A stretch of 64,000 bases of DNA. Origin: Ethanoligenens harbinense YUAN-3. GTDB taxonomy: Bacteria > Bacillota > Clostridia > Oscillospirales > Ethanoligenentaceae. The notes under the pieces are model-generated. The model was not told the origin of the DNA. It made no database searches and saw nothing but the letters and a program-made list of their open reading frames with translations. Below are positions 1-64,000 of this stretch, in pieces. The position numbers and the translations under genes were made by a program. The stretch covers positions 1,891,310 to 1,955,309 of the forward strand of contig NC_014828.1 of the NCBI RefSeq assembly GCF_000178115.2, written 5' to 3'. Numbering within the stretch: the first letter of the stretch is position 1; each line of letters starts with the position of its first letter.

Positions 1-1948
1 TCATGTTTTTGAGAAGCATGCGGTCGGCGCTCATGGGCTTGAATTTGACGCCCCGCATGGCGATGGGGATCAGCAACGGGATGATGATGGCGTTGAAAAT
101 CAGCGCGGAGATAATCGCGCTGCTGGGTGAGGTCAAACCCATTACATTAAGCAGTTTCATGCTTGGAATCGATAGTGTGAAGATGGCGGGCAGGATGGCG
201 AAATATTTCGCCACATCGTTGGCAATGCTGAACGTCGTCAGCGCGCCGCGCGTGATGAGCAGTTGCTTACCGATCTCCACCACCTCAATGATCTTCGTCG
301 GGTCGGAATCGAGATCGACCATGTTGGCCGCTTCCTTGGCCGCTTGCGTGCCGCTGTTCATGGCAAGGCCAACGTCCGCCTGCGCGAGCGCCGGAGCGTC
401 GTTCGTGCCGTCGCCGGTCATGGCGACCAGCTTGCCTTCCGCCTGCTCTTTTTTAATGACGCTGATCTTGTCTTCCGGCTTGCACTCGGCAGCGAAATCA
501 TCCACGCCCGCCTCTTTGGCAATGGTGGCTGCCGTCAGCGGATTGTCGCCCGTACACATGATGGTTTTGATGCCGATGCGGCGCAGCCGCGCAAAGCGAT
601 CCACAAGGCCGGGTTTCACCGTATCCTTGAGATAGATGACACCCATCACCCGCGCATCCACACAGACGACCAGAGGTGTGCCGCCCAGTTTTGAGATACG
701 TTCCACCTTTGGCTGCAGGTCATCCGGAACGTCGCCTCCTGCCTGCTCCACAAAAGCAGCGATGGTGTCGGCCGCACCCTTGCGCACACGCGTGCCGTTT
801 TTCAGGTTCAGCCCGCTCATACGCGTGGAACTGGAGAACTCCACAACCTCCGCGTCGGCGTATTCCCGACGGTCTAATTCGACGCCTTGCTTTTTGGCGA
901 GCTCCAACACCGAACGGCCTTCCGGCGTATCATCAAACAGCGACGCAATCACGGAAAAACGGACGATGTTTTCCTGCGTCGTGTCGCCAACGGGGACAAA
1001 TTCAGCGGCCATGCGGTTGCCAAATGTGATGGTACCCGTCTTGTCCAGAATCATCGTGTTCACATCGCCGCAGGCTTCCACCGCCTTGCCGGACATGGCA
1101 ATAACATTGAACTTGGTCACACGGTCCATGCCCGCAATGCCAATGGCGGACAGCAGCCCGCCGATAGTTGTCGGGATCAGGCAGACCAGCAGCGCGACCA
1201 GTGTGGAAACGGGAATGGAAACGTGTGTGAACTTCGCCATTGGGAAAAGCATGACCACAACGATCAGAAAAATCATCGTCAGACTGACCAGAATGAGTGT
1301 GAGCGCGATCTCATTCGGCGTTTTCTGGCGCTTCGCGCCCTCTACCAGGCTGATCATCTTGTCGAGAAAGGATTCGCCCGGCGTGGCTGTGATGCGGATT
1401 TTCAACTGGTCGCTGACCACTTTTGTGCCGCCGGTAACGGAGCTGAAATCCCCGCCCGCCTCTTTCATAACCGGGGCGGATTCGCCGGTAATGGCAGATT
1501 CATCCACCATGGCCAGCCCCTCGATGATCTCGCCGTCGTTCGGAATGATGTCCCCGGTCTCCACCAGCACGACATCGCCTTTTTTCAGGTCGCTCGCGCT
1601 TATGGTCGTCACTTTTGAGCCGGAAAGCAGTTTGGCAAGCGTATCCTTGCGCGTCTTTTTCATGCTTTCCGCCTGCGCCTTGCCACGCCCTTCGGCTACG
1701 GCCTCGGCAAAATTGGCAAACAGCAGCGTGATAAACAGGATGGCGGTCACGATGGCGTTGTACCGCCAGTCTCCCTTCTCCATCGCATTCGGGAAAAAGG
1801 TCAGGAACAGGGTGACCAGCATGCCGATCTCCACCACGAACATCACGGGGTTCTTCATCATGCTTTTCGGATTGAGTTTGACAAACGAATCGCGCACGGC
1901 GGTGCGCAGGATCGCGGAATTGTCGATGTTTCTCGTATGCTTGCTCAT
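1..1948 (-). CDS. kdpB: KdpB, potassium-transporting P-type ATPase subunit B (3' end outside window)
   Basis: Catalytic subunit of the high-affinity Kdp K+ pump, a membrane P-type ATPase that hydrolyses ATP for K+ uptake through KdpA. About 649 codons are visible; the family is near 680, so roughly 30-40 C-terminal residues lie beyond base 1. Seen in the translation: start MSKHTRN, two early membrane segments, the TGES-type actuator motif (ITGESAPV), the phosphorylation site DKTGT and the hinge motif [11 protein letters not shown]. The ATG at 1948 has a purine-rich AGAAGGGG stretch upstream and lies 15 bases after the kdpA stop, the usual kdpA-kdpB order. The protein looks intact where visible, but the upstream kdpA is broken, so a functional pump from this locus is doubtful. 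Confidence 0.95.
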
Positions 1949-1963
1949 GGAATCCACCCCTTC

Positions 1964-3220
1964 TTACAGCGTCAGCTGCTCTGCAATCGGCCCGAGCACA
2001 AGTGCCGGAAAAAACGACAGCGCGCCGATGACGATGATGATAAACAGCAGCGTCAGGCCAAACATTGCCCGGTCGGTGCGGAAAGTACCCACCGATTCCG
2101 GCACGATTCTTTTTTGGCTGAGAGAGCCCGCCGCGCAGAGCATGGCCGCCAGCGGCACATAACGCCCGAGCAGCATGATGACACCCATTAGAATGTTCCA
2201 GAACAGCGTGTTGGCATTCAGCCCCGCAAACGCAGAGCCGTTGTTGGCTGAAGCGGAAAGGAATGCATACAGCATCTCGGAAAACCCGTGGTATCCGGGG
2301 TTGGCAACCGAGCTGAAACCCGCTTTGATTACCGAGGCCACGCCAAGCGGCACCAGCACGAACAGAGGATGTGCAAGGATTCCGACGGCGACCATCTTCA
2401 TCTCTTTGCCCTCAATTTTTTTACCGAGGTATTCCGGCGTGCGCCCCACCATCAGGCCACAGATGAAAACCGTAAGGATGGCATACATGATGACGTAGAT
2501 GAACCCGGTGCCTTTCCCGCCGAACACAGTCTGGAGAATCATGTTCCACATGGCCATCATGCCGCCCATTGGCGTCATGGAATCCATAGAGCCGTTTACG
2601 GTGCCGACCTGATATGCCGTTGTGGCGCCGGAAAACAGGGACGTTCCCGCGATGCCAAAGCGTGTTTCCTTTCCTTCCATATTGCCGGCCTGGCCGGTAA
2701 GCCCGGCCGCTGCCACGGCATGGTTGCCGGCCAGCTCGGCGGCATAGGTAATGCCCACGCTCGCAACAAGCAGCACTGCGAGCGTAACGAACAGCACGCG
2801 CGCCTGCCGTTTGTTCTTGGTCATCTTCCCAAACGCAACAACAAAGGATGTGGAGATCAGGCCCAGTTCCAGAATGGTGATGAGGTTGGAAAACGGGGTT
2901 GGATTTTCAAACGGATGGGCGGAGTTGGCGTTGAAAAAGCCCCCGCCGTTGGACGCCAGATTTTTGATAGCTTCCAGCGAAGCCACGGGACCAAGCGGGA
3001 TCACCTGCTTCGTTCCTTCGATTGTGGTGATAATTGAATTGGCGCCAAGCGTCTGCGGAGAGCCGCAGGCGACATAGACAATGGCAACTACGATCGAGAT
3101 CGGCAGCAACAGCCGCGTGGTGAAGCGGATGATGTCCACATAGAAATTGCCGAGCCCCCCGGTGCCTGCCACGCCGCGCAGAAAAGCCGCAGCAGCAGCC
3201 AGCTTATGAAATTTTCTCAT
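1964..3220 (-). pseudogene. kdpA: KdpA, K+-binding subunit, 5'-truncated
   Basis: KdpA forms the K+ channel-like part of the Kdp pump and is normally about 560 residues. This frame has 418, and only from the LAAAAAFLRG region is it KdpA-like. The first pore loop and its helices (about 140 residues) are gone, while the later filter regions remain (NGGGFFNANSAHPFENP, SANNGSAFAGL, LLGRYVP). The nominal start, MRKFHKL, does not look like KdpA; it lies in the stop region of the preceding conjugation gene (DUF4315), where ATG and TGA overlap. The break therefore falls near 3206-3219. The missing 5' part is not found elsewhere in the window. Lacking one of four selectivity-filter repeats, the product should be non-functional. 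Confidence 0.85.
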
Positions 3221-3486
3221 TCTTTTTCATCCCCCTTATCGGTATTGGTTGACTTCGGGCCAACTTGGCCCGAAGTGAAAAGCGCCCCGTTTTGCTCACG
3301 GAGCGCCTTTAAGACAGTCGGGAGGTCGTTCAGCGAAATGTCCGTGCCGCGCACGGCCTCCACGATTTCGATGTTTTCAAGCTCGGTTTTCTGCTTTTCA
3401 AGCTCCCGAAGCCGGGTCTGAAACTCATTGATTTTTTCTTTGGTCTTGTCGATGTCCTTGTTGACGCGCTCAATTTTCGCGTTCAT
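3217..3486 (-). CDS. DUF4315 family conjugative-element protein
   Basis: Small (89 aa) charged coiled-coil protein found in Tn1549-like elements just after the NlpC/P60 gene; function unknown. The N-terminal 45 residues (MNAKIERVNKDIDKTKEKI...) form a heptad-like helix, followed by the family segment NIEIVEAVRGTDISLNDLPTVLKAL. Residues 71-78 read TSGQVGPK and are encoded by a copy of the dispersed palindrome (3252-3276), leaving only a short DKGDEKE tail. The start at 3486 has GGAGG upstream and lies 13 bases after the NlpC/P60 stop. In complete elements DUF4366 and a topoisomerase usually follow; here the next DNA is truncated kdpA. Confidence 0.85.
   Translation of the reverse strand: MNAKIERVNKDIDKTKEKINEFQTRLRELEKQKTELENIEIVEAVRGTDISLNDLPTVLKALREQNGALFTSGQVGPKSTNTDKGDEKE
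3252..3276. repeat. Palindromic repeat copy 1, inside the DUF4315 gene
   Basis: Perfect 12-bp arms (ACTTCGGGCCAA and its reverse complement) around one centre base (C on the plus strand). It is read in frame as TSGQVGPK near the C-terminus of the DUF4315 protein. Confidence 0.95.
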
Positions 3487-3499
3487 AAAATTCCTCCAT

Positions 3500-5467
3500 T
3501 CATGGTGATGGCAATCTGCCAAAGCTGAGAAAATGAGATTGCCAGTAGCTTGTCGTGATGTCCGAGTAGCCGATGGGGTCGCCCGCCGCAATCATCTCCC
3601 CGTCCCCGACGTAGATGCCGACGTGGGAAACGCCGGTGGTGTCGTAGGTTCTTTCAAAGAAAACCAGATCGCCGGGCTTCGCTTCGGAAGCGGGAATGGG
3701 AGTACAGATGTCGTAAAGGCCCTGCGCTCCGAGGCGTCCGACATTCCAGCCGCTGTGATTGATTACCCAACTGACATAGCCGGAACAGTCGAACGAGGTT
3801 TCCGGGCTGGAACCGCCCCACACATAGGGATAGCCAAGATATTTCTTTGCCTCCGTCATCATGGCGGCAAAGGTTTTGTCCGACATGTATGCCTCGGGGA
3901 TGGTATAATCGGTGTACTGTTCGAGGACGGAAGCGTTCGGGTACTGCGATTGCGGGAACAGGTCGGGCCGGTTTCCGTGGGTTTTCATGTAAAAGGCATA
4001 CCGGGAAAGCTGTTCCTCCGTCAGAACCGAAGCGGGCAGATGGGATAAGTCCTCGTTGTGCAGGGTCACGGTACAAATTGTGTAGGTATACGGAACCTGC
4101 GTGGTTACGGTGGACGTGCTGCCGTCCGGGTTCGTCACCGTGCTCATTTCCGTGCGGTAGCGGGTTTCCGTCTGAACCGACTGCGTAAGCTGATACTGTT
4201 TTCCAAACAGGGTGGAAAGGGTACTTTGCACCTCGTCAATCGTCCACGCCCCTTCGTGCAGGGCGCTTAAAATGGAGATCAGTACATAAGGGTCGTGCCC
4301 GATCTTATCAAGATTGAAATGGTACTCGTCGTAGCCGGGATGGAGCGTTGCGTAGTTGTCGGCCTCGCTTTGCAGCTTCGTTTCCAGGCCGGAATACGCC
4401 GCTTCCGCCGCCAGCATGTCCGAATTCTGAGACGGATAGGTTCCCGCACCCACGGCCCCGATCAGGCCGTTGCCGATGGTGGTCATGGACGCCATGCAGG
4501 ATTGCAGGGCCAAAATCAGAAGAAAAGCAATCAGCGCAATCAAAAGCCCCGCCGGGTGTCGCTTGGCAAAGGCAGCGGCGGCGCGGGCGATTTTCGCCGT
4601 TGCGGTTGTGGCTTTCCCCGCCGCCCGCGCGCCCTGCTTCGCGGCCTCCCGCGCCTGTTTCTGATACTGCCGCTTGATACGCTGCTTCTGAAAAAACCGG
4701 GAAACCGCGTTTTCCTTTAGCTCCGGGTGCTCCCGCGCCATCCTGCGGTACTCAAAATCCGCTTTCGCCCGGATGTCCCGCCGTTCCCATTTGGTAACGC
4801 GCCGGGCCGGGCGGGTCTGGATACGATGCTTTACAAAACGGGAAGCGCCCCGGACGGTCTTTTCCCCGGCAAGTTCCGTTTTGTGCGCGGCCTCCACGCC
4901 CACGTTCTCCTGCTCCACCTCATGGATTTTCTGATGGGCGTAGTACCACACGCCAGCCGCCGCCTTTTTTGCGACGTTTTTCGCCGGATTGGGTTTCGGC
5001 GGTTTCTGCGCCGCCGCCTTTTCACGGGCGGCGTCCAGCTTCGCGCCGGTCTTTTCAGTCCGGAACTTGGATTTTTCAAACCGCCTGTCATTCCGCGCCG
5101 CCTTTTTATCCGATGAAGGCCCGCCGCCATCGGCGGAATGGCCTCCGTCACCGCCGGGCGGCGGTTCTTCCTCACGGCGCAGACGGTCGGAGAATCGGGC
5201 CTGTTCGCTGTGCGGGCGGTATTTGCTCCGACCCGAAGGGGCGGGAGCCTCCCGCGCAGGCGGTGGAGTGTCCGGCGCGTCGGAAATCGGCGGGCTTTCA
5301 GAAGGGGAAAAATGCCCGTTGAACTTCGGGCCAACTTGGCCCGAAGTGACCGAACCATCCCGCGCAGACGGCGGCGCGTCCTGCACACCGGGGCCATCCT
5401 CGATATGAAAGCGGTGGGCCGTGTCATTCTCCGGCCCGCCGTTTTCCTCATTCCTGTTTTGCTTCAT
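3500..5467 (-). CDS. Conjugation-associated NlpC/P60 cell-wall hydrolase (CD1107-like)
   Basis: Membrane-anchored peptidoglycan hydrolase of 655 aa, expected to open the cell wall locally for the conjugative type IV secretion channel. Residues 1-300 are a long basic, Pro/Ala-rich cytoplasmic region. One transmembrane helix spans about 304-325 (HPAGLLIALIAFLLILAL). The extracellular part ends in an NlpC/P60 domain from about 535, with the catalytic Cys in FDCSGYV and the His in VSHVGIYVG. Residues 41-48 (TSGQVGPK) come from an in-frame palindrome copy. The start overlaps the VirB4 stop by 20 bases, indicating translational coupling. Gene order matches Tn1549-type elements. Confidence 0.92.
   Translation of the reverse strand: MKQNRNEENGGPENDTAHRFHIEDGPGVQDAPPSARDGSVTSGQVGPKFNGHFSPSESPPISDAPDTPPPAREAPAPSGRSKYRPHSEQARFSDRLRREEEPPPGGDGGHSADGGGPSSDKKAARNDRRFEKSKFRTEKTGAKLDAAREKAAAQKPPKPNPAKNVAKKAAAGVWYYAHQKIHEVEQENVGVEAAHKTELAGEKTVRGASRFVKHRIQTRPARRVTKWERRDIRAKADFEYRRMAREHPELKENAVSRFFQKQRIKRQYQKQAREAAKQGARAAGKATTATAKIARAAAAFAKRHPAGLLIALIAFLLILALQSCMASMTTIGNGLIGAVGAGTYPSQNSDMLAAEAAYSGLETKLQSEADNYATLHPGYDEYHFNLDKIGHDPYVLISILSALHEGAWTIDEVQSTLSTLFGKQYQLTQSVQTETRYRTEMSTVTNPDGSTSTVTTQVPYTYTICTVTLHNEDLSHLPASVLTEEQLSRYAFYMKTHGNRPDLFPQSQYPNASVLEQYTDYTIPEAYMSDKTFAAMMTEAKKYLGYPYVWGGSSPETSFDCSGYVSWVINHSGWNVGRLGAQGLYDICTPIPASEAKPGDLVFFERTYDTTGVSHVGIYVGDGEMIAAGDPIGYSDITTSYWQSHFLSFGRLPSP
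5323..5347. repeat. Palindromic repeat copy 2, inside the NlpC/P60 gene
   Basis: Perfect 12-bp arms with one centre base. It is read in the same frame as copy 1 (TSGQVGPK), within the disordered N-terminal cytoplasmic region of the hydrolase. Confidence 0.95.
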
Positions 5468-7835
5468 TGGCTAAGTCCTCCGGGCGAGTCGTGAGCAGAC
5501 GGTAAATTTCGGTGTCCTTCGGGAAGCGGTCTACAAAGGGGATGGTGGTATTCCCGTAAAACAAAAGCCCATCGCCGGGATTGCTGTGGGTGATGTAGGA
5601 AAGCTGATGCGGCGAAATGTTGAGCTGCTTGGCTAAAATCTGCCGGTCGCCCTGCGCCTGGGAAAGCAGAATCATGAAGTCGGTGTTTTCAAGAATATTC
5701 TCGATTTCCCGGCTCGCCATGAGGTCTTTGACATTCTGCGTTAAGGCACTCGGCACACAGCCTTTTTTCCGCAGCATCTTCCAAACCGTCACAAAATAGC
5801 TGGCGGTCAGCGCGTCCCGGAGCAGAATATGGAACTCGTCGAAGTAGCACCACGTCGCCATGCCGTGTTGGAAATTAGCGTTGACCGCCGAAGTGACAAG
5901 TTCGTTCGTGATGTGCATGGCGATTTTCCGCAGGTTTTCCCCCAAGCCTTTCAGCACGACGCAGACGATCCGGCTGTTCAGGGTAATGTTGGTCGTGTGG
6001 TTGAACAGGTTGAGGGAGCCGGTGCAGTAAAGCTCCAGCGCCGTCGCAATGCGTTTTGCTTCCGGCTCCGGCTGCTGACAGAGTAATTCGTACAGGTCTT
6101 GCAGGACGGGCATTTTCTGCGTGTCGATGCCGAGGGCGATATTCCGGTAGACGAGGCTGACGCAGCGGTCGATCACCGTTTTTTCGATGGGCTGCAAGCC
6201 GTCCCTGCCGCCCACGATCAGTTCGCAGAGGGACAATAAAAAATCCGCTTTCATCGAAAGCGGGCTTTCCTCGTCGGCCATGCTCATTTGAATGTCCATC
6301 GGGTTGATGTGGTGGGAGCTGTCCGGGGCGATGTCGATCACCTGCCCGCCGAGCCGCCGCACCAGCGGCGCGTATTCCCCCATCGGGTCAACGACGATAA
6401 TTCTGTCTCTTGTGGCAAGGAACACGTTGATCAGCTCCCGCTTGGCGGCAAAGGATTTTCCGCTGCCGGTCGAACCGAGATACAGGCCGTTGGCCGATTT
6501 GAGCTTTTTCCGGTCGGCCATAATGACGTTGTGTGAAAGGGCGTTCTGCCCGTAGTAGATGGCCGGGCCTCCCATTCGAAGCTCCCGCGTCATGAAGGGG
6601 ACAAAAATGGCCGTTGAGGAAGTTGTCATGCCACGCTGGATCTCAATGGAGTTCCCGCCGAGAATGAGGCTCGACATGTACCCGGCCTCTTGTTGAAAAT
6701 CCAGCCGTTTGAGCGCGCAGTTGTATTTCTGCACGATGCCCGCCACGGTGAAAATGTCGTTCTCCAACTGCTGGCGGGCGGGGGCCGTGTTCAGAATCAG
6801 GAAGGTCAGAAGAAACATGCGCTCGTTGCGGCTTTGCAGATCGGAGAGCAGCGCCATCGCGTCCTTGCTGAAGGTGACGAGATCGGGCGGCAGGATGTCC
6901 ATGTCATAACCGGCGCGCACGGCTTTTTTCTGTTCCTCCACTTTCATTTTATCGATGTCGCTGATTTTGCCCTTGAGCGCTTTGATGGCCTTTGTCTGGT
7001 CAACCGTCTGGATATGCAGGGTAATAGTCATTTCAGCATCCATTTCAAGTAGCTCCGCAAGGAGCTTGTCGGAAAGCTCGGAGGCCAAAATCTGCATATA
7101 CGAAACCGCGCCCCAGGTCGTGCCGCCGACACGGAAAGCACGGCTTTGCCGGAAGTCGAAGGACGTTGGAGCAATGAAATCTTTCGTCCCCATGCCGGTT
7201 TTCGGAATGTCGGCCCATGAGAAAGCGAACGGTTCCCGGCTGTTCGGATGGAGCTGCCCGTGCAGCACTTCCAGCCGTTCCCGCCCGGCGAGGGGCCGGG
7301 ACTGAACGCCGAGCTTTTTGAAATCGCTCATGATGTCGGCCTCCACCCGTTCCAGCCGGGGCCGGGCCGCACCGATTCCGTCCGCTTCAATGCCGAAGGT
7401 GATATATTTGGAACGGACGATGCCGTTGTTGCTCTTGGCAATCTGCCCCGTGAGCATTTCCACATACTCGCCCCGGATGGCGTCGTATTTGTCGTGCTGC
7501 GGCGGGATATTGACGCTGTATCGGTTTTCGGGCCGAGAACGGTGGTTGATGAAGGAAAGCTGAAACGGCAGGGCGCTGTCAAAATAATTGAGAAACGAAC
7601 AGTAGCCGTCGAAGATCGCGGCCTGATCGTCCGCCGAAGCGACCGAATAGTTGATGTCCTCGTACTCGACGGTTTTGGTATAGAAGCCCTCCCGCACCTT
7701 GCAGATACCGTCCCGGAGCATTTCGATATATGGGATGGTCTGCTGTGCCGTCTGCGGCCCGCGCCCTTTTTTCTTACCTCTTTTTGCGGGGATGGGAACG
7801 GGGAGCCGCTTTTTTGCCTGTTTTTGCTGATTCAA
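5448..7835 (-). CDS. virB4: VirB4/TraE-type conjugation ATPase
   Basis: Motor ATPase of the element's type IV secretion system, located at the inner face of the membrane. The protein has about 795 aa, typical of the Gram-positive family. Walker A is GSTGSGKS (about residue 455), Walker B lies in WCYFDEFHIL, and the C-terminal RecA-like motifs (ALTQNVKDL, LLSQAQGDR) are present. The TTG at 7835 is chosen because AAAGGAGG lies 9 bases before it; an upstream ATG at 7874 in the same frame has no comparable site and would overlap PrgI by 101 bases. With the chosen start it still overlaps PrgI by 62 bases and the NlpC/P60 start by 20, so the three genes are coupled. Confidence 0.93.
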   Translation of the reverse strand: MNQQKQAKKRLPVPIPAKRGKKKGRGPQTAQQTIPYIEMLRDGICKVREGFYTKTVEYEDINYSVASADDQAAIFDGYCSFLNYFDSALPFQLSFINHRSRPENRYSVNIPPQHDKYDAIRGEYVEMLTGQIAKSNNGIVRSKYITFGIEADGIGAARPRLERVEADIMSDFKKLGVQSRPLAGRERLEVLHGQLHPNSREPFAFSWADIPKTGMGTKDFIAPTSFDFRQSRAFRVGGTTWGAVSYMQILASELSDKLLAELLEMDAEMTITLHIQTVDQTKAIKALKGKISDIDKMKVEEQKKAVRAGYDMDILPPDLVTFSKDAMALLSDLQSRNERMFLLTFLILNTAPARQQLENDIFTVAGIVQKYNCALKRLDFQQEAGYMSSLILGGNSIEIQRGMTTSSTAIFVPFMTRELRMGGPAIYYGQNALSHNVIMADRKKLKSANGLYLGSTGSGKSFAAKRELINVFLATRDRIIVVDPMGEYAPLVRRLGGQVIDIAPDSSHHINPMDIQMSMADEESPLSMKADFLLSLCELIVGGRDGLQPIEKTVIDRCVSLVYRNIALGIDTQKMPVLQDLYELLCQQPEPEAKRIATALELYCTGSLNLFNHTTNITLNSRIVCVVLKGLGENLRKIAMHITNELVTSAVNANFQHGMATWCYFDEFHILLRDALTASYFVTVWKMLRKKGCVPSALTQNVKDLMASREIENILENTDFMILLSQAQGDRQILAKQLNISPHQLSYITHSNPGDGLLFYGNTTIPFVDRFPKDTEIYRLLTTRPEDLANEAKQE

Positions 7836-8178
7836 GCTGAGTTTCCTCCTTTCCGGCGCCAATGAACGGCGCATAGAAATTTTCTGTTCGGTATGGCCTC
7901 GTCCGGGGCCAGAGGAAGGAAGTGCGGACGATATTCCGCAGCACCTTTTCAAAGGGAAGCCCGTCGCGTTCGTACATGGCGAACAAAAAACACGGGAGCA
8001 TCAGGCCGATCATCAGGAACATGGCCCCCGTGTTGCCGATGGCCTTACGGGTCAGAAGATAGGTCGGGATGCCCACGACCGCCGCGATACCGAAGCAGAT
8101 AAGCTGGCGTTTTGTCAGGTTAAATGCCATTTTGGTTTTGATTCTGGATAGGTCGGTAGGTACGTTTACATAAGCCAA
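7774..8178 (-). CDS. PrgI family conjugation membrane protein
   Basis: Small (134 aa) VirB3-like membrane component paired with VirB4 in Gram-positive type IV secretion systems. It opens with the family signature LAYVNVPTDLSRIKTKMAFNL, then two hydrophobic helices (residues about 24-70) and a basic tail. The start is a TTG preceded by AAAGGAGGGC at a good distance; starting at the internal Met (MAFNLTKRQ) would discard the conserved N-terminus. A palindrome copy fills most of the gap between it and the upstream methylase gene. Confidence 0.88.
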   Translation of the reverse strand: MAYVNVPTDLSRIKTKMAFNLTKRQLICFGIAAVVGIPTYLLTRKAIGNTGAMFLMIGLMLPCFLFAMYERDGLPFEKVLRNIVRTSFLWPRTRPYRTENFYAPFIGAGKEETQLESAKTGKKAAPRSHPRKKR

Positions 8179-8209
8179 GAGGGAATGCCCTCCTTTCGGG
8201 TAAAATGGA

Positions 8210-8234
8210 ACTTCGGGCCAATTTGGCCCGAAGT
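8210..8234. repeat. Palindromic repeat copy 3, at the MT-A70 gene stop
   Basis: Perfect 12-bp arms with centre base T on the plus strand. Its first base on the coding strand is the last base of the TGA stop of the MT-A70 gene; the PrgI start is 31 bases further on. Confidence 0.95.
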
Positions 8235-8773
8235 CAAAGTGTAACGGTATTTGCCACTTCATTTCCCCACACGTCCCAACCGGGTGGGGATTGCCGGGCG
8301 AAAAGCTCCACGCGGGGCAGATCACCCATCAGCCGGACAATGCGGTTTCGCGCTTCGTCCGGCTTTTTGCTGTGAGTTTCCACCGGGGAAATGATGAACT
8401 GATGGATGCCCTTGTCCCGCCGTTTCGGATGTCCGCGCGTCGCTAAAAGGCATACCTCCGCATTGCTCCGCGTCCAGAAGCCCATGCCGTAGAACCACGT
8501 TTTTGCTTTCCGGTTCTGTTTAAGCCAGACGAACGCCACGGTTTTGAAACCGAAGCCCCACGCGGAAATTACGCGCAGGGCTTCGGGCAGTTGCGGAAAG
8601 GTCGCCCAAAGAAAAAGCGCACTGTCCTTCGCGGCAAGTTCCGCCACGGGAAGCGCGCATATTTCATCACAACTCATGGTGGAATAATGATTTTCGGCTA
8701 CGCCTTGACCGCCCTTGTTGGCGTACCGCCACGGGGGATCGGCGTAAATTATGCTAAACTGTTCTTTTAGAAT
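8234..8773 (-). CDS. MT-A70 family DNA adenine methyltransferase
   Basis: Probable N6-adenine methyltransferase of about 180 aa, often carried by conjugative elements to modify their own DNA against host restriction. The catalytic DPPW motif is near the N-terminus (IIYADPPWRY), followed by LFLWATFPQLPEAL and the C-terminal HSKKPDEARNRI region typical of MT-A70. There is no ATG, GTG or TTG at the right place: AAAGGGGG precedes an ATT at 8773 by about 10 bases, so an ATT start is proposed, with neighbouring codons possible. The open frame continues upstream, but that part overlaps the DUF7007 gene and has no family similarity I recognise. Confidence 0.85.
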   Translation of the reverse strand: MLKEQFSIIYADPPWRYANKGGQGVAENHYSTMSCDEICALPVAELAAKDSALFLWATFPQLPEALRVISAWGFGFKTVAFVWLKQNRKAKTWFYGMGFWTRSNAEVCLLATRGHPKRRDKGIHQFIISPVETHSKKPDEARNRIVRLMGDLPRVELFARQSPPGWDVWGNEVANTVTL

Positions 8774-8794
8774 AGTGATGAAGCCCCCTTTCTC

Positions 8795-8819
8795 ACTTCG
8801 GGTCAAGTTGGCCCGAAGT
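8795..8819. repeat. Palindromic repeat copy 4, directly after the DUF7007 stop
   Basis: Same palindrome with one arm mismatch (GGGTC for GGGCC on the plus strand). It abuts the DUF7007 stop codon with no gap; the proposed methylase start is 21 bases downstream. Confidence 0.92.
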
Positions 8820-9215
8820 TCAGCGTTCAGCGCTGTGTACCGGGACTGTCTGCCGGGCCGGGGCCTTTTCAAGCCCAGTCTGCCGCGCTCGCCAGTAGTC
8901 CGGGTTGTACTCCCGGATGGAATGGTTGATGTTTTCTTCAAACGCCGCCTTGTCTCGGATACGGTCGGGGACGCTCCACAGCTTTTTGTCCAAAAGCTCA
9001 CGGAGCACGACGCTTTCCTGACAATCTTCCTCAAAGCAGAGATAATCGCCCTGCTTAAAACCGCACTTCCGCGCGGCGGGAGAAAGCATAGCCGAAACTT
9101 CTTTGGAAACCAGCGTCCCGCCGTGGCTGGCGGTGCTGACGAGGAACACGCCGGGGCAGAGCGCATCGCAGGTCTGCACCTTTCCCCATGGGGAATTTTC
9201 GGGGTTATTGAACAT
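8820..9215 (-). CDS. DUF7007-like conjugative-element protein
   Basis: Protein of 131 aa containing the motif WGKVQTCDALCPGVFLVSTASHGGTLVSKE (residues about 10-37), which I recognise as the DUF7007 pattern of element-encoded proteins. FEEDCQESVVLREL follows, matching the acidic E-E-D-C segment of that family. The function is unknown; it is soluble with no signal peptide. The ATG at 9215 has AAAGGAGGT upstream. It lies between palindrome copies 4 and 5 in the SpoVG-DUF7007-MT-A70 run. The family name is from memory of the motif and could be refined by a profile search. Confidence 0.75.
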   Translation of the reverse strand: MFNNPENSPWGKVQTCDALCPGVFLVSTASHGGTLVSKEVSAMLSPAARKCGFKQGDYLCFEEDCQESVVLRELLDKKLWSVPDRIRDKAAFEENINHSIREYNPDYWRARQTGLEKAPARQTVPVHSAER

Positions 9216-9233
9216 CTGAACCTCCTTTCCGGC

Positions 9234-9258
9234 ACTTCGGGCCAACTTGGCCCGAAGT
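9234..9258. repeat. Palindromic repeat copy 5, at the SpoVG-like gene stop
   Basis: Perfect 12-bp arms. It shares the last base of the SpoVG-like gene's TGA stop; the next start (DUF7007) is 18 bases downstream. Confidence 0.95.
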
Positions 9259-9728
9259 CACCGCTCCGCGTTTTTGATTTTGCCGCCCTTTTCGGGAGCA
9301 GGCCGGACGGCGTTGTCCTTTGCCGCCTGTTTTTCGCCGTTGGCAAGCTGTTTCTGGATGGACTGCTTTTCGGCATTGGGGATGGCTGCGGCGCGGGCCT
9401 GCAATTTCTCGACCGCCTCCCGGTAGGCCGTTGTCACGGCCCCGGTCAGCTCCGCGCGGAATTCTTTGGTGATGGGCCGCGCCGTATCCCGGTATCCGGT
9501 CTTGCTATTCCTGTCCGGCTTGCTCGGCATTCCCACGAACAAGCCCTTGTCGCCCTGCAAAATCTTGAAATCGTCGATCACAAAACTGTCGTTGATTTTC
9601 AGACTGGCGAACCCCACAAGATTGCCCTTCGGTTCGATGGGCCGGACGGAAACGTCCAGCTTCATCGGCAGAACGGGCGCGCCCTCCTGTTCCGTGGCCT
9701 GCCCGGTTGTCCTTTTTTCGTCACTCAT
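9258..9728 (-). CDS. SpoVG-like (septation-protein family) element protein
   Basis: Protein of 156 aa. Residues about 25-85 carry the SpoVG fold signature: KLDVSVRPIEPKGNLVGFASLKI, then DSFVIDDFKILQGDKGLFVGMPS. SpoVG is a small nucleic-acid-binding regulator; element-borne homologues of this type have no established role. The C-terminal half is an Ala/Lys/Gln-rich helical extension (LTGAVTTAYREAVEKLQARAAAI). The ATG at 9728 has a GGAG ribosome site; a longer in-frame start would run across palindrome copy 6. It sits between VirB6 and DUF7007. Confidence 0.85.
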   Translation of the reverse strand: MSDEKRTTGQATEQEGAPVLPMKLDVSVRPIEPKGNLVGFASLKINDSFVIDDFKILQGDKGLFVGMPSKPDRNSKTGYRDTARPITKEFRAELTGAVTTAYREAVEKLQARAAAIPNAEKQSIQKQLANGEKQAAKDNAVRPAPEKGGKIKNAER

Positions 9729-9749
9729 AATTAAAAATTTCTCCTTTCC

Positions 9750-9774
9750 ACTTCGGGCCAAGTTGGCCCGAAGT
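9750..9774. repeat. Palindromic repeat copy 6, at the VirB6 stop
   Basis: Perfect 12-bp arms. It shares the last base of the virB6-like TGA stop and is 21 bases ahead of the SpoVG-like start. Confidence 0.95.
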
Positions 9775-10640
9775 CAACGCGCCCCGAAAATACTTTTCGA
9801 TAGGCTCCCCGTCTTAAAGAGGGTGAAGCACAGAAGAACCGTGTACCCTACGGCCGACCAGATCGCGCCGATGGGGTCGCCGCTTGTGGCGATGCTCTGT
9901 ATCAAAACCGCGTAGATGCCGACACAGACCAGCATCAGGAATCCCTGAAACGCCACGGCCAGCAGAGAGCGAAAATAGTTGTGGCCCATGCTGCCAAGCT
10001 CCCGGTTTACCGTTGTGGCAAATGGAATAGGGGCCAAACTCGTCATCATGTAAATTTCAATCATCCGCCCGTAAACGATCACGAAAACCACGATATTCAG
10101 GGCAACCATCGTGAATTTTACAAAGATGGATTGCATCCACAAGCCCAACAAAGGGCCTATGTCCATGCCCTGCAAGGTGGTTTTCAAGTTGTCCAGCATA
10201 CCGGACGTGACGGTCGTACTGCTTCCAATCAGCCCTGCCGATTTGTTGACCACGCTTTGCGCCACGTCGAACACGGCCATGACGATATTGAATGTGTTTG
10301 ATAGAATCAGCACGGCGACGAAGGTTTTGAACACCCACTTGAAAAACATCCATGTGTCGATGTCGTGAAGGTTATTGCGGTCGATCAGCATTTGGATCAG
10401 TTCATAGCACATGACAAACGTCAGTACCAATCCGGCAATCGGCAGAACAACCGTTTCGGAAAGCTGCTTTATCATGGAGAACACCCCGGCGTTCCATGAC
10501 GCCGGGGAAGTTCCCACCTGTGTTGCAATCTCTCCGACTTGGGTGTTCACGTTGTCGAAAAGCCCGCTGAGATTTCCCATGATGCCGTCGATCAGCACGC
10601 CTTTGAGCCATTTGGTTATCCAGTCGGTGAGAAAATCCAT
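9774..10640 (-). CDS. VirB6/TrbL-like conjugation channel membrane protein
   Basis: Polytopic membrane protein of 288 aa, the likely central channel component of the type IV secretion system. It starts MDFLTDWITKWLKGVLIDG, a common opening in Tn1549-like elements. At least five hydrophobic segments are visible (about residues 58-80, 95-120, 165-190, 215-240 and 255-280) with a conserved YGRMIEIYMMTSLAPIPFA loop. It lies 12 bases after the Maff2 gene, so the two are probably coupled. Confidence 0.9.
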   Translation of the reverse strand: MDFLTDWITKWLKGVLIDGIMGNLSGLFDNVNTQVGEIATQVGTSPASWNAGVFSMIKQLSETVVLPIAGLVLTFVMCYELIQMLIDRNNLHDIDTWMFFKWVFKTFVAVLILSNTFNIVMAVFDVAQSVVNKSAGLIGSSTTVTSGMLDNLKTTLQGMDIGPLLGLWMQSIFVKFTMVALNIVVFVIVYGRMIEIYMMTSLAPIPFATTVNRELGSMGHNYFRSLLAVAFQGFLMLVCVGIYAVLIQSIATSGDPIGAIWSAVGYTVLLCFTLFKTGSLSKSIFGAR

Positions 10641-10652
10641 ATCACACTACCT

Positions 10653-10868
10653 TTACTTGAACAGGCCGGACAGCATCGGAACAAGCGTTGTGCCAAGAAG
10701 AATGACGCCGCCGCCCGCCATGAGCTGTTTGATCCCTTGCGATTTCGCGCCCGGATTATCCGACCCATACCCTTCCAGAAGGTTAATCACACCCCACACG
10801 GCAAGGCCCGCGCCCAGCGCAACAACAAGGGTCTGCAACGTGCTGACCGCACTTGTGAAAAAAGACAT
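10653..10868 (-). CDS. Maff2 family small membrane protein (VirB2/pilin-like position)
   Basis: Short (71 aa) protein with two hydrophobic helices separated by a polar loop (NLLEGYGSDNPGAKSQGIKQLMAGGG), the hallmark of the Maff2 family found next to virB6 in clostridial conjugative elements. Size and topology resemble VirB2/TrbC pilin subunits, but that role is inferred. The ATG at 10868 follows GGAGGT at a 4-base distance; the longer frame from 10898 lacks a ribosome site. Confidence 0.88.
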   Translation of the reverse strand: MSFFTSAVSTLQTLVVALGAGLAVWGVINLLEGYGSDNPGAKSQGIKQLMAGGGVILLGTTLVPMLSGLFK

Positions 10869-10927
10869 AGCATTACCTCCGTTTTCGTTTTGGAACACAA
10901 AAAAGCCGCCATTTTCGGCGGCGGGGA

Positions 10928-10952
10928 ACTTCGGGCCAAGTTGGCCCGAAGT
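10928..10952. repeat. Palindromic repeat copy 7, at the VirD4 stop
   Basis: Perfect 12-bp arms. It shares the last base of the virD4 TAA stop and lies 59 bases ahead of the Maff2 start. Confidence 0.95.
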
Positions 10953-12781
10953 TATGCAAACGCATCCGGGTCGTCAACATCGTCGTAATTGAGGATGTCC
11001 TCGTCCTCTCCTGCGGCGGCGTCCTCTCCGGGCGCGTCTACCTCGTAGACGGTATATATTTCATCCGGCTTCACTTTCATACGCCGGTCAATCAGGGAAG
11101 AAATGTCGAAGCTGTTGCGTTTGTCGGCCTCGGCGGTATACTTGTAGTTCGGGTGCTTTTTCAGGTCGTACTTGGGGGACAGGAACGGACGGAGGCCCCG
11201 AAGCTGCAAAATGCACTTGCTCCCGTCCATTGTGGTCAGCTCGTCTATCGTCATAAGCTCTTTACCGAGCCGTTGCAGATTTTGGCCGTGACTTTCCTGC
11301 ATCCCCCGCGTGACGCTCTCGGTATACATGGAAATCGTCTCTTTTCCCAAAGCCTCCGAAAGCTCCTTGACGGTGGTATGCTCCCGGCCCCCTAAGAAAA
11401 TAACCGAATCCATGTTGCCTAAAATTGTCTCGGCATTGTCTTTGTAAAGGGCTTTCAACTGAGCCTCGGCCTGTAAAAACAGGCACAGCGAAATTTCACG
11501 GGATCGAATAACGGCCACCAGTTTTTCAAGTTGCGGCACCTGTCCCGTGTTCGCCGCCTCGTCCCACAACACCCGCACATGATGGGGCAAGCGCCCGCCG
11601 TACTTGTTGTCGGCCCGTTCACAGAGCAGGTTGAACATCTGTGAAAAAGCCAATGCCACGATGAAATTGTACGTCGTGTCAGTGTCGCTGATGATGAAGA
11701 ACGTTGCCGTTTTCCGGTCGCCCATGCGGTCAAGCTCCAACTCGTCGTAGCTCATGATCTCCCGAAGCTGCGGGATGTCAAAGGGGGCCAACCTCGCGCC
11801 GCAGGAAATGAGAATACTTTTCGCTGTCTTGCCGCTGGCGAGCTTATACTTCTTATACTGCCGCACGGCAAAGTGATTGGGGTTCCGTTTTTCCAGCCCC
11901 ATGAACATGTAATCCACGGCATTCTTGAAGTTATCATCATCTTCTTTTACTTCCATGCTGTTGATCATGTCCACGAGGGTATTCATGTTGCGTTCTTCCT
12001 CCGGCCCCTCAAAGACGATATACGCCACAAGTGCGCAGTACAAAAGGGTTTCTGCTTTCGTCCAGAACTCGTCACCCTCCTTCCCGTCGCCCTTTGTGTT
12101 GGTAATCAGGGCATTCACGAATTTCAAAATATCCGATTCCGTCTTGATATACGACAACGGATTGTAGTGCATCGAACGGGCAAAGTCGATGGAATTGAAC
12201 ACCTTGATTTTATAGCCCTGCCGTTTCAAAAAAGCGCCGACCTGTCCGAGTATGCCGCCCTTCGGGTCAACCACAACATAACTGCTATGTGCCTGCAAAA
12301 GCTGCGGGGTCAGCCAAAACCGGGTTTTGCCGGAACCGCTTGAACCGATAATACAGCAATTCAGGTTCCGAGCGTTGGCCGGATTCTTGGGCCGCGTGTT
12401 CATCGTGAGAAATTCAGTGCCGGTGAGAATGACGTTGTTTTTGAAAACCGGGTCGATGAAGGGCTTGATGTCCTTCGGCGTTCCCCATCGGGCGCTGCCG
12501 TATTCCACATCCTTTCTGAACTTTTTGGCGTTTTTTATTTTGTACCAGACCACAAGCCGGAGGATAACGGCCCCCACGAGGCCGATCAGCCAATCGGACG
12601 CGACAAGGCCCGGCGCTATCGTCTGAAACGCCGGGCCAATTGTTTTTATCATGCCGATCAGCTTTTCCCCGAAACCGTCCCCCGCCGCGAGGCGGTACGC
12701 CGTACAGAGCTTCAGACAGCACCAGAAGATGAACAGATAAGGGACGTTCGGCAGAACAAATCTGCGGATTTTATCGCTCAT
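10952..12781 (-). CDS. virD4: VirD4/TraG type IV coupling protein
   Basis: Hexameric ATPase that brings the relaxase-DNA complex to the secretion channel. It has 609 aa: two N-terminal membrane helices (about residues 10-30 and 58-80), Walker A GSSGSGKT (about 146-153), the DPKGG motif, and Walker B in VLWDEAANTGQVPQ. The C-terminus is highly acidic (GEDAAAGEDEDILNYDDVDD). The ATG at 12781 overlaps the PcfB stop by 11 bases, the normal PcfB-TraG coupling. A longer in-frame start lies inside pcfB and is not needed. Confidence 0.95.
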   Translation of the reverse strand: MSDKIRRFVLPNVPYLFIFWCCLKLCTAYRLAAGDGFGEKLIGMIKTIGPAFQTIAPGLVASDWLIGLVGAVILRLVVWYKIKNAKKFRKDVEYGSARWGTPKDIKPFIDPVFKNNVILTGTEFLTMNTRPKNPANARNLNCCIIGSSGSGKTRFWLTPQLLQAHSSYVVVDPKGGILGQVGAFLKRQGYKIKVFNSIDFARSMHYNPLSYIKTESDILKFVNALITNTKGDGKEGDEFWTKAETLLYCALVAYIVFEGPEEERNMNTLVDMINSMEVKEDDDNFKNAVDYMFMGLEKRNPNHFAVRQYKKYKLASGKTAKSILISCGARLAPFDIPQLREIMSYDELELDRMGDRKTATFFIISDTDTTYNFIVALAFSQMFNLLCERADNKYGGRLPHHVRVLWDEAANTGQVPQLEKLVAVIRSREISLCLFLQAEAQLKALYKDNAETILGNMDSVIFLGGREHTTVKELSEALGKETISMYTESVTRGMQESHGQNLQRLGKELMTIDELTTMDGSKCILQLRGLRPFLSPKYDLKKHPNYKYTAEADKRNSFDISSLIDRRMKVKPDEIYTVYEVDAPGEDAAAGEDEDILNYDDVDDPDAFA

Positions 12782-13244
12782 TCCGCGTCGCCTCCCGTTT
12801 TCGCTCGTGGACGCGCGGCCTCGACCGCGCCACATCCGCGAATTTTCTAAGCCGCGCGAGGATGGAGGGCTGTTTGCTCTTACCTCGGCCCATCACCAGC
12901 TTGGTATACTCCGAGAACGCCACCGTGATTGCGTCGGCCTGCCCGGCCTTGAAAAACAGCAGATATTTGTTCGGCCCGGTCTTATGGAAAGCGTAATCGA
13001 CGTTATACTTCCGGGCCACGCGGTCAAAGAGCTTGGTATCGCCGGAAAGGTCGAGGCTGTTGGTGGAAACGCGGTGATTCATGAGCTTTTTCACGCTCTG
13101 CCTGCCCTGCGGAGTCTGCACCTTGCGGTGCTCCTTTTGGATCTTCCGCAAAACCGCCGCCAACGCCTTTGCGAGCGTCCGGCCCGTGAGCTTCGCGGCG
13201 TTGATCGAAACGGCAACCGTCCGGCGCTCTATATCTTCCTGCAT
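12771..13244 (-). CDS. PcfB family conjugation accessory protein
   Basis: Cytosolic protein of 157 aa, homologous to PcfB of Enterococcus pheromone plasmids and their ICE relatives, typically encoded just before the coupling protein. Visible features are the early segment AVSINAAKLTGRTLAKALAAVL, the RQSVKKLMNH motif and YAFHKTGPNKYLLFFKAGQADAITVAF. The basic tail (RSRPRVHERKREATRNER) overlaps the virD4 start. The ATG at 13244 has an AAGGAGGT site. PcfB proteins are thought to aid relaxosome or coupling-protein function. Confidence 0.88.
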   Translation of the reverse strand: MQEDIERRTVAVSINAAKLTGRTLAKALAAVLRKIQKEHRKVQTPQGRQSVKKLMNHRVSTNSLDLSGDTKLFDRVARKYNVDYAFHKTGPNKYLLFFKAGQADAITVAFSEYTKLVMGRGKSKQPSILARLRKFADVARSRPRVHERKREATRNER

Positions 13245-13294
13245 CAAAAAACCTCCTTCCCGCCATAACATGGCGAACGATAACCGGCAGGGGG

Positions 13295-13319
13295 ACTTCG
13301 GGCCAAGTTGGCCCGAAGT
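13295..13319. repeat. Palindromic repeat copy 8, after the DUF6674 stop
   Basis: Perfect 12-bp arms. It begins three bases after the TAG stop of the DUF6674-like gene and lies 50 bases ahead of the pcfB start. Confidence 0.95.
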
Positions 13320-13322
13320 CCT

Positions 13323-14120
13323 CTAACGCCCGTCATGCGCCACGGGCCGGGGCCGCTCCGCCGCGGGAGCTTCCTTTTTGCCCTGCGCGATTTGCTCATT
13401 GAGAGCGCTCATGGTTTTTCGGATCGAGGGCTTGCGTTCCGCCGCTTTTTCCAGTGTGGCAAGGCCGGAAAGGGCGGCTTCCACATTCCTTTTCATGGAA
13501 ACGAAGCAGGAGCGTTCCGTTTTGAACGGAGCTTCCAGCGCCCTTGTCAGCCTGCCCGCCGATTTTGCGTCCCGAACGGATTCCATTCCCGTAAGCGCAC
13601 GGGCCATGTTTTTTACATGCCGCCCGGCTTCATGGTACTCGGTGCTCACGGCCTCGATTTTGGAGATTGCCGCCTCGTCGAACCGGATATTTTCGGTCAG
13701 GTTGTTACGCATGGCTTCCAGCAGCGGACGGATTTTGAAAAAGCGGGCGACGTTGTGGAGCGCGGAAATCCCTTTTTCCTTGAAAGCGTCCACAGCGTTT
13801 TTACAGCCCTCAATCACGTTTTGCTTTACCGCGTCCAGCCGCCCCCGCAAAACCGCCACATTCTTTTCCAGCGTTTTGACCGCGTTTTGCAGGGCGGTCT
13901 TGACGGGATGGGCCAACTCCCGCGCCTCGTTCAGTTCCCGGCGCATGGCGGCAAGCTCCTTCACCGCCGCGTCAAGCTGGCGCTCCATCGCGCCGACCTG
14001 ATTCAGAACAGCGAAAAAATTCTTCCGGTCGGGCGCGTTGTTGGCCTCCAAAATCGCCAAAAGCTCCTTGACATGCTCGTTTTCCAAAAGCGGTATCGCT
14101 ATGGTTTCACTTTTCTCCAT
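13323..14120 (-). CDS. DUF6674-like helical element protein
   Basis: Mostly alpha-helical soluble protein of 265 aa, Ala/Lys/Glu-rich with long heptad-like stretches (residues about 40-110). The opening ETIAIPLLENEHVKELLAILEANNAPDRKNFFAVLNQVGAMERQLD matches the DUF6674 proteins found between ArdA and PcfB in clostridial elements. No enzymatic motif is seen and the function is unknown. The ATG at 14120 is preceded by AAAGGAGGG. The family name is from pattern memory; the position in the element supports it. Confidence 0.75.
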   Translation of the reverse strand: MEKSETIAIPLLENEHVKELLAILEANNAPDRKNFFAVLNQVGAMERQLDAAVKELAAMRRELNEARELAHPVKTALQNAVKTLEKNVAVLRGRLDAVKQNVIEGCKNAVDAFKEKGISALHNVARFFKIRPLLEAMRNNLTENIRFDEAAISKIEAVSTEYHEAGRHVKNMARALTGMESVRDAKSAGRLTRALEAPFKTERSCFVSMKRNVEAALSGLATLEKAAERKPSIRKTMSALNEQIAQGKKEAPAAERPRPVAHDGR

Positions 14121-14143
14121 TAAATAAGATCCCTCCTTTCTGC

Positions 14144-14168
14144 ACTTCGGGCAAAGTTGGCCCGAAGT
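14144..14168. repeat. Palindromic repeat copy 9, after the ArdA stop
   Basis: One arm mismatch (GGGCA for GGGCC on the plus strand). It lies one base from the ardA TAA stop and 23 bases before the DUF6674-like start. Confidence 0.92.
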
Positions 14169-14169
14169 G

Positions 14170-14883
14170 TTAGCGTTCCTCACAGGCAGGGGCGGGTCGG
14201 TCTTTCGCAGGGGCAGGCGCGGCGTCGATCATCCGCTGATACTGTTTGAGCGTGTCGCGGATGGATTTTTCCGGCGCGGGGTACGCGAAAATTCTGCATT
14301 CCTCCGGCAGATCGTCCCTGCCGTTGTAAAGCTCCACAAAGCGGTCGCCGGTGTCCACAATATAGCCGTTTTCGGTGAAGGTGCCGCCGTCCTCCAAGGA
14401 AACGTCCCGCCCGTATGCCTCGTAGTCGATGTAGTTTTCCAGATACTCCGGCACTTCCAACGCGCCCATTTCGTCGATCATGTAGCGGCCCAAATCGTCC
14501 TCGTCGCAAATGCCAGGGTAATACTCGTAGCAGTCGAGGTTTTGCGCAAGGTTGATTAACTCTTTCAGGCTGCTTGTATGGTCGCCGCAGGAAAGGGCGG
14601 CTTCAAATTTTTCCCGGTCGCCCTTGTCCAGATCATCCAGAAGGGCGGCGAGATAGTTCAGCTCGTCCAGATCGGCGTATTCGGGGAGGCAGTCGTACAG
14701 GCCGGAAACCTTCGTTTCGTAGTCCGTGATGAAAATTTCTTCATACTGAACGCCGTCCACATGGATACGCTGGAAAAGCGCCTGCACTTCCTCAGTCGTG
14801 GCGGGGAGCTTCAAAAACTCCCCGTCCAGAACTCCTTCGTTGTAGCGCCCGAGGTTTGTAACAAAGGCGTCAATCGCGCTCAT
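14170..14883 (-). CDS. ardA: ArdA antirestriction protein
   Basis: DNA-mimic protein that inhibits Type I restriction enzymes during conjugative entry. It has 237 aa, strongly acidic throughout (about 50 D/E), with the ArdA signatures EEIFITDYE, LDELNYLAALL and YEYYPGICDEDDLGRYMIDE. The C-terminal 40 residues (TLKQYQRMIDAAPAPAKDRP) are a less acidic extension. The ATG at 14883 overlaps the preceding DUF4406 gene by 14 bases. Its presence is notable because two Type I R-M loci lie 30-50 kb away in the same window. Confidence 0.92.
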   Translation of the reverse strand: MSAIDAFVTNLGRYNEGVLDGEFLKLPATTEEVQALFQRIHVDGVQYEEIFITDYETKVSGLYDCLPEYADLDELNYLAALLDDLDKGDREKFEAALSCGDHTSSLKELINLAQNLDCYEYYPGICDEDDLGRYMIDEMGALEVPEYLENYIDYEAYGRDVSLEDGGTFTENGYIVDTGDRFVELYNGRDDLPEECRIFAYPAPEKSIRDTLKQYQRMIDAAPAPAKDRPAPACEER

Positions 14884-15232
14884 TAACGGCCTCCGTGCGG
14901 CCCTGTCCCTTGACTGTCAGAATGCCGTCCAGCGTGGTCGCCGTGATATTCAGCCGTCCGGCTGTGGCAATGTCGTTTTTCATATCCTCGTTTACGCCGT
15001 CGCCGCAGACAACCAGCACATGGGAACGGCGCAGAAGGTCGCGCCCGATGTCGATGCCGCTTTTGTGTTCCTCCGGGATGGCGTCGTTGAGAATGAGGGG
15101 CAGGTAAAGCAGAGGGCAGACCGGAGAAAATCCAGCCTCGTATACCTTCCTGCAATACCGCGCCGCCTGTTTCGCGTCCGCGTCCTGATCGCCGCTCCAC
15201 GCGGCTGTGATGTATGCCAATGGTCTTTTCAT
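14870..15232 (-). CDS. DUF4406/DUF7768-like protein (nucleoside deoxyribosyltransferase fold)
   Basis: Protein of 120 aa with the pattern of element-encoded DUF4406-type proteins: N-terminal PLAYITAAWSGD, then YCRKVYEAGFSPVCPLLYLPLIL, GIDIGRDLLRRSHVLVVCGDGVNEDM and a final strand. The fold relates to nucleoside 2-deoxyribosyltransferases, but I see no proof of activity. The ATG at 15232 gives the best family fit; its GGAGGT lies about 13 bases upstream. The gene overlaps ardA downstream. Upstream lies a structured non-coding stretch. Confidence 0.8.
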   Translation of the reverse strand: MKRPLAYITAAWSGDQDADAKQAARYCRKVYEAGFSPVCPLLYLPLILNDAIPEEHKSGIDIGRDLLRRSHVLVVCGDGVNEDMKNDIATAGRLNITATTLDGILTVKGQGRTEAVNERD

Positions 15233-15281
15233 ATTAATAGAAAGCACCTCCGTTTCTGTCGCGCTGAATATGTCAGCCTTT

Positions 15282-15415
15282 TCCCCCGCCCTTTCCACTC
15301 ATGGAAAGGGGGCGGCTCAAGGGAATAATCCCCGTCGCATGGCCGCAGGAAAGCACAGCCGGAGCCCGCCGTCAAGAGCAAGGCCGCTTCGCGGTGGCGC
15401 GCCACTCTTGACGGC
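15282..15415 (-). other. Structured non-coding stretch between parB-like and DUF4406 genes
   Basis: The 297-base gap between the ParB-like stop and the DUF4406 start holds two strong inverted repeats. One at about 15284-15315 pairs CCCCGCCCTTTCCA with TGGAAAGGGGGCGG around a 4-base loop. The other has 11-bp arms, GCCGTCAAGAG (15368-15378) and CTCTTGACGGC (15405-15415), enclosing a smaller CCGC-TTC-GCGG stem. It could be a structured 5' leader, a terminator/antiterminator pair or a nicking/partition site; the sequence alone does not decide. Confidence 0.55.
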
Positions 15416-15505
15416 GAACACCGGTTGTGCTACAAAAATGGCGGCGACGGGGAATAAATTCTTTGAGCATCGGGGTACGGGGCAGCGCCCCGCGCGTCAT
15501 TGCAA

Positions 15506-15530
15506 ACTTCGGGCCAAGTTGGCCCGAAGT
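15506..15530. repeat. Palindromic repeat copy 10, at the ParB-like gene stop
   Basis: Perfect 12-bp arms. It shares the last base of the parB-like TAA stop, ahead of the structured non-coding stretch. Confidence 0.95.
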
Positions 15531-16903
15531 TATTTCTCCTGTTCGGCCTGCTTTTCCGGCTTCGCAAGCTCCGGCTGCTTTTCCTTCCACTCGTCGAGCA
15601 GTTTGATGATGGTATCCTTCATTTCGCGCGGGGTCTTTTCCTTCCCGAAATACTGGCTAAGCTCCTGACTTGAAATAATCACTTTGTCTACCTCCTTTTT
15701 TTCTTCGAGCATGATTCCGTCGATCACGTCGCCGTTGAGCATCCCTTTCTGGTCAAGCTCCCGCATCCGCTGTGCCTGCGACAGCGACGGGGCCGACTGC
15801 TGGCCCTCGATGGCAACGGCGATATACCGCTGATTTTTCGGCCTGATGAATGACATTTCCACGGCGGGGGTGAACGAAATTTTCTTATCGTCCACCATTT
15901 TTATCAGGTCGGGAACAAGGTCGTTCAGCTTGATATACCGCTGAACCTGTTTGACCGTCATTTTGTTGCGTTCGGCCACAACCGCGTTGGAACGCTGCCC
16001 GTTTTCCGACTTCGGGCCAAGTTGGCCCGAAGTGGAGAGGTCGCCCCGCGCGCCCTGCCGCTTGATAGCCTCCAACTGCATTTTCAGGGCCTTGGCCCGT
16101 TCGCTCGGCAGGATGTTTTCACGCTGATTGATGTTGTCCTCCACCATCTGCGTGATTGCTTCATCATCGGAGAGGTTGCGGACGATACAGGGCATATCCG
16201 CGTACCCGGCCAATTCGCTGGCTTTTTGGCGGCGGTGGCCGGATATGATTTCATACCCGCCGTCCTCACGGGGCCGGACAATGGCGGGCTGCGTTACGCC
16301 CTTGTCCCTGACGCTTTCCACCATCGCCCGCATTTCATCATCATCCCGGACTTGGAATGGGTGATTTTTGAAAGCGTGAAGTTCTGACAGGTTGAGGAAA
16401 ACGATCTGTTCCGTTTCGCCCTTGCGGGGAGGCTCTTTCGGCTCCTGTGGCGGTTCCGGCTCCGGGGCGGGGATTTCCTCCTTCACCGGGGCCTTTTTCG
16501 CGGCGGCGGGTTTCTGCTTTTCCGCGCGGGGCTTGCGCTCCTTTTTGGGAGATTCAGCCGGTTTTTCCGGTGCGACGGTCTGTTCGGCCTTATCCTCCTT
16601 TGGGTGTCTGCCTCTGCGTCCGGGTTTCTTTTCCGACATAAGCTCATTGATTTTGTCGGACGGAACAACCACGTCGCCAGGGACGGGGATGTGTTCGCCG
16701 CCGATGTCTGACGGTGCGGGCGGCTCAATCGGTTCTTTGGCCTCATTGGACAGCGCCGATTTCTCGGCGTCCGGTTTAGGGGCCGTGGCCTCGCCGCCGA
16801 CTTCCGGCGGTGGGACGGCGAGAGCGGCTTTTTCCTCTGCCGGGATTTCACCGACCGGGGCGGTTGTCGCTTCCTCCGGCATATTGGCTTCGTCTTTTGC
16901 CAT
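15530..16903 (-). CDS. ParB/RepB-like partition protein of the element
   Basis: ParB-family protein of 457 aa that may bind a centromere-like site and aid maintenance of the element. Residues 1-160 are a low-complexity Pro/Glu/Ala/Lys-rich region with basic clusters (KKERKPRAEKQKPAAAKK). The ParB N-domain starts near 167 (IVFLNLSELHAFKNHPFQV), with GYEIISGHRRQKASEL and DNINQRENILPSERAKAL. An HTH region follows from about 310 (MTVKQVQRYIKLNDLVPDLI, then ISFTPAVEMSF). Residues 291-298 (TSGQLGPK), between the two domains, are encoded by palindrome copy 11. No ParA is seen nearby. Confidence 0.9.
   Translation of the reverse strand: MAKDEANMPEEATTAPVGEIPAEEKAALAVPPPEVGGEATAPKPDAEKSALSNEAKEPIEPPAPSDIGGEHIPVPGDVVVPSDKINELMSEKKPGRRGRHPKEDKAEQTVAPEKPAESPKKERKPRAEKQKPAAAKKAPVKEEIPAPEPEPPQEPKEPPRKGETEQIVFLNLSELHAFKNHPFQVRDDDEMRAMVESVRDKGVTQPAIVRPREDGGYEIISGHRRQKASELAGYADMPCIVRNLSDDEAITQMVEDNINQRENILPSERAKALKMQLEAIKRQGARGDLSTSGQLGPKSENGQRSNAVVAERNKMTVKQVQRYIKLNDLVPDLIKMVDDKKISFTPAVEMSFIRPKNQRYIAVAIEGQQSAPSLSQAQRMRELDQKGMLNGDVIDGIMLEEKKEVDKVIISSQELSQYFGKEKTPREMKDTIIKLLDEWKEKQPELAKPEKQAEQEK
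16009..16033. repeat. Palindromic repeat copy 11, inside the ParB-like gene
   Basis: Perfect 12-bp arms, read in frame as TSGQLGPK in the linker between the ParB N-terminal domain and the HTH domain. The frame is the same as in copies 1 and 2. Confidence 0.95.
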
Positions 16904-16935
16904 ATGGTTTTTCCTCCTTGCTGATTTTTTGCAGT

Positions 16936-16963
16936 AAAAAAGGGCCGAGAAAAATCTCCGCCC
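16936..16963 (-). terminator. Probable intrinsic terminator after the 620-aa exported protein gene
   Basis: On the minus strand GGGC(G)GAGA, a short T loop, then TCTC(G)GCCC form a stem followed by a run of six T. It lies between the exported protein gene and the ParB-like gene and would separate the cargo from the conjugation operon. Confidence 0.7.
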
Positions 16964-16997
16964 GTTCTGCCTGTTTCGGTTCTTTCAAAATGATTTG

Positions 16998-18860
16998 CTA
17001 ATCCGCAATCGTGAAATCCAGCGTCAGTTCATGGGAAACGGTTCGCGCGTTCGCCCAGGCTAAACCGAATTTAGCGGTAAGCGCCAGATTTCCCGATGCT
17101 CCGTTCGCGCCGAGCGTCCCCAATGGGACTTCCGAAGCGAGATCACCCGTGTAAACGGGCGTTCCCCGGTCAACCACCGTCCAGCCTGAACCGGCTGTTT
17201 TGCCGATTCCCACGCCGAGCGCAATTTTGCTTCCGGTCTGCGCCGCCGTCAGGCTGTTCCAATCCGGAAAGGACGTGGGGGCGGCGTCACCGATGCCGGA
17301 GGTCGCTTTCAGCCCCGCGACGGAAACCTTAATGGGAAAAATGGAATGGTTGGTGATCGGAATGTCCGGGGCGGTGAACGGCGTGTTGCTGTTCGGGTCA
17401 ATCGCGTAACTGACACTGACCGGATGTGTGACAGACACCAACTCGTCCACGGAATAATGAGTAACGGATGAAACATTTCCGGCATTGTCCACGGCGGCGA
17501 TATGGATGTAAAAGCCGCTGCCGGACGGACGGGAGAAGGTATAGCTGTTTGCTGTCGTGGTAATGCTCCCGTCCGGGACGGTATCCGGCTTATCGTCCAC
17601 GACGATGGAATAACCTTTCATCCCGGTTTTCAAAGAAGCGGAAACAACCGGAGAATCGTATTTCACGCCGTCATTCTGGCCGGTGGCTTCCACATAATAC
17701 TGATAGCCGGTGGCGTTGTCCTGCGAGGAATACTGGACGGTATATTGCGTCCGGTCGGAATTGTGCGTAACACTGGAAATCGTCGGCTTGTCCGGCGCGT
17801 CCAAATCCTGCCCCTTGTGGTCATTCCAGCTTGTGTCGGTCGTGATTTGAGCAAGGTAGAACAGGGTGTTTGCCGTGACGCGCTGCTCGTCCGGCGTGGC
17901 CTCGCCGTTGGAATGGCCGGTCTGAATCATGGCGCAGTTTGACCAGCTTGTCAGATAAAACGTATTCGTGCCATGCCCGCCGGAACCGGTGGCCTCCGCG
18001 CTGTTGGGGTAAGTGTACGGCGGCTGATACGTCATCCACACGTCCCCGAAAGCAAGCTGATTGGAATGGGACATCGGGACATTCAAGACTGTGCCAACGT
18101 CACCAATTTTCCACGGGTAGTTGGTGAGCAGGCCCTTCTTGGAAACCTTGATTTGCGCGCTGCCGAGCACCGTGTAATGCGGAATCGTCTGAATATTACA
18201 GTAATGGGCCAGCTTGAAGAAATTCGGCATGGAGATTGTATCATTGTCTACCATCGTGTCATGCCCGAAAAGGACGCCTCGCCCGGTTTTGATAAAGGCG
18301 TCGGTTTTACTCTCTGCCGCAGAGGATAAATCCTGACTGGCAAAGGCGTCCCACGCCCCGAAATACAGCACGTCGTATTTGTAGGTGCCGTCCACGTTTT
18401 TCAGGTAAGCGTCCGGGTTGGCGTTAAAATCGGAGATTGAAACGGTATCCACGGAAATAAGGCCCTTGCCGTACCCCTTGGAATCATACTCGTTCGGTGT
18501 CTCCATCCACATTTTCAGAGAAGCCGACTTCGGCAGGGTGTAACTCTTTCCCTGCCATGTCGTAAAGGAAACGGTCGGCTCAACAACGGGATAGATGTTC
18601 AGAACCTTCGCGTGGTCTTTGGCGGGGATGCTCTGGAAATTCGATTCATGCACGGATTTGGAATAGAGCATATAGCTGTACGGCTGGCTTTTGTCGCTGT
18701 TTGTCCAGTTCAGCGCCACATAGTTCCCTGACGGATTCGGCGTTGCGGTCAGCGTCAGAACCGACGCGGCGGAGGCCGCAAACGCGGGTGAAGCACTGGA
18801 CAACAGGATACCGGCGGCAAGCAGAGGGACGAGAAAAAGCCGCCTGAATGATTGCCTCAA
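16998..18860 (-). CDS. Exported multidomain surface protein (cargo)
   Basis: Secreted protein of about 620 aa. The signal peptide is RQSFRRLFLVPLLAAGILLSSASPAFAA. Then come a Fn3-like or DUF5057-like N-terminal part (VLTLTATPNPSGNYVALNWTN; KVLNIYPVVEP), a central region with GRGVLFGHDTMVDNDTISM, and a second Fn3-like stretch near residue 365 (KPTISSVTHNSDRTQYTVQY). The last ~140 residues (VTHPVSVSYAIDPN...) resemble the neighbouring 196-aa exported protein. The TTG at 18860 is chosen because GGGAGGG precedes it and it places the signal peptide at the N-terminus; no ATG does so. It has no LPXTG anchor. Its role is unknown; adhesion is a guess. Confidence 0.75.
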   Translation of the reverse strand: MRQSFRRLFLVPLLAAGILLSSASPAFAASAASVLTLTATPNPSGNYVALNWTNSDKSQPYSYMLYSKSVHESNFQSIPAKDHAKVLNIYPVVEPTVSFTTWQGKSYTLPKSASLKMWMETPNEYDSKGYGKGLISVDTVSISDFNANPDAYLKNVDGTYKYDVLYFGAWDAFASQDLSSAAESKTDAFIKTGRGVLFGHDTMVDNDTISMPNFFKLAHYCNIQTIPHYTVLGSAQIKVSKKGLLTNYPWKIGDVGTVLNVPMSHSNQLAFGDVWMTYQPPYTYPNSAEATGSGGHGTNTFYLTSWSNCAMIQTGHSNGEATPDEQRVTANTLFYLAQITTDTSWNDHKGQDLDAPDKPTISSVTHNSDRTQYTVQYSSQDNATGYQYYVEATGQNDGVKYDSPVVSASLKTGMKGYSIVVDDKPDTVPDGSITTTANSYTFSRPSGSGFYIHIAAVDNAGNVSSVTHYSVDELVSVTHPVSVSYAIDPNSNTPFTAPDIPITNHSIFPIKVSVAGLKATSGIGDAAPTSFPDWNSLTAAQTGSKIALGVGIGKTAGSGWTVVDRGTPVYTGDLASEVPLGTLGANGASGNLALTAKFGLAWANARTVSHELTLDFTIAD

Positions 18861-18888
18861 ATAGAAACCCTCCCTTCGGCGTGGAAGG

Positions 18889-18911
18889 TTGGCCGGGAAA
18901 ATCCCGGCCAA
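18889..18911 (-). other. Perfect hairpin between the two exported-protein genes
   Basis: Ten-base arms TTGGCCGGGA and its reverse complement around a 3-base loop. There is no T-run after it, so it may be an mRNA-stability hairpin or attenuator. It shares the TTGGCC core with the dispersed palindrome but is otherwise different. Confidence 0.6.
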
Positions 18912-18928
18912 TTCCCGCGCTTCTGTTT

Positions 18929-19519
18929 TTATGCGAGCTGGAATTGAAATACAAGCTGATGGTTGGCCGTGTACGCCCCGTCGAACGCAAGGCCGTAGTC
19001 TGCCGTCAGAGACAGCGCGCCGGAAGTGTTCGGATTCAGCGTCCCGACCTGCAACGGCGAATCGCTCACCGCCCAATGAGTGGAAGCGCTGTATCCGCTG
19101 TTCCAGCCGGAATTGCCTTTTGCCGCAATGCCGAGCGCAATGTACTTTTTGGAATCCACGAGGTTGAGCGAACGCCACGCTTTCGCGGACGGGTCAACGT
19201 CGGTAAAGGTCAGAGAGCCGCCTGAAGCGGCTTTCAGGGATTCCACCGTGGCGATCACCGCAACTTTGGTGTTGTTGGTCACGGTGATGTCGGGCGCGGT
19301 GAAGGTTTCGGCATCCGGGCTGATGGCGTAGGCCACGTTGATCGGATGGGTGACGGAGATGGTCAGCGGCGCGATGGAGCCGTTGATCGTCACGTTCCCC
19401 GTAATGCTGCCCGTGCCGGTGTCGGTTTTGTCGGCGGCGAACGCCGGGACTGCCGCCATCACGCCGAGCACGGCAAAGGTGACGATACCCGCGAGGATCT
19501 TTCTGAACCTGTTTTTCAT
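18929..19519 (-). CDS. Exported single-domain protein related to the C-terminus of its neighbour
   Basis: Secreted protein of 196 aa with a clear signal peptide (MKNRFRKILAGIVTFAVLGVMAAVPAFAA). The mature part is one beta-rich domain. Its landmarks PINVAYAISPDAETFTAPDITVTNN, KKYIALGIAAKG, PLQVGTLNPNTSGALSLTADYGLAF and HQLVFQFQLA each have a counterpart in the last 140 residues of the adjacent 620-aa protein, so the pair arose by domain duplication. The ATG at 19519 has AGGAGG upstream. It might be a polymerising or anchoring subunit; there is no sortase motif and the function is unknown. Confidence 0.8.
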   Translation of the reverse strand: MKNRFRKILAGIVTFAVLGVMAAVPAFAADKTDTGTGSITGNVTINGSIAPLTISVTHPINVAYAISPDAETFTAPDITVTNNTKVAVIATVESLKAASGGSLTFTDVDPSAKAWRSLNLVDSKKYIALGIAAKGNSGWNSGYSASTHWAVSDSPLQVGTLNPNTSGALSLTADYGLAFDGAYTANHQLVFQFQLA

Positions 19520-19546
19520 TGAATAACCTCCTGCATGTTTTTATTT

Positions 19547-19563
19547 CAACCGCAAAAGCGGCT
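19547..19563 (-). terminator. Weak hairpin after the membrane-anchored cargo gene
   Basis: On the minus strand AGCCGC-TTTT-GCGGTT is followed by AAATAAAAA, just after the stop of the 195-aa anchored protein. It is a short stem without a proper T-run, so termination would be partial. Confidence 0.4.
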
Positions 19564-19565
19564 GA

Positions 19566-20153
19566 TTACGAAACGGAAAGATGAATTTTGTAGTCGGCCA
19601 TCCCAAGGTAGGACTTTGTATCCTTGCTGTAATACCGGATCGTCGCCGTCACGCTGTAATTTCCGGGTGAAATCTGCTTGGAGAGTGTAAGGCCGTCAAT
19701 ATGTTGGCCCGGATAGATCGGTGCTGATTTTGCTATGGTTTCGTCATCCAGCACGATTTCGCACTGCATAATGACGGTGTTGGAGGACGGATTTTCAACT
19801 TCCCATGTACCGGTGCTGCCTTTCGCTCCGCTGGAAAAAGACGCCTGCGCGCTTACTTTATCGGTGACGGTAACTTCCTGCTTTTGAAGCCGGGACAGGA
19901 TTTCCTGCCGTGACGGGGTGCTGCTGCTTCCCGACTCCGCGCTGCCGGTATCGTCCAGAGACGGAACGGACGAGGATGGGGCGGAACTGGACGGCGGCGG
20001 ATTCGGACTTGGGTGCTGATTTCCGCAGCTTCGCAGCAACAGCAACAGGAGAAGCAGCAAAAGCAGAAGAATCGCAAGAATGTACGGCCATTTGCGCTTC
20101 CGCTTTTCATCCTCCTTCCTGCGCCTGTTTCCATTGGCTTTTTCAGTTGTCAT
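19566..20153 (-). CDS. Membrane-anchored extracellular protein (cargo)
   Basis: Protein of 195 aa: a basic cytoplasmic N-terminus (residues 1-22, RRRKEDEKRKRK), a single very Leu-rich transmembrane helix (YILAILLLLLLLLLLLL), a Pro/Ser-rich linker of about 45 residues, then an extracellular beta domain (about 90-195) with VTVTDKVSAQASFSSGAKGSTGTWEVENPSSNTVIMQCEIVL and SPGNYSVTATIRYY. It looks like a type II membrane-tethered protein; I do not recognise the family. The ATG at 20153 has GGAGG 7 bases upstream; the longer frame has no site. It is first of the three cargo genes. Confidence 0.75.
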   Translation of the reverse strand: MTTEKANGNRRRKEDEKRKRKWPYILAILLLLLLLLLLLLRSCGNQHPSPNPPPSSSAPSSSVPSLDDTGSAESGSSSTPSRQEILSRLQKQEVTVTDKVSAQASFSSGAKGSTGTWEVENPSSNTVIMQCEIVLDDETIAKSAPIYPGQHIDGLTLSKQISPGNYSVTATIRYYSKDTKSYLGMADYKIHLSVS

Positions 20154-20178
20154 GCGTTTGCCTCCTTCATTCAGACAC

Positions 20179-20209
20179 AAAAAAAGGGCCTGATTTTTCA
20201 ATCAGACCC
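20179..20209 (-). terminator. Intrinsic terminator or attenuator ahead of the cargo genes
   Basis: On the minus strand GGGTCTGATT-GAAA-AATCAGGCCC, followed by seven T. It sits 26 bases before the start of the anchored cargo gene, so it either ends an upstream transcript or acts as an attenuator. Confidence 0.7.
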
Positions 20210-20236
20210 GTCGGGGATATGTTGTCCCTCCCTTCG

Positions 20237-20261
20237 ACTTCGGGCCAACTTGGCCCGAAGT
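20237..20261. repeat. Palindromic repeat copy 12, upstream of the cargo genes
   Basis: Perfect 12-bp arms. This is the rightmost copy in the window and the only intergenic one not next to a recognisable stop codon. The element-like region ends shortly after it. Confidence 0.95.
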
Positions 20262-20275
20262 GACCGCTACCATAC

Positions 20276-20312
20276 AAAAACACCGCCCATAGTCTCACTA
20301 AGGCGGTGTTTT
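20276..20312. terminator. Bidirectional-type terminator at the right edge of the element remnant
   Basis: AAAACACCGCC and GGCGGTGTTTT are separated by a 14-base loop, with A and T runs flanking an 11-bp stem. It lies just outside the last palindrome copy and may mark the border region between the element and other DNA. Confidence 0.75.
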
Positions 20313-20420
20313 GTGTAATGTGATAGCTCTAATGTTTTATTTTTTGCAGTTTTCCTAATACGTTTGGCTCATATGAAAATAAGGCGCATCCGCCATTGAC
20401 CCGGCCGCAACGGCAAAAAA

Positions 20421-20464
20421 CAGAAAGCCGGCAACGATCCGCAAGGATCATTACCGGCTTTTAT
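20421..20464 (-). terminator. Intrinsic terminator downstream of the Lrp/AsnC gene
   Basis: On the minus strand GCCGGTAATGATCC-TTGC-GGATCGTTGCCGGC forms a long stem (one G-T pair) followed by TTTCTGTTTTTT, about 75 bases after the regulator's stop. Confidence 0.8.
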
Positions 20465-20538
20465 TTCGGGACAATCGGGCGCCTGGAATCGCGTCCGATT
20501 TCCCTGCATTGTTCCACCGACAATGGGGTGCAATGCCG

Positions 20539-20991
20539 TCAGGATTCTTCTTCGTTTGCCATGAGATTGACTCCCCTGCAATTCACAGAGGTCGAAAACA
20601 CGATTTGCGTGGATGTGTTCCCAAATTTTTGAAGCTGGTTGATAAAAACATCCAGCTCCACCGTGCTTTTGAACGCCACCTTGATTAGCATCGAGTACTG
20701 CCCCGTCACACAATGGCACTCCATGACATTGGGGCACTGGGAAATGAACGGGTAAAAAACCGTTTTCTTCTTGGGGGACATCTCCAGATTGATAAAAGCG
20801 GTGACATGGTATCCGATCTTGACATGGTCGACTGTGGCCATATAGCCTGTAATGATCCCGCGTTTTTCCAGAGAATCAATCCTCGCAGACACGGCAGGCG
20901 ACGACATATACACCATTTGGGCGATCTGCTTGATTGGAAGCCGTGCGTTCTGCTCCAAAATCGTAAGAATTTTACAGTCTATTTTGTCCAT
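20539..20991 (-). CDS. Lrp/AsnC family transcriptional regulator
   Basis: Feast/famine-type regulator of 150 aa. The N-terminal winged HTH is clear: MDKIDCKILTILEQNARLPIKQIAQMVYMSSPAVSARIDSLEKRGIITGY. A RAM/ligand domain follows (CPNVMECHCVTGQYSMLIKVAF is the usual V-x-x-x-x-x-TG-x-x-D/Y-like segment). The ligand and targets are unknown. The ATG at 20991 starts directly at the conserved LD-x-I-D-like opening, whereas the longer frame adds unrelated residues. It is monocistronic, with a plausible promoter upstream and a terminator downstream. Confidence 0.9.
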   Translation of the reverse strand: MDKIDCKILTILEQNARLPIKQIAQMVYMSSPAVSARIDSLEKRGIITGYMATVDHVKIGYHVTAFINLEMSPKKKTVFYPFISQCPNVMECHCVTGQYSMLIKVAFKSTVELDVFINQLQKFGNTSTQIVFSTSVNCRGVNLMANEEES

Positions 20992-21033
20992 TTGAATCAC
21001 ATGCAACCTTCCGTCTATGTTTTCACACACTCT

Positions 21034-21062
21034 ATCATAGCGGATGTGTTTTGATTCCACAA
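21034..21062 (-). promoter_or_regulatory. Sigma-70-type promoter for the Lrp/AsnC gene
   Basis: On the minus strand -35 TTGTGG and -10 TATGAT are 17 bases apart, with the -10 about 43 bases before the start codon. Confidence 0.6.
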
Positions 21063-21273
21063 GGCGGTTAAACAAAAAAGCAGGACCGTTTACACCATTT
21101 ATGATAGGGTTGCACACCTTTTCACATAAAAAAGCAGAATGCACTTTCTGAAAAACAAGTAGCTGCTTCAACATCGTCCGGTGATTAGAACCGATTTCCA
21201 ATGATTTGGAATATAGCAATCTATATAGACGGTCACCGAAAGACTTTAGACTTATCCGACGCGAATTTTTTAC

Positions 21274-21302
21274 AAAAAATGCCCCCTGATTTTTGGGGAG
21301 GC
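21274..21302 (-). terminator. Hairpin with T-run on the minus strand
   Basis: GCCTCCCC-AAAAATCA-GGGGGC followed by ATTTTTTG on the minus strand, between abiH and the regulator. It fits a terminator that would stop abiH transcription about 260 bases after its stop. Confidence 0.5.
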
Positions 21303-21561
21303 ACTGTTGCCCGCTCAGCTTATTAACAGCGGAAAAGCGCCAGACATCCTTTACCAATACTCGTTATATACTCTATGCCGGCATAGTTCAAGTCTTTAAC
21401 AAAATGTCACCATAAAATTATTGCCTTTTGGCATAGTAGCTATTTTCACTTTTCATTACGGAATTATTCTTTTACATATGGTTTGCCTGTGCTACCATAT
21501 AAATGAACCAGGCGCATACGAACGCTTGCAAAACGTTTTCATGGATTTGAGCTATCTTATG

Positions 21562-22494
21562 CTAAATATGGTAAATTTCAAACTCACCTTTGAATCCATT
21601 GCTAATTACTATATTTTTATATTCTTCAATTTTATCCTTACTATCAAAATCATTGAAAAACCATGTTATCTGATTTGTGTCTATTCTTTTAAAGATGTTT
21701 TGGAGATATATTCTGTCGACAGATGAAAAGGAAAATCCATACGAATAGATGCTTGTTATCTGAGAATGAATTTTCTTAAAAAATCCTTCGTTGTCCCGAA
21801 TCGCGTTTTGAGTGTCTTTTCTCAGCACTTTGCGCATCAATCCATACTCATATTCCGTTCCCGGATGTAGTATCGCTTCAGCCATTTCCGGATAAAAAGG
21901 CGCTTTGTCTTTTCCGTGCCCAAACAATAGTTTTCCACCTTGAACCCCATGAATATGGCATACGTCTTTAATTCCATATTTTAGTTCTAGTGTCTTTGTA
22001 TAATTAAATGATAAAAACAAGTCGCTCTTATTATACAAATCACAGAACTCTTGTTTTAAGGTAATGCTTCTAACATCAATAGAATCTATCCATTTACTAA
22101 AATACAATGGGATCTGTTGAACAATATCATATAGCCTTTTAGAAAGATATTCATAATAGTCTTCCAATTCGATGTCATATTCTTCCACAATTTCATCTTC
22201 ATCAATATCCGGCAGCAACATATCATAATCAATTTCTGATAACGAATCTTCTAAGTTTCCCCACGTGATCCCATTTACTTCAGCTAATATATATTCAATA
22301 AAATCCATAATAGTAGAAGTGGTTAATTGCATTTTATCGTCAAGATCGCCCAAGTACGATTGGATGTCATCATATTCACATTGATCGAAATCTTCCACAT
22401 AATTACATCTTAGGTACTCGTGAAAATCCTCATATGTTGTCGCTAAGCCATGAGATAAATCAAAGCCGTTTCCAATAATAAACAGTTTTTCCAT
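21562..22494 (-). CDS. abiH: AbiH family abortive-infection protein
   Basis: Phage-resistance protein of 310 aa belonging to the AbiH family first described in lactococci; the mechanism is not established. The N-terminal nucleotide-binding-like motif LFIIGNGFDLSHGLATTYEDFHEYL is diagnostic. It is supported by the central FLSFNYTKTLE..YGIKDVCHIHGVQGGKLLFGHG and the C-terminal IYSYGFSFSSVD. The middle (residues 70-125) is very acidic. The ATG at 22494 has a GGGGGC site. Codon use is AT-richer than the flanking element and sugar genes, suggesting separate acquisition. It sits beside IS3 debris, with no partner gene visible. Confidence 0.9.
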   Translation of the reverse strand: MEKLFIIGNGFDLSHGLATTYEDFHEYLRCNYVEDFDQCEYDDIQSYLGDLDDKMQLTTSTIMDFIEYILAEVNGITWGNLEDSLSEIDYDMLLPDIDEDEIVEEYDIELEDYYEYLSKRLYDIVQQIPLYFSKWIDSIDVRSITLKQEFCDLYNKSDLFLSFNYTKTLELKYGIKDVCHIHGVQGGKLLFGHGKDKAPFYPEMAEAILHPGTEYEYGLMRKVLRKDTQNAIRDNEGFFKKIHSQITSIYSYGFSFSSVDRIYLQNIFKRIDTNQITWFFNDFDSKDKIEEYKNIVISNGFKGEFEIYHI

Positions 22495-22679
22495 ATCAGC
22501 CTGCCCCCTTCAATATTTATAAGTAAACCCGCTATGTAGATTTACAATATTTACGATCAAGTGGTGATTGACATCGTTTGTTATTGCGCAGGTATTCTAC
22601 AACACTTCACCTCCATATACTTAGACTCCATGCCGTAATTTACTATCTATTAAATTTCCAATTATCGCTGGACAGGGTG

Positions 22680-22960
22680 GATCGTAAGAATGCAGGGCTC
22701 GGAACTGACAAGGTCAATGTCAAAAAGGAATACTCTCCCGACAGCTCAGCATATGAAGGGTTCTTCGAACATCTTAAAAACGATATGTTTTATAATGGAT
22801 TCTGGAGTGATATTTCCACTAAGCAGTTCATCGATATTCTCAATGGATACATGAAATGGTATAATGAGAGATGAATAAAGATGTCTCCCGGAGCTACGAG
22901 CCCGATGACTACAGAAAAAGCATTGGTCCAGTCGCATGAGTAAGTCCAGAACAACATCCG
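22680..22960 (+). pseudogene. IS3-family transposase (orfB) 3' remnant
   Basis: The C-terminal piece of an IS150/IS3-like integrase-type transposase is readable: EYSPDSSAYEGFFEHLKNDMFYNGFW, then FIDILNGYMKWYNER. The conserved catalytic Glu region is in EGFFEHLKN. After the stop near 22874 a shifted frame continues with a typical IS3 tail (SRSYEPDDYRKSIGPVA). The 5' three-quarters and both inverted repeats are not recognised, so it is a dead fragment. Confidence 0.75.
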
Positions 22961-23027
22961 CACCCCAAAGGTTTTTAAACCGGCAGTCAGGACAATCAAA
23001 GATGAACTTGTTAAGAGGTGCCACCCC

Positions 23028-23804
23028 ATGAAATTGCTTCAAATTTTATCAGCCATCTCCCGAATTATCGTTGGGTTACTCCTCCTTCTCACCGCCTCAC
23101 CTAACCTATACACAAAGCTAAAGATCCTAGAATCCTTTGTTCCCCTTTTTGTCCCCCTTGGGCTTCTGCTTTTGCTATCCGTGCTGGTCTTTCCTTTCCT
23201 AACCCCGAAGCTTAAAATCTCCCGGGTGTTTCGTCGCTTTCTGTGGTCGGTTTCGCTTCTCTGCATGGCAATCGTCTGCTGGATGGCCGTCTCTTTCACA
23301 GCGATCATACTGGTTGGCCGCGGCAGCACGCCTCCCGCAGGCGCTACGGTAGTTGTACTCGGTGAGGGTTCGTACAAAGGAGTCCCAGACTTTAATCAGT
23401 TAATCGGCATCACCGCTGCCGGTAACTATCTGCGCACACATCCTTCCGCCATGTGCATTGCCAGCGGCGGTGTGACAACCGACATCAGTCCCGCTGACGC
23501 AACCGCCATCCGCGACGTCCTCATTTCGCAATACCAAATTTCCTCCGACCGCATTTTTGTCGAAAATCAGTCGCGCACCACTCATGAAAATATGCTGTAT
23601 TCCAAGAAAATCATTCAGGCGCATGGGCTCTCGCGCAATATCGCGGTGGCGGCGCCGGCGTTTCACCTGCTGCGCGCCGAGATGATCGCGCGGCGCATGG
23701 GGCTTGTGCCGTATGGCTTGCCCGGCAAGGTGTATCCGCAACAGCAGTGGCCAAATTATGTTCGCGAGCTGTTTGCTTTCCCCAAAAGCTTTCTGTTGGA
23801 TTGA
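23028..23804 (+). CDS. YdcF/SanA-type DUF218 membrane protein
   Basis: Protein of 258 aa with three N-terminal membrane segments (about residues 8-25, 36-58 and 72-95) and an extracytoplasmic or membrane-proximal DUF218 domain (about 105-235). The domain shows ATVVVLGEGSYKG, YLRTHPSAMCIASGGVTTDISPADA, IFVENQSRTTHENMLYSKKII and FHLLRAEMIARRMGL, the usual DUF218 landmarks. Relatives (SanA, ElyC, YdcF) affect envelope or peptidoglycan-precursor steps, but the reaction is not firmly known. The ATG at 23028 follows AAGAGGTG. It appears monocistronic. Confidence 0.88.
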   Translation: MKLLQILSAISRIIVGLLLLLTASPNLYTKLKILESFVPLFVPLGLLLLLSVLVFPFLTPKLKISRVFRRFLWSVSLLCMAIVCWMAVSFTAIILVGRGSTPPAGATVVVLGEGSYKGVPDFNQLIGITAAGNYLRTHPSAMCIASGGVTTDISPADATAIRDVLISQYQISSDRIFVENQSRTTHENMLYSKKIIQAHGLSRNIAVAAPAFHLLRAEMIARRMGLVPYGLPGKVYPQQQWPNYVRELFAFPKSFLLD

Positions 23805-23944
23805 CATGGTTCTTCCACTCTCGCCATCTGATTTCTCTTTGCATTAAGTGCTCCTGTGTCAATTATTTGCGATTTTTACCCGGAACATTTCCGATCAACT
23901 GCCCCGCATTACACGAAGTCCCCTTTCCTCTTAGCGCCGCCGCA

Positions 23945-24253
23945 TTATAATACAGCAAAGCTTCTACATTGGCGCGTGCGAGGACAAACCGACTCATGGA
24001 GAAAAACAACGTCAAGCGGGGCACACGATATACGCGCGGTGTTTTGCACATAGTCGCGCATAACAGCGTCCACCCGCGTTGCAATGGAGAAATCGGCAAT
24101 CCGGTACTGGAAAAATTGAATTCCAAGCCCGTCAATATGGCTCTCTGTGCCGTCACACACAAGGTTGTAAATATCATTTTCACCGTTTTGCATGACCAAA
24201 AGCCATTTGACCTGCGAAACCCGGAAATGCACGCCCGAAAGCTGCGAGAGCAT
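23945..24253 (-). CDS. Uncertain small ORF, no recognised family
   Basis: A minus-strand frame of about 102 codons starting MLSQLSGVHFRVSQVKWLLVMQNGENDIYNLVCDG. The amino-acid composition is protein-like in its first half (alternating hydrophobic and polar residues suggesting strands), and AAGAAGG precedes the ATG closely. The C-terminal half (RISCAPLDVVFLHESVCPRTRQ) is less convincing. An overlapping plus-strand frame also exists. It could be a degraded gene left between YdcF and the sugar operon. Confidence 0.3.
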   Translation of the reverse strand: MLSQLSGVHFRVSQVKWLLVMQNGENDIYNLVCDGTESHIDGLGIQFFQYRIADFSIATRVDAVMRDYVQNTARISCAPLDVVFLHESVCPRTRQCRSFAVL

Positions 24254-24780
24254 CACCTTCTTACCGTAGTACAATACTCCCCAGAATCAGGTAAGCTCTC
24301 TCCTATGGCGAAGGGCTTACCTGATTTTGTATTTTTTCTCTTCAAAAAAATTGCCCAACCTATTGCATTTTCTTGGCTGGTCTCCAACTGGTCGCGAATT
24401 TCTGACAAGACCGGTTATCAGAGATTTATGGAAACCTATTTGTAAATCATATTACTGGCTGAAATCAATGATTTTTCCGCATTTCAAAAAACAAACAGCT
24501 AATTGTATTTTCAACCGAATCCATCTGTAAATTAGTTTGATGCATTTCAATGCACCAAGAACAATGTTTTTAAGAGGTCTGTCACAGCCTGCCTGGGGCG
24601 CAGCGATCGGCAACATTTTTCGGACAGAATTATGGCGATTCATAAATAGAAAGGTAACTCTGCTCCATTTTCCGATTCCAACTGATTGCAAGCTTTTGCG
24701 GGTTAAAAAACTCGTAAAAGCTCAATAAGTCACAATAATCAGCCGACTTGTATGGACAAATTTTCTATTGCCCTTGCAAT
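24254..24780. other. Non-coding stretch between the uncertain ORF and the AraC regulator
   Basis: About 530 AT-rich bases with no supported gene. It contains one strong hairpin (24285-24326). Otherwise I see only short open frames lacking ribosome sites. Confidence 0.55.
24285..24326 (+). terminator. Strong hairpin with following T-rich tract
   Basis: Perfect 12-bp arms AATCAGGTAAGC and GCTTACCTGATT, 18 bases apart, followed on the plus strand by TTGTATTTTTTC. It is shaped like a terminator, but no confident plus-strand gene ends here; YdcF stops about 480 bases upstream. Confidence 0.55.
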
Positions 24781-25614
24781 TCAATTATTTCTCCTTTTAT
24801 ATTCAGAGGGTGTGATACCGAAATGCTCTTTAAAAAGTTTGGAAAAATGAGAGCTATATTCAAAGCCGACAGAGCTCGCTATTTCATTAAAAGACATATC
24901 GGTGGTATGAATCAAAATACCTGCACAATCCAATCGATAATTATTCAAGTATTCTTTGGGCGATAGGTGCACCGTTTCTTGAAAAATACGATAGAGCTGT
25001 GAACGGTCTACACCAACAAAGTTGGAAATGTCGGTAATCTTAATATTTCGCATGTAATTAGATTGAATATACTTGGAAGCGTTATGAAAGCGATTGTTTT
25101 TACCTTCATGAGATTCGGATTCTGCAAGTACGCGTTGCCCTTTTAATTTTCCCAAAATCAACAGCAGATACCCCGTCCGAACCAAATCGTTCCCAGAAGC
25201 AATTTGGCAGGATTCTTTCAAATAAATGAGACAATTATTTATGTAATCGTCCATTTCACAATGAAACAACAGGCAATTTTCGTTTAGCCCTACATCATTT
25301 AAAATTTTTTTAGCCGATTTTCCGTTAAAACCCACCCATCGGTAAATCCATGGGTCAGTATCTGCTGCTTTGTAAAATGTGCTGGCGCCAGGTAATATTA
25401 GAAAACCATCTCCTTCTTTCAGCAGATATGTTTTATGGTTGACACGATATTCACCGCACCCATTTACCACATAGTGAAGCAGGTAATGCGTCCTGATAGC
25501 ATAACCAAAGCAATGCCCAGGAGGACAGTTTTGCTCCCCCGCATGCAAGACCTGTATACCCAGCGGTGATGGTTCGCCGGGTGCCAAATAGTAATCTTTA
25601 ATCGAAGTTCCCAA
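24781..25614 (-). CDS. msmR: AraC-family regulator of the alpha-galactoside operon (MsmR-like)
   Basis: Transcription factor of 277 aa. The N-terminal cupin-like sugar-sensing half (about 1-150) shows HYVVNGCGEYRVNHKTYLLKEGDGFLILPG. The C-terminal AraC double HTH is at about 180-277: YIQSNYMRNIKITDISNFVGVDRSQLYRIFQETVHLSPKEYL, then FNEIASSVGFEYSSHFSKLFKEHFGITPSEYKRR. It is divergent from the alpha-galactosidase operon across a 343-base promoter region, the arrangement of msmR in streptococcal msm loci, so it probably activates the operon in response to an alpha-galactoside such as melibiose or raffinose. Confidence 0.88.
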   Translation of the reverse strand: MGTSIKDYYLAPGEPSPLGIQVLHAGEQNCPPGHCFGYAIRTHYLLHYVVNGCGEYRVNHKTYLLKEGDGFLILPGASTFYKAADTDPWIYRWVGFNGKSAKKILNDVGLNENCLLFHCEMDDYINNCLIYLKESCQIASGNDLVRTGYLLLILGKLKGQRVLAESESHEGKNNRFHNASKYIQSNYMRNIKITDISNFVGVDRSQLYRIFQETVHLSPKEYLNNYRLDCAGILIHTTDMSFNEIASSVGFEYSSHFSKLFKEHFGITPSEYKRRNN

Positions 25615-25647
25615 ATATGTCCCTCATTTCTGAGTTAATTCATTGAC

Positions 25648-25676
25648 ATTGTAACAAGAATTTTTGAGTTTTGCAA
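25648..25676 (-). promoter_or_regulatory. Sigma-70-type promoter of the AraC regulator gene
   Basis: On the minus strand -35 TTGCAA and -10 TACAAT are exactly 17 bases apart, with the -10 about 34 bases before the start. Confidence 0.7.
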
Positions 25677-25729
25677 CAAAAATATAAAAATCTCATCAAT
25701 CAATTATTTTTCTTTTGAATCTCAAGCAG

Positions 25730-25735
25730 TATAAT
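25730..25735 (+). promoter_or_regulatory. -10 element of the alpha-galactoside operon promoter
   Basis: A consensus TATAAT, but at 16-18 bases upstream there is only a T-run and no good -35. A strong -10 with a poor -35 fits an activator-dependent promoter served by the divergent AraC protein. The leader to the aga start is about 215 bases. Confidence 0.5.
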
Positions 25736-25957
25736 TAGTCTAACGAACGGGCGATAAAATTATTAATAATGCACATAAAATTGGGGGTAGATACTGTGAA
25801 ATACGCATAACCAGCATGTCTGAAATTCATGTTGATATGTTTCAAGTCCCATTTTATACATCGATTTTATAAATCCCGCATCATTATATTCGTTTCAACT
25901 ACATCCAACCTTAATCCCTTACATTTAGAAAAACCAACTCAAAGGAGGAACCAACAG

Positions 25958-28144
25958 ATGCCGATTACATTCGATCAAAAAAATGGAATTTTTCATCTAC
26001 GCAACACCCAAGTCAGCTATGTGCTGCAAGTGACCAAAGAAGGGTATCTCCTGCACCGATATTGGGGCAAAGCTGTTTGTACATATCGTGAGAGCGCGTC
26101 CCTTGTATTCTTGGACAGGGGATTTTCCCCAAACCCTACGTCGGATGACCGCACGTTTTCACTGGACACTTTACCGATGGAATATCCATCGTATGGCAGC
26201 GGTGATTTCCGCACACCGGCCTTTGAAGCGGCTTTCGCAGATGGGTCTGCCGTAACCGATCTGCGGTATGCGTCGCACCGCGTTGTCGCGGGCAAACCGG
26301 GACTGCCGGGATTGCCGGCCACCTATGTCGAGACTGCCGCCGAAGCACAGACACTGGAGATCACGGTGAAAGATGTGCTTTCCGGCTTGGAAGCGGTGCT
26401 TTCCTACACCGTTTTTGAGCAAGGAGGCGCAATCACGCGTAGCGTGCGATTCCAAAACAGCGGCAAAGCCCCCGTGCGGCTACTGCGCGTACTGAGCGCA
26501 AGCATTGATTTTTCAGACGATGTGTTTGAACTGCTCACGCTGGATGGCGCGCATGCCAACGAGCGAAACGTCACTCGCCGCCGCCTGACACCCGGCACCC
26601 AATTGGTGGACAGCTGTCGTGGGGCCAGCAGCCACCAGCATAATCCCTTTATCGCGCTGCTGCGGCCGAATACCGACGAGAACACCGGTGAAGCATACGG
26701 ATTCAACCTCGTATACAGCGGCAACTTTCTTGCACAGGCGCAGGTAGATCAGTTCCACACGGCGCGCGTTTCCATCGGGATCAATCCGTTCGATTTCGAG
26801 TGGCTGCTCCGGCCTGGAGAATCGTTCCAATCGCCGGAAGCAGTGCTGGTCTATTCAGAGGCCGGACTGGACGGACTGTCGCAGGTCTACCACAAGCTGT
26901 ACCGCGAGAGGCTGTGCGGGGGGAAATTTCGCGATGCCCTGCGACCTGTTCTGCTCAACAGTTGGGAAGCCGCTTACTTTAATTTTGATGCCGACAGCAT
27001 CTTGAAGCTGGCGCAGGAAGCAAAAGATGTGGGCATTGAACTGGTGGTGCTGGACGACGGTTGGTTCGGAAAACGTGACGATGACAATTCCTCCCTCGGC
27101 GACTGGGTGATCTACCACAAAAAGCTGCCGGAAGGCCTGGATGGGTTGGGCAAACGCATCCATGAGCTGGGTTTGCAGTTCGGCCTTTGGTTTGAACCGG
27201 AAATGGTCAGCGAAAACAGCGACCTCTACCGTGCGCATCCGGACTGGTGCCTGCATGTGAACGGGCGGCCGCACACCCGAGGACGCAATCAGCTGGTACT
27301 CGACCTTTCACGCGAAGATGTCTGCACATATATCGTGGATGCGGTATGCGATATTCTTTCCAGTGCCCCCATTGACTATGTCAAATGGGACATGAACCGC
27401 CATATGACGGAAGTAGGCTCGGCCAAGCTTCCACCCGAGCGCCAGCGTGAAACGGCGCACCGCTATATACTGGGACTTTACCGTGTGATGGATGCGATCA
27501 CCTCCCGTTTTCCGGATGTGCTGTTTGAAAGCTGCTCCGGCGGCGGCGGCCGTTTTGACCCCGCCATCTTGTACTACATGCCGCAGACCTGGACGAGTGA
27601 CAACACGGATGCCGTTTGCCGCTTGAAGATTCAGTACGGCACCAGCATTATTTACCCGCCAAGCACTATTTGCTCCCATGTCTCTGTTTCGCCAAACGAG
27701 CAGGTCGGACGCATCACCCCGTTGCAAACGCGAGGATACGTCGCCATGTCCGGTAATTTCGGATACGAACTGGATCTGGGCAAACTTTCTAAAACAGAGA
27801 AAGCGGAGGTTAGCTGCCAGATAGCTCTTTACAAAGAGATACGGCCGCTCATTCAGTTTGGAAAGCAGCATCGTTTGCTCAGCCCGTTTGAAGGCAATGA
27901 AACCGCGTGGTTGTATGTCTCGCAGGATGGCAGTGAAGCACTGGCATTTTATTTCAAGGTGCTTGCCCAACCGGCTGTTCCGATTCGCATCCTGCGTCTG
28001 AAAGGCCTTGACCCGTCTGAGCAGTACCGCGATTTGGGAAGTAACAAGGTATTCGGCGGCGACGAACTGATGTATATCGGCTTAACCGTTCCAATAGAAA
28101 ACGGCGATTTCATAAGCACGATCTGGCATTTTAAGCAAATATAG
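25958..28144 (+). CDS. aga: Alpha-galactosidase, GH36
   Basis: Cytoplasmic enzyme of 728 aa that releases galactose from melibiose, raffinose and stachyose. The N-terminal beta-sandwich (about 1-300) is followed by the catalytic barrel. The barrel shows VVLDDGWFGKRDDD, LGLQFGLWFEPEMVSENSDLYR, the nucleophile Asp in DYVKWDMNR, and the acid/base Asp in the ESCSGGGGRFDPAIL..QTWTSDNTDA block. The length matches bacterial GH36 group I. The ATG at 25958 follows AAAGGAGG; the frame extends upstream without a site. It is the first gene of the operon; there is no signal peptide, consistent with cleavage after import. Confidence 0.95.
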   Translation: MPITFDQKNGIFHLRNTQVSYVLQVTKEGYLLHRYWGKAVCTYRESASLVFLDRGFSPNPTSDDRTFSLDTLPMEYPSYGSGDFRTPAFEAAFADGSAVTDLRYASHRVVAGKPGLPGLPATYVETAAEAQTLEITVKDVLSGLEAVLSYTVFEQGGAITRSVRFQNSGKAPVRLLRVLSASIDFSDDVFELLTLDGAHANERNVTRRRLTPGTQLVDSCRGASSHQHNPFIALLRPNTDENTGEAYGFNLVYSGNFLAQAQVDQFHTARVSIGINPFDFEWLLRPGESFQSPEAVLVYSEAGLDGLSQVYHKLYRERLCGGKFRDALRPVLLNSWEAAYFNFDADSILKLAQEAKDVGIELVVLDDGWFGKRDDDNSSLGDWVIYHKKLPEGLDGLGKRIHELGLQFGLWFEPEMVSENSDLYRAHPDWCLHVNGRPHTRGRNQLVLDLSREDVCTYIVDAVCDILSSAPIDYVKWDMNRHMTEVGSAKLPPERQRETAHRYILGLYRVMDAITSRFPDVLFESCSGGGGRFDPAILYYMPQTWTSDNTDAVCRLKIQYGTSIIYPPSTICSHVSVSPNEQVGRITPLQTRGYVAMSGNFGYELDLGKLSKTEKAEVSCQIALYKEIRPLIQFGKQHRLLSPFEGNETAWLYVSQDGSEALAFYFKVLAQPAVPIRILRLKGLDPSEQYRDLGSNKVFGGDELMYIGLTVPIENGDFISTIWHFKQI

Positions 28145-28355
28145 TATCACGTTTGCTTTCAACCATTTCAACCCAGTCTGCAATAGTTCACCGTTCCTCA
28201 ACGTCTCAATGCGTTGTCTTCCTCATGCGGCAGCCTGCAGAGTTGCCTTGTTCGTTATCCTTGCCTTGCGCGCTGTGGTTCCGGTTCCTTTCTCGCATTC
28301 TGAACCGGGATTGCTGTAGTATCAAAGGACATATGGAAAGGGAGGCTATGAAACA

Positions 28356-29660
28356 ATGAAAAACGACCTTAATCGTATGTTGTCCATGGTTTTGTGTGCC
28401 GGTTTGATTCTTGGCACCGTCATCTTTTCTGTCGGATGTCAAAGCACGAGTGGAAAAGTGACCGTAGAGCTGTTCCAGTATAAACCCGAAGCTGTCAAGA
28501 CATTTCAGGCCATCGCAAAGAAATTCAATGCGGAAAACCCGGACATCAATTTAATCGTTACTTCTCCCAATGATGCCATCACCATACTGAAAACGCGGCT
28601 GATCAAAAACGACCTGCCTGACATCATCGGCATTGGAGGCGACATCAATTATTCCAATTTTCTGGATGCCGATATGTTGCTGAATATCAGCGATTACAAG
28701 GGTCTGGATACCATCAAGGATGCTTATAAGGAAATGGATAAGCAACTGGAACTGGTGCCAAAAGAAGGGGTGTATGCGGTGCCATACGCCGCTAATGCGT
28801 CCGGCATCCTGTATAACAAACAGATATTCCAGCAACATGGCTGGACAATTCCCACCACCTGGGATGAACTAATCGCCCTCTGTGAAAAAATCAAAGCCGC
28901 AGGAATCACTCCGTTTTATTTTGGCATGAAAGACACCTGGACCACGCTGGCCCCATGGAATGCCATTGCGGTAGATCTGGTATCTCCCGATATCTGTCAG
29001 CATGTCAATATGGGGAGAGCAACTTTTCAACAGGCTTACAGCGAAGTGGCCGACAAAGAAAAGGCGCTCCTGCAATATGGACAGAAAGACCCGTTTGCGT
29101 ATGGCTACAACGATGCCTGCACCGCGTTTGCCAAGGGCCAATCCGCCATGTTCGCAATCGGCAGCTATGCCGTGCCGCAGATCACGTCCGTAAACCCAAA
29201 CCTCCAGCTTGATTCGTTTGTGATGCCGGCCAGCAACAACGCAGCGCAAAACAAACTGAATTCCGGAAACGATTTGCAGTTCAGTGTGATGAAAAGCACC
29301 AAGCATAAAGCGGCCTGCTACCGGGTGCTCGATTTCCTGTTGAAAGACAAGACGGTGCAAAGCTATGTCGACGAACAAAATGCGGTTCCATGCAAAGAAG
29401 GAGATTTTAAAATGTCCTCTGTGCTCGACAGCATGCAGCCCTATATCAAGCAGGGGAAAATGGCGGATTATCAGGACCATCATTATCCTTCCGAAATGAG
29501 TGTGGATGCTTTGATTCAGACATTTCTGCTTGGCCAAAGCAAAGAGGCATTTTTATCGGGATTCGACAAAGACTGGAAACGTTACAACCAGGATACGATT
29601 GCCAAACTGCAGGCATACGAAGCAGAGCATGGTGCCGCAGCATCCAGTTCGGCGTCCTGA
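28356..29660 (+). CDS. msmE: Sugar ABC transporter binding lipoprotein (MsmE-like)
   Basis: Extracellular solute-binding lipoprotein of 434 aa of a CUT1 importer. The signal peptide ends in a lipobox, FSVGC, with the lipidated Cys at residue 28. The mature part has the family 1 binding-protein pattern: TVELFQYKPEAVKTFQAIAKKFNAENPDINL, DLPDIIGIGGD, GVYAVPYAANASGILYNKQIFQQHGWTIPTTWDEL and AFAKGQSAMFAIGSYAVPQI. The ATG at 28356 has GGGAGG 11 bases upstream. The 211-base gap after aga shows no clear terminator. The ligand is presumably the alpha-galactoside handled by the rest of the operon. Confidence 0.92.
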   Translation: MKNDLNRMLSMVLCAGLILGTVIFSVGCQSTSGKVTVELFQYKPEAVKTFQAIAKKFNAENPDINLIVTSPNDAITILKTRLIKNDLPDIIGIGGDINYSNFLDADMLLNISDYKGLDTIKDAYKEMDKQLELVPKEGVYAVPYAANASGILYNKQIFQQHGWTIPTTWDELIALCEKIKAAGITPFYFGMKDTWTTLAPWNAIAVDLVSPDICQHVNMGRATFQQAYSEVADKEKALLQYGQKDPFAYGYNDACTAFAKGQSAMFAIGSYAVPQITSVNPNLQLDSFVMPASNNAAQNKLNSGNDLQFSVMKSTKHKAACYRVLDFLLKDKTVQSYVDEQNAVPCKEGDFKMSSVLDSMQPYIKQGKMADYQDHHYPSEMSVDALIQTFLLGQSKEAFLSGFDKDWKRYNQDTIAKLQAYEAEHGAAASSSAS

Positions 29661-29680
29661 TGAGAGAGGGGTTGAGAGAA

Positions 29681-30571
29681 ATGAATCGTCCATTGCAATC
29701 CAGCCGCATCGACCGTAAGAACCGGACATTTCTGGCCATACTCATTCCGATCATGGCCCTGTTCTTCCTGTTTAACACGCTGCCGCTTTTACAGGGGTTT
29801 TCTTATAGCTTTACCAATTTCAGGGGATTCGGCAGCTATAATTTCGTGGGTCTGCGCAATTTCGTCAATTTGTTTCAGGACGGCCGCATCGGCCATTCGT
29901 ATCAGTTTACATTTCTGTTTGCGGTAGTGACCACTATCCTCGTCAATGTGCTCAGCCTTATTCTGGCGCTGGGGCTAAACGCGAAGATCCGCATCAAATC
30001 CACCCTCCGGGGCATCTACTTCATTCCCGCCGTGCTCGGAGGTCTGGTGGTCGGCTACATTTTTAACTTCTTTTTTACGTATATCCTGCCGACACTGGGC
30101 AAAACATTGGGCAGCACGGCGCTGGGTTCCAGCCTCTTATCCAATCCCAAATTAGCCTGGATTGCGATCGTGGTTGTGGTCGCATGGCAGGCAATCGCCA
30201 TGAATACAATCATCTATATTTCCGGTTTGCAGACGGTTCCGCAGGATGTATATGAAGCAGGCGCGCTGGACGGCGCGACCGGTTGGAAACAGTTTCAAAA
30301 CCTCACGCTTCCTTTAATCATGCCGTTTGTGACCATCAACATGGTTTTGTGCATGAAAAATTTCCTAATGGTGTTTGACCAAATCATGTCCCTCACGCAA
30401 GGCGGGCCGGCGCAGAGCACCGAGCCGATTTCCTATCTGATATACAACAATGGCTTGGGCGGCGGACAGTTCGGTTATCAAAGTGCAAACGCCGTGCTTT
30501 TCTTTGTGGTGATCGTGGCCATTTCCGTGTTTCAACTAAAATTTCTGGGAGACAGGGAGGAACAGCTATGA
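29681..30571 (+). CDS. msmF: Sugar ABC transporter permease (MsmF-like)
   Basis: Membrane permease of 296 aa, CUT1 MalF-type, with six hydrophobic segments. The cytoplasmic EAA loop that docks the ATPase is visible as EAGALDGATGWKQFQNLTLPLIMP. The ATG at 29681, 21 bases after the msmE stop, is chosen over the earlier frame start because it begins at MNRPLQSSRIDRKNRTF, directly before the first helix. Its stop overlaps the msmG start by 4 bases. It pairs with MsmG to form the channel. No ATP-binding subunit is encoded here. Confidence 0.93.
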   Translation: MNRPLQSSRIDRKNRTFLAILIPIMALFFLFNTLPLLQGFSYSFTNFRGFGSYNFVGLRNFVNLFQDGRIGHSYQFTFLFAVVTTILVNVLSLILALGLNAKIRIKSTLRGIYFIPAVLGGLVVGYIFNFFFTYILPTLGKTLGSTALGSSLLSNPKLAWIAIVVVVAWQAIAMNTIIYISGLQTVPQDVYEAGALDGATGWKQFQNLTLPLIMPFVTINMVLCMKNFLMVFDQIMSLTQGGPAQSTEPISYLIYNNGLGGGQFGYQSANAVLFFVVIVAISVFQLKFLGDREEQL

Positions 30572-31425
30572 ATATCAACCATTCTGTAAAAATCAGAAAT
30601 CATCGCACCAACTGGCCGGTCACGATTCTGCTCACCATCGGCTGTGTCACCATCTTTTTTCCGCTTTACATGACGGTCATCATCGCTTTCAAAAAACCTT
30701 CCGAGATGACCAACGATATTCTCGGCGCCCTGCTTCCGCCCGTTAAATGGAGTCTATCCAATTTTTCGGAAGCCATGAAAGTGACGAACTTCTGGCAATC
30801 GCTTGGCTGCAGCGTATTGATTACGTTGTGCACGGTCGCTCTTTCCATTGTGATCCATTCTCTTGCCGGTTACGTAATCGGCCGGAATATGGCCCGCAAA
30901 AAGTTTTATAAATTTGCTTATTTCTACATGATCAGCGGCATGTTTGTGCCGTTTGCGATCCTGATGATGCCTGAGATCAAGCAGACCGCCATGCTGCATT
31001 TGGCAAACTGGGGCGGCGTCATCGTTCTCTATGTCGTGTTTTATATGCCAATGAACCTGTTGCTTTATGTTGGTTATCTGAAAAACATTCCGATGGCACT
31101 GGAAGAAGCGGCTTATGTGGACGGCGCGAGCGTCTGGACAACATATTGGCGGGTTATTTTCCCGAATATGATCCCAATGCATGCGACCGTTGCGGTTTTA
31201 ACCGCATTGGGCGCATGGAACGACGTGATGACGCCACTGGTGCTGATGGGCGGAAGCGGCGCCAATACCCTGCCGCTGGCACAGCTCAATTTCCAAAATC
31301 AATTCAGTACAAACTACAATCTGGCATTTGCTTCGTATCTGCTGGCCCTTATCCCCATCTTGATTTTTTATTTATTCTGTCAGAAGTGGATTATTAACGG
31401 TGTGGTTAACGGTGCCGTCAAGTGA
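30568..31425 (+). CDS. msmG: Sugar ABC transporter permease (MsmG-like)
   Basis: Second CUT1 permease, MalG-type, 285 aa with six membrane segments. The EAA loop is EEAAYVDGASVWTTYWRVIFPNMIPM. It starts inside the end of msmF (ATGA overlap), so the two are translationally coupled. As in many Firmicutes CUT1 systems, the ATPase must be supplied by a shared MsmK/UgpC-type protein from elsewhere in the genome; this is an inference from its absence here. Confidence 0.93.
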   Translation: MNINHSVKIRNHRTNWPVTILLTIGCVTIFFPLYMTVIIAFKKPSEMTNDILGALLPPVKWSLSNFSEAMKVTNFWQSLGCSVLITLCTVALSIVIHSLAGYVIGRNMARKKFYKFAYFYMISGMFVPFAILMMPEIKQTAMLHLANWGGVIVLYVVFYMPMNLLLYVGYLKNIPMALEEAAYVDGASVWTTYWRVIFPNMIPMHATVAVLTALGAWNDVMTPLVLMGGSGANTLPLAQLNFQNQFSTNYNLAFASYLLALIPILIFYLFCQKWIINGVVNGAVK

Positions 31426-31467
31426 CACTGTGCCCACACGAAACAACCGTTTACAACATGCTTATAC

Positions 31468-32766
31468 ATGCACGAAAGAGCGAACCACATGGAACTTTTG
31501 CAAATTAAAAAAGAGATTCAGGAGAGCAGGCTGGATCAAACATTGGGCCTCCTTTATGGAGAAGCCACCGTTCACGCACAGCGCAAACGGTATCTGGACG
31601 CGCTGAATGCGTTTGCGCAGCTTTATGGCGGCGGGGACGTGCAGATTTTGAGTGTTCCGGGTCGCAGCGAGATAGGCGGCAACCACACCGACCATAACCA
31701 TGGGCGCGTGCTGGCATGCGCCGTGGATCTGGACGTGATCGCAGTGGCCAGAAAGTCCGGAAATACACAGATACGGTTGCAATCCGAAGGGTTTGGAATG
31801 GATAAATTGAGCATTCAAACGCTCCGGCCGGTGGAGAATGAACACTTTACATCCAAAGCGCTCATCCGGGGGACAGCCGCACGTTTGCAAACACTGGGTT
31901 ACACCGTTGGTGGATTCGACGCATATATAACTTCCAATGTCTTAAAGGGAAGCGGCCTTTCTTCCTCGGCGGCTTTTGAAGTGATGTGCGCCAACATTTT
32001 CAGCCACCTGTTCAACGGCGGCAAGATCGACACCGTCACTATGGCCAAAACGGGCCAGTATGCCAAGCGGGAATTTTTCGGCAAGCCCTGTGGACTAATG
32101 GATCAGATGGCGAGTGCGGTCGGTGGCTTTATTTCTATCGATTTCGCCGACCCGGAAAACCCATTGGTACAAAAGATCGATTTGGATATGGCGCAAACCG
32201 GCTATACGCTCTGCATCATCGACACGGCGGGCAACCACGCCGACCTCAATGCGGATTATGCGTCCATCCAGTCGGAAATGAAAGCCGTTGCCACTCTGCT
32301 GGGACATACCGTACTGCGGAAGTGCAACGAGGAACAGTTCTTCACGCGCCTGCCGGAAATCCGTGCAAAACTGGGAGACCGCGCGGTTCTGCGTGCGCTC
32401 CATTTCTTTGGAGACAACGCGCGCGTATCCGGGGAAGTGGAAGCACTGCGCAGTGGGAACTTTCAAGCGTTCCTTAATCTGGTGATACAATCCGGCCGTT
32501 CCTCATTTCAATATCTCCAAAATGTCTATTCGATCCAAGATCCCAGACAACAGGGATTATCGCTCGCACTCGCGCTTTCTGAAAAAATTCTGGAGAAAAA
32601 CGGCGCATGGCGTGTGCATGGCGGCGGATTTGCCGGAACGATCCAGGCATTTGTGCCCAATAAACCGGCAGACGTTTATACGGCCGAAATGAACCGTGTT
32701 TTTGGAGAGCATGCGTGCTACCGGTTACGAGTGCGTCCGGTCGGCGCCGTACGTGTCTCGGAATAA
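31468..32766 (+). CDS. galK: Galactokinase
   Basis: GHMP-family kinase (432 aa from the first ATG) that phosphorylates galactose released by Aga to galactose-1-phosphate. The signature near the N-terminus is in a clostridial variant form, PGRSEIGGNHTDHNHGRVLA (the classical form reads GEHTDYN). The ATP-binding GSGLSSSAAFEV motif and the C-terminal GAWRVHGGGFAGTIQAFV are present. A second ATG at 31489 (MELLQIKK) is equally possible; neither has a strong ribosome site. It lies 43 bases after msmG in the same operon. Confidence 0.93.
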   Translation: MHERANHMELLQIKKEIQESRLDQTLGLLYGEATVHAQRKRYLDALNAFAQLYGGGDVQILSVPGRSEIGGNHTDHNHGRVLACAVDLDVIAVARKSGNTQIRLQSEGFGMDKLSIQTLRPVENEHFTSKALIRGTAARLQTLGYTVGGFDAYITSNVLKGSGLSSSAAFEVMCANIFSHLFNGGKIDTVTMAKTGQYAKREFFGKPCGLMDQMASAVGGFISIDFADPENPLVQKIDLDMAQTGYTLCIIDTAGNHADLNADYASIQSEMKAVATLLGHTVLRKCNEEQFFTRLPEIRAKLGDRAVLRALHFFGDNARVSGEVEALRSGNFQAFLNLVIQSGRSSFQYLQNVYSIQDPRQQGLSLALALSEKILEKNGAWRVHGGGFAGTIQAFVPNKPADVYTAEMNRVFGEHACYRLRVRPVGAVRVSE

Positions 32767-32854
32767 AACAGGAAATATTCCAACGCGGCCATTCCATTTG
32801 TCTGCGACGGAACGGCTGCGTTACATGCAATCTGTCAATTCGGAGGAATTTATT

Positions 32855-33823
32855 ATGGCTGAACTTCGCTGGCATCCGTTTATTCAAGACTGGATCATGA
32901 TTGCGTCATCCCGGCAGAACCGTCCGCAAATGCCAAAGGACTGGTGTCCATTTTGCCCGGGTTCCGGAAAGGTTCCCGGCCGGTATGACGTTTTGAAATA
33001 TGACAATGACTTCCCCGCGCTTTCGCAGACCCCGCCGGAACCGGATGACGTGGCGACCGACTTTTTTAAGGTGCGACCGGCATATGGCAAATGCGAGGTC
33101 ATCCTGTATTCTCCCGAGCACACGATCACTCTGCCGGAATTGCCGGTGCCGCACATCCGCAAACTGGTTGACCTTTGGGCGGAACGATATGACGCGCTGC
33201 GGCAAGATAAAAAAATCAAATATGTCTTTATTTTTGAAAACTGCGGCGATGTCGTGGGTGTAACCATGCCGCATCCACACGGACAGATTTACGGGTACTC
33301 AATCGTTCCGAAAAAACTACGTCTGGAACTGGAAGCGAGCGAAGCGTATTACAACGAAAACAGCCGCTGCCTGTTCTGCGACAACTTGAAAGCGGAACAA
33401 GATTTTCAAAAACGCATTATCTTTGAAAACGACCATTTTGTTTGCTTATTGCCGTTTTACACGGAATACCCATATGGTGTCTATTTATACAGCAAACGCC
33501 ATACCGGCGCGATCGTGGATTTTACCGATGAAGAACGTAACGCGCTGGCTGCCGCGCTAAAAGAGACGGCCGGCACGCTGGACAGCCTGTTTGGTTACAA
33601 ATTTCCATACATGATGTGCATGCACAATGCCCCGGTCAATTACGGGGATACCTCGGATTATTACCATTTTCATATCGAGTTTTTCCCGCCGATGCGTTCA
33701 GAAACAAAGCAGAAGTTCAATGCATCCAGCGAGACGGGCGCATGGGCACATTGTAACCCCACTTGCCCGGAAGAAAAAGCGGAAGAGCTCCGGCAGGCGC
33801 ACGAACGTTTTCTTGCACAATAA
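32855..33823 (+). CDS. galT: Galactose-1-phosphate uridylyltransferase
   Basis: Transfers UMP from UDP-glucose to galactose-1-phosphate, giving UDP-galactose and glucose-1-phosphate (Leloir pathway). It has 322 aa of the HIT-like class I type. The N-terminal zinc-type site is CPFCPG, the active-site histidine motif is MPHPHGQIYGY, a second CLFCDN pair follows, and the C-terminal half has the DYYHFHIEFFPP segment. The ATG at 32855 follows CGGAGGAA; the longer frame from 32696 overlaps galK and has no family similarity. No galE is present in the window. Confidence 0.94.
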   Translation: MAELRWHPFIQDWIMIASSRQNRPQMPKDWCPFCPGSGKVPGRYDVLKYDNDFPALSQTPPEPDDVATDFFKVRPAYGKCEVILYSPEHTITLPELPVPHIRKLVDLWAERYDALRQDKKIKYVFIFENCGDVVGVTMPHPHGQIYGYSIVPKKLRLELEASEAYYNENSRCLFCDNLKAEQDFQKRIIFENDHFVCLLPFYTEYPYGVYLYSKRHTGAIVDFTDEERNALAAALKETAGTLDSLFGYKFPYMMCMHNAPVNYGDTSDYYHFHIEFFPPMRSETKQKFNASSETGAWAHCNPTCPEEKAEELRQAHERFLAQ

Positions 33824-33899
33824 AATTGAAGCGGCTTGTTGTTTTAAGTCGTGACCACACTTTAAAGGTGTGGCTTGCACAAGTTCTAAAGGAGCGTAT

Positions 33900-35351
33900 A
33901 TGCCTGTAAAAAATCAAGTCATGCTGATCACCTATCCAGATAGCTTAGGGCGAAATCTCAAAGATCTGCGCGCTATACTCAAACGATATTTCGATGGCGT
34001 TGTTGGGGGTGTGCATATTCTTCCGTTTTTCCCATCCAGCGGTGATCGTGGTTTTTCTCCCGTAACATATAAGAAAGTCTCCCCAGAATTCGGCACATTT
34101 GAAGACATTGGCGCGCTGGCACAGGAATATTATTTGATGTTTGATTATATGCTCAATCACATTTCTGCGCAAAGCGCCTATTATCAGGATTTTTTAAAAA
34201 ACAAGGATGCATCTCTCTGGAAAGATTTGTTTATCCGATATAAAATTTTTTGGAAAAATAGCTTTCCCACGCAGGAACAGGTGGATGTCATTTACAAGCG
34301 CAAACCCCGTGCCCCATATGTTGATGCACACTTCACGGATGGCACCGAAGAAAAAGTTTGGTGTACGTTCAGCGAGGAACAAATTGATTTAAATGTGAGA
34401 AGCACTGTTACCAAACGCTTTAACCGCAATAACCTGGAATTTCTCGTCAAACAGGGGGCTTCTATCATTCGGTTGGACGCATTGGCCTATGTGACTAAAA
34501 GGCCGGGTACCAGTTGCTTTTTTATTGAACCCGATATCTGGAATATTCTGAATGAATACAGTGAAATTCTCAAGCCGTTTCATGTAGATATCCTGCCTGA
34601 AATTCATGAGCATTACAGCATCCAGTTGAAGCTGGCCGAGCATGGTAACTGGGTCTATGACTTTTCCTTGCCCATGCTTGTATTACACGCATTGTATTCC
34701 GGCCTCGCAGAACGGTTGGTACACTGGCTTGAAATATGCCCCCGCAAGCAGTTTACGACTTTGGATACACATGATGGCATCGGCGTGGTGGATGTCAAAA
34801 GCTTGTTAACCGATAAAGAAATTGATTTCACAATCAAGGCGCTGTATGAACATGGTGCGAATATAAAACAAAAATACAGTTCCGCCGAATATAACAATCT
34901 GGATATTTACCAGATCAACTGCACTTATTATTCTGCGCTGGGAAACGACGACGCTGCTTACTTATTGGCACGTGTTATTCAGTTGTTTGCTCCGGGTATC
35001 CCACAGGTGTATTATGTGGGGATGCTGGCGGGCAAAAACGATGTTGACTTGTTAGGGCGCACCAAAGAAGGCCGTAATATCAATCGGCACTATTATACAG
35101 AGGAAGAAATCGCAACTGAAACACAGCGCCCGCTGCTAAAAAAACTGTTTCGTCTTATGCGTTTCCGGAACAGTTACGGTGCGTTTGAGGGAACTGTCTC
35201 CATCTCTCGGCAAGTAGAGCCAAACTGTTTTGCGATCCACTGGGAAAATAGCGAACTTTGGACCGAACTGTATGTTGATTTGGCGGAAAAAAAGTTTTCC
35301 GTGCAGTATTTCGACGAACGGAGAGGAACAGACGTAGAATTTTTGGTCTGA
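33900..35351 (+). CDS. gtfA: Sucrose phosphorylase, GH13_18
   Basis: Cytosolic enzyme of 483 aa splitting sucrose with phosphate into glucose-1-phosphate and fructose. It aligns along its whole length with streptococcal GtfA. Landmarks are VMLITYPDSLGRNLKDL, GGVHILPFFPSSGDRGFSP, the nucleophile Asp in IIRLDALAY, the acid/base Glu in LPEIHEHYSIQ, the third Asp in TLDTHDGIGVVDV, and GIPQVYYVGMLAGKNDVDLL. The ATG at 33900 follows AAGGAGCG. It is the last operon gene and would handle the sucrose left when Aga trims raffinose. Specificity could extend to related glucosides. Confidence 0.93.
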   Translation: MPVKNQVMLITYPDSLGRNLKDLRAILKRYFDGVVGGVHILPFFPSSGDRGFSPVTYKKVSPEFGTFEDIGALAQEYYLMFDYMLNHISAQSAYYQDFLKNKDASLWKDLFIRYKIFWKNSFPTQEQVDVIYKRKPRAPYVDAHFTDGTEEKVWCTFSEEQIDLNVRSTVTKRFNRNNLEFLVKQGASIIRLDALAYVTKRPGTSCFFIEPDIWNILNEYSEILKPFHVDILPEIHEHYSIQLKLAEHGNWVYDFSLPMLVLHALYSGLAERLVHWLEICPRKQFTTLDTHDGIGVVDVKSLLTDKEIDFTIKALYEHGANIKQKYSSAEYNNLDIYQINCTYYSALGNDDAAYLLARVIQLFAPGIPQVYYVGMLAGKNDVDLLGRTKEGRNINRHYYTEEEIATETQRPLLKKLFRLMRFRNSYGAFEGTVSISRQVEPNCFAIHWENSELWTELYVDLAEKKFSVQYFDERRGTDVEFLV

Positions 35352-35771
35352 GCGCTGCATAATAAGCCTATCAGAGAGGTCTGTCAAAACGAATCGCAAG
35401 GCACAAGCGACACATTGCTTCTGCAAACCGGCGCGGTTTACCAGTTGCCATGACTCGCGGCGGAAAGGATACCACAAACAAAACGTGCGGCAGCTCGTAA
35501 CTGTCGGAACCGCCTGCCGATCACGGATGCCAAAGCGCCACAAGCGCCATAACCCGCTGGCAAGTCTTGAATGCTCCCCATACCGGGAGAAAACCAAGGG
35601 GAGTCCCCGTGTTTCCCCGATTCAAGGTGCTCAAAGTCATCTGCGGTGAGAGCCCATTAAACATGGACAGCATCAACGGCCTGGTGGAACAGGTCGTTGA
35701 TGCTGTCAAACAGGCCAAGGCCGACCTTTCACACTGGCTGAAAGAATTTATTGAACGTCTAAACGAAAGGC
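35352..35771. other. Gene-free scar between the sugar operon and recombinase debris
   Basis: About 420 bases with only short unrecognised frames. One small plus-strand frame ends in NGLVEQVVDAVKQAKADLSHWLKEFIERLNE, helical in character but without a family or ribosome site. I see no terminator for gtfA here. It looks like junction material from past insertions. Confidence 0.5.
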
Positions 35772-35987
35772 GTGGAGATTCATAAATTCTATAGTCGTGT
35801 GGTGAATTGGTCAGAGCTTTGGAGCAAGTGCAGCATCACGGAAAAAATGATTGTCTTGCAGCTCATCCAAAAAGTTTCCATCCACAGGGTCTATTCGTTG
35901 GACATCGATTTCAATATCTCCGTTCACCAAATACTGGACTACAACAAGCTGTCCAAAAGTGCATACTATACGATCATTTCTCCATGA
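35772..35987 (+). pseudogene. C-terminal fragment of a large serine recombinase
   Basis: The frame FYSRVVNWSELWSKCSITEKMIVLQLIQKVSIHRVYSLDIDFNISVHQIL matches the extreme C-terminus of Firmicutes serine site-specific recombinases, where a W-x-x-x-F/Y-x-x-x-S segment and a K-M-I-V-x-x-L-I-x-x-V run precede a final beta-strand pair. Catalytic and zinc domains are absent, so this is a scar of an earlier element. It differs from the intact recombinase at 36890-38509. Confidence 0.6.
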
Positions 35988-36076
35988 AAATACAAAATTT
36001 TGAGGTAGCAGCTTCGCGGGCGATTACACAGAAGAAGTAGGTTTTTGTTGTGACGTCGCTACTTATTTTTAAGCAT

Positions 36077-36111
36077 AAAAAATCCAGCACCCACATGGGT
36101 ACTGGATTTTT
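36077..36111. terminator. Bidirectional terminator next to the tRNA fragment
   Basis: AAAAATCCAG-C-ACCCA, loop CA, TGGGT-A-CTGGATTTTT: a long stem flanked by A and T runs, usable on both strands. It ends the toxin-antitoxin transcript on the minus strand and any plus-strand transcript arriving from the sugar operon side. Confidence 0.8.
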
Positions 36112-36112
36112 G

Positions 36113-36147
36113 TGGTGGAGATGAGGAGGATCGAACTCCTGACCGTG
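36113..36147 (-). pseudogene. tRNA 3'-end fragment (possible att scar)
   Basis: On the minus strand GGTCAGGAGTTCGATCC, then TCCTCATCTCCACCA, reads as a T-stem/loop (GGAG-TTCGATC-CTCC), an acceptor 3' strand and an encoded CCA. The matching D-arm and a 7-base anticodon loop are not present upstream (only GTGGTTTTATAACCAC, which does not fold as an anticodon arm). It is therefore a 3' fragment, the kind left where an integrase used a tRNA gene as attachment site. The parent tRNA is not in the window. Confidence 0.6.
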
Positions 36148-36168
36148 GGGTGGTTATAAAACCACAGG

Positions 36169-36504
36169 CTATACGTTCAAATCCGTTTGTTTCAGCTGTT
36201 CCTCAAGATTTCGCCCGCCGTACATGACCCGAATTACCGCAACGGTGTTACGCGGTTCCATCGGCAGATAAAAGGCAAGATAGCGGTCCACCGGCAATAC
36301 CCGCAAGCCTTTGCCGCGCCATGGCTCTTTTTCGTAGAGCGGGCAGCGCAGCGGCATTTCATCGAGTGTTGCGACCGCGTCCAGAATGCGTCTGGTCTGC
36401 TTTCTGGCGATCTCCGGCTCCAGCAGGGTGAATGCGATATAGTCGTGGATGCCCCGCAGATCCCGCGCCGCCTGCTCGGTGTAGACAATTTGCCACTGGC
36501 TCAT
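36169..36504 (-). CDS. RelE/ParE-family toxin
   Basis: Toxin of 111 aa from a type II toxin-antitoxin pair. The fold signature is visible: WQIVYTEQAARDLRGIHDYIAFTLLEPEIA, a central helix, then RVLPVDRYLAFYLPMEPRNTVAVIRVMYGGRNLEEQL. Members are mRNA endonucleases (RelE/YafQ) or gyrase poisons (ParE); the sequence alone does not settle which. It overlaps the antitoxin stop by 4 bases, the usual coupled order of antitoxin first. Its stop lies 22 bases from the tRNA fragment. Confidence 0.88.
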   Translation of the reverse strand: MSQWQIVYTEQAARDLRGIHDYIAFTLLEPEIARKQTRRILDAVATLDEMPLRCPLYEKEPWRGKGLRVLPVDRYLAFYLPMEPRNTVAVIRVMYGGRNLEEQLKQTDLNV

Positions 36505-36806
36505 AGACCGTATTCCCGGCGCAGGTCTTCCGCGAGACGCTCCGCCGGGACCACATTTCCGGCCGCCAGATTACGGAAGCCTTTTTCGATTTCCGCGTTA
36601 AATTGCTCGTCGCTAAGGCTGCCTATCGCAAGCGGCTGATTGGACGGCAGCTTCATGTCGAAGGGAATTCCCCTCTGCAACACGACCTGGCGCAGGAAAA
36701 GGCCGATTGCGTTGGACATCGGGATGCCCAGCTGGTTCAGCACTTTTTCCGCCTGCTCTTTGACCTCGGGCTCGACGCGCGCAAAGATATTGGATGTTCT
36801 CGCCAT
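36501..36806 (-). CDS. RelB/DinJ-family antitoxin
   Basis: Antitoxin of 101 aa. The N-terminal ribbon-helix-helix domain is recognisable as IFARVEPEVKEQAEKVLNQLGIPMSNAIGLFLRQVVLQRGIPFDM, the DinJ signature. The C-terminal part (EKGFRNLAAGNVVPAERLAEDLRREYGL) should wrap the toxin. The ATG at 36806 has GAGGTGA upstream and a near-consensus promoter before it. RelB/DinJ proteins usually repress their own operon together with the toxin. Confidence 0.92.
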   Translation of the reverse strand: MARTSNIFARVEPEVKEQAEKVLNQLGIPMSNAIGLFLRQVVLQRGIPFDMKLPSNQPLAIGSLSDEQFNAEIEKGFRNLAAGNVVPAERLAEDLRREYGL

Positions 36807-36830
36807 AGAAAATTCACCTCGCTTTCTATT

Positions 36831-36859
36831 AGTATACCCGATTGTATTGCGGTTTGCAA
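36831..36859 (-). promoter_or_regulatory. Strong sigma-70 promoter of the toxin-antitoxin operon
   Basis: On the minus strand -35 TTGCAA and -10 TATACT are separated by 17 bases, with the -10 about 25 bases before the antitoxin ATG. The small gap from the -10 to the start leaves room for RHH-mediated repression. Confidence 0.75.
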
Positions 36860-36889
36860 TCAGTTGTCAGGCGACCCACGCATTTTGTT

Positions 36890-38509
36890 TTACAGCTCAA
36901 TTTCCGTCATCCCGATGAAGTTATAGCAGATGTCCACCCGCTGCGTTCGGCACCCCTGCTCGTCTACCTGCCTTGGATACACCTCGATGCGCTGGATCAG
37001 CGTGTGCAGGATGCGGCTGTCCAGAAAATGCAGGTCGGTGTAGTCCTTGATGACCTGTGTGAACCGCTCCGCGTTCTCCGCCGCTTCCCGCACCGCCTGG
37101 GCGGCCTGTTCGTGTGCCGTGAGGGTTTCCTTCAAACCGGCCTGCTCATTTTCATATTCGGCGGTGAGGGCGGCGAACCGTTCGTCCGTAATGGCTCCGG
37201 AAGCGTTTTGCTCCAACAGCTTCTTGATGATACCATCGAGCGCCGCGATACGTTTTCGCATTTTGGCATCCTCTTTCTCCTGTTGTTTGAGCGACTGGCT
37301 CTCCTGCTCCGCCATGGCAGCCTTCAGTTTTTTCAGGAAGGTGTCGCGGTAAAGGCAGGCATATCGCGCCTGTTTGCGGATGTCGTTGAGCACCACCGCG
37401 CTGATCTGGTCGAGGCTGATGTAATGGGACGTGCAGGCCTCCTTCCCGTGGCGCATATACAGCCAGCATTTGTACCGGCCGCCATCCGGCTTGGTCTTGC
37501 GGTGCACGGTTGAGAATGAGAGCGCGGAACCGCAGTCCGAGCAGTAAAGCAGGCCCGCGAACATCTGAGGTTCACCGTCTTTGCGCGCCCGCCGCTTGAT
37601 GGCGAGCTGGCGGTGCACCAGTTCCCATTGCTCGGCTGTCACCAGCGCCTCGTGGGTGTTCTCCACCACGATCCAGTCCTCGCGCGGTTTTTTGACCGTT
37701 TTGCCCTTCATAGTTTTATTGCCGACGCGGCACTGCGCCATGCAGCCCAGATAGACAGGGTTCTCCAGAATCTTCTGGATGGATGTGACATGCCATTGGG
37801 TGTCTCGCTTCCAATAGGGGCTTTTGAAATAATCCGGATGCTTCTCGTTGAAATAGGACATCGGGTTTGGGATGCCTTCGGCGTGCAGGGCACGCGCGAT
37901 GCGGTTGTAGCCCTGCCCATCCGCCGCCATTGCGAAGATGCGCCGCACAACGGCGGCCGCCTCCTCGTCCACCAGCAGATGATGCTTGTCCGCCGGGTCT
38001 TTGCAATACCCGTAGGGCGCTTTGGAGCCGATGAACATTCCCTGCTTGGCGCGCGTGATTTTCGCCGCTTTGGTTTTCTGCGAGATTCCACGGGCATAAA
38101 AGTCGTTCATCATGTTGAGCACGGGCACGCTCAGGTCAAGAGGGCCCTTGCTGGTGTCCACGTTGTCGCCGGGCGCAATGAACCGAATATCCCGCTGGAC
38201 GAAATACTGGTCAAGGTACATGCCGGCCTCATAATAGTTGCGGCCGAACCGCGACAGGTCTTTGCAGATCACGGTATTGATGCGCCCTGCCTCGATCTCG
38301 GCCAGCATGCGCTGAAATTCAGGCCGGTCGAAATTGGTGCCGGAGCAGCCGTCGTCCACAAAGTAATCCACGATGTGAAAATGATGCTGGCGGCAATAGT
38401 CGGTGAGCATGGCCTTCTGGGTCTGGATGCTTTCGCTTTCCGCGAGATTGCCATCATCTACGGAAAGCCGGCAGTAGATGCCGGCGTTGACTGTCTGCGT
38501 CTGTTGCAT
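36890..38509 (-). CDS. Large serine recombinase (TnpX/TndX-like)
   Basis: Site-specific recombinase of 539 aa for excision and integration of a mobile element. The resolvase catalytic domain opens AGIYCRLSVDDGNLAESES with nucleophile Ser16, followed by YFVDDGCSGTNFDRPEFQRML and ICKDLSRFGRNYYEAG. Then come the recombinase domain (APYGYCKDPADKHHLLVDEEAAAVVRRIF), a zinc ribbon (LLYCSDCGSALSF..CWLYMRHGKEAC) and a C-terminal coiled coil (about 395-460). The ATG at 38509 has GGAGCA upstream. The three small genes before it are on the same strand and may form its operon. Confidence 0.92.
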   Translation of the reverse strand: MQQTQTVNAGIYCRLSVDDGNLAESESIQTQKAMLTDYCRQHHFHIVDYFVDDGCSGTNFDRPEFQRMLAEIEAGRINTVICKDLSRFGRNYYEAGMYLDQYFVQRDIRFIAPGDNVDTSKGPLDLSVPVLNMMNDFYARGISQKTKAAKITRAKQGMFIGSKAPYGYCKDPADKHHLLVDEEAAAVVRRIFAMAADGQGYNRIARALHAEGIPNPMSYFNEKHPDYFKSPYWKRDTQWHVTSIQKILENPVYLGCMAQCRVGNKTMKGKTVKKPREDWIVVENTHEALVTAEQWELVHRQLAIKRRARKDGEPQMFAGLLYCSDCGSALSFSTVHRKTKPDGGRYKCWLYMRHGKEACTSHYISLDQISAVVLNDIRKQARYACLYRDTFLKKLKAAMAEQESQSLKQQEKEDAKMRKRIAALDGIIKKLLEQNASGAITDERFAALTAEYENEQAGLKETLTAHEQAAQAVREAAENAERFTQVIKDYTDLHFLDSRILHTLIQRIEVYPRQVDEQGCRTQRVDICYNFIGMTEIEL

Positions 38510-38608
38510 GAATGCTCCTTTCCCGGACTTGTCTGCCCCTCTCGGGGCTGTCGGTTCGCGGCGGCAGCCTGTCTCAGCGGACAGTATACCGCAAAGCTTT
38601 TTTGAAAG

Positions 38609-38842
38609 CTATGGCTTTTCGGAAGAAAGCGTATCGGTATCTTCGCCATCAGGTAAACGATCGCCATCGCTGTCATCAAATTCACCGTCTTCGAGTTCGG
38701 CGACCATCAGCTCCTGCAAGCGGGTGATAATGCTTTCCCATCCGCAGAATTGGCTGGTGACCAGAAAATCCACACCGCCATGGTGCTGCCAGGACGCCGC
38801 GCCGTGGATGGGAATGAACCTTCTTTTGCGTGCGTGTTCCAT
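38609..38842 (-). CDS. Small acidic hypothetical protein upstream of the recombinase
   Basis: Protein of 77 aa: a basic N-terminus MEHARKRRFIPIHG, a middle part WQHHGGVDFLVTSQFCGWESIITRLQELM, and a very acidic tail (ELEDGEFDDSDGDRLPDGEDTD). I do not recognise the family. It starts 12 bases after the RHH gene's stop with GAGAGGAG upstream, so it belongs to the same operon. Possibly an accessory factor of the element. Confidence 0.6.
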   Translation of the reverse strand: MEHARKRRFIPIHGAASWQHHGGVDFLVTSQFCGWESIITRLQELMVAELEDGEFDDSDGDRLPDGEDTDTLSSEKP

Positions 38843-38854
38843 GCCATACTCCTC

Positions 38855-39280
38855 TCATTCATCATTTTCGAGATAATGAATATCCATCCGGTTGCAAATC
38901 GCGTCCTTCAGCGGCACGTACCCACGACTTTCCCCGACCAGCCGCACCGCTTTTCCACGCAGCCTCTGTGTATCCGGGTAAGGCACCTCCAGAAGAGAAG
39001 CGAGAAGCAGATTGATCTGCGCCAACTCCACCGCGATTTTGTAGGACAGCTTGGAAAGGTGTTCTTCCAGCCCCTTGATTTCGCTGCGCTCAATTTTGCC
39101 GTATAACGCCGCCAGCTCGCCGGAAAACTGCCGCAGCAGATCGCGGCTGACATACTCCCTGATAGCCGCGTCAATAAAGGCGGAGCGGTTCTCAAAGCCG
39201 AATGCTCTGTATTTGTCCTCCGCCAGTTGGAGCGTTTCGGCTGGCAGCGACACCGTGATTTTTTCAGTTTTCCGTGTCAT
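38855..39280 (-). CDS. Ribbon-helix-helix protein (CopG-like)
   Basis: Protein of 141 aa with an N-terminal RHH DNA-binding motif: KITVSLPAETLQLAEDKYRAFGFENRSAFIDAAIREYV. A helical region follows (about 60-110) that may mediate oligomerisation, and a tail ending DIHYLENDE. It overlaps the preceding RHH-like gene by 17 bases. A likely role is repression of the element's own operon or a relaxosome/partition accessory role; this is inferred from the domain and position only. Confidence 0.78.
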   Translation of the reverse strand: MTRKTEKITVSLPAETLQLAEDKYRAFGFENRSAFIDAAIREYVSRDLLRQFSGELAALYGKIERSEIKGLEEHLSKLSYKIAVELAQINLLLASLLEVPYPDTQRLRGKAVRLVGESRGYVPLKDAICNRMDIHYLENDE

Positions 39281-39704
39281 CGTCTTCCTCCGTAAAATCC
39301 GGGTTTTGAAAATGATAGATTTTGTCATACCGGATGCTGCCGACGGTGTGTTTCACATCTTGCACGCACTTCTTTCGGAGCGCCTGCAGTGTTTCATCCG
39401 AAAGCCCGTGAATCAGGCTCGCCGAAACATTCGCCGACATGGACATCTCCACGCACATGCGAAACAGTTGGCGGCACATGCGGGCCTCTAACTTGGTCAA
39501 CTGGTCTTCCAAAAACGCGAGCGTTGTTTTTTGCATGTATGCGGTGCTGCTGTCCGCCTGCAGGAAGCCGAGGTAAAATTCCACGGCTTTGCAGACAAAT
39601 TCGCTGCGGCTCGCAAGCCCGTGCAGCGGGTAAGCCGCGTCGGCCTGCCGCACCATGCCGGGCGGCATCCAGATCCAGACCCTTTCCTTTTTCTCCTGTT
39701 CCAT
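39264..39704 (-). CDS. RHH-like element protein
   Basis: Protein of 146 aa resembling its downstream neighbour in layout: a short N-terminal strand and helix pair (VWIWMPPGMVRQADAAYPLHGLASRSEFVCKAVEFYLG), then a long helical part with ALLQ/E-rich heptads and a charged tail (NPDFTEEDDDTEN). The ATG at 39704 follows an AAAATGG-type weak site; a longer start is possible in frame. The two tandem RHH-type proteins may work as a heteromer. The function is unknown. Confidence 0.7.
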   Translation of the reverse strand: MEQEKKERVWIWMPPGMVRQADAAYPLHGLASRSEFVCKAVEFYLGFLQADSSTAYMQKTTLAFLEDQLTKLEARMCRQLFRMCVEMSMSANVSASLIHGLSDETLQALRKKCVQDVKHTVGSIRYDKIYHFQNPDFTEEDDDTEN

Positions 39705-40209
39705 TTTCAAGCCCCCTGAATCGTTAAAATTCCGTGTGGGACATCCCCGCAAATGCCCAACTTACGCCAGCGTCTCGCCGCCCGGACGGATGAAACGGGG
39801 CCGTATCCACTTTTATGACTCCTCCGGTGCATCAGGCGCAAAGCCCGCAACCCCGCATCCCGCCCCGCGTTGCGGGACGGTGTGAGCCGCGCGAGTGCCG
39901 CTTACGGCACCGCGTTTTAACCTGCATATGGATTCCACCTGTAAAACGCCCGCCCACTTGTAAAAGGAAAAGCACGGATCGTCGGAGCACACCCCACTCT
40001 GGCAAACGCCGACGGGAACCCTGAACGGATGAGTTCGCACCGTCCGATTTTCTTTCTGCTGTTTTAGAATCCTGCTGCCCCGCTGCCCAAATTTCCGCAC
40101 AAAGCCCCGGCACGGGCCGCGAACCCGACGGATGGGGCACGGATGCCTCCCGCCGCTGAAAACGGCACACGAAGCCACACGGTGGGGACAGGGCGATCGA
40201 TAGGCCGTC
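39705..40209. other. GC-rich non-coding stretch with hairpins
   Basis: About 500 bases without a gene I can support; overlapping open frames on both strands are GC-skew artefacts rich in Arg/Pro. Two small perfect hairpins are present: GTGCCG-CTTA-CGGCAC (39895-39910) followed by CGCGTTTTAA, and CGATAGG-CCGT-CCTATCG (40198-40215). Lying between the RepA-like gene and RHH genes, it could hold an origin or transfer site. Confidence 0.45.
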
Positions 40210-40413
40210 CTATCGTTCCTGCATTTTGGTTGTGTCGGATGGCCTTTTTTGTAGCCGCTCGTCGGTGTGCCATGATGTCACAGTTTCAGAGTTGACGGCC
40301 AGCTTGCGAGACATGATGGCACACTTTGTAAAAGAAAAGGGCAAACACTTTACGCCGTATGCGGAAACGGCAGCCCGAATGTGCCAATCGAATAACATTG
40401 CAATACGGAGCAT
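40210..40413 (-). CDS. Possible small HTH protein after the RepA-like gene
   Basis: Short frame of 67 aa on the minus strand, starting 19 bases after the RepA-like stop. Its C-terminal half, AIMSRKLAVNSETVTSWHTDERL, resembles an excisionase-type helix-turn-helix (S-R-x-L-x-V-x-x-x-T-V-x-x-W). There is no clear ribosome site, and the N-terminal part is Cys/Phe-rich and unlike a domain. It could be a real small regulator or chance. Confidence 0.35.
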   Translation of the reverse strand: MLRIAMLFDWHIRAAVSAYGVKCLPFSFTKCAIMSRKLAVNSETVTSWHTDERLQKRPSDTTKMQER

Positions 40414-40432
40414 CGCGCTGGGCGGCAAAAAT

Positions 40433-41488
40433 CTATGCCTGCGACGGCTGCGACAACTGCGACGGCAAATTTGGCACGGAGGCCATATCGGATTTGCCGT
40501 CATTCCCGTCATTGTCGACGCGGGCCAGCGTGAGCTCCCGACGGTCATGCGTGCGCTTTGCGGAAAATACAATGCCATTACGCGATAATTCCACTTGATT
40601 GCGGATGATCTTTTTCATCAGGACATTGGGGAGAAGTTTCTCACCGCCGCTTCGTTCCATTTCCTCGGCAAGCGCCGTCGCCGTTCCCGTAAAACTCCCG
40701 CGTGCCCGGATAAAATCTGCAAGAAATGAAATCGTCGGATCGCTGGGTTCCGGCGCTGCGTCACGGTTGTCCGAGAGCAGATTCCAAACATATGTATTCC
40801 GGTCAAATTCCAACCGGAGCTCGCGGTATTCGATATCCCGCCCCGTGCAGTAAAGGATCGCCGTGTCGGCGGAGCGGCTGTCACGCTTCAGCACATAAGT
40901 TGCGTCCGCGCCGCCGCTGATGCCCGTGGTGCCAGAGATCATGTTGACCGGGTCCTCATCGCTCATTTTGCGCAGGTGATGAATCAGGATGACGGCGATG
41001 TTGTACCGGTCCGCCAGCTTCTTGAGCAGCACAATATCGCGGTAGTCTCCGGCATAAGGGTTTGCGTCGGGCGCCTGCTTTCGGATGCGCTGCAGGGTAT
41101 CGATGACGATAAGTGACGTATCGGGATGCAGGGACAGGAATTTTTCAATCTGCCGTTCCAGGCCTTCGCCAAGGCTTGCCGCTACCGTAGCAAAATGCAG
41201 ATTCTTCGGTGCGTCGTCGGCAATGCGGCACAGCCGCGTCTGGATGCGCGTGAAGCTGTCCTCCAGACACAGATAAAGCACCGTCGCGCGGGCGGTCGGA
41301 AATCCCCAAACCGCCTCGCCGTTCGCAACCTGCAAACACAGCCACAGCGCGAGCCACGATTTGCCGATTTTCGGCGCGCCCGCAAGAATCGAAAGCCCCT
41401 GCGGGAGTAACCGTTCGGCAACAAACCGAATGGGCGGCAGCGGCTCGCTCATCAGCTGCTCACCGTCCATGGTCACAAGCTTGTCCAT
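40433..41488 (-). CDS. RepA-like AAA/RecA-fold ATPase
   Basis: Protein of 351 aa of the RepA/AAA_25 type, a hexameric helicase-like ATPase found in plasmids and mobilizable elements. Walker A is GAPKIGKSW (about residue 36-44), Walker B is SLIVIDTLQRI, then VILIHHLRK (sensor) and a GISGGADATYVLKRD segment. The C-terminal 110 residues may form a winged helix (FTGTATALAEEM...LLPNVLMKKIIRNQVEL) and end in a low-complexity NLPSQLSQPSQ tail. The ATG at 41488 is preceded by AAAGGATG. It may support replication of the element excised by the nearby recombinase. Confidence 0.88.
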   Translation of the reverse strand: MDKLVTMDGEQLMSEPLPPIRFVAERLLPQGLSILAGAPKIGKSWLALWLCLQVANGEAVWGFPTARATVLYLCLEDSFTRIQTRLCRIADDAPKNLHFATVAASLGEGLERQIEKFLSLHPDTSLIVIDTLQRIRKQAPDANPYAGDYRDIVLLKKLADRYNIAVILIHHLRKMSDEDPVNMISGTTGISGGADATYVLKRDSRSADTAILYCTGRDIEYRELRLEFDRNTYVWNLLSDNRDAAPEPSDPTISFLADFIRARGSFTGTATALAEEMERSGGEKLLPNVLMKKIIRNQVELSRNGIVFSAKRTHDRRELTLARVDNDGNDGKSDMASVPNLPSQLSQPSQA

Positions 41489-41661
41489 GAGTTCATCCTT
41501 TCACTTTGCGTTAGAGAATTCAAGTATTAACTCTCTTACTCTATCCGCATTGTAACAGCCTGTTTGACAATCGTCAATAGATGTAATATAATATTAAGTA
41601 CATTCTCTATTTTAAACGTGAGCATTCTCTACTTTTCAATTTTCTTATGGAGGTGAGGCCG

Positions 41662-42837
41662 GTGTATGCGTTCAAGGCGTATTTCTGGAATGACACCGTT
41701 TGCATCAACGGGAAAAAGCGATACCGCAGCAATGAGATTTTGAACCAGTGCCTAAACATGGATTTCAGCAAACTGGAGAAAATCCGCGACGAACTGGCGA
41801 CCTTGCGGCAGAAGCTTATTCTGCAGGACGATGCCGCCTTGGATTACATCCGGCAGTATGACCGGCACGCGCAACGGGCGCAGCGCCTGGTGCATCTGGT
41901 GGACGAGTTGCTCCGCTCGATTTCGCTGTATGCCGAAAATATGGATGCCGAGCTTCTTAACGGGGACAAGCTTTTTGACTATCTGAATGCCGCATATCCG
42001 TATTGGGGAGACGACGATGAGGAAGACGATTCTGATTCTTCCGATGAAAGCGACTACGGGTTTGAAACCGGCGACGGGAAGGATTCTTTTTTCTACCACA
42101 CGCGCTTTTTTCCAAGATATCTGGACATGCAGGTAGATGACCCCAATATCCTGCTCGAGATAGAAGACGCAAACCGAAAAATCGGCGCCTTTTTTGACCG
42201 GTATCTCACCTTCATTGACGATTTGCTGCGCGTAAAACATGTTTACTGCGAGTTTCTTGACCACTTCCTGCATGTGAAGAACAATTTTTTGAATGCACAT
42301 GAGACGGCCGAGGCTTATCAATCTTTTATAGAAAAAAGCGCCGACCGGATAAAAGGCTACCAGAAGCTCGACACTTCCGGCCCGGTGAGCATGAGCCACG
42401 CGGTGCTCATGGACGAAAAAGGCCGAGCCGTCTTATGCGAAGAATATTCTTTCCGCACCTTGGGGGCGTTTTTATATCTGGATTTTTTCAGAGGGCTCAA
42501 AATTGGGTACCTGCCGAAGCGGTGTCTCCACTGCGGTCGGTATTTCCTGCTGCAGGGCGGTAAATATTCTGATTACTGTGAGCGTCCTTTGGAAGAGGAC
42601 AATACCAAGACCTGCCGCGATGTAGGCGCGCGCAAAAAATATGATGACAAATGCAAAACAGACCCGGTTTGGCTCACCTACAACCGGGCCTATAAAACAC
42701 ACTATGCGAGGCATATGAAACGAAAAATGAGCGCCGCAGAATTTGAACAGTGGTCGCGGTATGCCGTTGAGCTGCGCGCAAAAGCCCTGAGCAGCGAGCT
42801 TACGTTTGAGGAATATCAGCAGAAGATCAAAGAATGA
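41662..42837 (+). CDS. DUF6076-like zinc-binding protein
   Basis: Protein of about 391 aa with a long helical N-terminal part, a strongly acidic stretch near residue 115-135 (DDDEEDDSDSSDESD), and a C-terminal treble-clef-like site: RCLHCGRYFLLQGGKYSDYCERP...KTCRDVGARKKYDDK. That Cys pattern is typical of DUF6076 proteins in clostridia and recalls CGNR/RNA-binding zinc fingers. The GTG at 41662 is preferred because GGAGG lies 8 bases before it; an ATG at 41647 overlaps that site. Function unknown. It is divergent from the RepA-like gene. Confidence 0.8.
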   Translation: MYAFKAYFWNDTVCINGKKRYRSNEILNQCLNMDFSKLEKIRDELATLRQKLILQDDAALDYIRQYDRHAQRAQRLVHLVDELLRSISLYAENMDAELLNGDKLFDYLNAAYPYWGDDDEEDDSDSSDESDYGFETGDGKDSFFYHTRFFPRYLDMQVDDPNILLEIEDANRKIGAFFDRYLTFIDDLLRVKHVYCEFLDHFLHVKNNFLNAHETAEAYQSFIEKSADRIKGYQKLDTSGPVSMSHAVLMDEKGRAVLCEEYSFRTLGAFLYLDFFRGLKIGYLPKRCLHCGRYFLLQGGKYSDYCERPLEEDNTKTCRDVGARKKYDDKCKTDPVWLTYNRAYKTHYARHMKRKMSAAEFEQWSRYAVELRAKALSSELTFEEYQQKIKE

Positions 42838-42954
42838 GGGGGCTGGCCTGGGAAGCCAGCCCACGAATCCAGTCTTTCTGCGTCCGTGTTCATTCGCCAA
42901 AGAACGCAATCTAGAAAAATTGTGGTACGTTTCTCCAGTGACGTAAGCTCTCAC

Positions 42955-43227
42955 TCACCTTTCGAGAGCAGGGGTTTGTTGCTTGTCATGCCCGTTCAGT
43001 TCGTTTGCGAGACGCCACGCCAATTGAAAACCGGTTATAAAACTGTCCAATGAAATGTCGTTAATCAGTTGATCCTTGTCGTCAATAATACGTAGCACCA
43101 GCCTGCGGTCAGCCTTGCTAAGGTGCGTAATCAGTGTTCGGTGATTGGCTTCGATGCGCCGAGCCTGCGGCGTACCCTTTGGAATCTTGTAAAAACAACG
43201 ATATATTGTGAATAATATGTCACCCAT
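42955..43227 (-). CDS. DUF6809 family small protein
   Basis: Protein of 90 aa, all helical: an N-terminal amphipathic opening MGDILFTIYRCFYKI, then a charged segment RRIEANHRTLITHLSKADRRLVLRIIDDKDQLINDISLDSFITGFQLAWRLANEL, the DUF6809 signature, common as a single small gene in clostridial mobile regions. The ATG at 43227 has GGGGGAGC upstream. Function unknown. Confidence 0.8.
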   Translation of the reverse strand: MGDILFTIYRCFYKIPKGTPQARRIEANHRTLITHLSKADRRLVLRIIDDKDQLINDISLDSFITGFQLAWRLANELNGHDKQQTPALER

Positions 43228-43410
43228 AAGCGAGCTCCCCCTTTGTGACACAACATACCACAAGAGAGGGGCAAAAGCTATATAATATTTTGACAAGTGA
43301 GGAACGTCAAACTGGTATTGAGAAACAAGCGGAACGTCGCAAAAGCATGGCCGCAATCTGGGCATATTCTAGGGCAAGCGTCTTGCCTCACCTCGATCAA
43401 ATCAAAAAGT

Positions 43411-45093
43411 TTACCACCAGTAATTTTTGTGGCCCAATTTCTTCTCCTCAGCATTTTTTTCATGATTACGCTCTCCAAAAAATTCGTCATCTCTGGCAAC
43501 CGTAGGGTCATACCAATCGGCCTTGGTTTTCGCCCATCCGACCCATTCGGCTGTCTTCTCATCGGGCGTCCCCGATGCTTCGACAACGGCAATATAGTTC
43601 CGAATCTTGCAAGCGGTATCATAATCCTCTGCAAGGTTCGTCAGAGCGAGCGTTCGGTCAACCTCAATATTATAGCGATCTCGGTACTCTTCTTTACGGC
43701 GTTTCTCTTCCTGACGCTTGCGTTCCTCTTCTTCACGGGCCTCACGGGCTTTTTTTATTTCTTGGGCTGCTTCGTACAGTTCGATCATGATATCGCCGAG
43801 ACGGTCTTCCAAAACATACGATTTACAGTCGCGGAAGCTTTTTCGGCCGTTGACCGCCAGACTGATCCGTCCATTAAAAATATAGTCGTATTTTCGTATT
43901 TGTGGCTTGGATGCCCAAGAGGAATGTCTGCGTTCATCCTCATATTTCAAAAGCTGCAGGTTTTCATCTTTTGTAAGAACATGACTGGTTTGGTCTTGGG
44001 ATTCAGAAAAAAACAGCTGCACCGTTTCACCGTTTACTACAAAGTCCAAATCGTTGGTCAGCGAGCAGCCGAGCGGCTCCATCGCCTTGATTAATGCATC
44101 AATGATCCGGCACGCGCGGGGCAGCGTTTCGTCCGAAATGGATTTCGACAAAGATGGTGCCGGGTCAGCATTCTGCCTGTTCAAGCCCCTGTTGTCGGCG
44201 TATTTACCATGCCTCCTCCATTCTGCGACGGCCTTGCGGTGCGCGATGATATTGGAGTGCATTCGCGCTTTATCATCTGGAAGCAGAATCTGAGAAGTGA
44301 TTGCGAGAATAACAGAGCGGTCTTCATCGCTCAAAAATGCAAGAGTTTCCTTTGCCGTTTCCAACTGATGGGTCACGCCTGTCTGGATACCGGTTCTTTT
44401 GGAAACCGTGTCGCTTTGGGGAAGCGGAATCACGCTAACCGGCTTTCCGGCGCGCATTTTTGCCCAATAGCCCGCGGGTGGCGTCGGAATTTCCAGCGCC
44501 TTGCAAACCTTATGTATGGTGACATCGGAAACTTTATACCGTTTCGCGACCTCTGTCACAGGAAATTTCCATACTTCTTTATAAATCGTCTCTCGATCAT
44601 ATACATTGTAAGTCTGTCCATACTGCGTGTATGTTTCAGGTTCGCTAACCGCTGGAGCTACCAAAATCACAGGATCTTCCGATACTGCATTTGCCGCGTC
44701 CTCCACGACAGGGAGAGCAACCGCTGCTTTTGCCGGCGTATCATCAGCGGGAGCAGCTAAAACAGGCGTATTCTCAGCCGGCTGCATTTCTTTCACGACT
44801 TCCCGTGACGGCGGTTCGACTGTCTTTTTCTTTTTCCTGGTGCGCGGAACAGTCTCATAAATGGAAATCATCGCATCGGCCGGTTCTGGCAATTCTGGTT
44901 TGAAAGCAGGTTTCCCATAAGCAAGCTGAGTCCAATACCCAGATGTTGGAACCGGTATATCTGCTTCTTTTATCTGTTTCATTAGGTGGGTGTAAGAAAT
45001 ATCATGTTTTTTTGCCAAACCTGCAACGGAAATCTCCCAGATTTCATCATACAACTCTCGTCGTGTCAGATTAATCACCGGTTTTATTGGCAT
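43411..45093 (-). CDS. Tandem helix-turn-helix protein of unknown function
   Basis: Protein of 560 aa. Two homologous HTH-like units are visible: at about 8-58 (RRELYDEIWEISVAGLAKKHDISYTHLMKQIKEADIPVPTSGYWTQLAYGKP) and at about 155-205 (RETIYKEVWKFPVTEVAKRYKVSDVTIHKVCKALEIPTPPAGYWAKMRAGKP). They are joined by an Ala/Val/Pro-rich linker. The C-terminal half contains a Glu/Lys/Arg coiled coil (about 475-505). The second unit matches a widespread uncharacterised bacterial type with the PPxGYWAKxxxGK ending. It is probably DNA-binding. The ATG at 45093 has AGGAGG upstream. It borders the defence island, so a defence role is conceivable. Confidence 0.75.
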   Translation of the reverse strand: MPIKPVINLTRRELYDEIWEISVAGLAKKHDISYTHLMKQIKEADIPVPTSGYWTQLAYGKPAFKPELPEPADAMISIYETVPRTRKKKKTVEPPSREVVKEMQPAENTPVLAAPADDTPAKAAVALPVVEDAANAVSEDPVILVAPAVSEPETYTQYGQTYNVYDRETIYKEVWKFPVTEVAKRYKVSDVTIHKVCKALEIPTPPAGYWAKMRAGKPVSVIPLPQSDTVSKRTGIQTGVTHQLETAKETLAFLSDEDRSVILAITSQILLPDDKARMHSNIIAHRKAVAEWRRHGKYADNRGLNRQNADPAPSLSKSISDETLPRACRIIDALIKAMEPLGCSLTNDLDFVVNGETVQLFFSESQDQTSHVLTKDENLQLLKYEDERRHSSWASKPQIRKYDYIFNGRISLAVNGRKSFRDCKSYVLEDRLGDIMIELYEAAQEIKKAREAREEEERKRQEEKRRKEEYRDRYNIEVDRTLALTNLAEDYDTACKIRNYIAVVEASGTPDEKTAEWVGWAKTKADWYDPTVARDDEFFGERNHEKNAEEKKLGHKNYWW

Positions 45094-45290
45094 ATCGCTC
45101 TCCTCCTTTCCTATCACAGATATCGGCTTCAACATAGACTGTGTTATGATTTTTAGTTTCGGTGGCGCGGCATCAGGTTCAACGAACACATGCGGGAATT
45201 CACTTGTTTGATCTTCTATCGGGTTCGAACCAAGGGCGTTTTGGACCGGATTTTGTTCGGTAGCTTTCCCAAGAACCGCGTCAAATTGCT

Positions 45291-45626
45291 TTATCCCTCC
45301 AATTCCTCTTTTTCGCTTAATAAAAAAAGCAGGTCACGTTTCATTTCTTCGAACTGTGAAATGATCGTGTTCAGATTTCTCTCGATGTCTTTCACCTGAA
45401 CCTCGTTGATTTTCCCGTGGTTATAAGCGATTAGGCGCTCAGCAATGATATTGTAGCTCCAGCTGTCAGAGTATCGGTCGTCATTATGAATAGTAAAGCC
45501 TATGGGCAGCAAATCATTTCTCATGCCGATGCTTACAGCCATCGGGGCAATACCGAGGTAGTCTCCTGCAATCTTGCAAGTTATTTTCTTCATGTTTCTG
45601 ATTTCTTCGTCCGTATATTTGGCCAT
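45291..45626 (-). CDS. Hypothetical protein with possible DNA-binding N-terminus
   Basis: Protein of 111 aa: MAKYTDEEIRNMKKITCKIAGDYLGIAPMAVSIGMRNDLLPIGFTIHN looks like a helix-turn-helix plus short strand, of the kind used in excisionase-like or phage-region proteins. A helical C-terminus follows (NLNTIISQFEEMKRDLLFLLSEKEEL). The ATG at 45626 has GGAGGTG upstream. It lies 200 bases upstream of the tandem-HTH gene on the same strand and may be co-transcribed. Confidence 0.65.
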   Translation of the reverse strand: MAKYTDEEIRNMKKITCKIAGDYLGIAPMAVSIGMRNDLLPIGFTIHNDDRYSDSWSYNIIAERLIAYNHGKINEVQVKDIERNLNTIISQFEEMKRDLLFLLSEKEELEG

Positions 45627-45684
45627 ACGTTTCACCTCCTTCGTAATATTGATGCCGGCGCAGTCGATAACTTATATGGCAGTG

Positions 45685-45960
45685 TTACCCCTGCACCAGT
45701 CTCCATAAGCTGCCACAACCATCCCAAAACTGATTGCTCGATATGGCAGAATGAATATCGGAAATTCCTTTATTCTTTACCATACAGCAGTTTGGAATCA
45801 CGTCGGCATACGGTAAGACGTCTGAAATTCGGTCGGAGAGCAGTTTGTATTTTTGAATAGCCTTGAACATTGAGTCGAGCAGATCGCAGGCTTTTATGGC
45901 CTTCCAAGCACAGCCGCATTGAAGTTCTGGCGGGCTAAATTTGCCGTTCTCAATCTTCAT
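45685..45960 (-). CDS. Weakly supported small ORF downstream of hsdR
   Basis: Frame of 91 codons starting MKIENGKFSPPELQCGCAWKAIKACDLLDSMFKAIQKYKLLSDRISDVL. The first half has helical, protein-like character; the Cys-rich composition and the abrupt end QFWDGCGSLWRLVQG are less typical. No good ribosome site is seen. It lies on the minus strand 61 bases after the hsdR stop and could be a remnant or a genuine small protein. Confidence 0.3.
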   Translation of the reverse strand: MKIENGKFSPPELQCGCAWKAIKACDLLDSMFKAIQKYKLLSDRISDVLPYADVIPNCCMVKNKGISDIHSAISSNQFWDGCGSLWRLVQG

Positions 45961-46021
45961 AATAAAGGCTTTAAGTATGCATGGAACAGTCTTAAACAGC
46001 ATTTTTTCACGAGTCGACCAC

Positions 46022-49000
46022 CTATATTTTCGACAACCGATCGTGAACAAGCGGCAATAATATTTTGTCGATCTCGCGTCTGAATTCCTCGTCCTCCAGA
46101 TACTTCTCGCAGAATTCTTGGTTCTTTGCCATGCGTCCTAGAACCACATCCATAATGGTATTGTCGTAAATGATTTTAAAGAGATCGAGCGGGTTCTTAG
46201 AGCGCAAGACCATCTCTTGGTTATTGGACATGTCCTGAACGAATTGCTCCAAAACCTTATCCATTTCAGTGAAGTTCGTGCCAAGGCGTTCGTTTAGGCT
46301 TTGGATGATAGCGGATAAAGCCTCTTTTTCGTCTTCAATCGGCAATCCCGTGCTGGAGGTCTTACTCTTTAGAATGCCGTCCTCGTTCGCCAAAGCAATA
46401 GAGCCTTCAGCCACTTTCTGCACTCGATAATATTGGAGCATAACATCGCTGCCAATATCGGGTGTGCGCTCCGTATCACTTTTGGGCAGTTTGCGGAGCA
46501 AGCACTTGGCATAAGCATGGAACTTGTGTAGATTCTCATCGCCGAGGTTGATAATGTGCGTGAGAAACGCATACAGGCGGATGAACTTTGCAAGTGCGCC
46601 TTTGAAGTCCATTTTATCCTGATCCTCGGTCAGGGCATTGTAGCGGTCGACAGCGGGGTCGATAAAACCATTCAGCTTCGCAAGGTCAATGTTTCCCTGG
46701 TTCTTCGTTTCCTTAAAGAAAACCTTGGCGAAAGCCTCAATCTCGCTGTCACGGTAGAGCATAAAGCGATCAAGGAAATTTTTGATGTCGTAGATGGTGT
46801 TCGGGTCTGTCGTTTCAGCCACGCCCGTCGCCTGATAATAATCCTGAAACGCCTTTTCGATGTCTTCGCGTGAGTTGACGAAGTCCAAGATGAAGGTCTC
46901 AGTCTTACCCTTACACGCGCGATTAACGCGGGAAATCGTCTGAACAGCCTTAATGCCCGTCAGTTTCTTATCCACATACATCGTGTGCAGAAGCGGCTGG
47001 TCGAAGCCCGTCTGATACTTTTCGGCGACAATCAAAAGCTGATATTCGGCGGTGTCGAATTTTTCCACAGTCTCGCTATCCGGAAACTTGTTTAGGTTAG
47101 ATTCCGTATACTCTTTGATTTCGCCGCTCACCTTGTCTTTGACCGTGCCAGAGAACGCCACCAAGATGCCCAAGTCATAGTGCATCTTTTTGATGTATCT
47201 CTGGAACTCGAAGAAATAGCGCACGGCGTGGAGGCGCGAACCCGTCACAAGCATAGCTTTCGCCTGCCCGCCGATGCGGTGCTGCACTTGACTGCGGAAA
47301 TGCTCAATGATGACCTCCGCCTTCTGTGCGAGGTTGTGTGGGTGGAGGCTCATATATTTGCCGAGAGCCTTGTTCGCCAGATTCTTGCCATACACGGGGT
47401 CGTCGGCTATTTTCTTTCCAATTTGGAAGTAGGTTTCGTAGGTCGTATAGTTTTCAAGGACATTGAAAATGAAATGCTCCTCGATGGCCTGTCTCATGCT
47501 ATAGAGGTGGAACGGCTCCGGCTTGCCAGCGGCTGTCGTTTGCCCAAATATTTCCAGTGTCTTTTGTTTGGGCGTGGCGGTAAAAGCAAAGAACGAGAGG
47601 TTTGGCTGCTGACCATGTGCCGCCATTTCATCAGCGATAGCTTCGTCAAGGTCTTTTTCCTCGGCTTCGGCCTTTGCTTCTTCTACTGCAAACTCATGCA
47701 GTTTTTTTTCGACGACATCGTCACCCTGCAAAGAGATGTCCGCCAGAATCTCTTTCATACGCTTGCTTGCGTCGCCTGTTTGAGATGAGTGGGCCTCGTC
47801 CACGATAATAGCAAACCGCTTGCCCGTAGTGGATACCTTCTGCACATCGACAAACGGGAACTTCTGCAGGGTGCAGACGATGATTTTGTCGCCGTTGTTC
47901 AGCGCGGTGGTTAGCTGCTTTGAGTTCTTATCCACGAGGACGACCACGCCCGGCTTATGCTCCATGTTGTAAATATCGCGCTGGAGTTGTTTGTCGAGAA
48001 CACGGCGATCAGTAATGACGATGATGCTGTGGAATATCACCTCGTCATGTATATCATGCAGGTTCGCCAAGTGGTGAGCAAGCCAAGCGATGGAGTTCGA
48101 TTTGCCCGAACCTGCCGAATGCTGAATCAGATAGTTCTTGCCCGACCCGTTGGCGTAAGCATCCGCCACCAATTTACGGACTGCGTCCAACTGGTGGTAA
48201 CGCGGAAATATCAATTTTTCCTTGCCCTTGTCATCTTTCGAGACCTGCACGAAGCGGTGCAGAATGTCCAGAATGCTATCCCTTTGCAGTATCTCTTTCC
48301 ATAAGTACGCCGTGCGATAATCACCGCCCTCGGCGACAGGATTGCCCGCTCCGTGGTCTTCGGTTCCCTTATTGAAAGGTATGAAGGTGGTATCAAGTTT
48401 GCGAAGCCAAGTGGTCATCCAGACTTCTTCGGTGTCCACGGCAAAATGCACAATAGCCCGCTTTTTGAAAGCAAGCAGAAGTTCACGCGGGTCACGATCG
48501 TTTTCATACTGCGTGATGGCATTTCGATACGTCTGCCCTGTGAGCGGATTTTTGAGCTCTATGGTGATTATCGGCAGCCCGTTCAGAAAGATAACGGTGT
48601 CGATAGAGTTCTCGTTTTGCAGGCTGTACTTGACCTGCCGCGTTATCTGCAGGACGTTCTTGGCGTAGAGAGCCGTTAAGCTCTGATTCATGCCGCTGCC
48701 CGGCTTAAAGTAAGCAAGCCGCACGGAGATGCCAAGGTCCACCACACCGTGGCGAAGCACGTCAATCATGCCGCGAGAGTTCAGTTCCGAATTAAGACGT
48801 TTGAAGAATTCCGCTTCGGCAGAGACTTCCGAGCCGTGACGCCTGCAAAGCCCCTGCCATTCGTCAGGCTGAGTGTCTTTGATAAACGCCAGAATCGCCC
48901 CTTTATCCAATGCAAGTTTGCGGTCAAAATCGACGGGATTGCCCTTCTTGTAGCGGTCGGCTTCGACTGCACCCTCAGTGAGCCACCATTCTATCTCTTG

Positions 49001-49033
49001 TTCGAAGTTGCGCTCTTTTGTCTGAATTGCCAT
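46022..49033 (-). CDS. hsdR: Type I restriction enzyme subunit HsdR (second locus)
   Basis: Motor and nuclease subunit of a Type I R-M system, 1003 aa. The N-terminal PD-(D/E)XK nuclease core includes PIITIELKNPLTGQ (about residue 155). The SF2 translocase motifs are Walker A QHSAGSGKSNSIAW (about 310), the DEAH-like IIVDEAHSSQTGD, SFFAFTATPKQKT and a helicase C-terminal part with YQTGFDQPLLHTMYVDKKL and TISRVNRACKGK. The C-terminal HsdM-interaction region ends near LLPLVHDRLSKI. It starts 5 bases after the truncated hsdM-S fusion. It is paralogous to the HsdR at 57336 but clearly divergent. It appears intact. Confidence 0.94.
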   Translation of the reverse strand: MAIQTKERNFEQEIEWWLTEGAVEADRYKKGNPVDFDRKLALDKGAILAFIKDTQPDEWQGLCRRHGSEVSAEAEFFKRLNSELNSRGMIDVLRHGVVDLGISVRLAYFKPGSGMNQSLTALYAKNVLQITRQVKYSLQNENSIDTVIFLNGLPIITIELKNPLTGQTYRNAITQYENDRDPRELLLAFKKRAIVHFAVDTEEVWMTTWLRKLDTTFIPFNKGTEDHGAGNPVAEGGDYRTAYLWKEILQRDSILDILHRFVQVSKDDKGKEKLIFPRYHQLDAVRKLVADAYANGSGKNYLIQHSAGSGKSNSIAWLAHHLANLHDIHDEVIFHSIIVITDRRVLDKQLQRDIYNMEHKPGVVVLVDKNSKQLTTALNNGDKIIVCTLQKFPFVDVQKVSTTGKRFAIIVDEAHSSQTGDASKRMKEILADISLQGDDVVEKKLHEFAVEEAKAEAEEKDLDEAIADEMAAHGQQPNLSFFAFTATPKQKTLEIFGQTTAAGKPEPFHLYSMRQAIEEHFIFNVLENYTTYETYFQIGKKIADDPVYGKNLANKALGKYMSLHPHNLAQKAEVIIEHFRSQVQHRIGGQAKAMLVTGSRLHAVRYFFEFQRYIKKMHYDLGILVAFSGTVKDKVSGEIKEYTESNLNKFPDSETVEKFDTAEYQLLIVAEKYQTGFDQPLLHTMYVDKKLTGIKAVQTISRVNRACKGKTETFILDFVNSREDIEKAFQDYYQATGVAETTDPNTIYDIKNFLDRFMLYRDSEIEAFAKVFFKETKNQGNIDLAKLNGFIDPAVDRYNALTEDQDKMDFKGALAKFIRLYAFLTHIINLGDENLHKFHAYAKCLLRKLPKSDTERTPDIGSDVMLQYYRVQKVAEGSIALANEDGILKSKTSSTGLPIEDEKEALSAIIQSLNERLGTNFTEMDKVLEQFVQDMSNNQEMVLRSKNPLDLFKIIYDNTIMDVVLGRMAKNQEFCEKYLEDEEFRREIDKILLPLVHDRLSKI

Positions 49034-49037
49034 AGCC

Positions 49038-51092
49038 TTATCCCTCCCGACTGATTTTATCTTCTATGTAGGCAATAATTTTTTCTTGCGTAGGTATTGG
49101 GGGCACAAGTATTGGCAGCATCTTGAAATCGCTGTACTTCAAGGATTGCCGCACCCCACCGCCAAGGGTATAAAACACCTTTTTTAGGTCATATGCGTGG
49201 AGCAGATAGGCAAAGTATCTGGGTAATATCCGTCCGTCATGAACTACTAAGCTAAGATAGGCGGATGTAATAATGCCAGTTTCCTTCACATATCCTGTGC
49301 GAAGACTTCGTTTGTCATTTTGTAGGTCGGTCAAACGTAGAACAACATATCCCGGCTCAACTATCTGGTAACCCTCGAAGCTTGCAGGAAGCAAGCCAGT
49401 GTTGGTTTCGATGTCTTTCTGGATTATTCGACCATAACTTAGGCTAAGAAGATTTTCAGACAGCATTTCCGTGTTCTTAGTATTATTTTCGTGCGCTATT
49501 GCTCGCAGAGGGAAAACTTCCCAGTCACATGGGATTTCACCAACCCAATCAATGCCACTGCTTTTGCACGACAAAGCTGTATCTAAGCCATGGGTAGTGA
49601 TGTTAATTATTAGCTGGCGTTTGTAAGTCTCAAGCATTTCCGCCTGCTGCAAAAAGTCAGAAATCAAGGCATCGATATTGGAATCCTTCTCCTGGTCGAA
49701 AAGCCCGTTAATAGCGATTTGAATCTTTTGGCCTAACGACTGTATTTTTCGCAAAGTTCCATCGGCGTTTCCAAGTTCCTCAAAACTGCTGAAAAACCGT
49801 GCAAACGGAATCTCGTAGCCTTTCTTGGTCTTGCTCTCGTCCACCCAAGCGTCCGGCGCATAGGGAAGCACCTCCCGCTGGACGTAGGCGGCGATGTCAT
49901 CCTTGAATGGAATCTGCTCGGTGTCGCGCAGGTCAGTGTCGGGTTCGGGGTTGCCTTTGGCGTCCGTGCAGATGTCGGCGGTTTCGTCCTTTTCAGACAG
50001 CCCGGCAAGAACAGCTTTCAGGAGCGGTGCCTTCACGTCAAGCCCCGCTTTTTTAAACGCTTTATGGAGCAGTTTGCTGAACTCGGCACGATTCTTATAA
50101 AGCACAGCTCCGTCAAGTGTAGCAACAGCGGCAAGGGCGGCTTCTTGTTGCTTCTTACCTTCGGCGACCTCGGCGTCGTGTTCGGCCGGTTTGCGCTTGC
50201 GGCTCGTGGCGAGGTTGGCGAACGCCGTCTGCTCACGGATGCGCTTGATGCGCTCTGCAGACGCTTGGAAGTTCAGCCGTAACGGACGCTCGACCGTTAC
50301 TTTCCAATAAGCGAAGTCGTCTTCGTCAAATATCTTGCAGAACTCGCCCTCCACAAACTTGCCGTAGATGCGGGTCAGTTCGTCCTTCTGCTCTTCGCTG
50401 ATTAGCTTGCGTTTCTCGCCGAGGGGCTTTCGCATACGCTCGAAGAAGGACGTACCGTCAATCAACTGGATTTTGCCCTTGCGGACGCCTTTCTTGCGGT
50501 TGGTCACAATCCAGACATAGGTTAGGATGCCTGTATTGTAGAAAAGCTGGTCAGGTAGAGCGATGATAGTCTCCAGCCAGCCGTTCTCAATAATCCATCT
50601 GCGGATTTCGCTTTCACCGCTGCCTGCGTCGCCTGTGAAGAGCGGCGAACCGTTAAAAACGATAGCAAGTCGGCAACCGGTCAAGCCCTCCGCTTTTTCG
50701 TCGTACTCCATCATCTTGCTTATCATGTGTTGAAGAAAGAGGAGCGAGCCGTCCGACACACGGGGCAGCCCCGCACCAAAACGCCCGGCGAAGCCGCGCT
50801 CGTTCTCGTCGCGGATGAACTTCTCATACTTCTTCCACTCCACGCCGAAGGGCGGATTGCAGAGCATATAGTGGAAGGTTTCATGCGGCAAAGCGTCTTC
50901 GGTAAAGCTGTTGCCAAGGTGGATGTTCTTATAGCCCTTGCCCTTTATCATCGTATCCGATTTACAGATGGCATAGGTCTTTTCGTTCAGTTCCTGCCCG
51001 TACACCTCAATGAGAGCCTGATTGTTCAGTTCGGTGGCGTACTCAATGCCCGCCGAAAGCATACCGCCCGTGCCTGCCGCCGGGTCTATCAA
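49038..51092 (-). pseudogene. 5'-truncated HsdM fused to half an HsdS
   Basis: The frame begins inside the methyltransferase domain: IDPAAGTGGM (SAM motif I), CNPPFG (motif IV, N-P-P-F) and ERPLRLNFQ; roughly 180-230 HsdM residues are missing compared with the HsdM at 61822. Without a stop it continues into a specificity-subunit half: LETYKRQLIINITTHGL, SGIDWVGEIPCDWEVFPLRAI (entry to a TRD), and the closing IPTQEKIIAYIEDKI. So it encodes HsdM C-terminus plus one TRD. The frame stays open upstream to a TGA near 51225, but that part (LYALKSRKAQKQHGFRAN) is unrelated, and the only plausible start is a TTG at 51092 without a ribosome site. Probably inactive as a methylase. Confidence 0.8.
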
Positions 51093-51287
51093 GACCTCAT
51101 CTTTGATACAATGCCCGTACGTGCTGTTAGCCCGGAAACCATGCTGTTTCTGGGCTTTTCTGCTTTTCAGGGCATAGAGCGGGAGCGTGACTGTGGCCCT
51201 TGTATGTATATGTTGCTGTGGCTGCTGTAGTCAAAAGCGACACCCTCAATCTGCAATCGTTAAAAGGTATGGCTACCGTTGAAAGGT

Positions 51288-53642
51288 TTAATCGGCGCTG
51301 TCGGTGTATCCGAAATGGTCTCTGACCTTCTGATGCGTCGTCTTATCATTAAGCATGTAGGCTACAAGCGGGACTGTCGTCATTCCCTTCTCCCAGTAGC
51401 CACCATTAATATCCGTCACATATTTCTTCCATGCAACTCCGATAAATACTTCCTTGTTGGGATCGAGTTTCTCCTTGGATTCCTCGGATTCCCACGGCGC
51501 GTCTGCAACAGGAGTTGAAGTGCCGTCGACCATCACCTTGAAGTTCTTCATCGGCACAGCGGTTGATGTGCATTCGCCAATACCTACAAAGCCATATCCA
51601 GCGATATGGCAATAAACCGTGTCTCCGACCTGAACGTTATAAATAGATTTCCCGCTGCCGCCAAGGTTCGCGGACAGGAATCCGTATTTCAGCGCGTCTG
51701 GCCAGCTTCTTTCTGCATAGCCGACTGTAAATTCACGGCCCTTCTCGTTCTTGAAGAAGTCCTTCTCATCGTCATCGGCCCATCCACCAACGATTTCCTT
51801 AATGGCATCCGGATTCCAGATGTCACTTGCCATTCTCAGATAGATCTCAGCCCGGTCTGCGATGCTTTGCTTACTGAAGTCAGGAATCGCATGAAAGCCG
51901 TACTCGTTAACGACCGTGAGGAATTTCGGATTGTTCGTGTAAGCTGTGTCGTTCAACGCCTGAGCAAGGATGTTGTCTCCCATGTACTTCTGGACCTTCT
52001 CGGAGTATTTCATTGCCTGATAGCTTCTGTTCTTGTCTCGGGTGAGCAGGATCAGGTTTCCGATCTGATTCCTGGTGGATTCGAAATCCTCGTAGTCGGT
52101 GAAGCTGTCCTCGTAGTCCTCGTACTTGTCCGGAAGGATATGCTCAATATCGTAAGTGTTTCCCTGACGCTTGCGGTCAACGTACTCCTCGAAATGCGAC
52201 GGATTGCCCATCAGCACATTCACATAGGAAGTGAAGCGCGCGAGGATGTGAAGCATGTAACGTCCGGAGAACCGGTTCAGACTGAACCTGGTGATTCCCT
52301 CGACGGTCACGTCCATACGGCGGAGTGTACGGACATAGACCATGCCGATCGTCTTACAGTCCTCATTGCGGATATCCTGCATCGCATGAAACAGCAAATA
52401 CTTATTCGTGTTCCAGTTAACCTTCTTGAAATTCAGGATTCGGATGGTGGCAAAGTCGTCCACGAACTTTGCGGTCATCTGTATTTTCTTCTGTACGATG
52501 TCGTCCGTGTCGTCATTTTTAATGGCAGCGATGGCAAGCATGGTCTGGTAGGTCAGGTCGCGGTTTGCATTGTAGAAGACCTCTTCATATCCGGGCGTCA
52601 GCTTGCTGCCATAGCCTTTCATCCGAAGATAGATATCAGTGACACGTGTCATTTCAGTGAGAACAAATTCCTTGTAGTCCTTCGGCTTTACAAGGCCCAT
52701 CGCCGTCCGGGCGTTGTTGCGTACCCAGGTATGGAACTTGTCTCCAAGAAGTTCGTAATCCTCATCTTTAGCGCCGCGCTTGGTATCTCGCATGGAATTT
52801 GCATATTTTGCGCGAAGCCAGATAGAGATGAATTCAACGTCCTGCGTATTCACCATGCCGCTCGTATCGTAAGAAGAGGCGTTCTTGATACGGTTGATGT
52901 TGTCCTGCCACTTCCGATTTACCTCAATGCGGTCAGCTTCTGCAACCTGCTGGATGATGTAAGCCTTCATCATCTCGGCGCTGTTCAGACTCAGGCCTCG
53001 GTCATTCATTGTCAGGAAAATCGTGTGTGCTTCGTCGTCAGATGGTGTGTCGATCTCCAGCAGGAGGACCTTCTCTATCAGCCAGTTAATAAAGTAAGGA
53101 AGCGCTTCTCCCTTCAGCTCGTCAGGGAAGATGTCCTCTATGTCCTGATACCGGTCAAGCATATTCTGTGAGCTCTCATTCACTGGCACATAATTCTCAT
53201 CTTTTTGCAATAGAGCCTGCATGCAAGTCCCGCGGTCAGCCACATCGATATTGAAGCTCTTCTTACTGAAGGCCTTTGAATAGATCATGTCATCCAGCGG
53301 GACAAGGAGATCCTCATCCTTGACAGTTTCTTTTTGCAGGTTGTTCAGATAGATGATGAGAAGTGTTAGCGAGGTCAGACGCTGCTGGCCATCGATGATT
53401 TTCTTTACGGAACCGCCAGTACAGATAATGCATCCCATATAATAAAAGCCATAGTTCATGACTTCTTCCGGCGTATCATGATTATCCGGATCATAAAATT
53501 CCTCAAATGTGCTCTGGAAGTCGGCGAGCATCTGCTCAATCTGCTTCTGCCCCCACCGATATTCCCGCTGGAAATAATCGACGGTGTATTTGCGACCACT
53601 CAGAATTGTTTTGAGCGTGTCTGTTTTGTCAATTTTCTGCAT
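51288..53642 (-). CDS. DUF262/DUF1524 (GmrSD-like) endonuclease with extra C-terminal domain
   Basis: Protein of 784 aa. The N-terminal DUF262 domain (ParB-like NTPase fold) shows KIIDGQQRLTSLTLLIIYL at about 82-100. The DUF1524 His-Me nuclease-type domain at about 495-560 shows NTYDIEHILPDKYEDYEDS and TRNQIGNLILLTRDKNRSYQ. Such proteins act as Type IV-like enzymes against modified phage DNA (GmrSD) or in phosphorothioate defence (SspE). The last ~160 residues (AERSWPDALKYGFLSA...VGDTVYCHIAGYGFVGIGECT) resemble a PUA/EVE-type fold, possibly a modified-base reader. It starts 5 bases after hamB, so it is probably in the same transcript. Confidence 0.88.
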   Translation of the reverse strand: MQKIDKTDTLKTILSGRKYTVDYFQREYRWGQKQIEQMLADFQSTFEEFYDPDNHDTPEEVMNYGFYYMGCIICTGGSVKKIIDGQQRLTSLTLLIIYLNNLQKETVKDEDLLVPLDDMIYSKAFSKKSFNIDVADRGTCMQALLQKDENYVPVNESSQNMLDRYQDIEDIFPDELKGEALPYFINWLIEKVLLLEIDTPSDDEAHTIFLTMNDRGLSLNSAEMMKAYIIQQVAEADRIEVNRKWQDNINRIKNASSYDTSGMVNTQDVEFISIWLRAKYANSMRDTKRGAKDEDYELLGDKFHTWVRNNARTAMGLVKPKDYKEFVLTEMTRVTDIYLRMKGYGSKLTPGYEEVFYNANRDLTYQTMLAIAAIKNDDTDDIVQKKIQMTAKFVDDFATIRILNFKKVNWNTNKYLLFHAMQDIRNEDCKTIGMVYVRTLRRMDVTVEGITRFSLNRFSGRYMLHILARFTSYVNVLMGNPSHFEEYVDRKRQGNTYDIEHILPDKYEDYEDSFTDYEDFESTRNQIGNLILLTRDKNRSYQAMKYSEKVQKYMGDNILAQALNDTAYTNNPKFLTVVNEYGFHAIPDFSKQSIADRAEIYLRMASDIWNPDAIKEIVGGWADDDEKDFFKNEKGREFTVGYAERSWPDALKYGFLSANLGGSGKSIYNVQVGDTVYCHIAGYGFVGIGECTSTAVPMKNFKVMVDGTSTPVADAPWESEESKEKLDPNKEVFIGVAWKKYVTDINGGYWEKGMTTVPLVAYMLNDKTTHQKVRDHFGYTDSAD

Positions 53643-53647
53643 AGTCT

Positions 53648-56380
53648 TTATCCCTCATCATTATTATCGGCTTCAAAAATCTCCGGTGAGTTCTGCCGTA
53701 TGTATATGACTTCATTACGAACATCCGTATTACCACACCGAGCAAGAGCAGGGCTAAGTTTCAGCTGGCCTGTGCTACCGTCCCTTATGACATACTCGTG
53801 GTGCTCTTTTATGTAGCGAGCGGATTCTCTGGAAAAGCCGCTGCGCTGCAGCAGGATCGTCAGCGGATTCGTCGTACCGAATTCCACGTATTCATACCAA
53901 TTGTTCCGGTTGAGTGCCTCGTCTCCTCTGATTTTCCTGTACTCGTTGGAGAATCGAAGGAAATAGTTCGAAATGCTGTAAAGGATGATGTTCTCAATAA
54001 CCTCAAGCGTGTCTCCGAATACGGCATTGTGATGGTCGTCGGAAAGGTAATTGTACGTTATCGGAGACCCATGCTTGTTGATCCAGAATGGGTATGGGTG
54101 GTTCTGATGGTATTCAAGAGCCCTGTCCATGATGAACTTCAACCCGCCGCCGTCCATCCACTGGCAGAGGATCACGGCGTACCATCTGCGCAGTGATGGT
54201 TTTCCGAGCGTACCGGCCTCGTACTCCTCCCAGTTGAACACTTCTGCAAGTTCGTCGAGAAAAGCAAGCACATCGTCATATACGAACTTCCCATCAACAA
54301 GATCTGGATAACGCAGCGGGTTTCGCTCCCTTCGGATAGCTGCAATAAGGCTTGTTGTCTGATCTACCGACGTATTGATGTCGTCATCAGGCTTGACTTC
54401 GGCGTCTTTGAAGGTATCCCGGATGAACTCCTCATCGGCTGGCGTCAAGAAGTCTTTGAATTCACGACGCACCAGCGTATCCCGCTCGTGAACAATGTCT
54501 CCCTGAAGAATAGTCGCGAATCTGCGCATCATCTCATAGGATTCCTCGCTCTGCATAGCTTTGCCATCAGCGTTCACACGGCGTGGTATTTCCGACTTCC
54601 CGCTTTTGAGAATATCGGCGACATACTGTTTCTCGACCTTCTTGAGCACATTCGGATCAGTAGCAATAGAAAGCGACTGCTCTGGAATTTCCTGCCCAAG
54701 CATACGTACATAGTCATCTGTCGTTATCTTGCTGTTGCGTTCCGCTACAAAGTAGACATTCCCAAAGAGGTTGAAGCTGATCCTGCCCACTCGGCCTATG
54801 AGATTACGGAAATCAATGGTATTCATCTCGCTGAGGAATATCTTGTTCTCCATGATGAACAGATTGTCCGCCGGGAGATTGACGCCCTCCAACAGCGTAC
54901 TGGTACAGAACATTACCGTGATGTTCCCGGATTTAAAAAGCTCCTCGATCCGTGCCCTTATTGATGCCGGAAGATAACCGATGTGGTAAGCAATGCCATA
55001 ACGTACCATTTCTGCGAGGTAGTACCATTGATGGACTTCTTCCTGAATGTCCTTTGACAAGGCCTCAAGAAGCGGATCATTTCTCGGGCCATTCGGTTTT
55101 ATCCGCTCATAGAAGGAGTGGGCGGCCCTTATGGCCTTGTCTCGTCCGTTGTAGTAAACGATGCTCTGCTTACGCTTTTCCTTGGAAAGTTTCCTGTTCT
55201 GTGTTTCGATAGCCAGCAGGAAGTCATTCACTTCAATACCGCTGCCGCGCACATTGGCGAGAAGTATTCGGCACTGATCTTCAAGTGCGTGGTCGTTATA
55301 AACCTCGATTCGTCCTTTCTTCAGATCAACAAGAAATTTGATCTGAACAACCGGCGAGTATGTGATTGCAAGAGCGTCTTCATCGCCTTCCTCCGCATTG
55401 AGCATCAATCTCAGATAGACCTGCGGATTCGGTATGTTCGGCGATGCGAAGATGAAGTGCGGTTTCTTCTGGCGATGCACGAGCTTGTCGACTACTTTGT
55501 AGTAGAAAGGCGCTCGACTGTTCTTGCCTGAAAGTTTGTGGGCCTCGTCGATGAACAGATAATCCAGGTCAAAGCGAGGCTTCGCTATCAGAAGGTAAAG
55601 AAGTCTCTCCGGCGTCATGACAAGGATGAAGTTCCGGTTATCGTCCTCTAGAGCTATGTCGCTTGCTGCTGTCACCACGCTGTAGTTATGGAGCTTCAGG
55701 TAGTTGACCTTCTCTGTATTCTTTTCTCCGCCAAGATCGTCTATGACTTTTGCCCGGACTTCGTTTATCAGCGCCTTGGTAGGGACGATGAGCGCATAGT
55801 TCTTCTGGGCCCCGTGCATGATCTCGTCCTTGATGAACATCCTCATAATGAAGGATTTTCCCATCGAAGTGGGCGCGGAGTAGCTAAAGCAGTCGTCCGT
55901 CAGATGGTCATAGGCGTTCTTCTGTTCTCCGAAGAACCGCTGGCTAGGTTCCGCGGGGATAGTGAGGTAATCGCCTCTGAACTGTGCGAAAATTTCTTCC
56001 AGTGCATGCGGCTCAGAATAGTCCTTGTTTACAAGCTCGAGTCCCTTGTGGTTACCGACGCTTGAGAAAACGTCTCCGGCGTAAAGGTTGACGAGCGAAT
56101 CCTGCGGATACATCTCATGCATCAGTATGGCTATTTCCTGAGCCCATATCTTGTGCGCGTCTGCCTTCTCTGGATCATTCGACTTGGAGAGAATGTCGGC
56201 AAACCGTAAAATGTCGGTTTTCTCCTTGGCGTTGAACAACTCCGTCGAGCTTCGTTGATTCAAGTTGAAGAGACTCAAGCCATAGCCTTTCAGAAGCCGA
56301 GCATACAGTGTTCCAAGGTATGGATTGCTGTCGATGCCGGCGAAGATGACCGACCCAAGTGTTCTCTTTTCAACGGTCAT
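53648..56380 (-). CDS. hamB: HamB-like SF2 helicase of a Hachiman-type defence system
   Basis: DEAD/DEAH helicase of 910 aa. Walker A is SAPTSMGKSF (about 168-177), Walker B YLFIDEAHKLSGKN (about 276), motif III-like FIFASPNIPN, and the C-terminal RecA motifs CTSTLLEGVNLPADNLFI and FRNLIGRVGRISFNLFGNVYFV, with a long C-terminal extension. This Ski2-like architecture directly after a DUF1837 gene is the Hachiman arrangement. HamB is thought to sense aberrant DNA and release HamA. Its ATG overlaps the hamA stop by 4 bases. Confidence 0.85.
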   Translation of the reverse strand: MTVEKRTLGSVIFAGIDSNPYLGTLYARLLKGYGLSLFNLNQRSSTELFNAKEKTDILRFADILSKSNDPEKADAHKIWAQEIAILMHEMYPQDSLVNLYAGDVFSSVGNHKGLELVNKDYSEPHALEEIFAQFRGDYLTIPAEPSQRFFGEQKNAYDHLTDDCFSYSAPTSMGKSFIMRMFIKDEIMHGAQKNYALIVPTKALINEVRAKVIDDLGGEKNTEKVNYLKLHNYSVVTAASDIALEDDNRNFILVMTPERLLYLLIAKPRFDLDYLFIDEAHKLSGKNSRAPFYYKVVDKLVHRQKKPHFIFASPNIPNPQVYLRLMLNAEEGDEDALAITYSPVVQIKFLVDLKKGRIEVYNDHALEDQCRILLANVRGSGIEVNDFLLAIETQNRKLSKEKRKQSIVYYNGRDKAIRAAHSFYERIKPNGPRNDPLLEALSKDIQEEVHQWYYLAEMVRYGIAYHIGYLPASIRARIEELFKSGNITVMFCTSTLLEGVNLPADNLFIMENKIFLSEMNTIDFRNLIGRVGRISFNLFGNVYFVAERNSKITTDDYVRMLGQEIPEQSLSIATDPNVLKKVEKQYVADILKSGKSEIPRRVNADGKAMQSEESYEMMRRFATILQGDIVHERDTLVRREFKDFLTPADEEFIRDTFKDAEVKPDDDINTSVDQTTSLIAAIRRERNPLRYPDLVDGKFVYDDVLAFLDELAEVFNWEEYEAGTLGKPSLRRWYAVILCQWMDGGGLKFIMDRALEYHQNHPYPFWINKHGSPITYNYLSDDHHNAVFGDTLEVIENIILYSISNYFLRFSNEYRKIRGDEALNRNNWYEYVEFGTTNPLTILLQRSGFSRESARYIKEHHEYVIRDGSTGQLKLSPALARCGNTDVRNEVIYIRQNSPEIFEADNNDEG

Positions 56381-57306
56381 AGGTCGACATCTCCTTCCAG
56401 AACATGCTGCATGATCAAGTCACTTTCCTCCCTGGCCTGATTAAGAGGCAACGTGAAGAAATAGAACGAGTGATTCTGCAGTTTTGCATCGCGTATCTTT
56501 TGAGCTATGTATTCTTCGTGCGCGTTGATGTCGCGAATCATTTTCTTATGCATGCGGTCCCGGAACTGGTCATCGTCATAGCCGTCCGGGATCAGGCCAA
56601 GAGAATATCCGAGGAACACTCCGAAGGATGTACCGTAGGCAGCGTTTTTGTGCTCCTCCGGGATAACGTAGCTGGTCAGGACTTTCAGGTCGTCTTCTTC
56701 ATAGAAGCGATCAAGTGCTGTTTTCTCTACGAGAAGCAGCTCTTCATCCTCGTGATTTGCAATACGAGATATCTTCTCAAAAGCGATGTCAATGGCGTCC
56801 TTGATGTCTCCAGTGACGCTCGACGCACCGAATACCATCTGATTGGAGAGGATCGTTTTGCCGTCCCTGCACAGGAAATGAATGCCGTCGGCCTCGCTCG
56901 CATACTGCGCAGCATCTGCGCTGAGTTCGATTTTGCTGAGGAGCTTATGAGCATTAAGCTTTTCTTCCATGACAGCATAGACCATGATCTCGCCGAGCGT
57001 TTCTCCTGCATCAATGTCTCGAGCCTTGGCGCTTTTTCTCATGGCTCTCAGGGCTTGCTGTGTCACAAGGTCGAAATTGCCTGTATTCCGATAGTTCTCC
57101 TGCTTTGCCCGAGAGAACACATACTGCCCGATGTTGAGCATGGTAAATTTCTCAAGATCGGATGATTTGATGTTTCCGTTTCTGACGTTGAGGCAAAAAA
57201 GGCGCAGAGAACCAGGGCGTACCATTCCGCTGATCGTCTCGGAATGCTCCACCTCTGTAAAGTAATCATCGAATGTCTTGTCCTTTACAGTTTTGGATAA
57301 CTCCAC
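56377..57306 (-). CDS. hamA: HamA-like DUF1837 protein, E-x-K residues apparently absent
   Basis: Protein of 309 aa, the effector partner of HamB in Hachiman (also resembling AbpA). The DUF1837 core is visible: GETLGEIMVYAVMEEKLNAHKLLSKIEL (101-128), SEADGIHFL (137-145), then QMVFGASSVTGDIKDAIDIAFEKI (156-179). In the active family the last block normally reads gESK, giving the PD-(D/E)XK nuclease its E and K; here it reads GASS. The GTG at 57306 follows GGGAGG. It is located between hsdR and hamB. The family call is firm from context; the loss of catalytic residues relies on recalled family consensus. Confidence 0.8.
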   Translation of the reverse strand: MELSKTVKDKTFDDYFTEVEHSETISGMVRPGSLRLFCLNVRNGNIKSSDLEKFTMLNIGQYVFSRAKQENYRNTGNFDLVTQQALRAMRKSAKARDIDAGETLGEIMVYAVMEEKLNAHKLLSKIELSADAAQYASEADGIHFLCRDGKTILSNQMVFGASSVTGDIKDAIDIAFEKISRIANHEDEELLLVEKTALDRFYEEDDLKVLTSYVIPEEHKNAAYGTSFGVFLGYSLGLIPDGYDDDQFRDRMHKKMIRDINAHEEYIAQKIRDAKLQNHSFYFFTLPLNQAREESDLIMQHVLEGDVDL

Positions 57307-57335
57307 GCTTGCTGCCTCCCTTCATTTGCGTCTGT

Positions 57336-60300
57336 CTACTTTTTAGAATCGCTGTCCTTCTTTTCACCGAACGTTACTTTGCCATCGGCTACCATCATTC
57401 CGCTTCTTGGCGCTTCTGTTGGATATCGATAGCTTGTGAAATTGTCGCTGGCGACTTTCGGAGAATCCAAATCGTCTGGTGCTTCATACGGTTTCCCCTC
57501 CTTGTTGTACGTCATGTTGAATACCATATTCGTAAGCCACTTCTTGAACGACGGATTGTCCTGAAACTGCTTAAAGAGCTCCATGTTGTCCGCCATGATG
57601 GAGAAGATGACCTTCTGCAGGGCGCGCTCGCTTTCTGTTCGGGCTTCCTGCTCATCAGAATTCTTCATGGCATTCTGGTATTTCTCGTCACGAGAAACCA
57701 TCGCCGGAATCTGGAGGATCTGGCGCTGTACGTTATCAGCGTCATTCCACTGGATGTTTCCGAACATATCGTTGAAATCCATGATGATCTTGGAAAGCGG
57801 ATCAAGTTCCGGCTCAACGTTATGGCCGACCTTTCCGGCAGGGACCGGAGCAATCTCGGCCTCCTCGTCCTCCAGTTTTATGGCCACGGCCTCCTGTGCT
57901 TCATTCCGATAACTGTCCAGATCAATCGTAGACAAAATGCCCTCTGACAAATCATCCTCACGAGGTGACGGAAGTTTCGGTATTAGCAGATTCAGGAAGA
58001 TCGACAACTTTTCCCAGTCCACATTCCCATAGGGAAGAATGGAACCAAGGAAACCGTATGTACGGACAAATGACTTTGCTGCGCTCTTGAACTTGATCTG
58101 ATCGTCCGTTTCGAGTTCGTTGTAGGTAGCCACGCACGGATCAAGCAACGGATCAAGCCTGTCTCTCTCAGCTCCGCCAAGGAACAAATCAACTACGTGC
58201 TCTACATCGTCAGCGTCATATACCTGATAGCTCTCCATGAGCGTGATCAGGTCGTAAAGCTTGTTCGGATCAGTCTCTCCAGACAGTATCGTTGTCCTGT
58301 AGAACTTCGAGAAGGCGTCCTGAATCGTCGATGTCTTGTTTGCAAAGTCCAGCACATAGACTTCGTCCTTCCCGGGAGCCGCGCGGTTCAGACGGGAAAG
58401 CGTCTGCACTGCCGCAATGTCATAAAGCGGCTTATCCACGTACATGGTCTGCAGAAGTGGCTCATCAAATCCGGTCTGGAACATGTCTGCAACTACCAGA
58501 AGACGATACGGATCTTTCTTGAACTCCTTCGGGATCTTGGCGTCCGGGAACCCGTTCAGTCCTGCCGACGTCAGGGCAGGTTCCTGTCCGTTGTATTTGC
58601 ACTCGCCGGAGAAAGCGATAATCGCCTTGTACGGACTATGTCTGTCTGCAAGGCACTTGTTGATGGCATAGTAGGTCTCGATGCAGCGTGGGATGCTCGC
58701 GGTCACCACCATTGCGCGGGACTTTCCGTTCAGCTTCTTCTTAGCGATGATCTGCTCATGGAAGTGATCCACCATCATGGCAGCCTTCTTGGCGATGACA
58801 TCCGGATTCCCCTCGACAAAGGAACGCAGTTTTTTCTGGGCGCGCTTCTTGTCGAACATCGGATCGTCCTCGACCTTCTTGGCAATCTTGTACCAGCTGT
58901 CGATCGCCGTATAGTTCTTCAAGACGTCAAGGATGAAGCCTTCCTGAATGGCCTGCTTCATGGTGTAAACATGGAAAGGCCTGTGCTTGATTTCGCCATC
59001 CTCTTCATATGGCGTTCCGAAAACCTCCTCGGTCTTGTTCTTTGGGGTCGCGGTGAACGCAAAATAGCTCGCGGTCTTTACGAGCTTCCGGCCCTCGACA
59101 ATCGCATTGATCTTGTCTTCATTGTCCATTTCGTTGTCTGAAGCCATGCCGGAAAGCGCCAGATTCATATTCGCGGAATTGCGCCCGCTCTGGCCTGAGT
59201 GTGCCTCATCGATGATAATGGCAAAATGATTATTGATATGTTCCTGACCGATTTCCTGCGAGATGTACGGGAACTTCTCAACCGTGGTTATAATGATCCG
59301 CTTGCCATCCTGGATTGCCTTTTTCAGGTCTCCGGAATGCTGTGCCCAAACGACCGTGTTTTTCACCTGCATGAACTGCTTGATGGTATCGCGGATCTGC
59401 TTGTCCAGAATCCTGCGGTCGGTGACGACGATAACGGAATCGATCATCGGATGGCCGTCTTGTTCCAATCCAATCAGCTGATGAGCAAGCCATGCGATAG
59501 AATTCGACTTTCCGGAGCCTGCACTGTGCTGGATGAGATAGCGCTTACCGACACCGTTTTGTTTCACATCTGTGAGCAGCTTCTCCACGCAGTCCAGCTG
59601 ATGGTAGCGTGGCCAGATCTGTTTCACGGTTTTCTTCTTCGTGTCCGGATCTTCGTCAACGACGACCTGAGCGTAATTCTCGATAATGCGGGAGAGCTTC
59701 CACTTCGTCAGAATGTCCTTCCACAGATAGTCTGTCATGATGCCGTCCGGATTCGGCGGATTGCCCGCGCCATCGTTATAGCCCTTGTTGAATGGCAGGA
59801 ACCAGCTGTCTTTACCAGCAAGCTTCGTGCAGAACATGACGGTCTGGTCATCGACTGCGAAATGCACCATGCACCGTTTGAACGAGAACAGCGTGTCCCG
59901 CGGATCGCGATCTTCCTTATACTGCTCAACGGCATCTGCTGTCGACTGACCAGTGAAATGATTCTTGAGCTCAATCGTGACGACCGGAAGACCGTTGATG
60001 AACAGGCAAAGGTCGAGTGCGAGCTTTGAAGCGTCGATGGAATAGCGAAGCTGCCGTGTCACACTGAAGATATTCTTTTCAAACATCTGCTTCGACTTCT
60101 CGTTGTTCTCAGTCGGCGTGAAGTAGAACATGATGAGGTCAGCCGGATACGCTTTCACACCGTTTCGCAACACATCAATAATGCCGCGCTTGGCAATCTC
60201 TCCGGAAAGGCGGTTTAGGAACTGCCGCTTCTTCTGATCGCTGTTATTTACACCAAGCTTTGCCATTTCCCTCGGCTGCGTATCATTCAGGAACCGGAAG

Positions 60301-60431
60301 AGGCGGGTTTCGTCTACGGCGTATTCCTTACTGTAGTCGTCATTCGTTCCCTGCTCGTAGCCATTCTGCTCCACGAGCCAGTTCACGATGATCGTCTCAA
60401 ATCCCCTCTCGGTTTTATCCGTAAAAGCCAT
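57336..60431 (-). CDS. hsdR: Type I restriction enzyme subunit HsdR (first locus)
   Basis: Restriction subunit of 1031 aa. The nuclease core includes PVVTIELKNHFTGQ (about residue 155), Walker A is QHSAGSGKSNSIAW (about 305), then FAIIIDEAHSGQSGRNS and SYFAFTATPKNKTEEVFG. The C-terminal helicase part shows MFQTGFDEPLLQTMYVDKPL and TLSRLNRAAPGKD. A C-terminal extension includes the acidic KLEDEEAEIAPV stretch. It starts 2 bases after the hsdS stop, completing an M-S-R operon. The family's specificity is set by HsdS; target unknown. Confidence 0.95.
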   Translation of the reverse strand: MAFTDKTERGFETIIVNWLVEQNGYEQGTNDDYSKEYAVDETRLFRFLNDTQPREMAKLGVNNSDQKKRQFLNRLSGEIAKRGIIDVLRNGVKAYPADLIMFYFTPTENNEKSKQMFEKNIFSVTRQLRYSIDASKLALDLCLFINGLPVVTIELKNHFTGQSTADAVEQYKEDRDPRDTLFSFKRCMVHFAVDDQTVMFCTKLAGKDSWFLPFNKGYNDGAGNPPNPDGIMTDYLWKDILTKWKLSRIIENYAQVVVDEDPDTKKKTVKQIWPRYHQLDCVEKLLTDVKQNGVGKRYLIQHSAGSGKSNSIAWLAHQLIGLEQDGHPMIDSVIVVTDRRILDKQIRDTIKQFMQVKNTVVWAQHSGDLKKAIQDGKRIIITTVEKFPYISQEIGQEHINNHFAIIIDEAHSGQSGRNSANMNLALSGMASDNEMDNEDKINAIVEGRKLVKTASYFAFTATPKNKTEEVFGTPYEEDGEIKHRPFHVYTMKQAIQEGFILDVLKNYTAIDSWYKIAKKVEDDPMFDKKRAQKKLRSFVEGNPDVIAKKAAMMVDHFHEQIIAKKKLNGKSRAMVVTASIPRCIETYYAINKCLADRHSPYKAIIAFSGECKYNGQEPALTSAGLNGFPDAKIPKEFKKDPYRLLVVADMFQTGFDEPLLQTMYVDKPLYDIAAVQTLSRLNRAAPGKDEVYVLDFANKTSTIQDAFSKFYRTTILSGETDPNKLYDLITLMESYQVYDADDVEHVVDLFLGGAERDRLDPLLDPCVATYNELETDDQIKFKSAAKSFVRTYGFLGSILPYGNVDWEKLSIFLNLLIPKLPSPREDDLSEGILSTIDLDSYRNEAQEAVAIKLEDEEAEIAPVPAGKVGHNVEPELDPLSKIIMDFNDMFGNIQWNDADNVQRQILQIPAMVSRDEKYQNAMKNSDEQEARTESERALQKVIFSIMADNMELFKQFQDNPSFKKWLTNMVFNMTYNKEGKPYEAPDDLDSPKVASDNFTSYRYPTEAPRSGMMVADGKVTFGEKKDSDSKK

Positions 60432-60433
60432 GA

Positions 60434-61822
60434 TCAGCCCTCCTCTCCATCGATTTCTGTTACCTCTGTTTCTTCGCCGTCCTCATTGTTATCATCGTAG
60501 ATGTCGTCGATGTGCTCATATTCGGGAATAGTGACATTGCGGACATCGATCTTTCCGGTGACTACATCCGAGATGATTGTTGACTTTAGCTCCTGAAGCG
60601 CTTTTATTTTGCTTTCTGCTAATTGAATAGCTTTATCAAGCATGTCGCATTTATCGTCCAAATAACAAGCAATTTTCTCTTGCTCAGTAACATCAGGATA
60701 AGCAAGTTTTAACTGTTCCAATACTCTCATGCCGATGTTTTGCTGAGTACCATATGACCAACCATCCTGCACCTGTTGTTGATATGGCAAAGCCTGCAAA
60801 GCGTAAAAGAGAAAACGCGGTAACATCACTTCTTGATTGCAACGGAAAACGGCAAGTGGAGACCATATAGTAAATATTCTGTCTGTATCTACAATTGATA
60901 CTCGTCCAGTAGTCGCGCCAGATTTGATCATGTATATATCATCAATCTTAGGCACATATTTCTTACAACATTCTTCATAAAAGTCCTGAGAAATAAATCC
61001 TCGAATATGATTAAAATCAATTTTTCCATTACCACACGAAACAGCTTCTGCAGAAACAAAGGGGATACCCTCCTCATATAACTGTGGAGTTGTATGTGGG
61101 CCGTCCGTCAGCGGTTGTGAAAGGACACGGAGTGTTTTCGTAATTCGCCATCCTTTTGGAATCATCCGATAGTAGCTATTATCTGTCCCACAAAGTTCTT
61201 CTCGTTTTAGTCCTGTAGTTACAGTTTTAGTAATAACCGTGTTCTTCAGTTGATTGAATTCCTGTATTTCCTTCCGGCGGATTCCGATCAACTTGTTGAT
61301 TTCGGAGACCTTCCAGTCAAGAAAACGCACAATTTGATCCTGCTCAGCGCGGGGAGGAACAGGAAGGAGAATGGTCCTCATCTCGCTGTAGCGAGTGGTC
61401 CAAAGATCAGCAACAATTCCTCTGCCATTCCTATAGTATTCTTCCGAGAATCTATAGTTGCGAAGCAGGTAATGTACATAGTCATTGTTCAGCTTGCTTC
61501 GTGGTGTCAGAACAAGATTGATAAGTGAAACTGATCCGTCCAGTTTAGATACACCACAGGAGCCTTTTCGATCTGAACGGCTATTGATAACAAAATCTCC
61601 AGCTTTCACCAGTTTGCGGTTATCACTGTCGTTTGATTTTGCGGCGTGCTCAAGCTGAGGAAGAATACCTTTTTTCGTTACTGACAGTGGCGCATAATCC
61701 TTGTCCGATACTTTTGTCTTTCGCTCTGTGAAGAGGGCGTCTATTTTCTGCAATTGCCAATGCGCTGGGATCTGCGGGAGCCATGCGGCATCTGTGTTAA
61801 TAACATCTGTGTATTCAACCAT
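60434..61822 (-). CDS. hsdS: Type I R-M specificity subunit HsdS
   Basis: DNA-recognition subunit of 462 aa with the usual two target-recognition domains. TRD1 begins after AAWLPQIPAHWQLQKIDALF and ends at the central conserved helix (LDWKVSEINKLIGIRRKEIQEFNQLKNTVITKTVTTGL, about 170-205). TRD2 begins at GWRITKTLRVLSQPL and ends at the second conserved helix (KIACYLDDKCDMLDKAIQLAESKIKALQELKSTIISDVVTGKI). A very acidic tail follows (DDIYDDNNEDGEETEVTEIDGEE). Start and hsdM stop share one base. The two TRDs should each read half of a bipartite site. Confidence 0.94.
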   Translation of the reverse strand: MVEYTDVINTDAAWLPQIPAHWQLQKIDALFTERKTKVSDKDYAPLSVTKKGILPQLEHAAKSNDSDNRKLVKAGDFVINSRSDRKGSCGVSKLDGSVSLINLVLTPRSKLNNDYVHYLLRNYRFSEEYYRNGRGIVADLWTTRYSEMRTILLPVPPRAEQDQIVRFLDWKVSEINKLIGIRRKEIQEFNQLKNTVITKTVTTGLKREELCGTDNSYYRMIPKGWRITKTLRVLSQPLTDGPHTTPQLYEEGIPFVSAEAVSCGNGKIDFNHIRGFISQDFYEECCKKYVPKIDDIYMIKSGATTGRVSIVDTDRIFTIWSPLAVFRCNQEVMLPRFLFYALQALPYQQQVQDGWSYGTQQNIGMRVLEQLKLAYPDVTEQEKIACYLDDKCDMLDKAIQLAESKIKALQELKSTIISDVVTGKIDVRNVTIPEYEHIDDIYDDNNEDGEETEVTEIDGEEG

Positions 61823-63828
61823 TACTCCATTCCCTCCACGATCTCATCCATGACGCCATCCGATTCCCTCTCGAGCTCCTTAAGCGAGGCAAGGATGTCT
61901 TTCATATCACGGAGTTGTACCGGCTTGTAGAAGTACTTCGTGAAGCTGATCTCGTAACCGATCTTTGTCTTGCTCTCATCCACATAGGCGTCCGGTGCAT
62001 ATGGCTTGACTTCCTTTTCGATGAATGCATCGATCCCACCATCGTAGTTGAACGGTATGTTTTCCGAGTCGCGGAGGTTCGGATCGGATTCGCCTTCAAC
62101 CTCTTTTGCATGTGGATCAGTTTCCGTGATAAACGGACGGATCTTCTTGAGTTGCGTCTTTTTGAGCTTTGTCGCCTTGGCAAAAGCGTCCCAATCGTCC
62201 AGTGGAGTTCCGACTGGAGCATTGGCAACCGCCTCACGAACAGAATCAAGCTCTGACTGCTTCTTGAATGTATCTTCCGGGATTTCTCGTTCCGGGAATA
62301 CGCGCAGGCGCAGCGGGCGCTCGACAGTTACATTCCAGTAGCCGAACTCACTGTTATCGAATATCATGCTTACGTCGCTTTCCTCCATGTCGAGGAAGAT
62401 GCGGACAATTTCCTTACGGATTTCCGGCGTGAATTCGCAGTTCTTATTGCCCATGTTCTTGCGCAGCGAGGACTTCATATTTGTCGCGTCGATGAGCTGA
62501 ATCTTGCCTTTGCGGCGTTCTTCCTTCTTATTGGAAAGCACCCAAATGTATGTGCCAATGCCTGTGTTGTAGAACATGTTGTCAGGCAATGCGATGATGG
62601 CCTCTACCAGATCACGCTCGATCATATACCGGCGGGCATTGCTCTCGCCGCTTCCTGCATCGCCCGTGAACAGGGATGAGCCGTTATGTACTTCGATGAT
62701 ACGGCTACCGAGTTCCGTATCGGTTTTCATCTTGGATACATTGTTAAGCAGGAAGAGAAGCTGTCCGTCACTTGTGCGCGGGATCATCTTTAGCTCCTCA
62801 CCGCCGGGAAGGTATGCATTGAAACGAGTGTCAAGGATTTCACTCTTGCCACCCATCTTGTCTGCATCTGTTTTCCAGCTTTTCCCATACGGTGGATTGG
62901 AAAGCATGAAGTCGAACTGCCGCGACGGATTCCCATCCAGCGATAGCGTTGAGCCATAGAAGATGTGTTCGGCTTCCTCGCCATCGCCCTTGAGCAGCAT
63001 GTCTGCTTTGCAGATGGCGTATGTTTCCGGCTGAACCTCCTGACCAAACAGGTGAATAGAGACATTCTTTCCGCGACGACCCGCGAGTGTCAGGAGTCGT
63101 GCCTGAGCAACCGTAAGCATTCCTCCTGTGCCACAGGCACCGTCATAGCAGGAGTATGTTGCATCTTTGATCTGGTCTTCAACGGGATAGAAAGCAAGGT
63201 CAGCCATGAGCTCGACAACGTCCCTCGGTGTCCAGTGTTCTCCGGCTTCCTCATTGTTTTCTTCGTTAAATCGGCGGATTAACTCCTCGAAGATTGTTCC
63301 CATGCCGTGGTTATCGAGTCCCGGCAGCTTCACGATCTTTTTCTCCGCGTCCTTATAGACAGGATCCGGGCTGAGATTGATATCCGATGACGTGAACTTA
63401 TCGATGACCGCGCCAAGGATATCCGCATCGACCATAGTCTTGATCTGGTCGCGGAATTTGAACTTGTCGAGGATCTCCTGAACGTTCGGAGAGAAGCCGT
63501 CCAGGTATGCCTTGAAGTCGGCTTCAAGCGTCTGCTTCTTCGCGCGGCTCGTCAGATCCTTTAAAAGGAACGGCGAATCATTACAGAATGCTTGTCCAGC
63601 CGTATTGCAGAGCGCAGGCCACTGGTTATCGATCTTGGCGGCTTCCAGCTGCTTCTTCATGGTAAGGACGGCTTTCTTTGTTCCTTCAAGCATTGCATCA
63701 AGGCGGCGGATGACTGTCATCGGCAGAATAACGTCACGGTATTTACCACGGACATAGACGTCGCGCAGGCAGTCGTCTGCAATTCCCCATATAAAACTGA
63801 CTATCGAGTTGTACTCCTGATTGTCCAT
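61822..63828 (-). CDS. hsdM: Type I R-M methyltransferase subunit HsdM
   Basis: N6-adenine methyltransferase subunit of 668 aa. The N-terminal HsdM domain is about 1-150 (SFIWGIADDCLRDVYVRGKYRDVILPMTVIRRLD). Then HWTPRDVVELMADLAF, SAM motif I DGACGTGGM (about 232-240, with G for the commoner P), and motif IV LSNPPYGKSW. The C-terminal part contains ERPLRLRVFPE and ends near residue 668. The ATG at 63828 has AGGAGAAAG upstream; a start 6 codons earlier lacks a site. It is first of the M-S-R-hamA-hamB-DUF262 run. Confidence 0.95.
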   Translation of the reverse strand: MDNQEYNSIVSFIWGIADDCLRDVYVRGKYRDVILPMTVIRRLDAMLEGTKKAVLTMKKQLEAAKIDNQWPALCNTAGQAFCNDSPFLLKDLTSRAKKQTLEADFKAYLDGFSPNVQEILDKFKFRDQIKTMVDADILGAVIDKFTSSDINLSPDPVYKDAEKKIVKLPGLDNHGMGTIFEELIRRFNEENNEEAGEHWTPRDVVELMADLAFYPVEDQIKDATYSCYDGACGTGGMLTVAQARLLTLAGRRGKNVSIHLFGQEVQPETYAICKADMLLKGDGEEAEHIFYGSTLSLDGNPSRQFDFMLSNPPYGKSWKTDADKMGGKSEILDTRFNAYLPGGEELKMIPRTSDGQLLFLLNNVSKMKTDTELGSRIIEVHNGSSLFTGDAGSGESNARRYMIERDLVEAIIALPDNMFYNTGIGTYIWVLSNKKEERRKGKIQLIDATNMKSSLRKNMGNKNCEFTPEIRKEIVRIFLDMEESDVSMIFDNSEFGYWNVTVERPLRLRVFPEREIPEDTFKKQSELDSVREAVANAPVGTPLDDWDAFAKATKLKKTQLKKIRPFITETDPHAKEVEGESDPNLRDSENIPFNYDGGIDAFIEKEVKPYAPDAYVDESKTKIGYEISFTKYFYKPVQLRDMKDILASLKELERESDGVMDEIVEGME

Positions 63829-63844
63829 TGACTTTCTCCTTCGC

Positions 63845-63873
63845 ACCGCTGTTTCTTCGCAGCGGCCTTTTTC
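63845..63873. other. Hairpin in the hsdM leader
   Basis: CCGCTG and CAGCGG arms around a 7-9 base loop, followed on the plus strand by CCTTTTT. On the minus strand it lies just before the hsdM ribosome site and could be a leader structure; on the plus strand it could terminate incoming transcripts. Confidence 0.4.
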
Positions 63874-63918
63874 ATTTATTATGTATTACCGGCTGTCCAA
63901 TAGTCTGGACTTCGCCGA

Positions 63919-64000
63919 TCAGTTTTCCTTGTTTTCCTTTTCGCTGTTTTCTTCGGCAGCTCCGCCGGAGCGAATCCAGTCATCGACTTCGCTCAGTTTG
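63919..64000 (-). CDS. C-terminal end of an unidentified gene (5' part outside window)
   Basis: Only 26 codons before the TGA at 63919 are in the window: KLSEVDDWIRSGGAAEENSEKENKEN. The Glu/Asn/Lys-rich tail is protein-like and the strand matches the R-M operon, so this may be another operon member 90 bases upstream of hsdM. Too short to identify. Confidence 0.5.
   Translation of the reverse strand, partial: KLSEVDDWIRSGGAAEENSEKENKEN

Follow-up and report, generated by a model that had tools for sequence, protein, structure and literature searches.

Two kinds of mobile element resembling the one analysed here have been described in the accessible parts of the publications: integrative elements (ICEs) in methyltransferase genes, and a phage with tandem recombinases and a GA core. 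The prophages Phi1207.3 (Tn1207.3) and Phi10394.4 of Streptococcus pyogenes carry two tandem serine recombinases at their right end (PMC4260502). Phi1207.3 integrates into comEC at a specific GA dinucleotide, which is duplicated; its left arm contains a third resolvase, and the phage bears mef(A)/msr(D) (PMC4260502). Tn1806-like ICEs with triple serine integrases insert into hsdM, snf2 and an Eco57I-type methyltransferase gene, and the 100 transconjugants from one mating carried the insertion in hsdM (78), snf2 (19), the Eco57I-type gene (1) or both hsdM and snf2 (2) (PMC12942858). Diverse methyltransferase genes are given as targets of these ICEs in PMC13006639, an insertion in hsdM was reported already in PMC4701971, and serine integrase triplets in such genes are also found in PMC7563491. 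The accessible text of PMC12942858 and PMC13006639 does not contain the word 'motif', and that of PMC8637289 holds nothing bearing on such integration. In the literature outside preprints and most subscription journals, we found no paper that names motif I as an attachment site or places phages in this way in BREX or type III genes.

The genome of Ethanoligenens harbinense YUAN-3 (3.0 Mb, one contig) contains a resident type I hsdM that is not one uninterrupted gene, the interruption being 56,914 bp long. The whole stretch of DNA that was analysed, called the window, comprises 64,000 nucleotides and includes one end of the interruption. The best explanation of the locus as a whole, which we consider highly probable with its presumed consequences included, is that hsdM was split by the integration of a temperate phage, which encodes two tandem large serine recombinases (LSRs) and entered at a GA dinucleotide in motif I. 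The features of the locus are the following, in window coordinates unless the genome is named; loci used for comparison are given by their L numbers.

46022–49033, minus strand: resident hsdR, 1003 aa (profile matches; 88% identical to L119 HsdR over its length)
49038–49697, minus strand: half hsdS fused in frame, with the central helix and TRD2, lacking TRD1 and the distal helix (L121 HsdS match; PADLOC Specificity_I)
49698–51086, minus strand: 3′ part of resident hsdM (N6_Mtase; 88% to residues 213–676 of L119 HsdM)
51087–51112, minus strand: left arm of the phage attachment site, at the prophage end (rejoined with the far arm, 19/26 positions symmetric around GA)
51087–64000, no strand: in-window part of the 56,914-bp prophage (delimited by the junctions; phage genes continue past the window, on to genome C1:1999309)
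51288–53642, minus strand: phage-borne GmrSD-type gene (PF03235 and PF07510; 98% identical copy in the L148 element)
53648–56380, minus strand: phage-borne hamB, Hachiman helicase (PADLOC HamB, 1120 bits)
56377–57306, minus strand: phage-borne hamA (PF08878; PADLOC HamA, 412 bits)
57336–60431, minus strand: phage-borne type I hsdR (profile matches; 98% identical copy in L148)
60434–61822, minus strand: phage-borne type I hsdS (profile matches)
61822–63846, minus strand: phage-borne type I hsdM, complete (HsdM_N and N6_Mtase; PADLOC MTase_I, 808 bits)
genome C1:1999310–1999987, minus strand: 5′ piece of resident hsdM (HsdM_N and N6_Mtase positions 3–53; about 44 kb past the window)

The initial annotation described a single frame running from the SAM motif of HsdM through an HsdS helix and one TRD, and this frame is open on the minus strand at 49038–51092, counted from the first TTG. 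It matches positions 51–289 of the N6_Mtase profile (PF02384), and its HsdS part scores 107.6 bits with PADLOC Specificity_I and 20.8 bits, below the cut-off of 22, with Pfam Methylase_S. The intact hsdR claimed to lie beside the fusion comes next. The hsdM portion begins at the GA of the motif I Asp codon (51086–51085) and reaches near the gene end; its own start codon is absent and none occurs inside the homologous sequence. The first ~200 HsdM residues were said to have been replaced. The upstream DNA indeed codes for no HsdM front, but the front was not lost and lies 56,914 bp away. A search of the whole genome with the N6_Mtase profile identified four places, the fourth of which is the HsdM front end at C1:1999331–1999483, on the same strand and outside the window. 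This piece sits in a 245-aa frame that now closes with a short phage-encoded tail and then a stop. The intact HsdM of L119, from a Christensenella metagenome-assembled genome, served as the reference for both halves: the 5′ piece corresponds to its residues 1–212 (93%) and the 3′ piece to residues 213–676 (88%), with no gap and no overlap, and the combined halves contain both type I HsdM domains, HsdM_N and N6_Mtase. The proposed check against full-length homologues returned eight HsdM relatives from genome contigs, and AKLYDPA-x-GTGG is unbroken across the joint in all of them. As judged from these matches, the missing 5′ end of hsdM is neither a misassembly nor a plain truncation; the prophage sits precisely in motif I.

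The 'unrelated open stretch' that had been noted above 51086 is the end of the prophage, which opens with an attachment-site arm. GA is present at both junctions, where the HsdM homology stops. The rejoined phage ends read ATTGTATCAAA-GATGAG-GTCTTG-ATA-GA-AAA-CAAGAC-GCAAAA-TTTGATACAAT, a 54-bp imperfect inverted repeat with 19 of 26 positions complementary and GA exactly central. Of the 10,231 pairings that share the same dinucleotide and lie up to 200 bp from the two junctions, this one scores highest; the runner-up reached 16. The joined host side is symmetric at 6 of 26 positions and codes for SAM motif I, Leu-Tyr-Asp|Pro-Ala-Ala-Gly-Thr-Gly-Gly, split at the bar. A short common core and a symmetric attP, as expected for an LSR prophage, are thus both present. 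Among 391 genomes of the class, the arm pattern occurs in two: twice in the genome studied here, at the two ends only, and twice in genome G196, near contig ends. The reversed pattern gave three matches in three of these genomes. Beside one G196 arm are 42 residues readable as HsdM; the other (L129), with a 22-residue host piece, and an arm-like end in L228, with a short host piece, had no assignment and were counted against the proposed target. No intact attP was found in the arm-pattern loci or in the named phage stretches L227–L232.

Other candidate boundaries were rejected. The direct repeat AACGATTGC..GGGTGTCGCTT near both junctions was discarded as the core because its alignment score of 40 is at the level of shuffled sequences (maximum 47, mean 28, n = 200) and because it lies away from the end of the hsdM homology. 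An IS21-type end was also discarded: the junction sequence on the 5′ side is single-copy in the genome, and a 23-base pattern from the window side has one match. The core pattern GTCTTGATAGAAAACAAGAC was found in a single stretch of the viral contigs, with flanks that look like unrelated coding sequence.

The DNA between the hsdM halves carries phage packaging, structural and lysis genes. All ten interval proteins that were compared with PHROGs matched: DNA polymerase, terminase, portal, protease, major head, tape measure, one tail protein (minor tail and Dit), endolysin and two integrases, with the terminase and the first integrase represented by pieces cut at locus ends. The two integrases are tandem LSRs of 608 and 527 aa. 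The 527-aa LSR contains Resolvase, Recombinase and zinc-ribbon domains (PF00239, PF07508, PF13408), and the second recombinase matches phrog_95 as a piece cut at the locus end. At the far junction, the space separating the recombinases from the front half of hsdM (L007:3247–5240; genome C1:1997247–1999240) contains a BnzB-like gene (225 bits) and another that matches BnzA weakly (16 bits). Two frames, one of 459 aa and the other similar but smaller, likewise adjoin the junctions in L039 (RlmL-like gene) and L043 (PglX gene). IstA/IstB-like transposase frames, of IS21 type by eye and the first apparently in two frames, lie at L007:8690–10703. Outside the prophage, a 539-aa frame at 36890–38509 of the window resembles a serine recombinase by eye.

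The cargo next to the left arm has a close counterpart in L148, a record whose LSR is 94% identical to that of the prophage. The left-arm cargo of L148, in the order seen in the prophage described here, consists of HsdS, HsdR, HamA, apparently two HamB pieces (by eye) and GmrSD, with GmrSD and HsdR 98% identical to the copies described here. The host piece in L148 is an MmeI_Mtase. Near-identical cargo next to a different host gene indicates that closely related elements occupy two different methyltransferase genes. As far as sequence comparison can tell, the defence cargo is part of the element. The suggestion that the resident HsdR might depend on the HsdM 11 kb away is weakened, as that HsdM is a prophage gene with its own HsdS and HsdR; resident and prophage proteins are 36% identical for HsdR and 38–40% for HsdM.

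The right-side junctions of related elements were collected from 454 viral stretches encoding relatives of the 527-aa LSR, of which the best 80 were kept. A right arm was defined downstream of the LSR by at most four mismatches, a GA start and an ATACAA end, with the best two matches taken per locus; the rule on the ATACAA end was set only once the host translations were known. The arm was found in 27 of these best 80 relatives, and in one of them (L053) it runs off the contig. A host junction with a GA core was obtained for 30 of the 80, through the phage arm in 26 and through methyltransferase similarity in four. The latter are L067, found by tblastn, and L065, L091 and L092, which were added by a tblastn panel of methyltransferase 5′ halves against 52 arm-less loci and read from printed sequence. 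These four cannot be independent evidence for the target. The host frame is open to the GA in 25 of the 26 arm junctions, over 17 to 1210 residues when followed to a stop or the contig end; L085 repeats L055. Of the remaining 50 relatives, one is L053 and the other 49 show no recognised arm; several stop a few bases from the LSR. The weak arm matches in L042, L063, L074, L078–L081, L084 and L116 lack the ATACAA end and were therefore left out.

Searches identified 22 of the 30 host pieces as methyltransferases, 19 by HMM and three by tblastn (L065, L091 and L092). HsdM or N6_Mtase hosts are found in L048, L051, L055, L058, L059, L067 and L093, and weakly in L076 (19.1 bits against a cut-off of 20.4) and L114 (26 residues, 23.5 bits against a cut-off of 242.75). 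PglX is the host in L043 and L046, which IIG and DrmMI models match too; type III genes are the hosts in L060, L062, L096, L099 and L117, and IIG genes in L072 and, weakly, L115 (21.9 bits). The host piece of L039 contains RlmL and THUMP domains. The L070 host is Snf2-type, assigned through homologues that are unbroken through GNIL-EPS-x-GVGNF; searches of its 5′ half against Pfam (last 320 aa), PADLOC and NCBIfam (1210 aa) gave no methyltransferase family. The hosts of L040, L088 and L090 were assigned by eye from similar sequence, and the pieces in L041, L044 and L045 (three of the 30) are too short for assignment. The short pieces of L045 and L040 matched nothing in PADLOC or NCBIfam.

The arm pattern was found in 98 stretches of the viral contigs, which reading sorted into 10 right arms of the LSR set, 12 left arms and 76 apparently unrelated stretches, mostly one recurring gene. 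Half of the 12 left arms adjoin a methyltransferase 3′ half and half do not. With the left arm of the locus described here there are 13 such junctions, and in six of them (this locus, L136, L148, L173, L177 and L207) the 3′ half is named by HMM. A further one, L225, is a methyltransferase by eye (DPCMGSGHILVYAFD, 31 residues, no Pfam match). The other six (L140, L141, L170, L187, L203 and L224) show no recognisable methyltransferase and were counted against the proposed target. LSR relatives (E up to 0.001) are present in six of the 12 other left-arm records (L148, L173, L177, L140, L187 and L203), with best-match identities from 35% to 94%. The left arms of L170 and L187 are followed by nearly the same sequence in two contigs, again with no recognisable methyltransferase; this flank is perhaps another target of a related recombinase.

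In two further records, one methyltransferase gene is divided between the two ends of the element. In IMG/VR 2881717282, the two open pieces of a split HsdM are 230 and 295 residues long, and the rejoined arms are symmetric at 18 of 26 positions. The cargo place by the left arm of this record (L173) is taken up by type I HsdR and HsdM genes that differ from those here, along with two genes that PADLOC does not match at 1e-20. PV036449.1 (NatCom_35866) provides a further left arm that adjoins a methyltransferase; its gene is split into 317 and 311 residues near record positions 60067 and 3323. IIG models match the 3′ half with 84 bits and, weakly, the 5′ half with 19.5 bits; in the annotation of the record, one of the halves is called a DNA methyltransferase and its partner a hypothetical protein. 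A third contig, IMG/VR 3300046030_000049 (L043/L203, 214 kb, eight LSR matches), has two arms that rejoin at 19 of 26 positions, yet the far flank (L203) does not supply the missing part of pglX, and this contig was counted against the proposed target. In this contig brxC lies by the pglX front half, and pglZ and brxL lie by the far left arm. It perhaps consists of nested elements with a BREX system as cargo.

The HsdS-type C-terminus of the fused frame, as it was first described, is atypical. A type I HsdS normally has two TRDs and two helices, and here there is one of each: TRD1 and the distal helix are absent, and both are kept in the six relatives with a complete hsdS (L119–L121, L123–L125), in which hsdM and hsdS are separate genes. 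The HsdS proteins of the relatives were read from translations, with pairwise alignments against L119 and L121 only; L122, cut by the locus end, and L126, whose frame breaks off, are outside this set. The half hsdS is 64% identical to residues 190–397 of L121 HsdS; for its TRD region the identity is 64% to that of L121 and 33% to that of L119. In the window, the end of hsdM (after NGLFD) continues into the HsdS central helix. This arrangement arose separately: hsdS lost TRD1 and the distal helix through internal deletions, which joined the hsdM end to the central helix. After hsdR, a 121-aa frame at 45685–46050 resembles by eye the start of a 588-aa gene behind L119 hsdR and is probably a gene remnant. 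The hsdS deletions and this apparent remnant point to a locus in decay and not to a switch that is still used, and the fusion looks like decay that followed silencing. Half-HsdS variants of type I systems have one helix and one TRD and dimerise; the half here differs from them in that it is fused to HsdM, its helix precedes the TRD, and hsdM is split. The helix and TRD in frame could serve as a half HsdS if hsdM were whole, and a one-TRD fusion that dimerises could form only in the absence of the prophage. In L125 (Streptococcus gallinaceus), a 666-aa frame at 3031–5031 that resembles a serine recombinase lies directly upstream of an intact hsdM of the same family.

Based on these comparisons, a mechanism can be proposed. 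A temperate phage with two tandem LSRs probably integrated at the GA inside the SAM motif I codons of the resident hsdM, and the LSR pair may use the conserved DNA coding for motif I as attB. The insertion would halt resident methylation. Type I HsdR works only together with its M and S partners, so restriction would halt too, without self-damage. The type I, Hachiman and GmrSD genes of the phage might take over defence, and excision would return hsdM to an uninterrupted frame. What the DNA itself shows is that the gene is split precisely, that the attachment site is symmetric once rejoined, that the interval contains phage genes, and that other methyltransferase genes have this junction near related recombinases. 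In a more general form, which we advance tentatively and with somewhat less than even confidence, a phage integrase family uses the DNA of the catalytic SAM motif of amino-methyltransferases (HsdM, PglX, type III Mod, IIG, RlmL, Snf2-type) as its attachment site, and lysogeny usually disarms a resident defence that depends on the methyltransferase and installs the phage's own defence genes; immunity would thus be swapped reversibly, by way of the integrase's specificity. In most of the named hosts, the system is one whose restriction needs the methyltransferase. The RlmL and Snf2-type genes do not fit; they are not parts of restriction systems, and therefore disarming cannot explain every target.

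That observation also speaks for another reading, to which we give nearly even chances: the phage made the split, the locus is simply dead, and the motif is a convenient conserved landing site, with disarming bringing no benefit. The phage would then have hit hsdM once, and hsdS and the gene after hsdR would have decayed, in line with an hsdS that lacks TRD1 and its end and with the likely remnant of the 588-aa gene. Against a dead locus, the resident hsdR is still full length and 88% identical to its L119 counterpart, and both attachment arms are retained, so excision is still possible. A working one-TRD HsdM–HsdS fusion that dimerises and reads a palindromic bipartite site, as first proposed, agrees with a frame that is intact from motif I onward, but as the frame stands we regard it as very improbable: the fusion lacks the N-terminal 212 residues of HsdM and a start in the homologous sequence, the front lies across the prophage, and none of the six relatives with a complete hsdS has such a fusion. 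Even less credence is due to a rearrangement or misassembly that brought unrelated pieces together. The locus is known from a single assembly, but the hsdM pieces meet edge to edge, the rejoined ends are symmetric, and the same arms occur in other methyltransferase genes of independent records.

For the integration of the phage into motif I, the landing site is a protein motif common to many methyltransferases, which enables one integrase family to find targets in very different bacteria, often in a defence system. If the proposed steps are true, phage integration would play a direct part in silencing and reactivating type I, type III and BREX systems, and many hsdM genes annotated as 'truncated' would be split genes. 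The locus further directs attention to recombinases whose coding attB can be predicted, and a comparison of a lysogen with a cured strain makes the proposal testable.

The prophage shares with Phi1207.3, as described in the accessible text, the tandem serine recombinases and the GA core, and the Phi1207.3 recombinase is 54% identical to the 527-aa LSR. Phi1207.3 sits in comEC, whereas the prophage described here sits in hsdM. The Tn1806-like ICEs are, in the accessible accounts, conjugative and have three integrases; in the element described here, two LSRs were observed at this end, together with phage genes. They are flanked by G-rich 4-bp repeats (TGGG-GGGA or -GGGT; GGGG); no such repeat is present at the junctions described here, which share GA where the homology ends. 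Among the matches listed, 15 of 605 phage records, the Candidatus Heliusvirales gut phages, such as NatCom_35866, have a recombinase 61–71% identical (H1–H5), which adjoins a second recombinase-sized gene, like the tandem LSRs here. NatCom_35866 is another phage with another cargo, and its record, like the genome of E. harbinense, holds both halves of a split methyltransferase.
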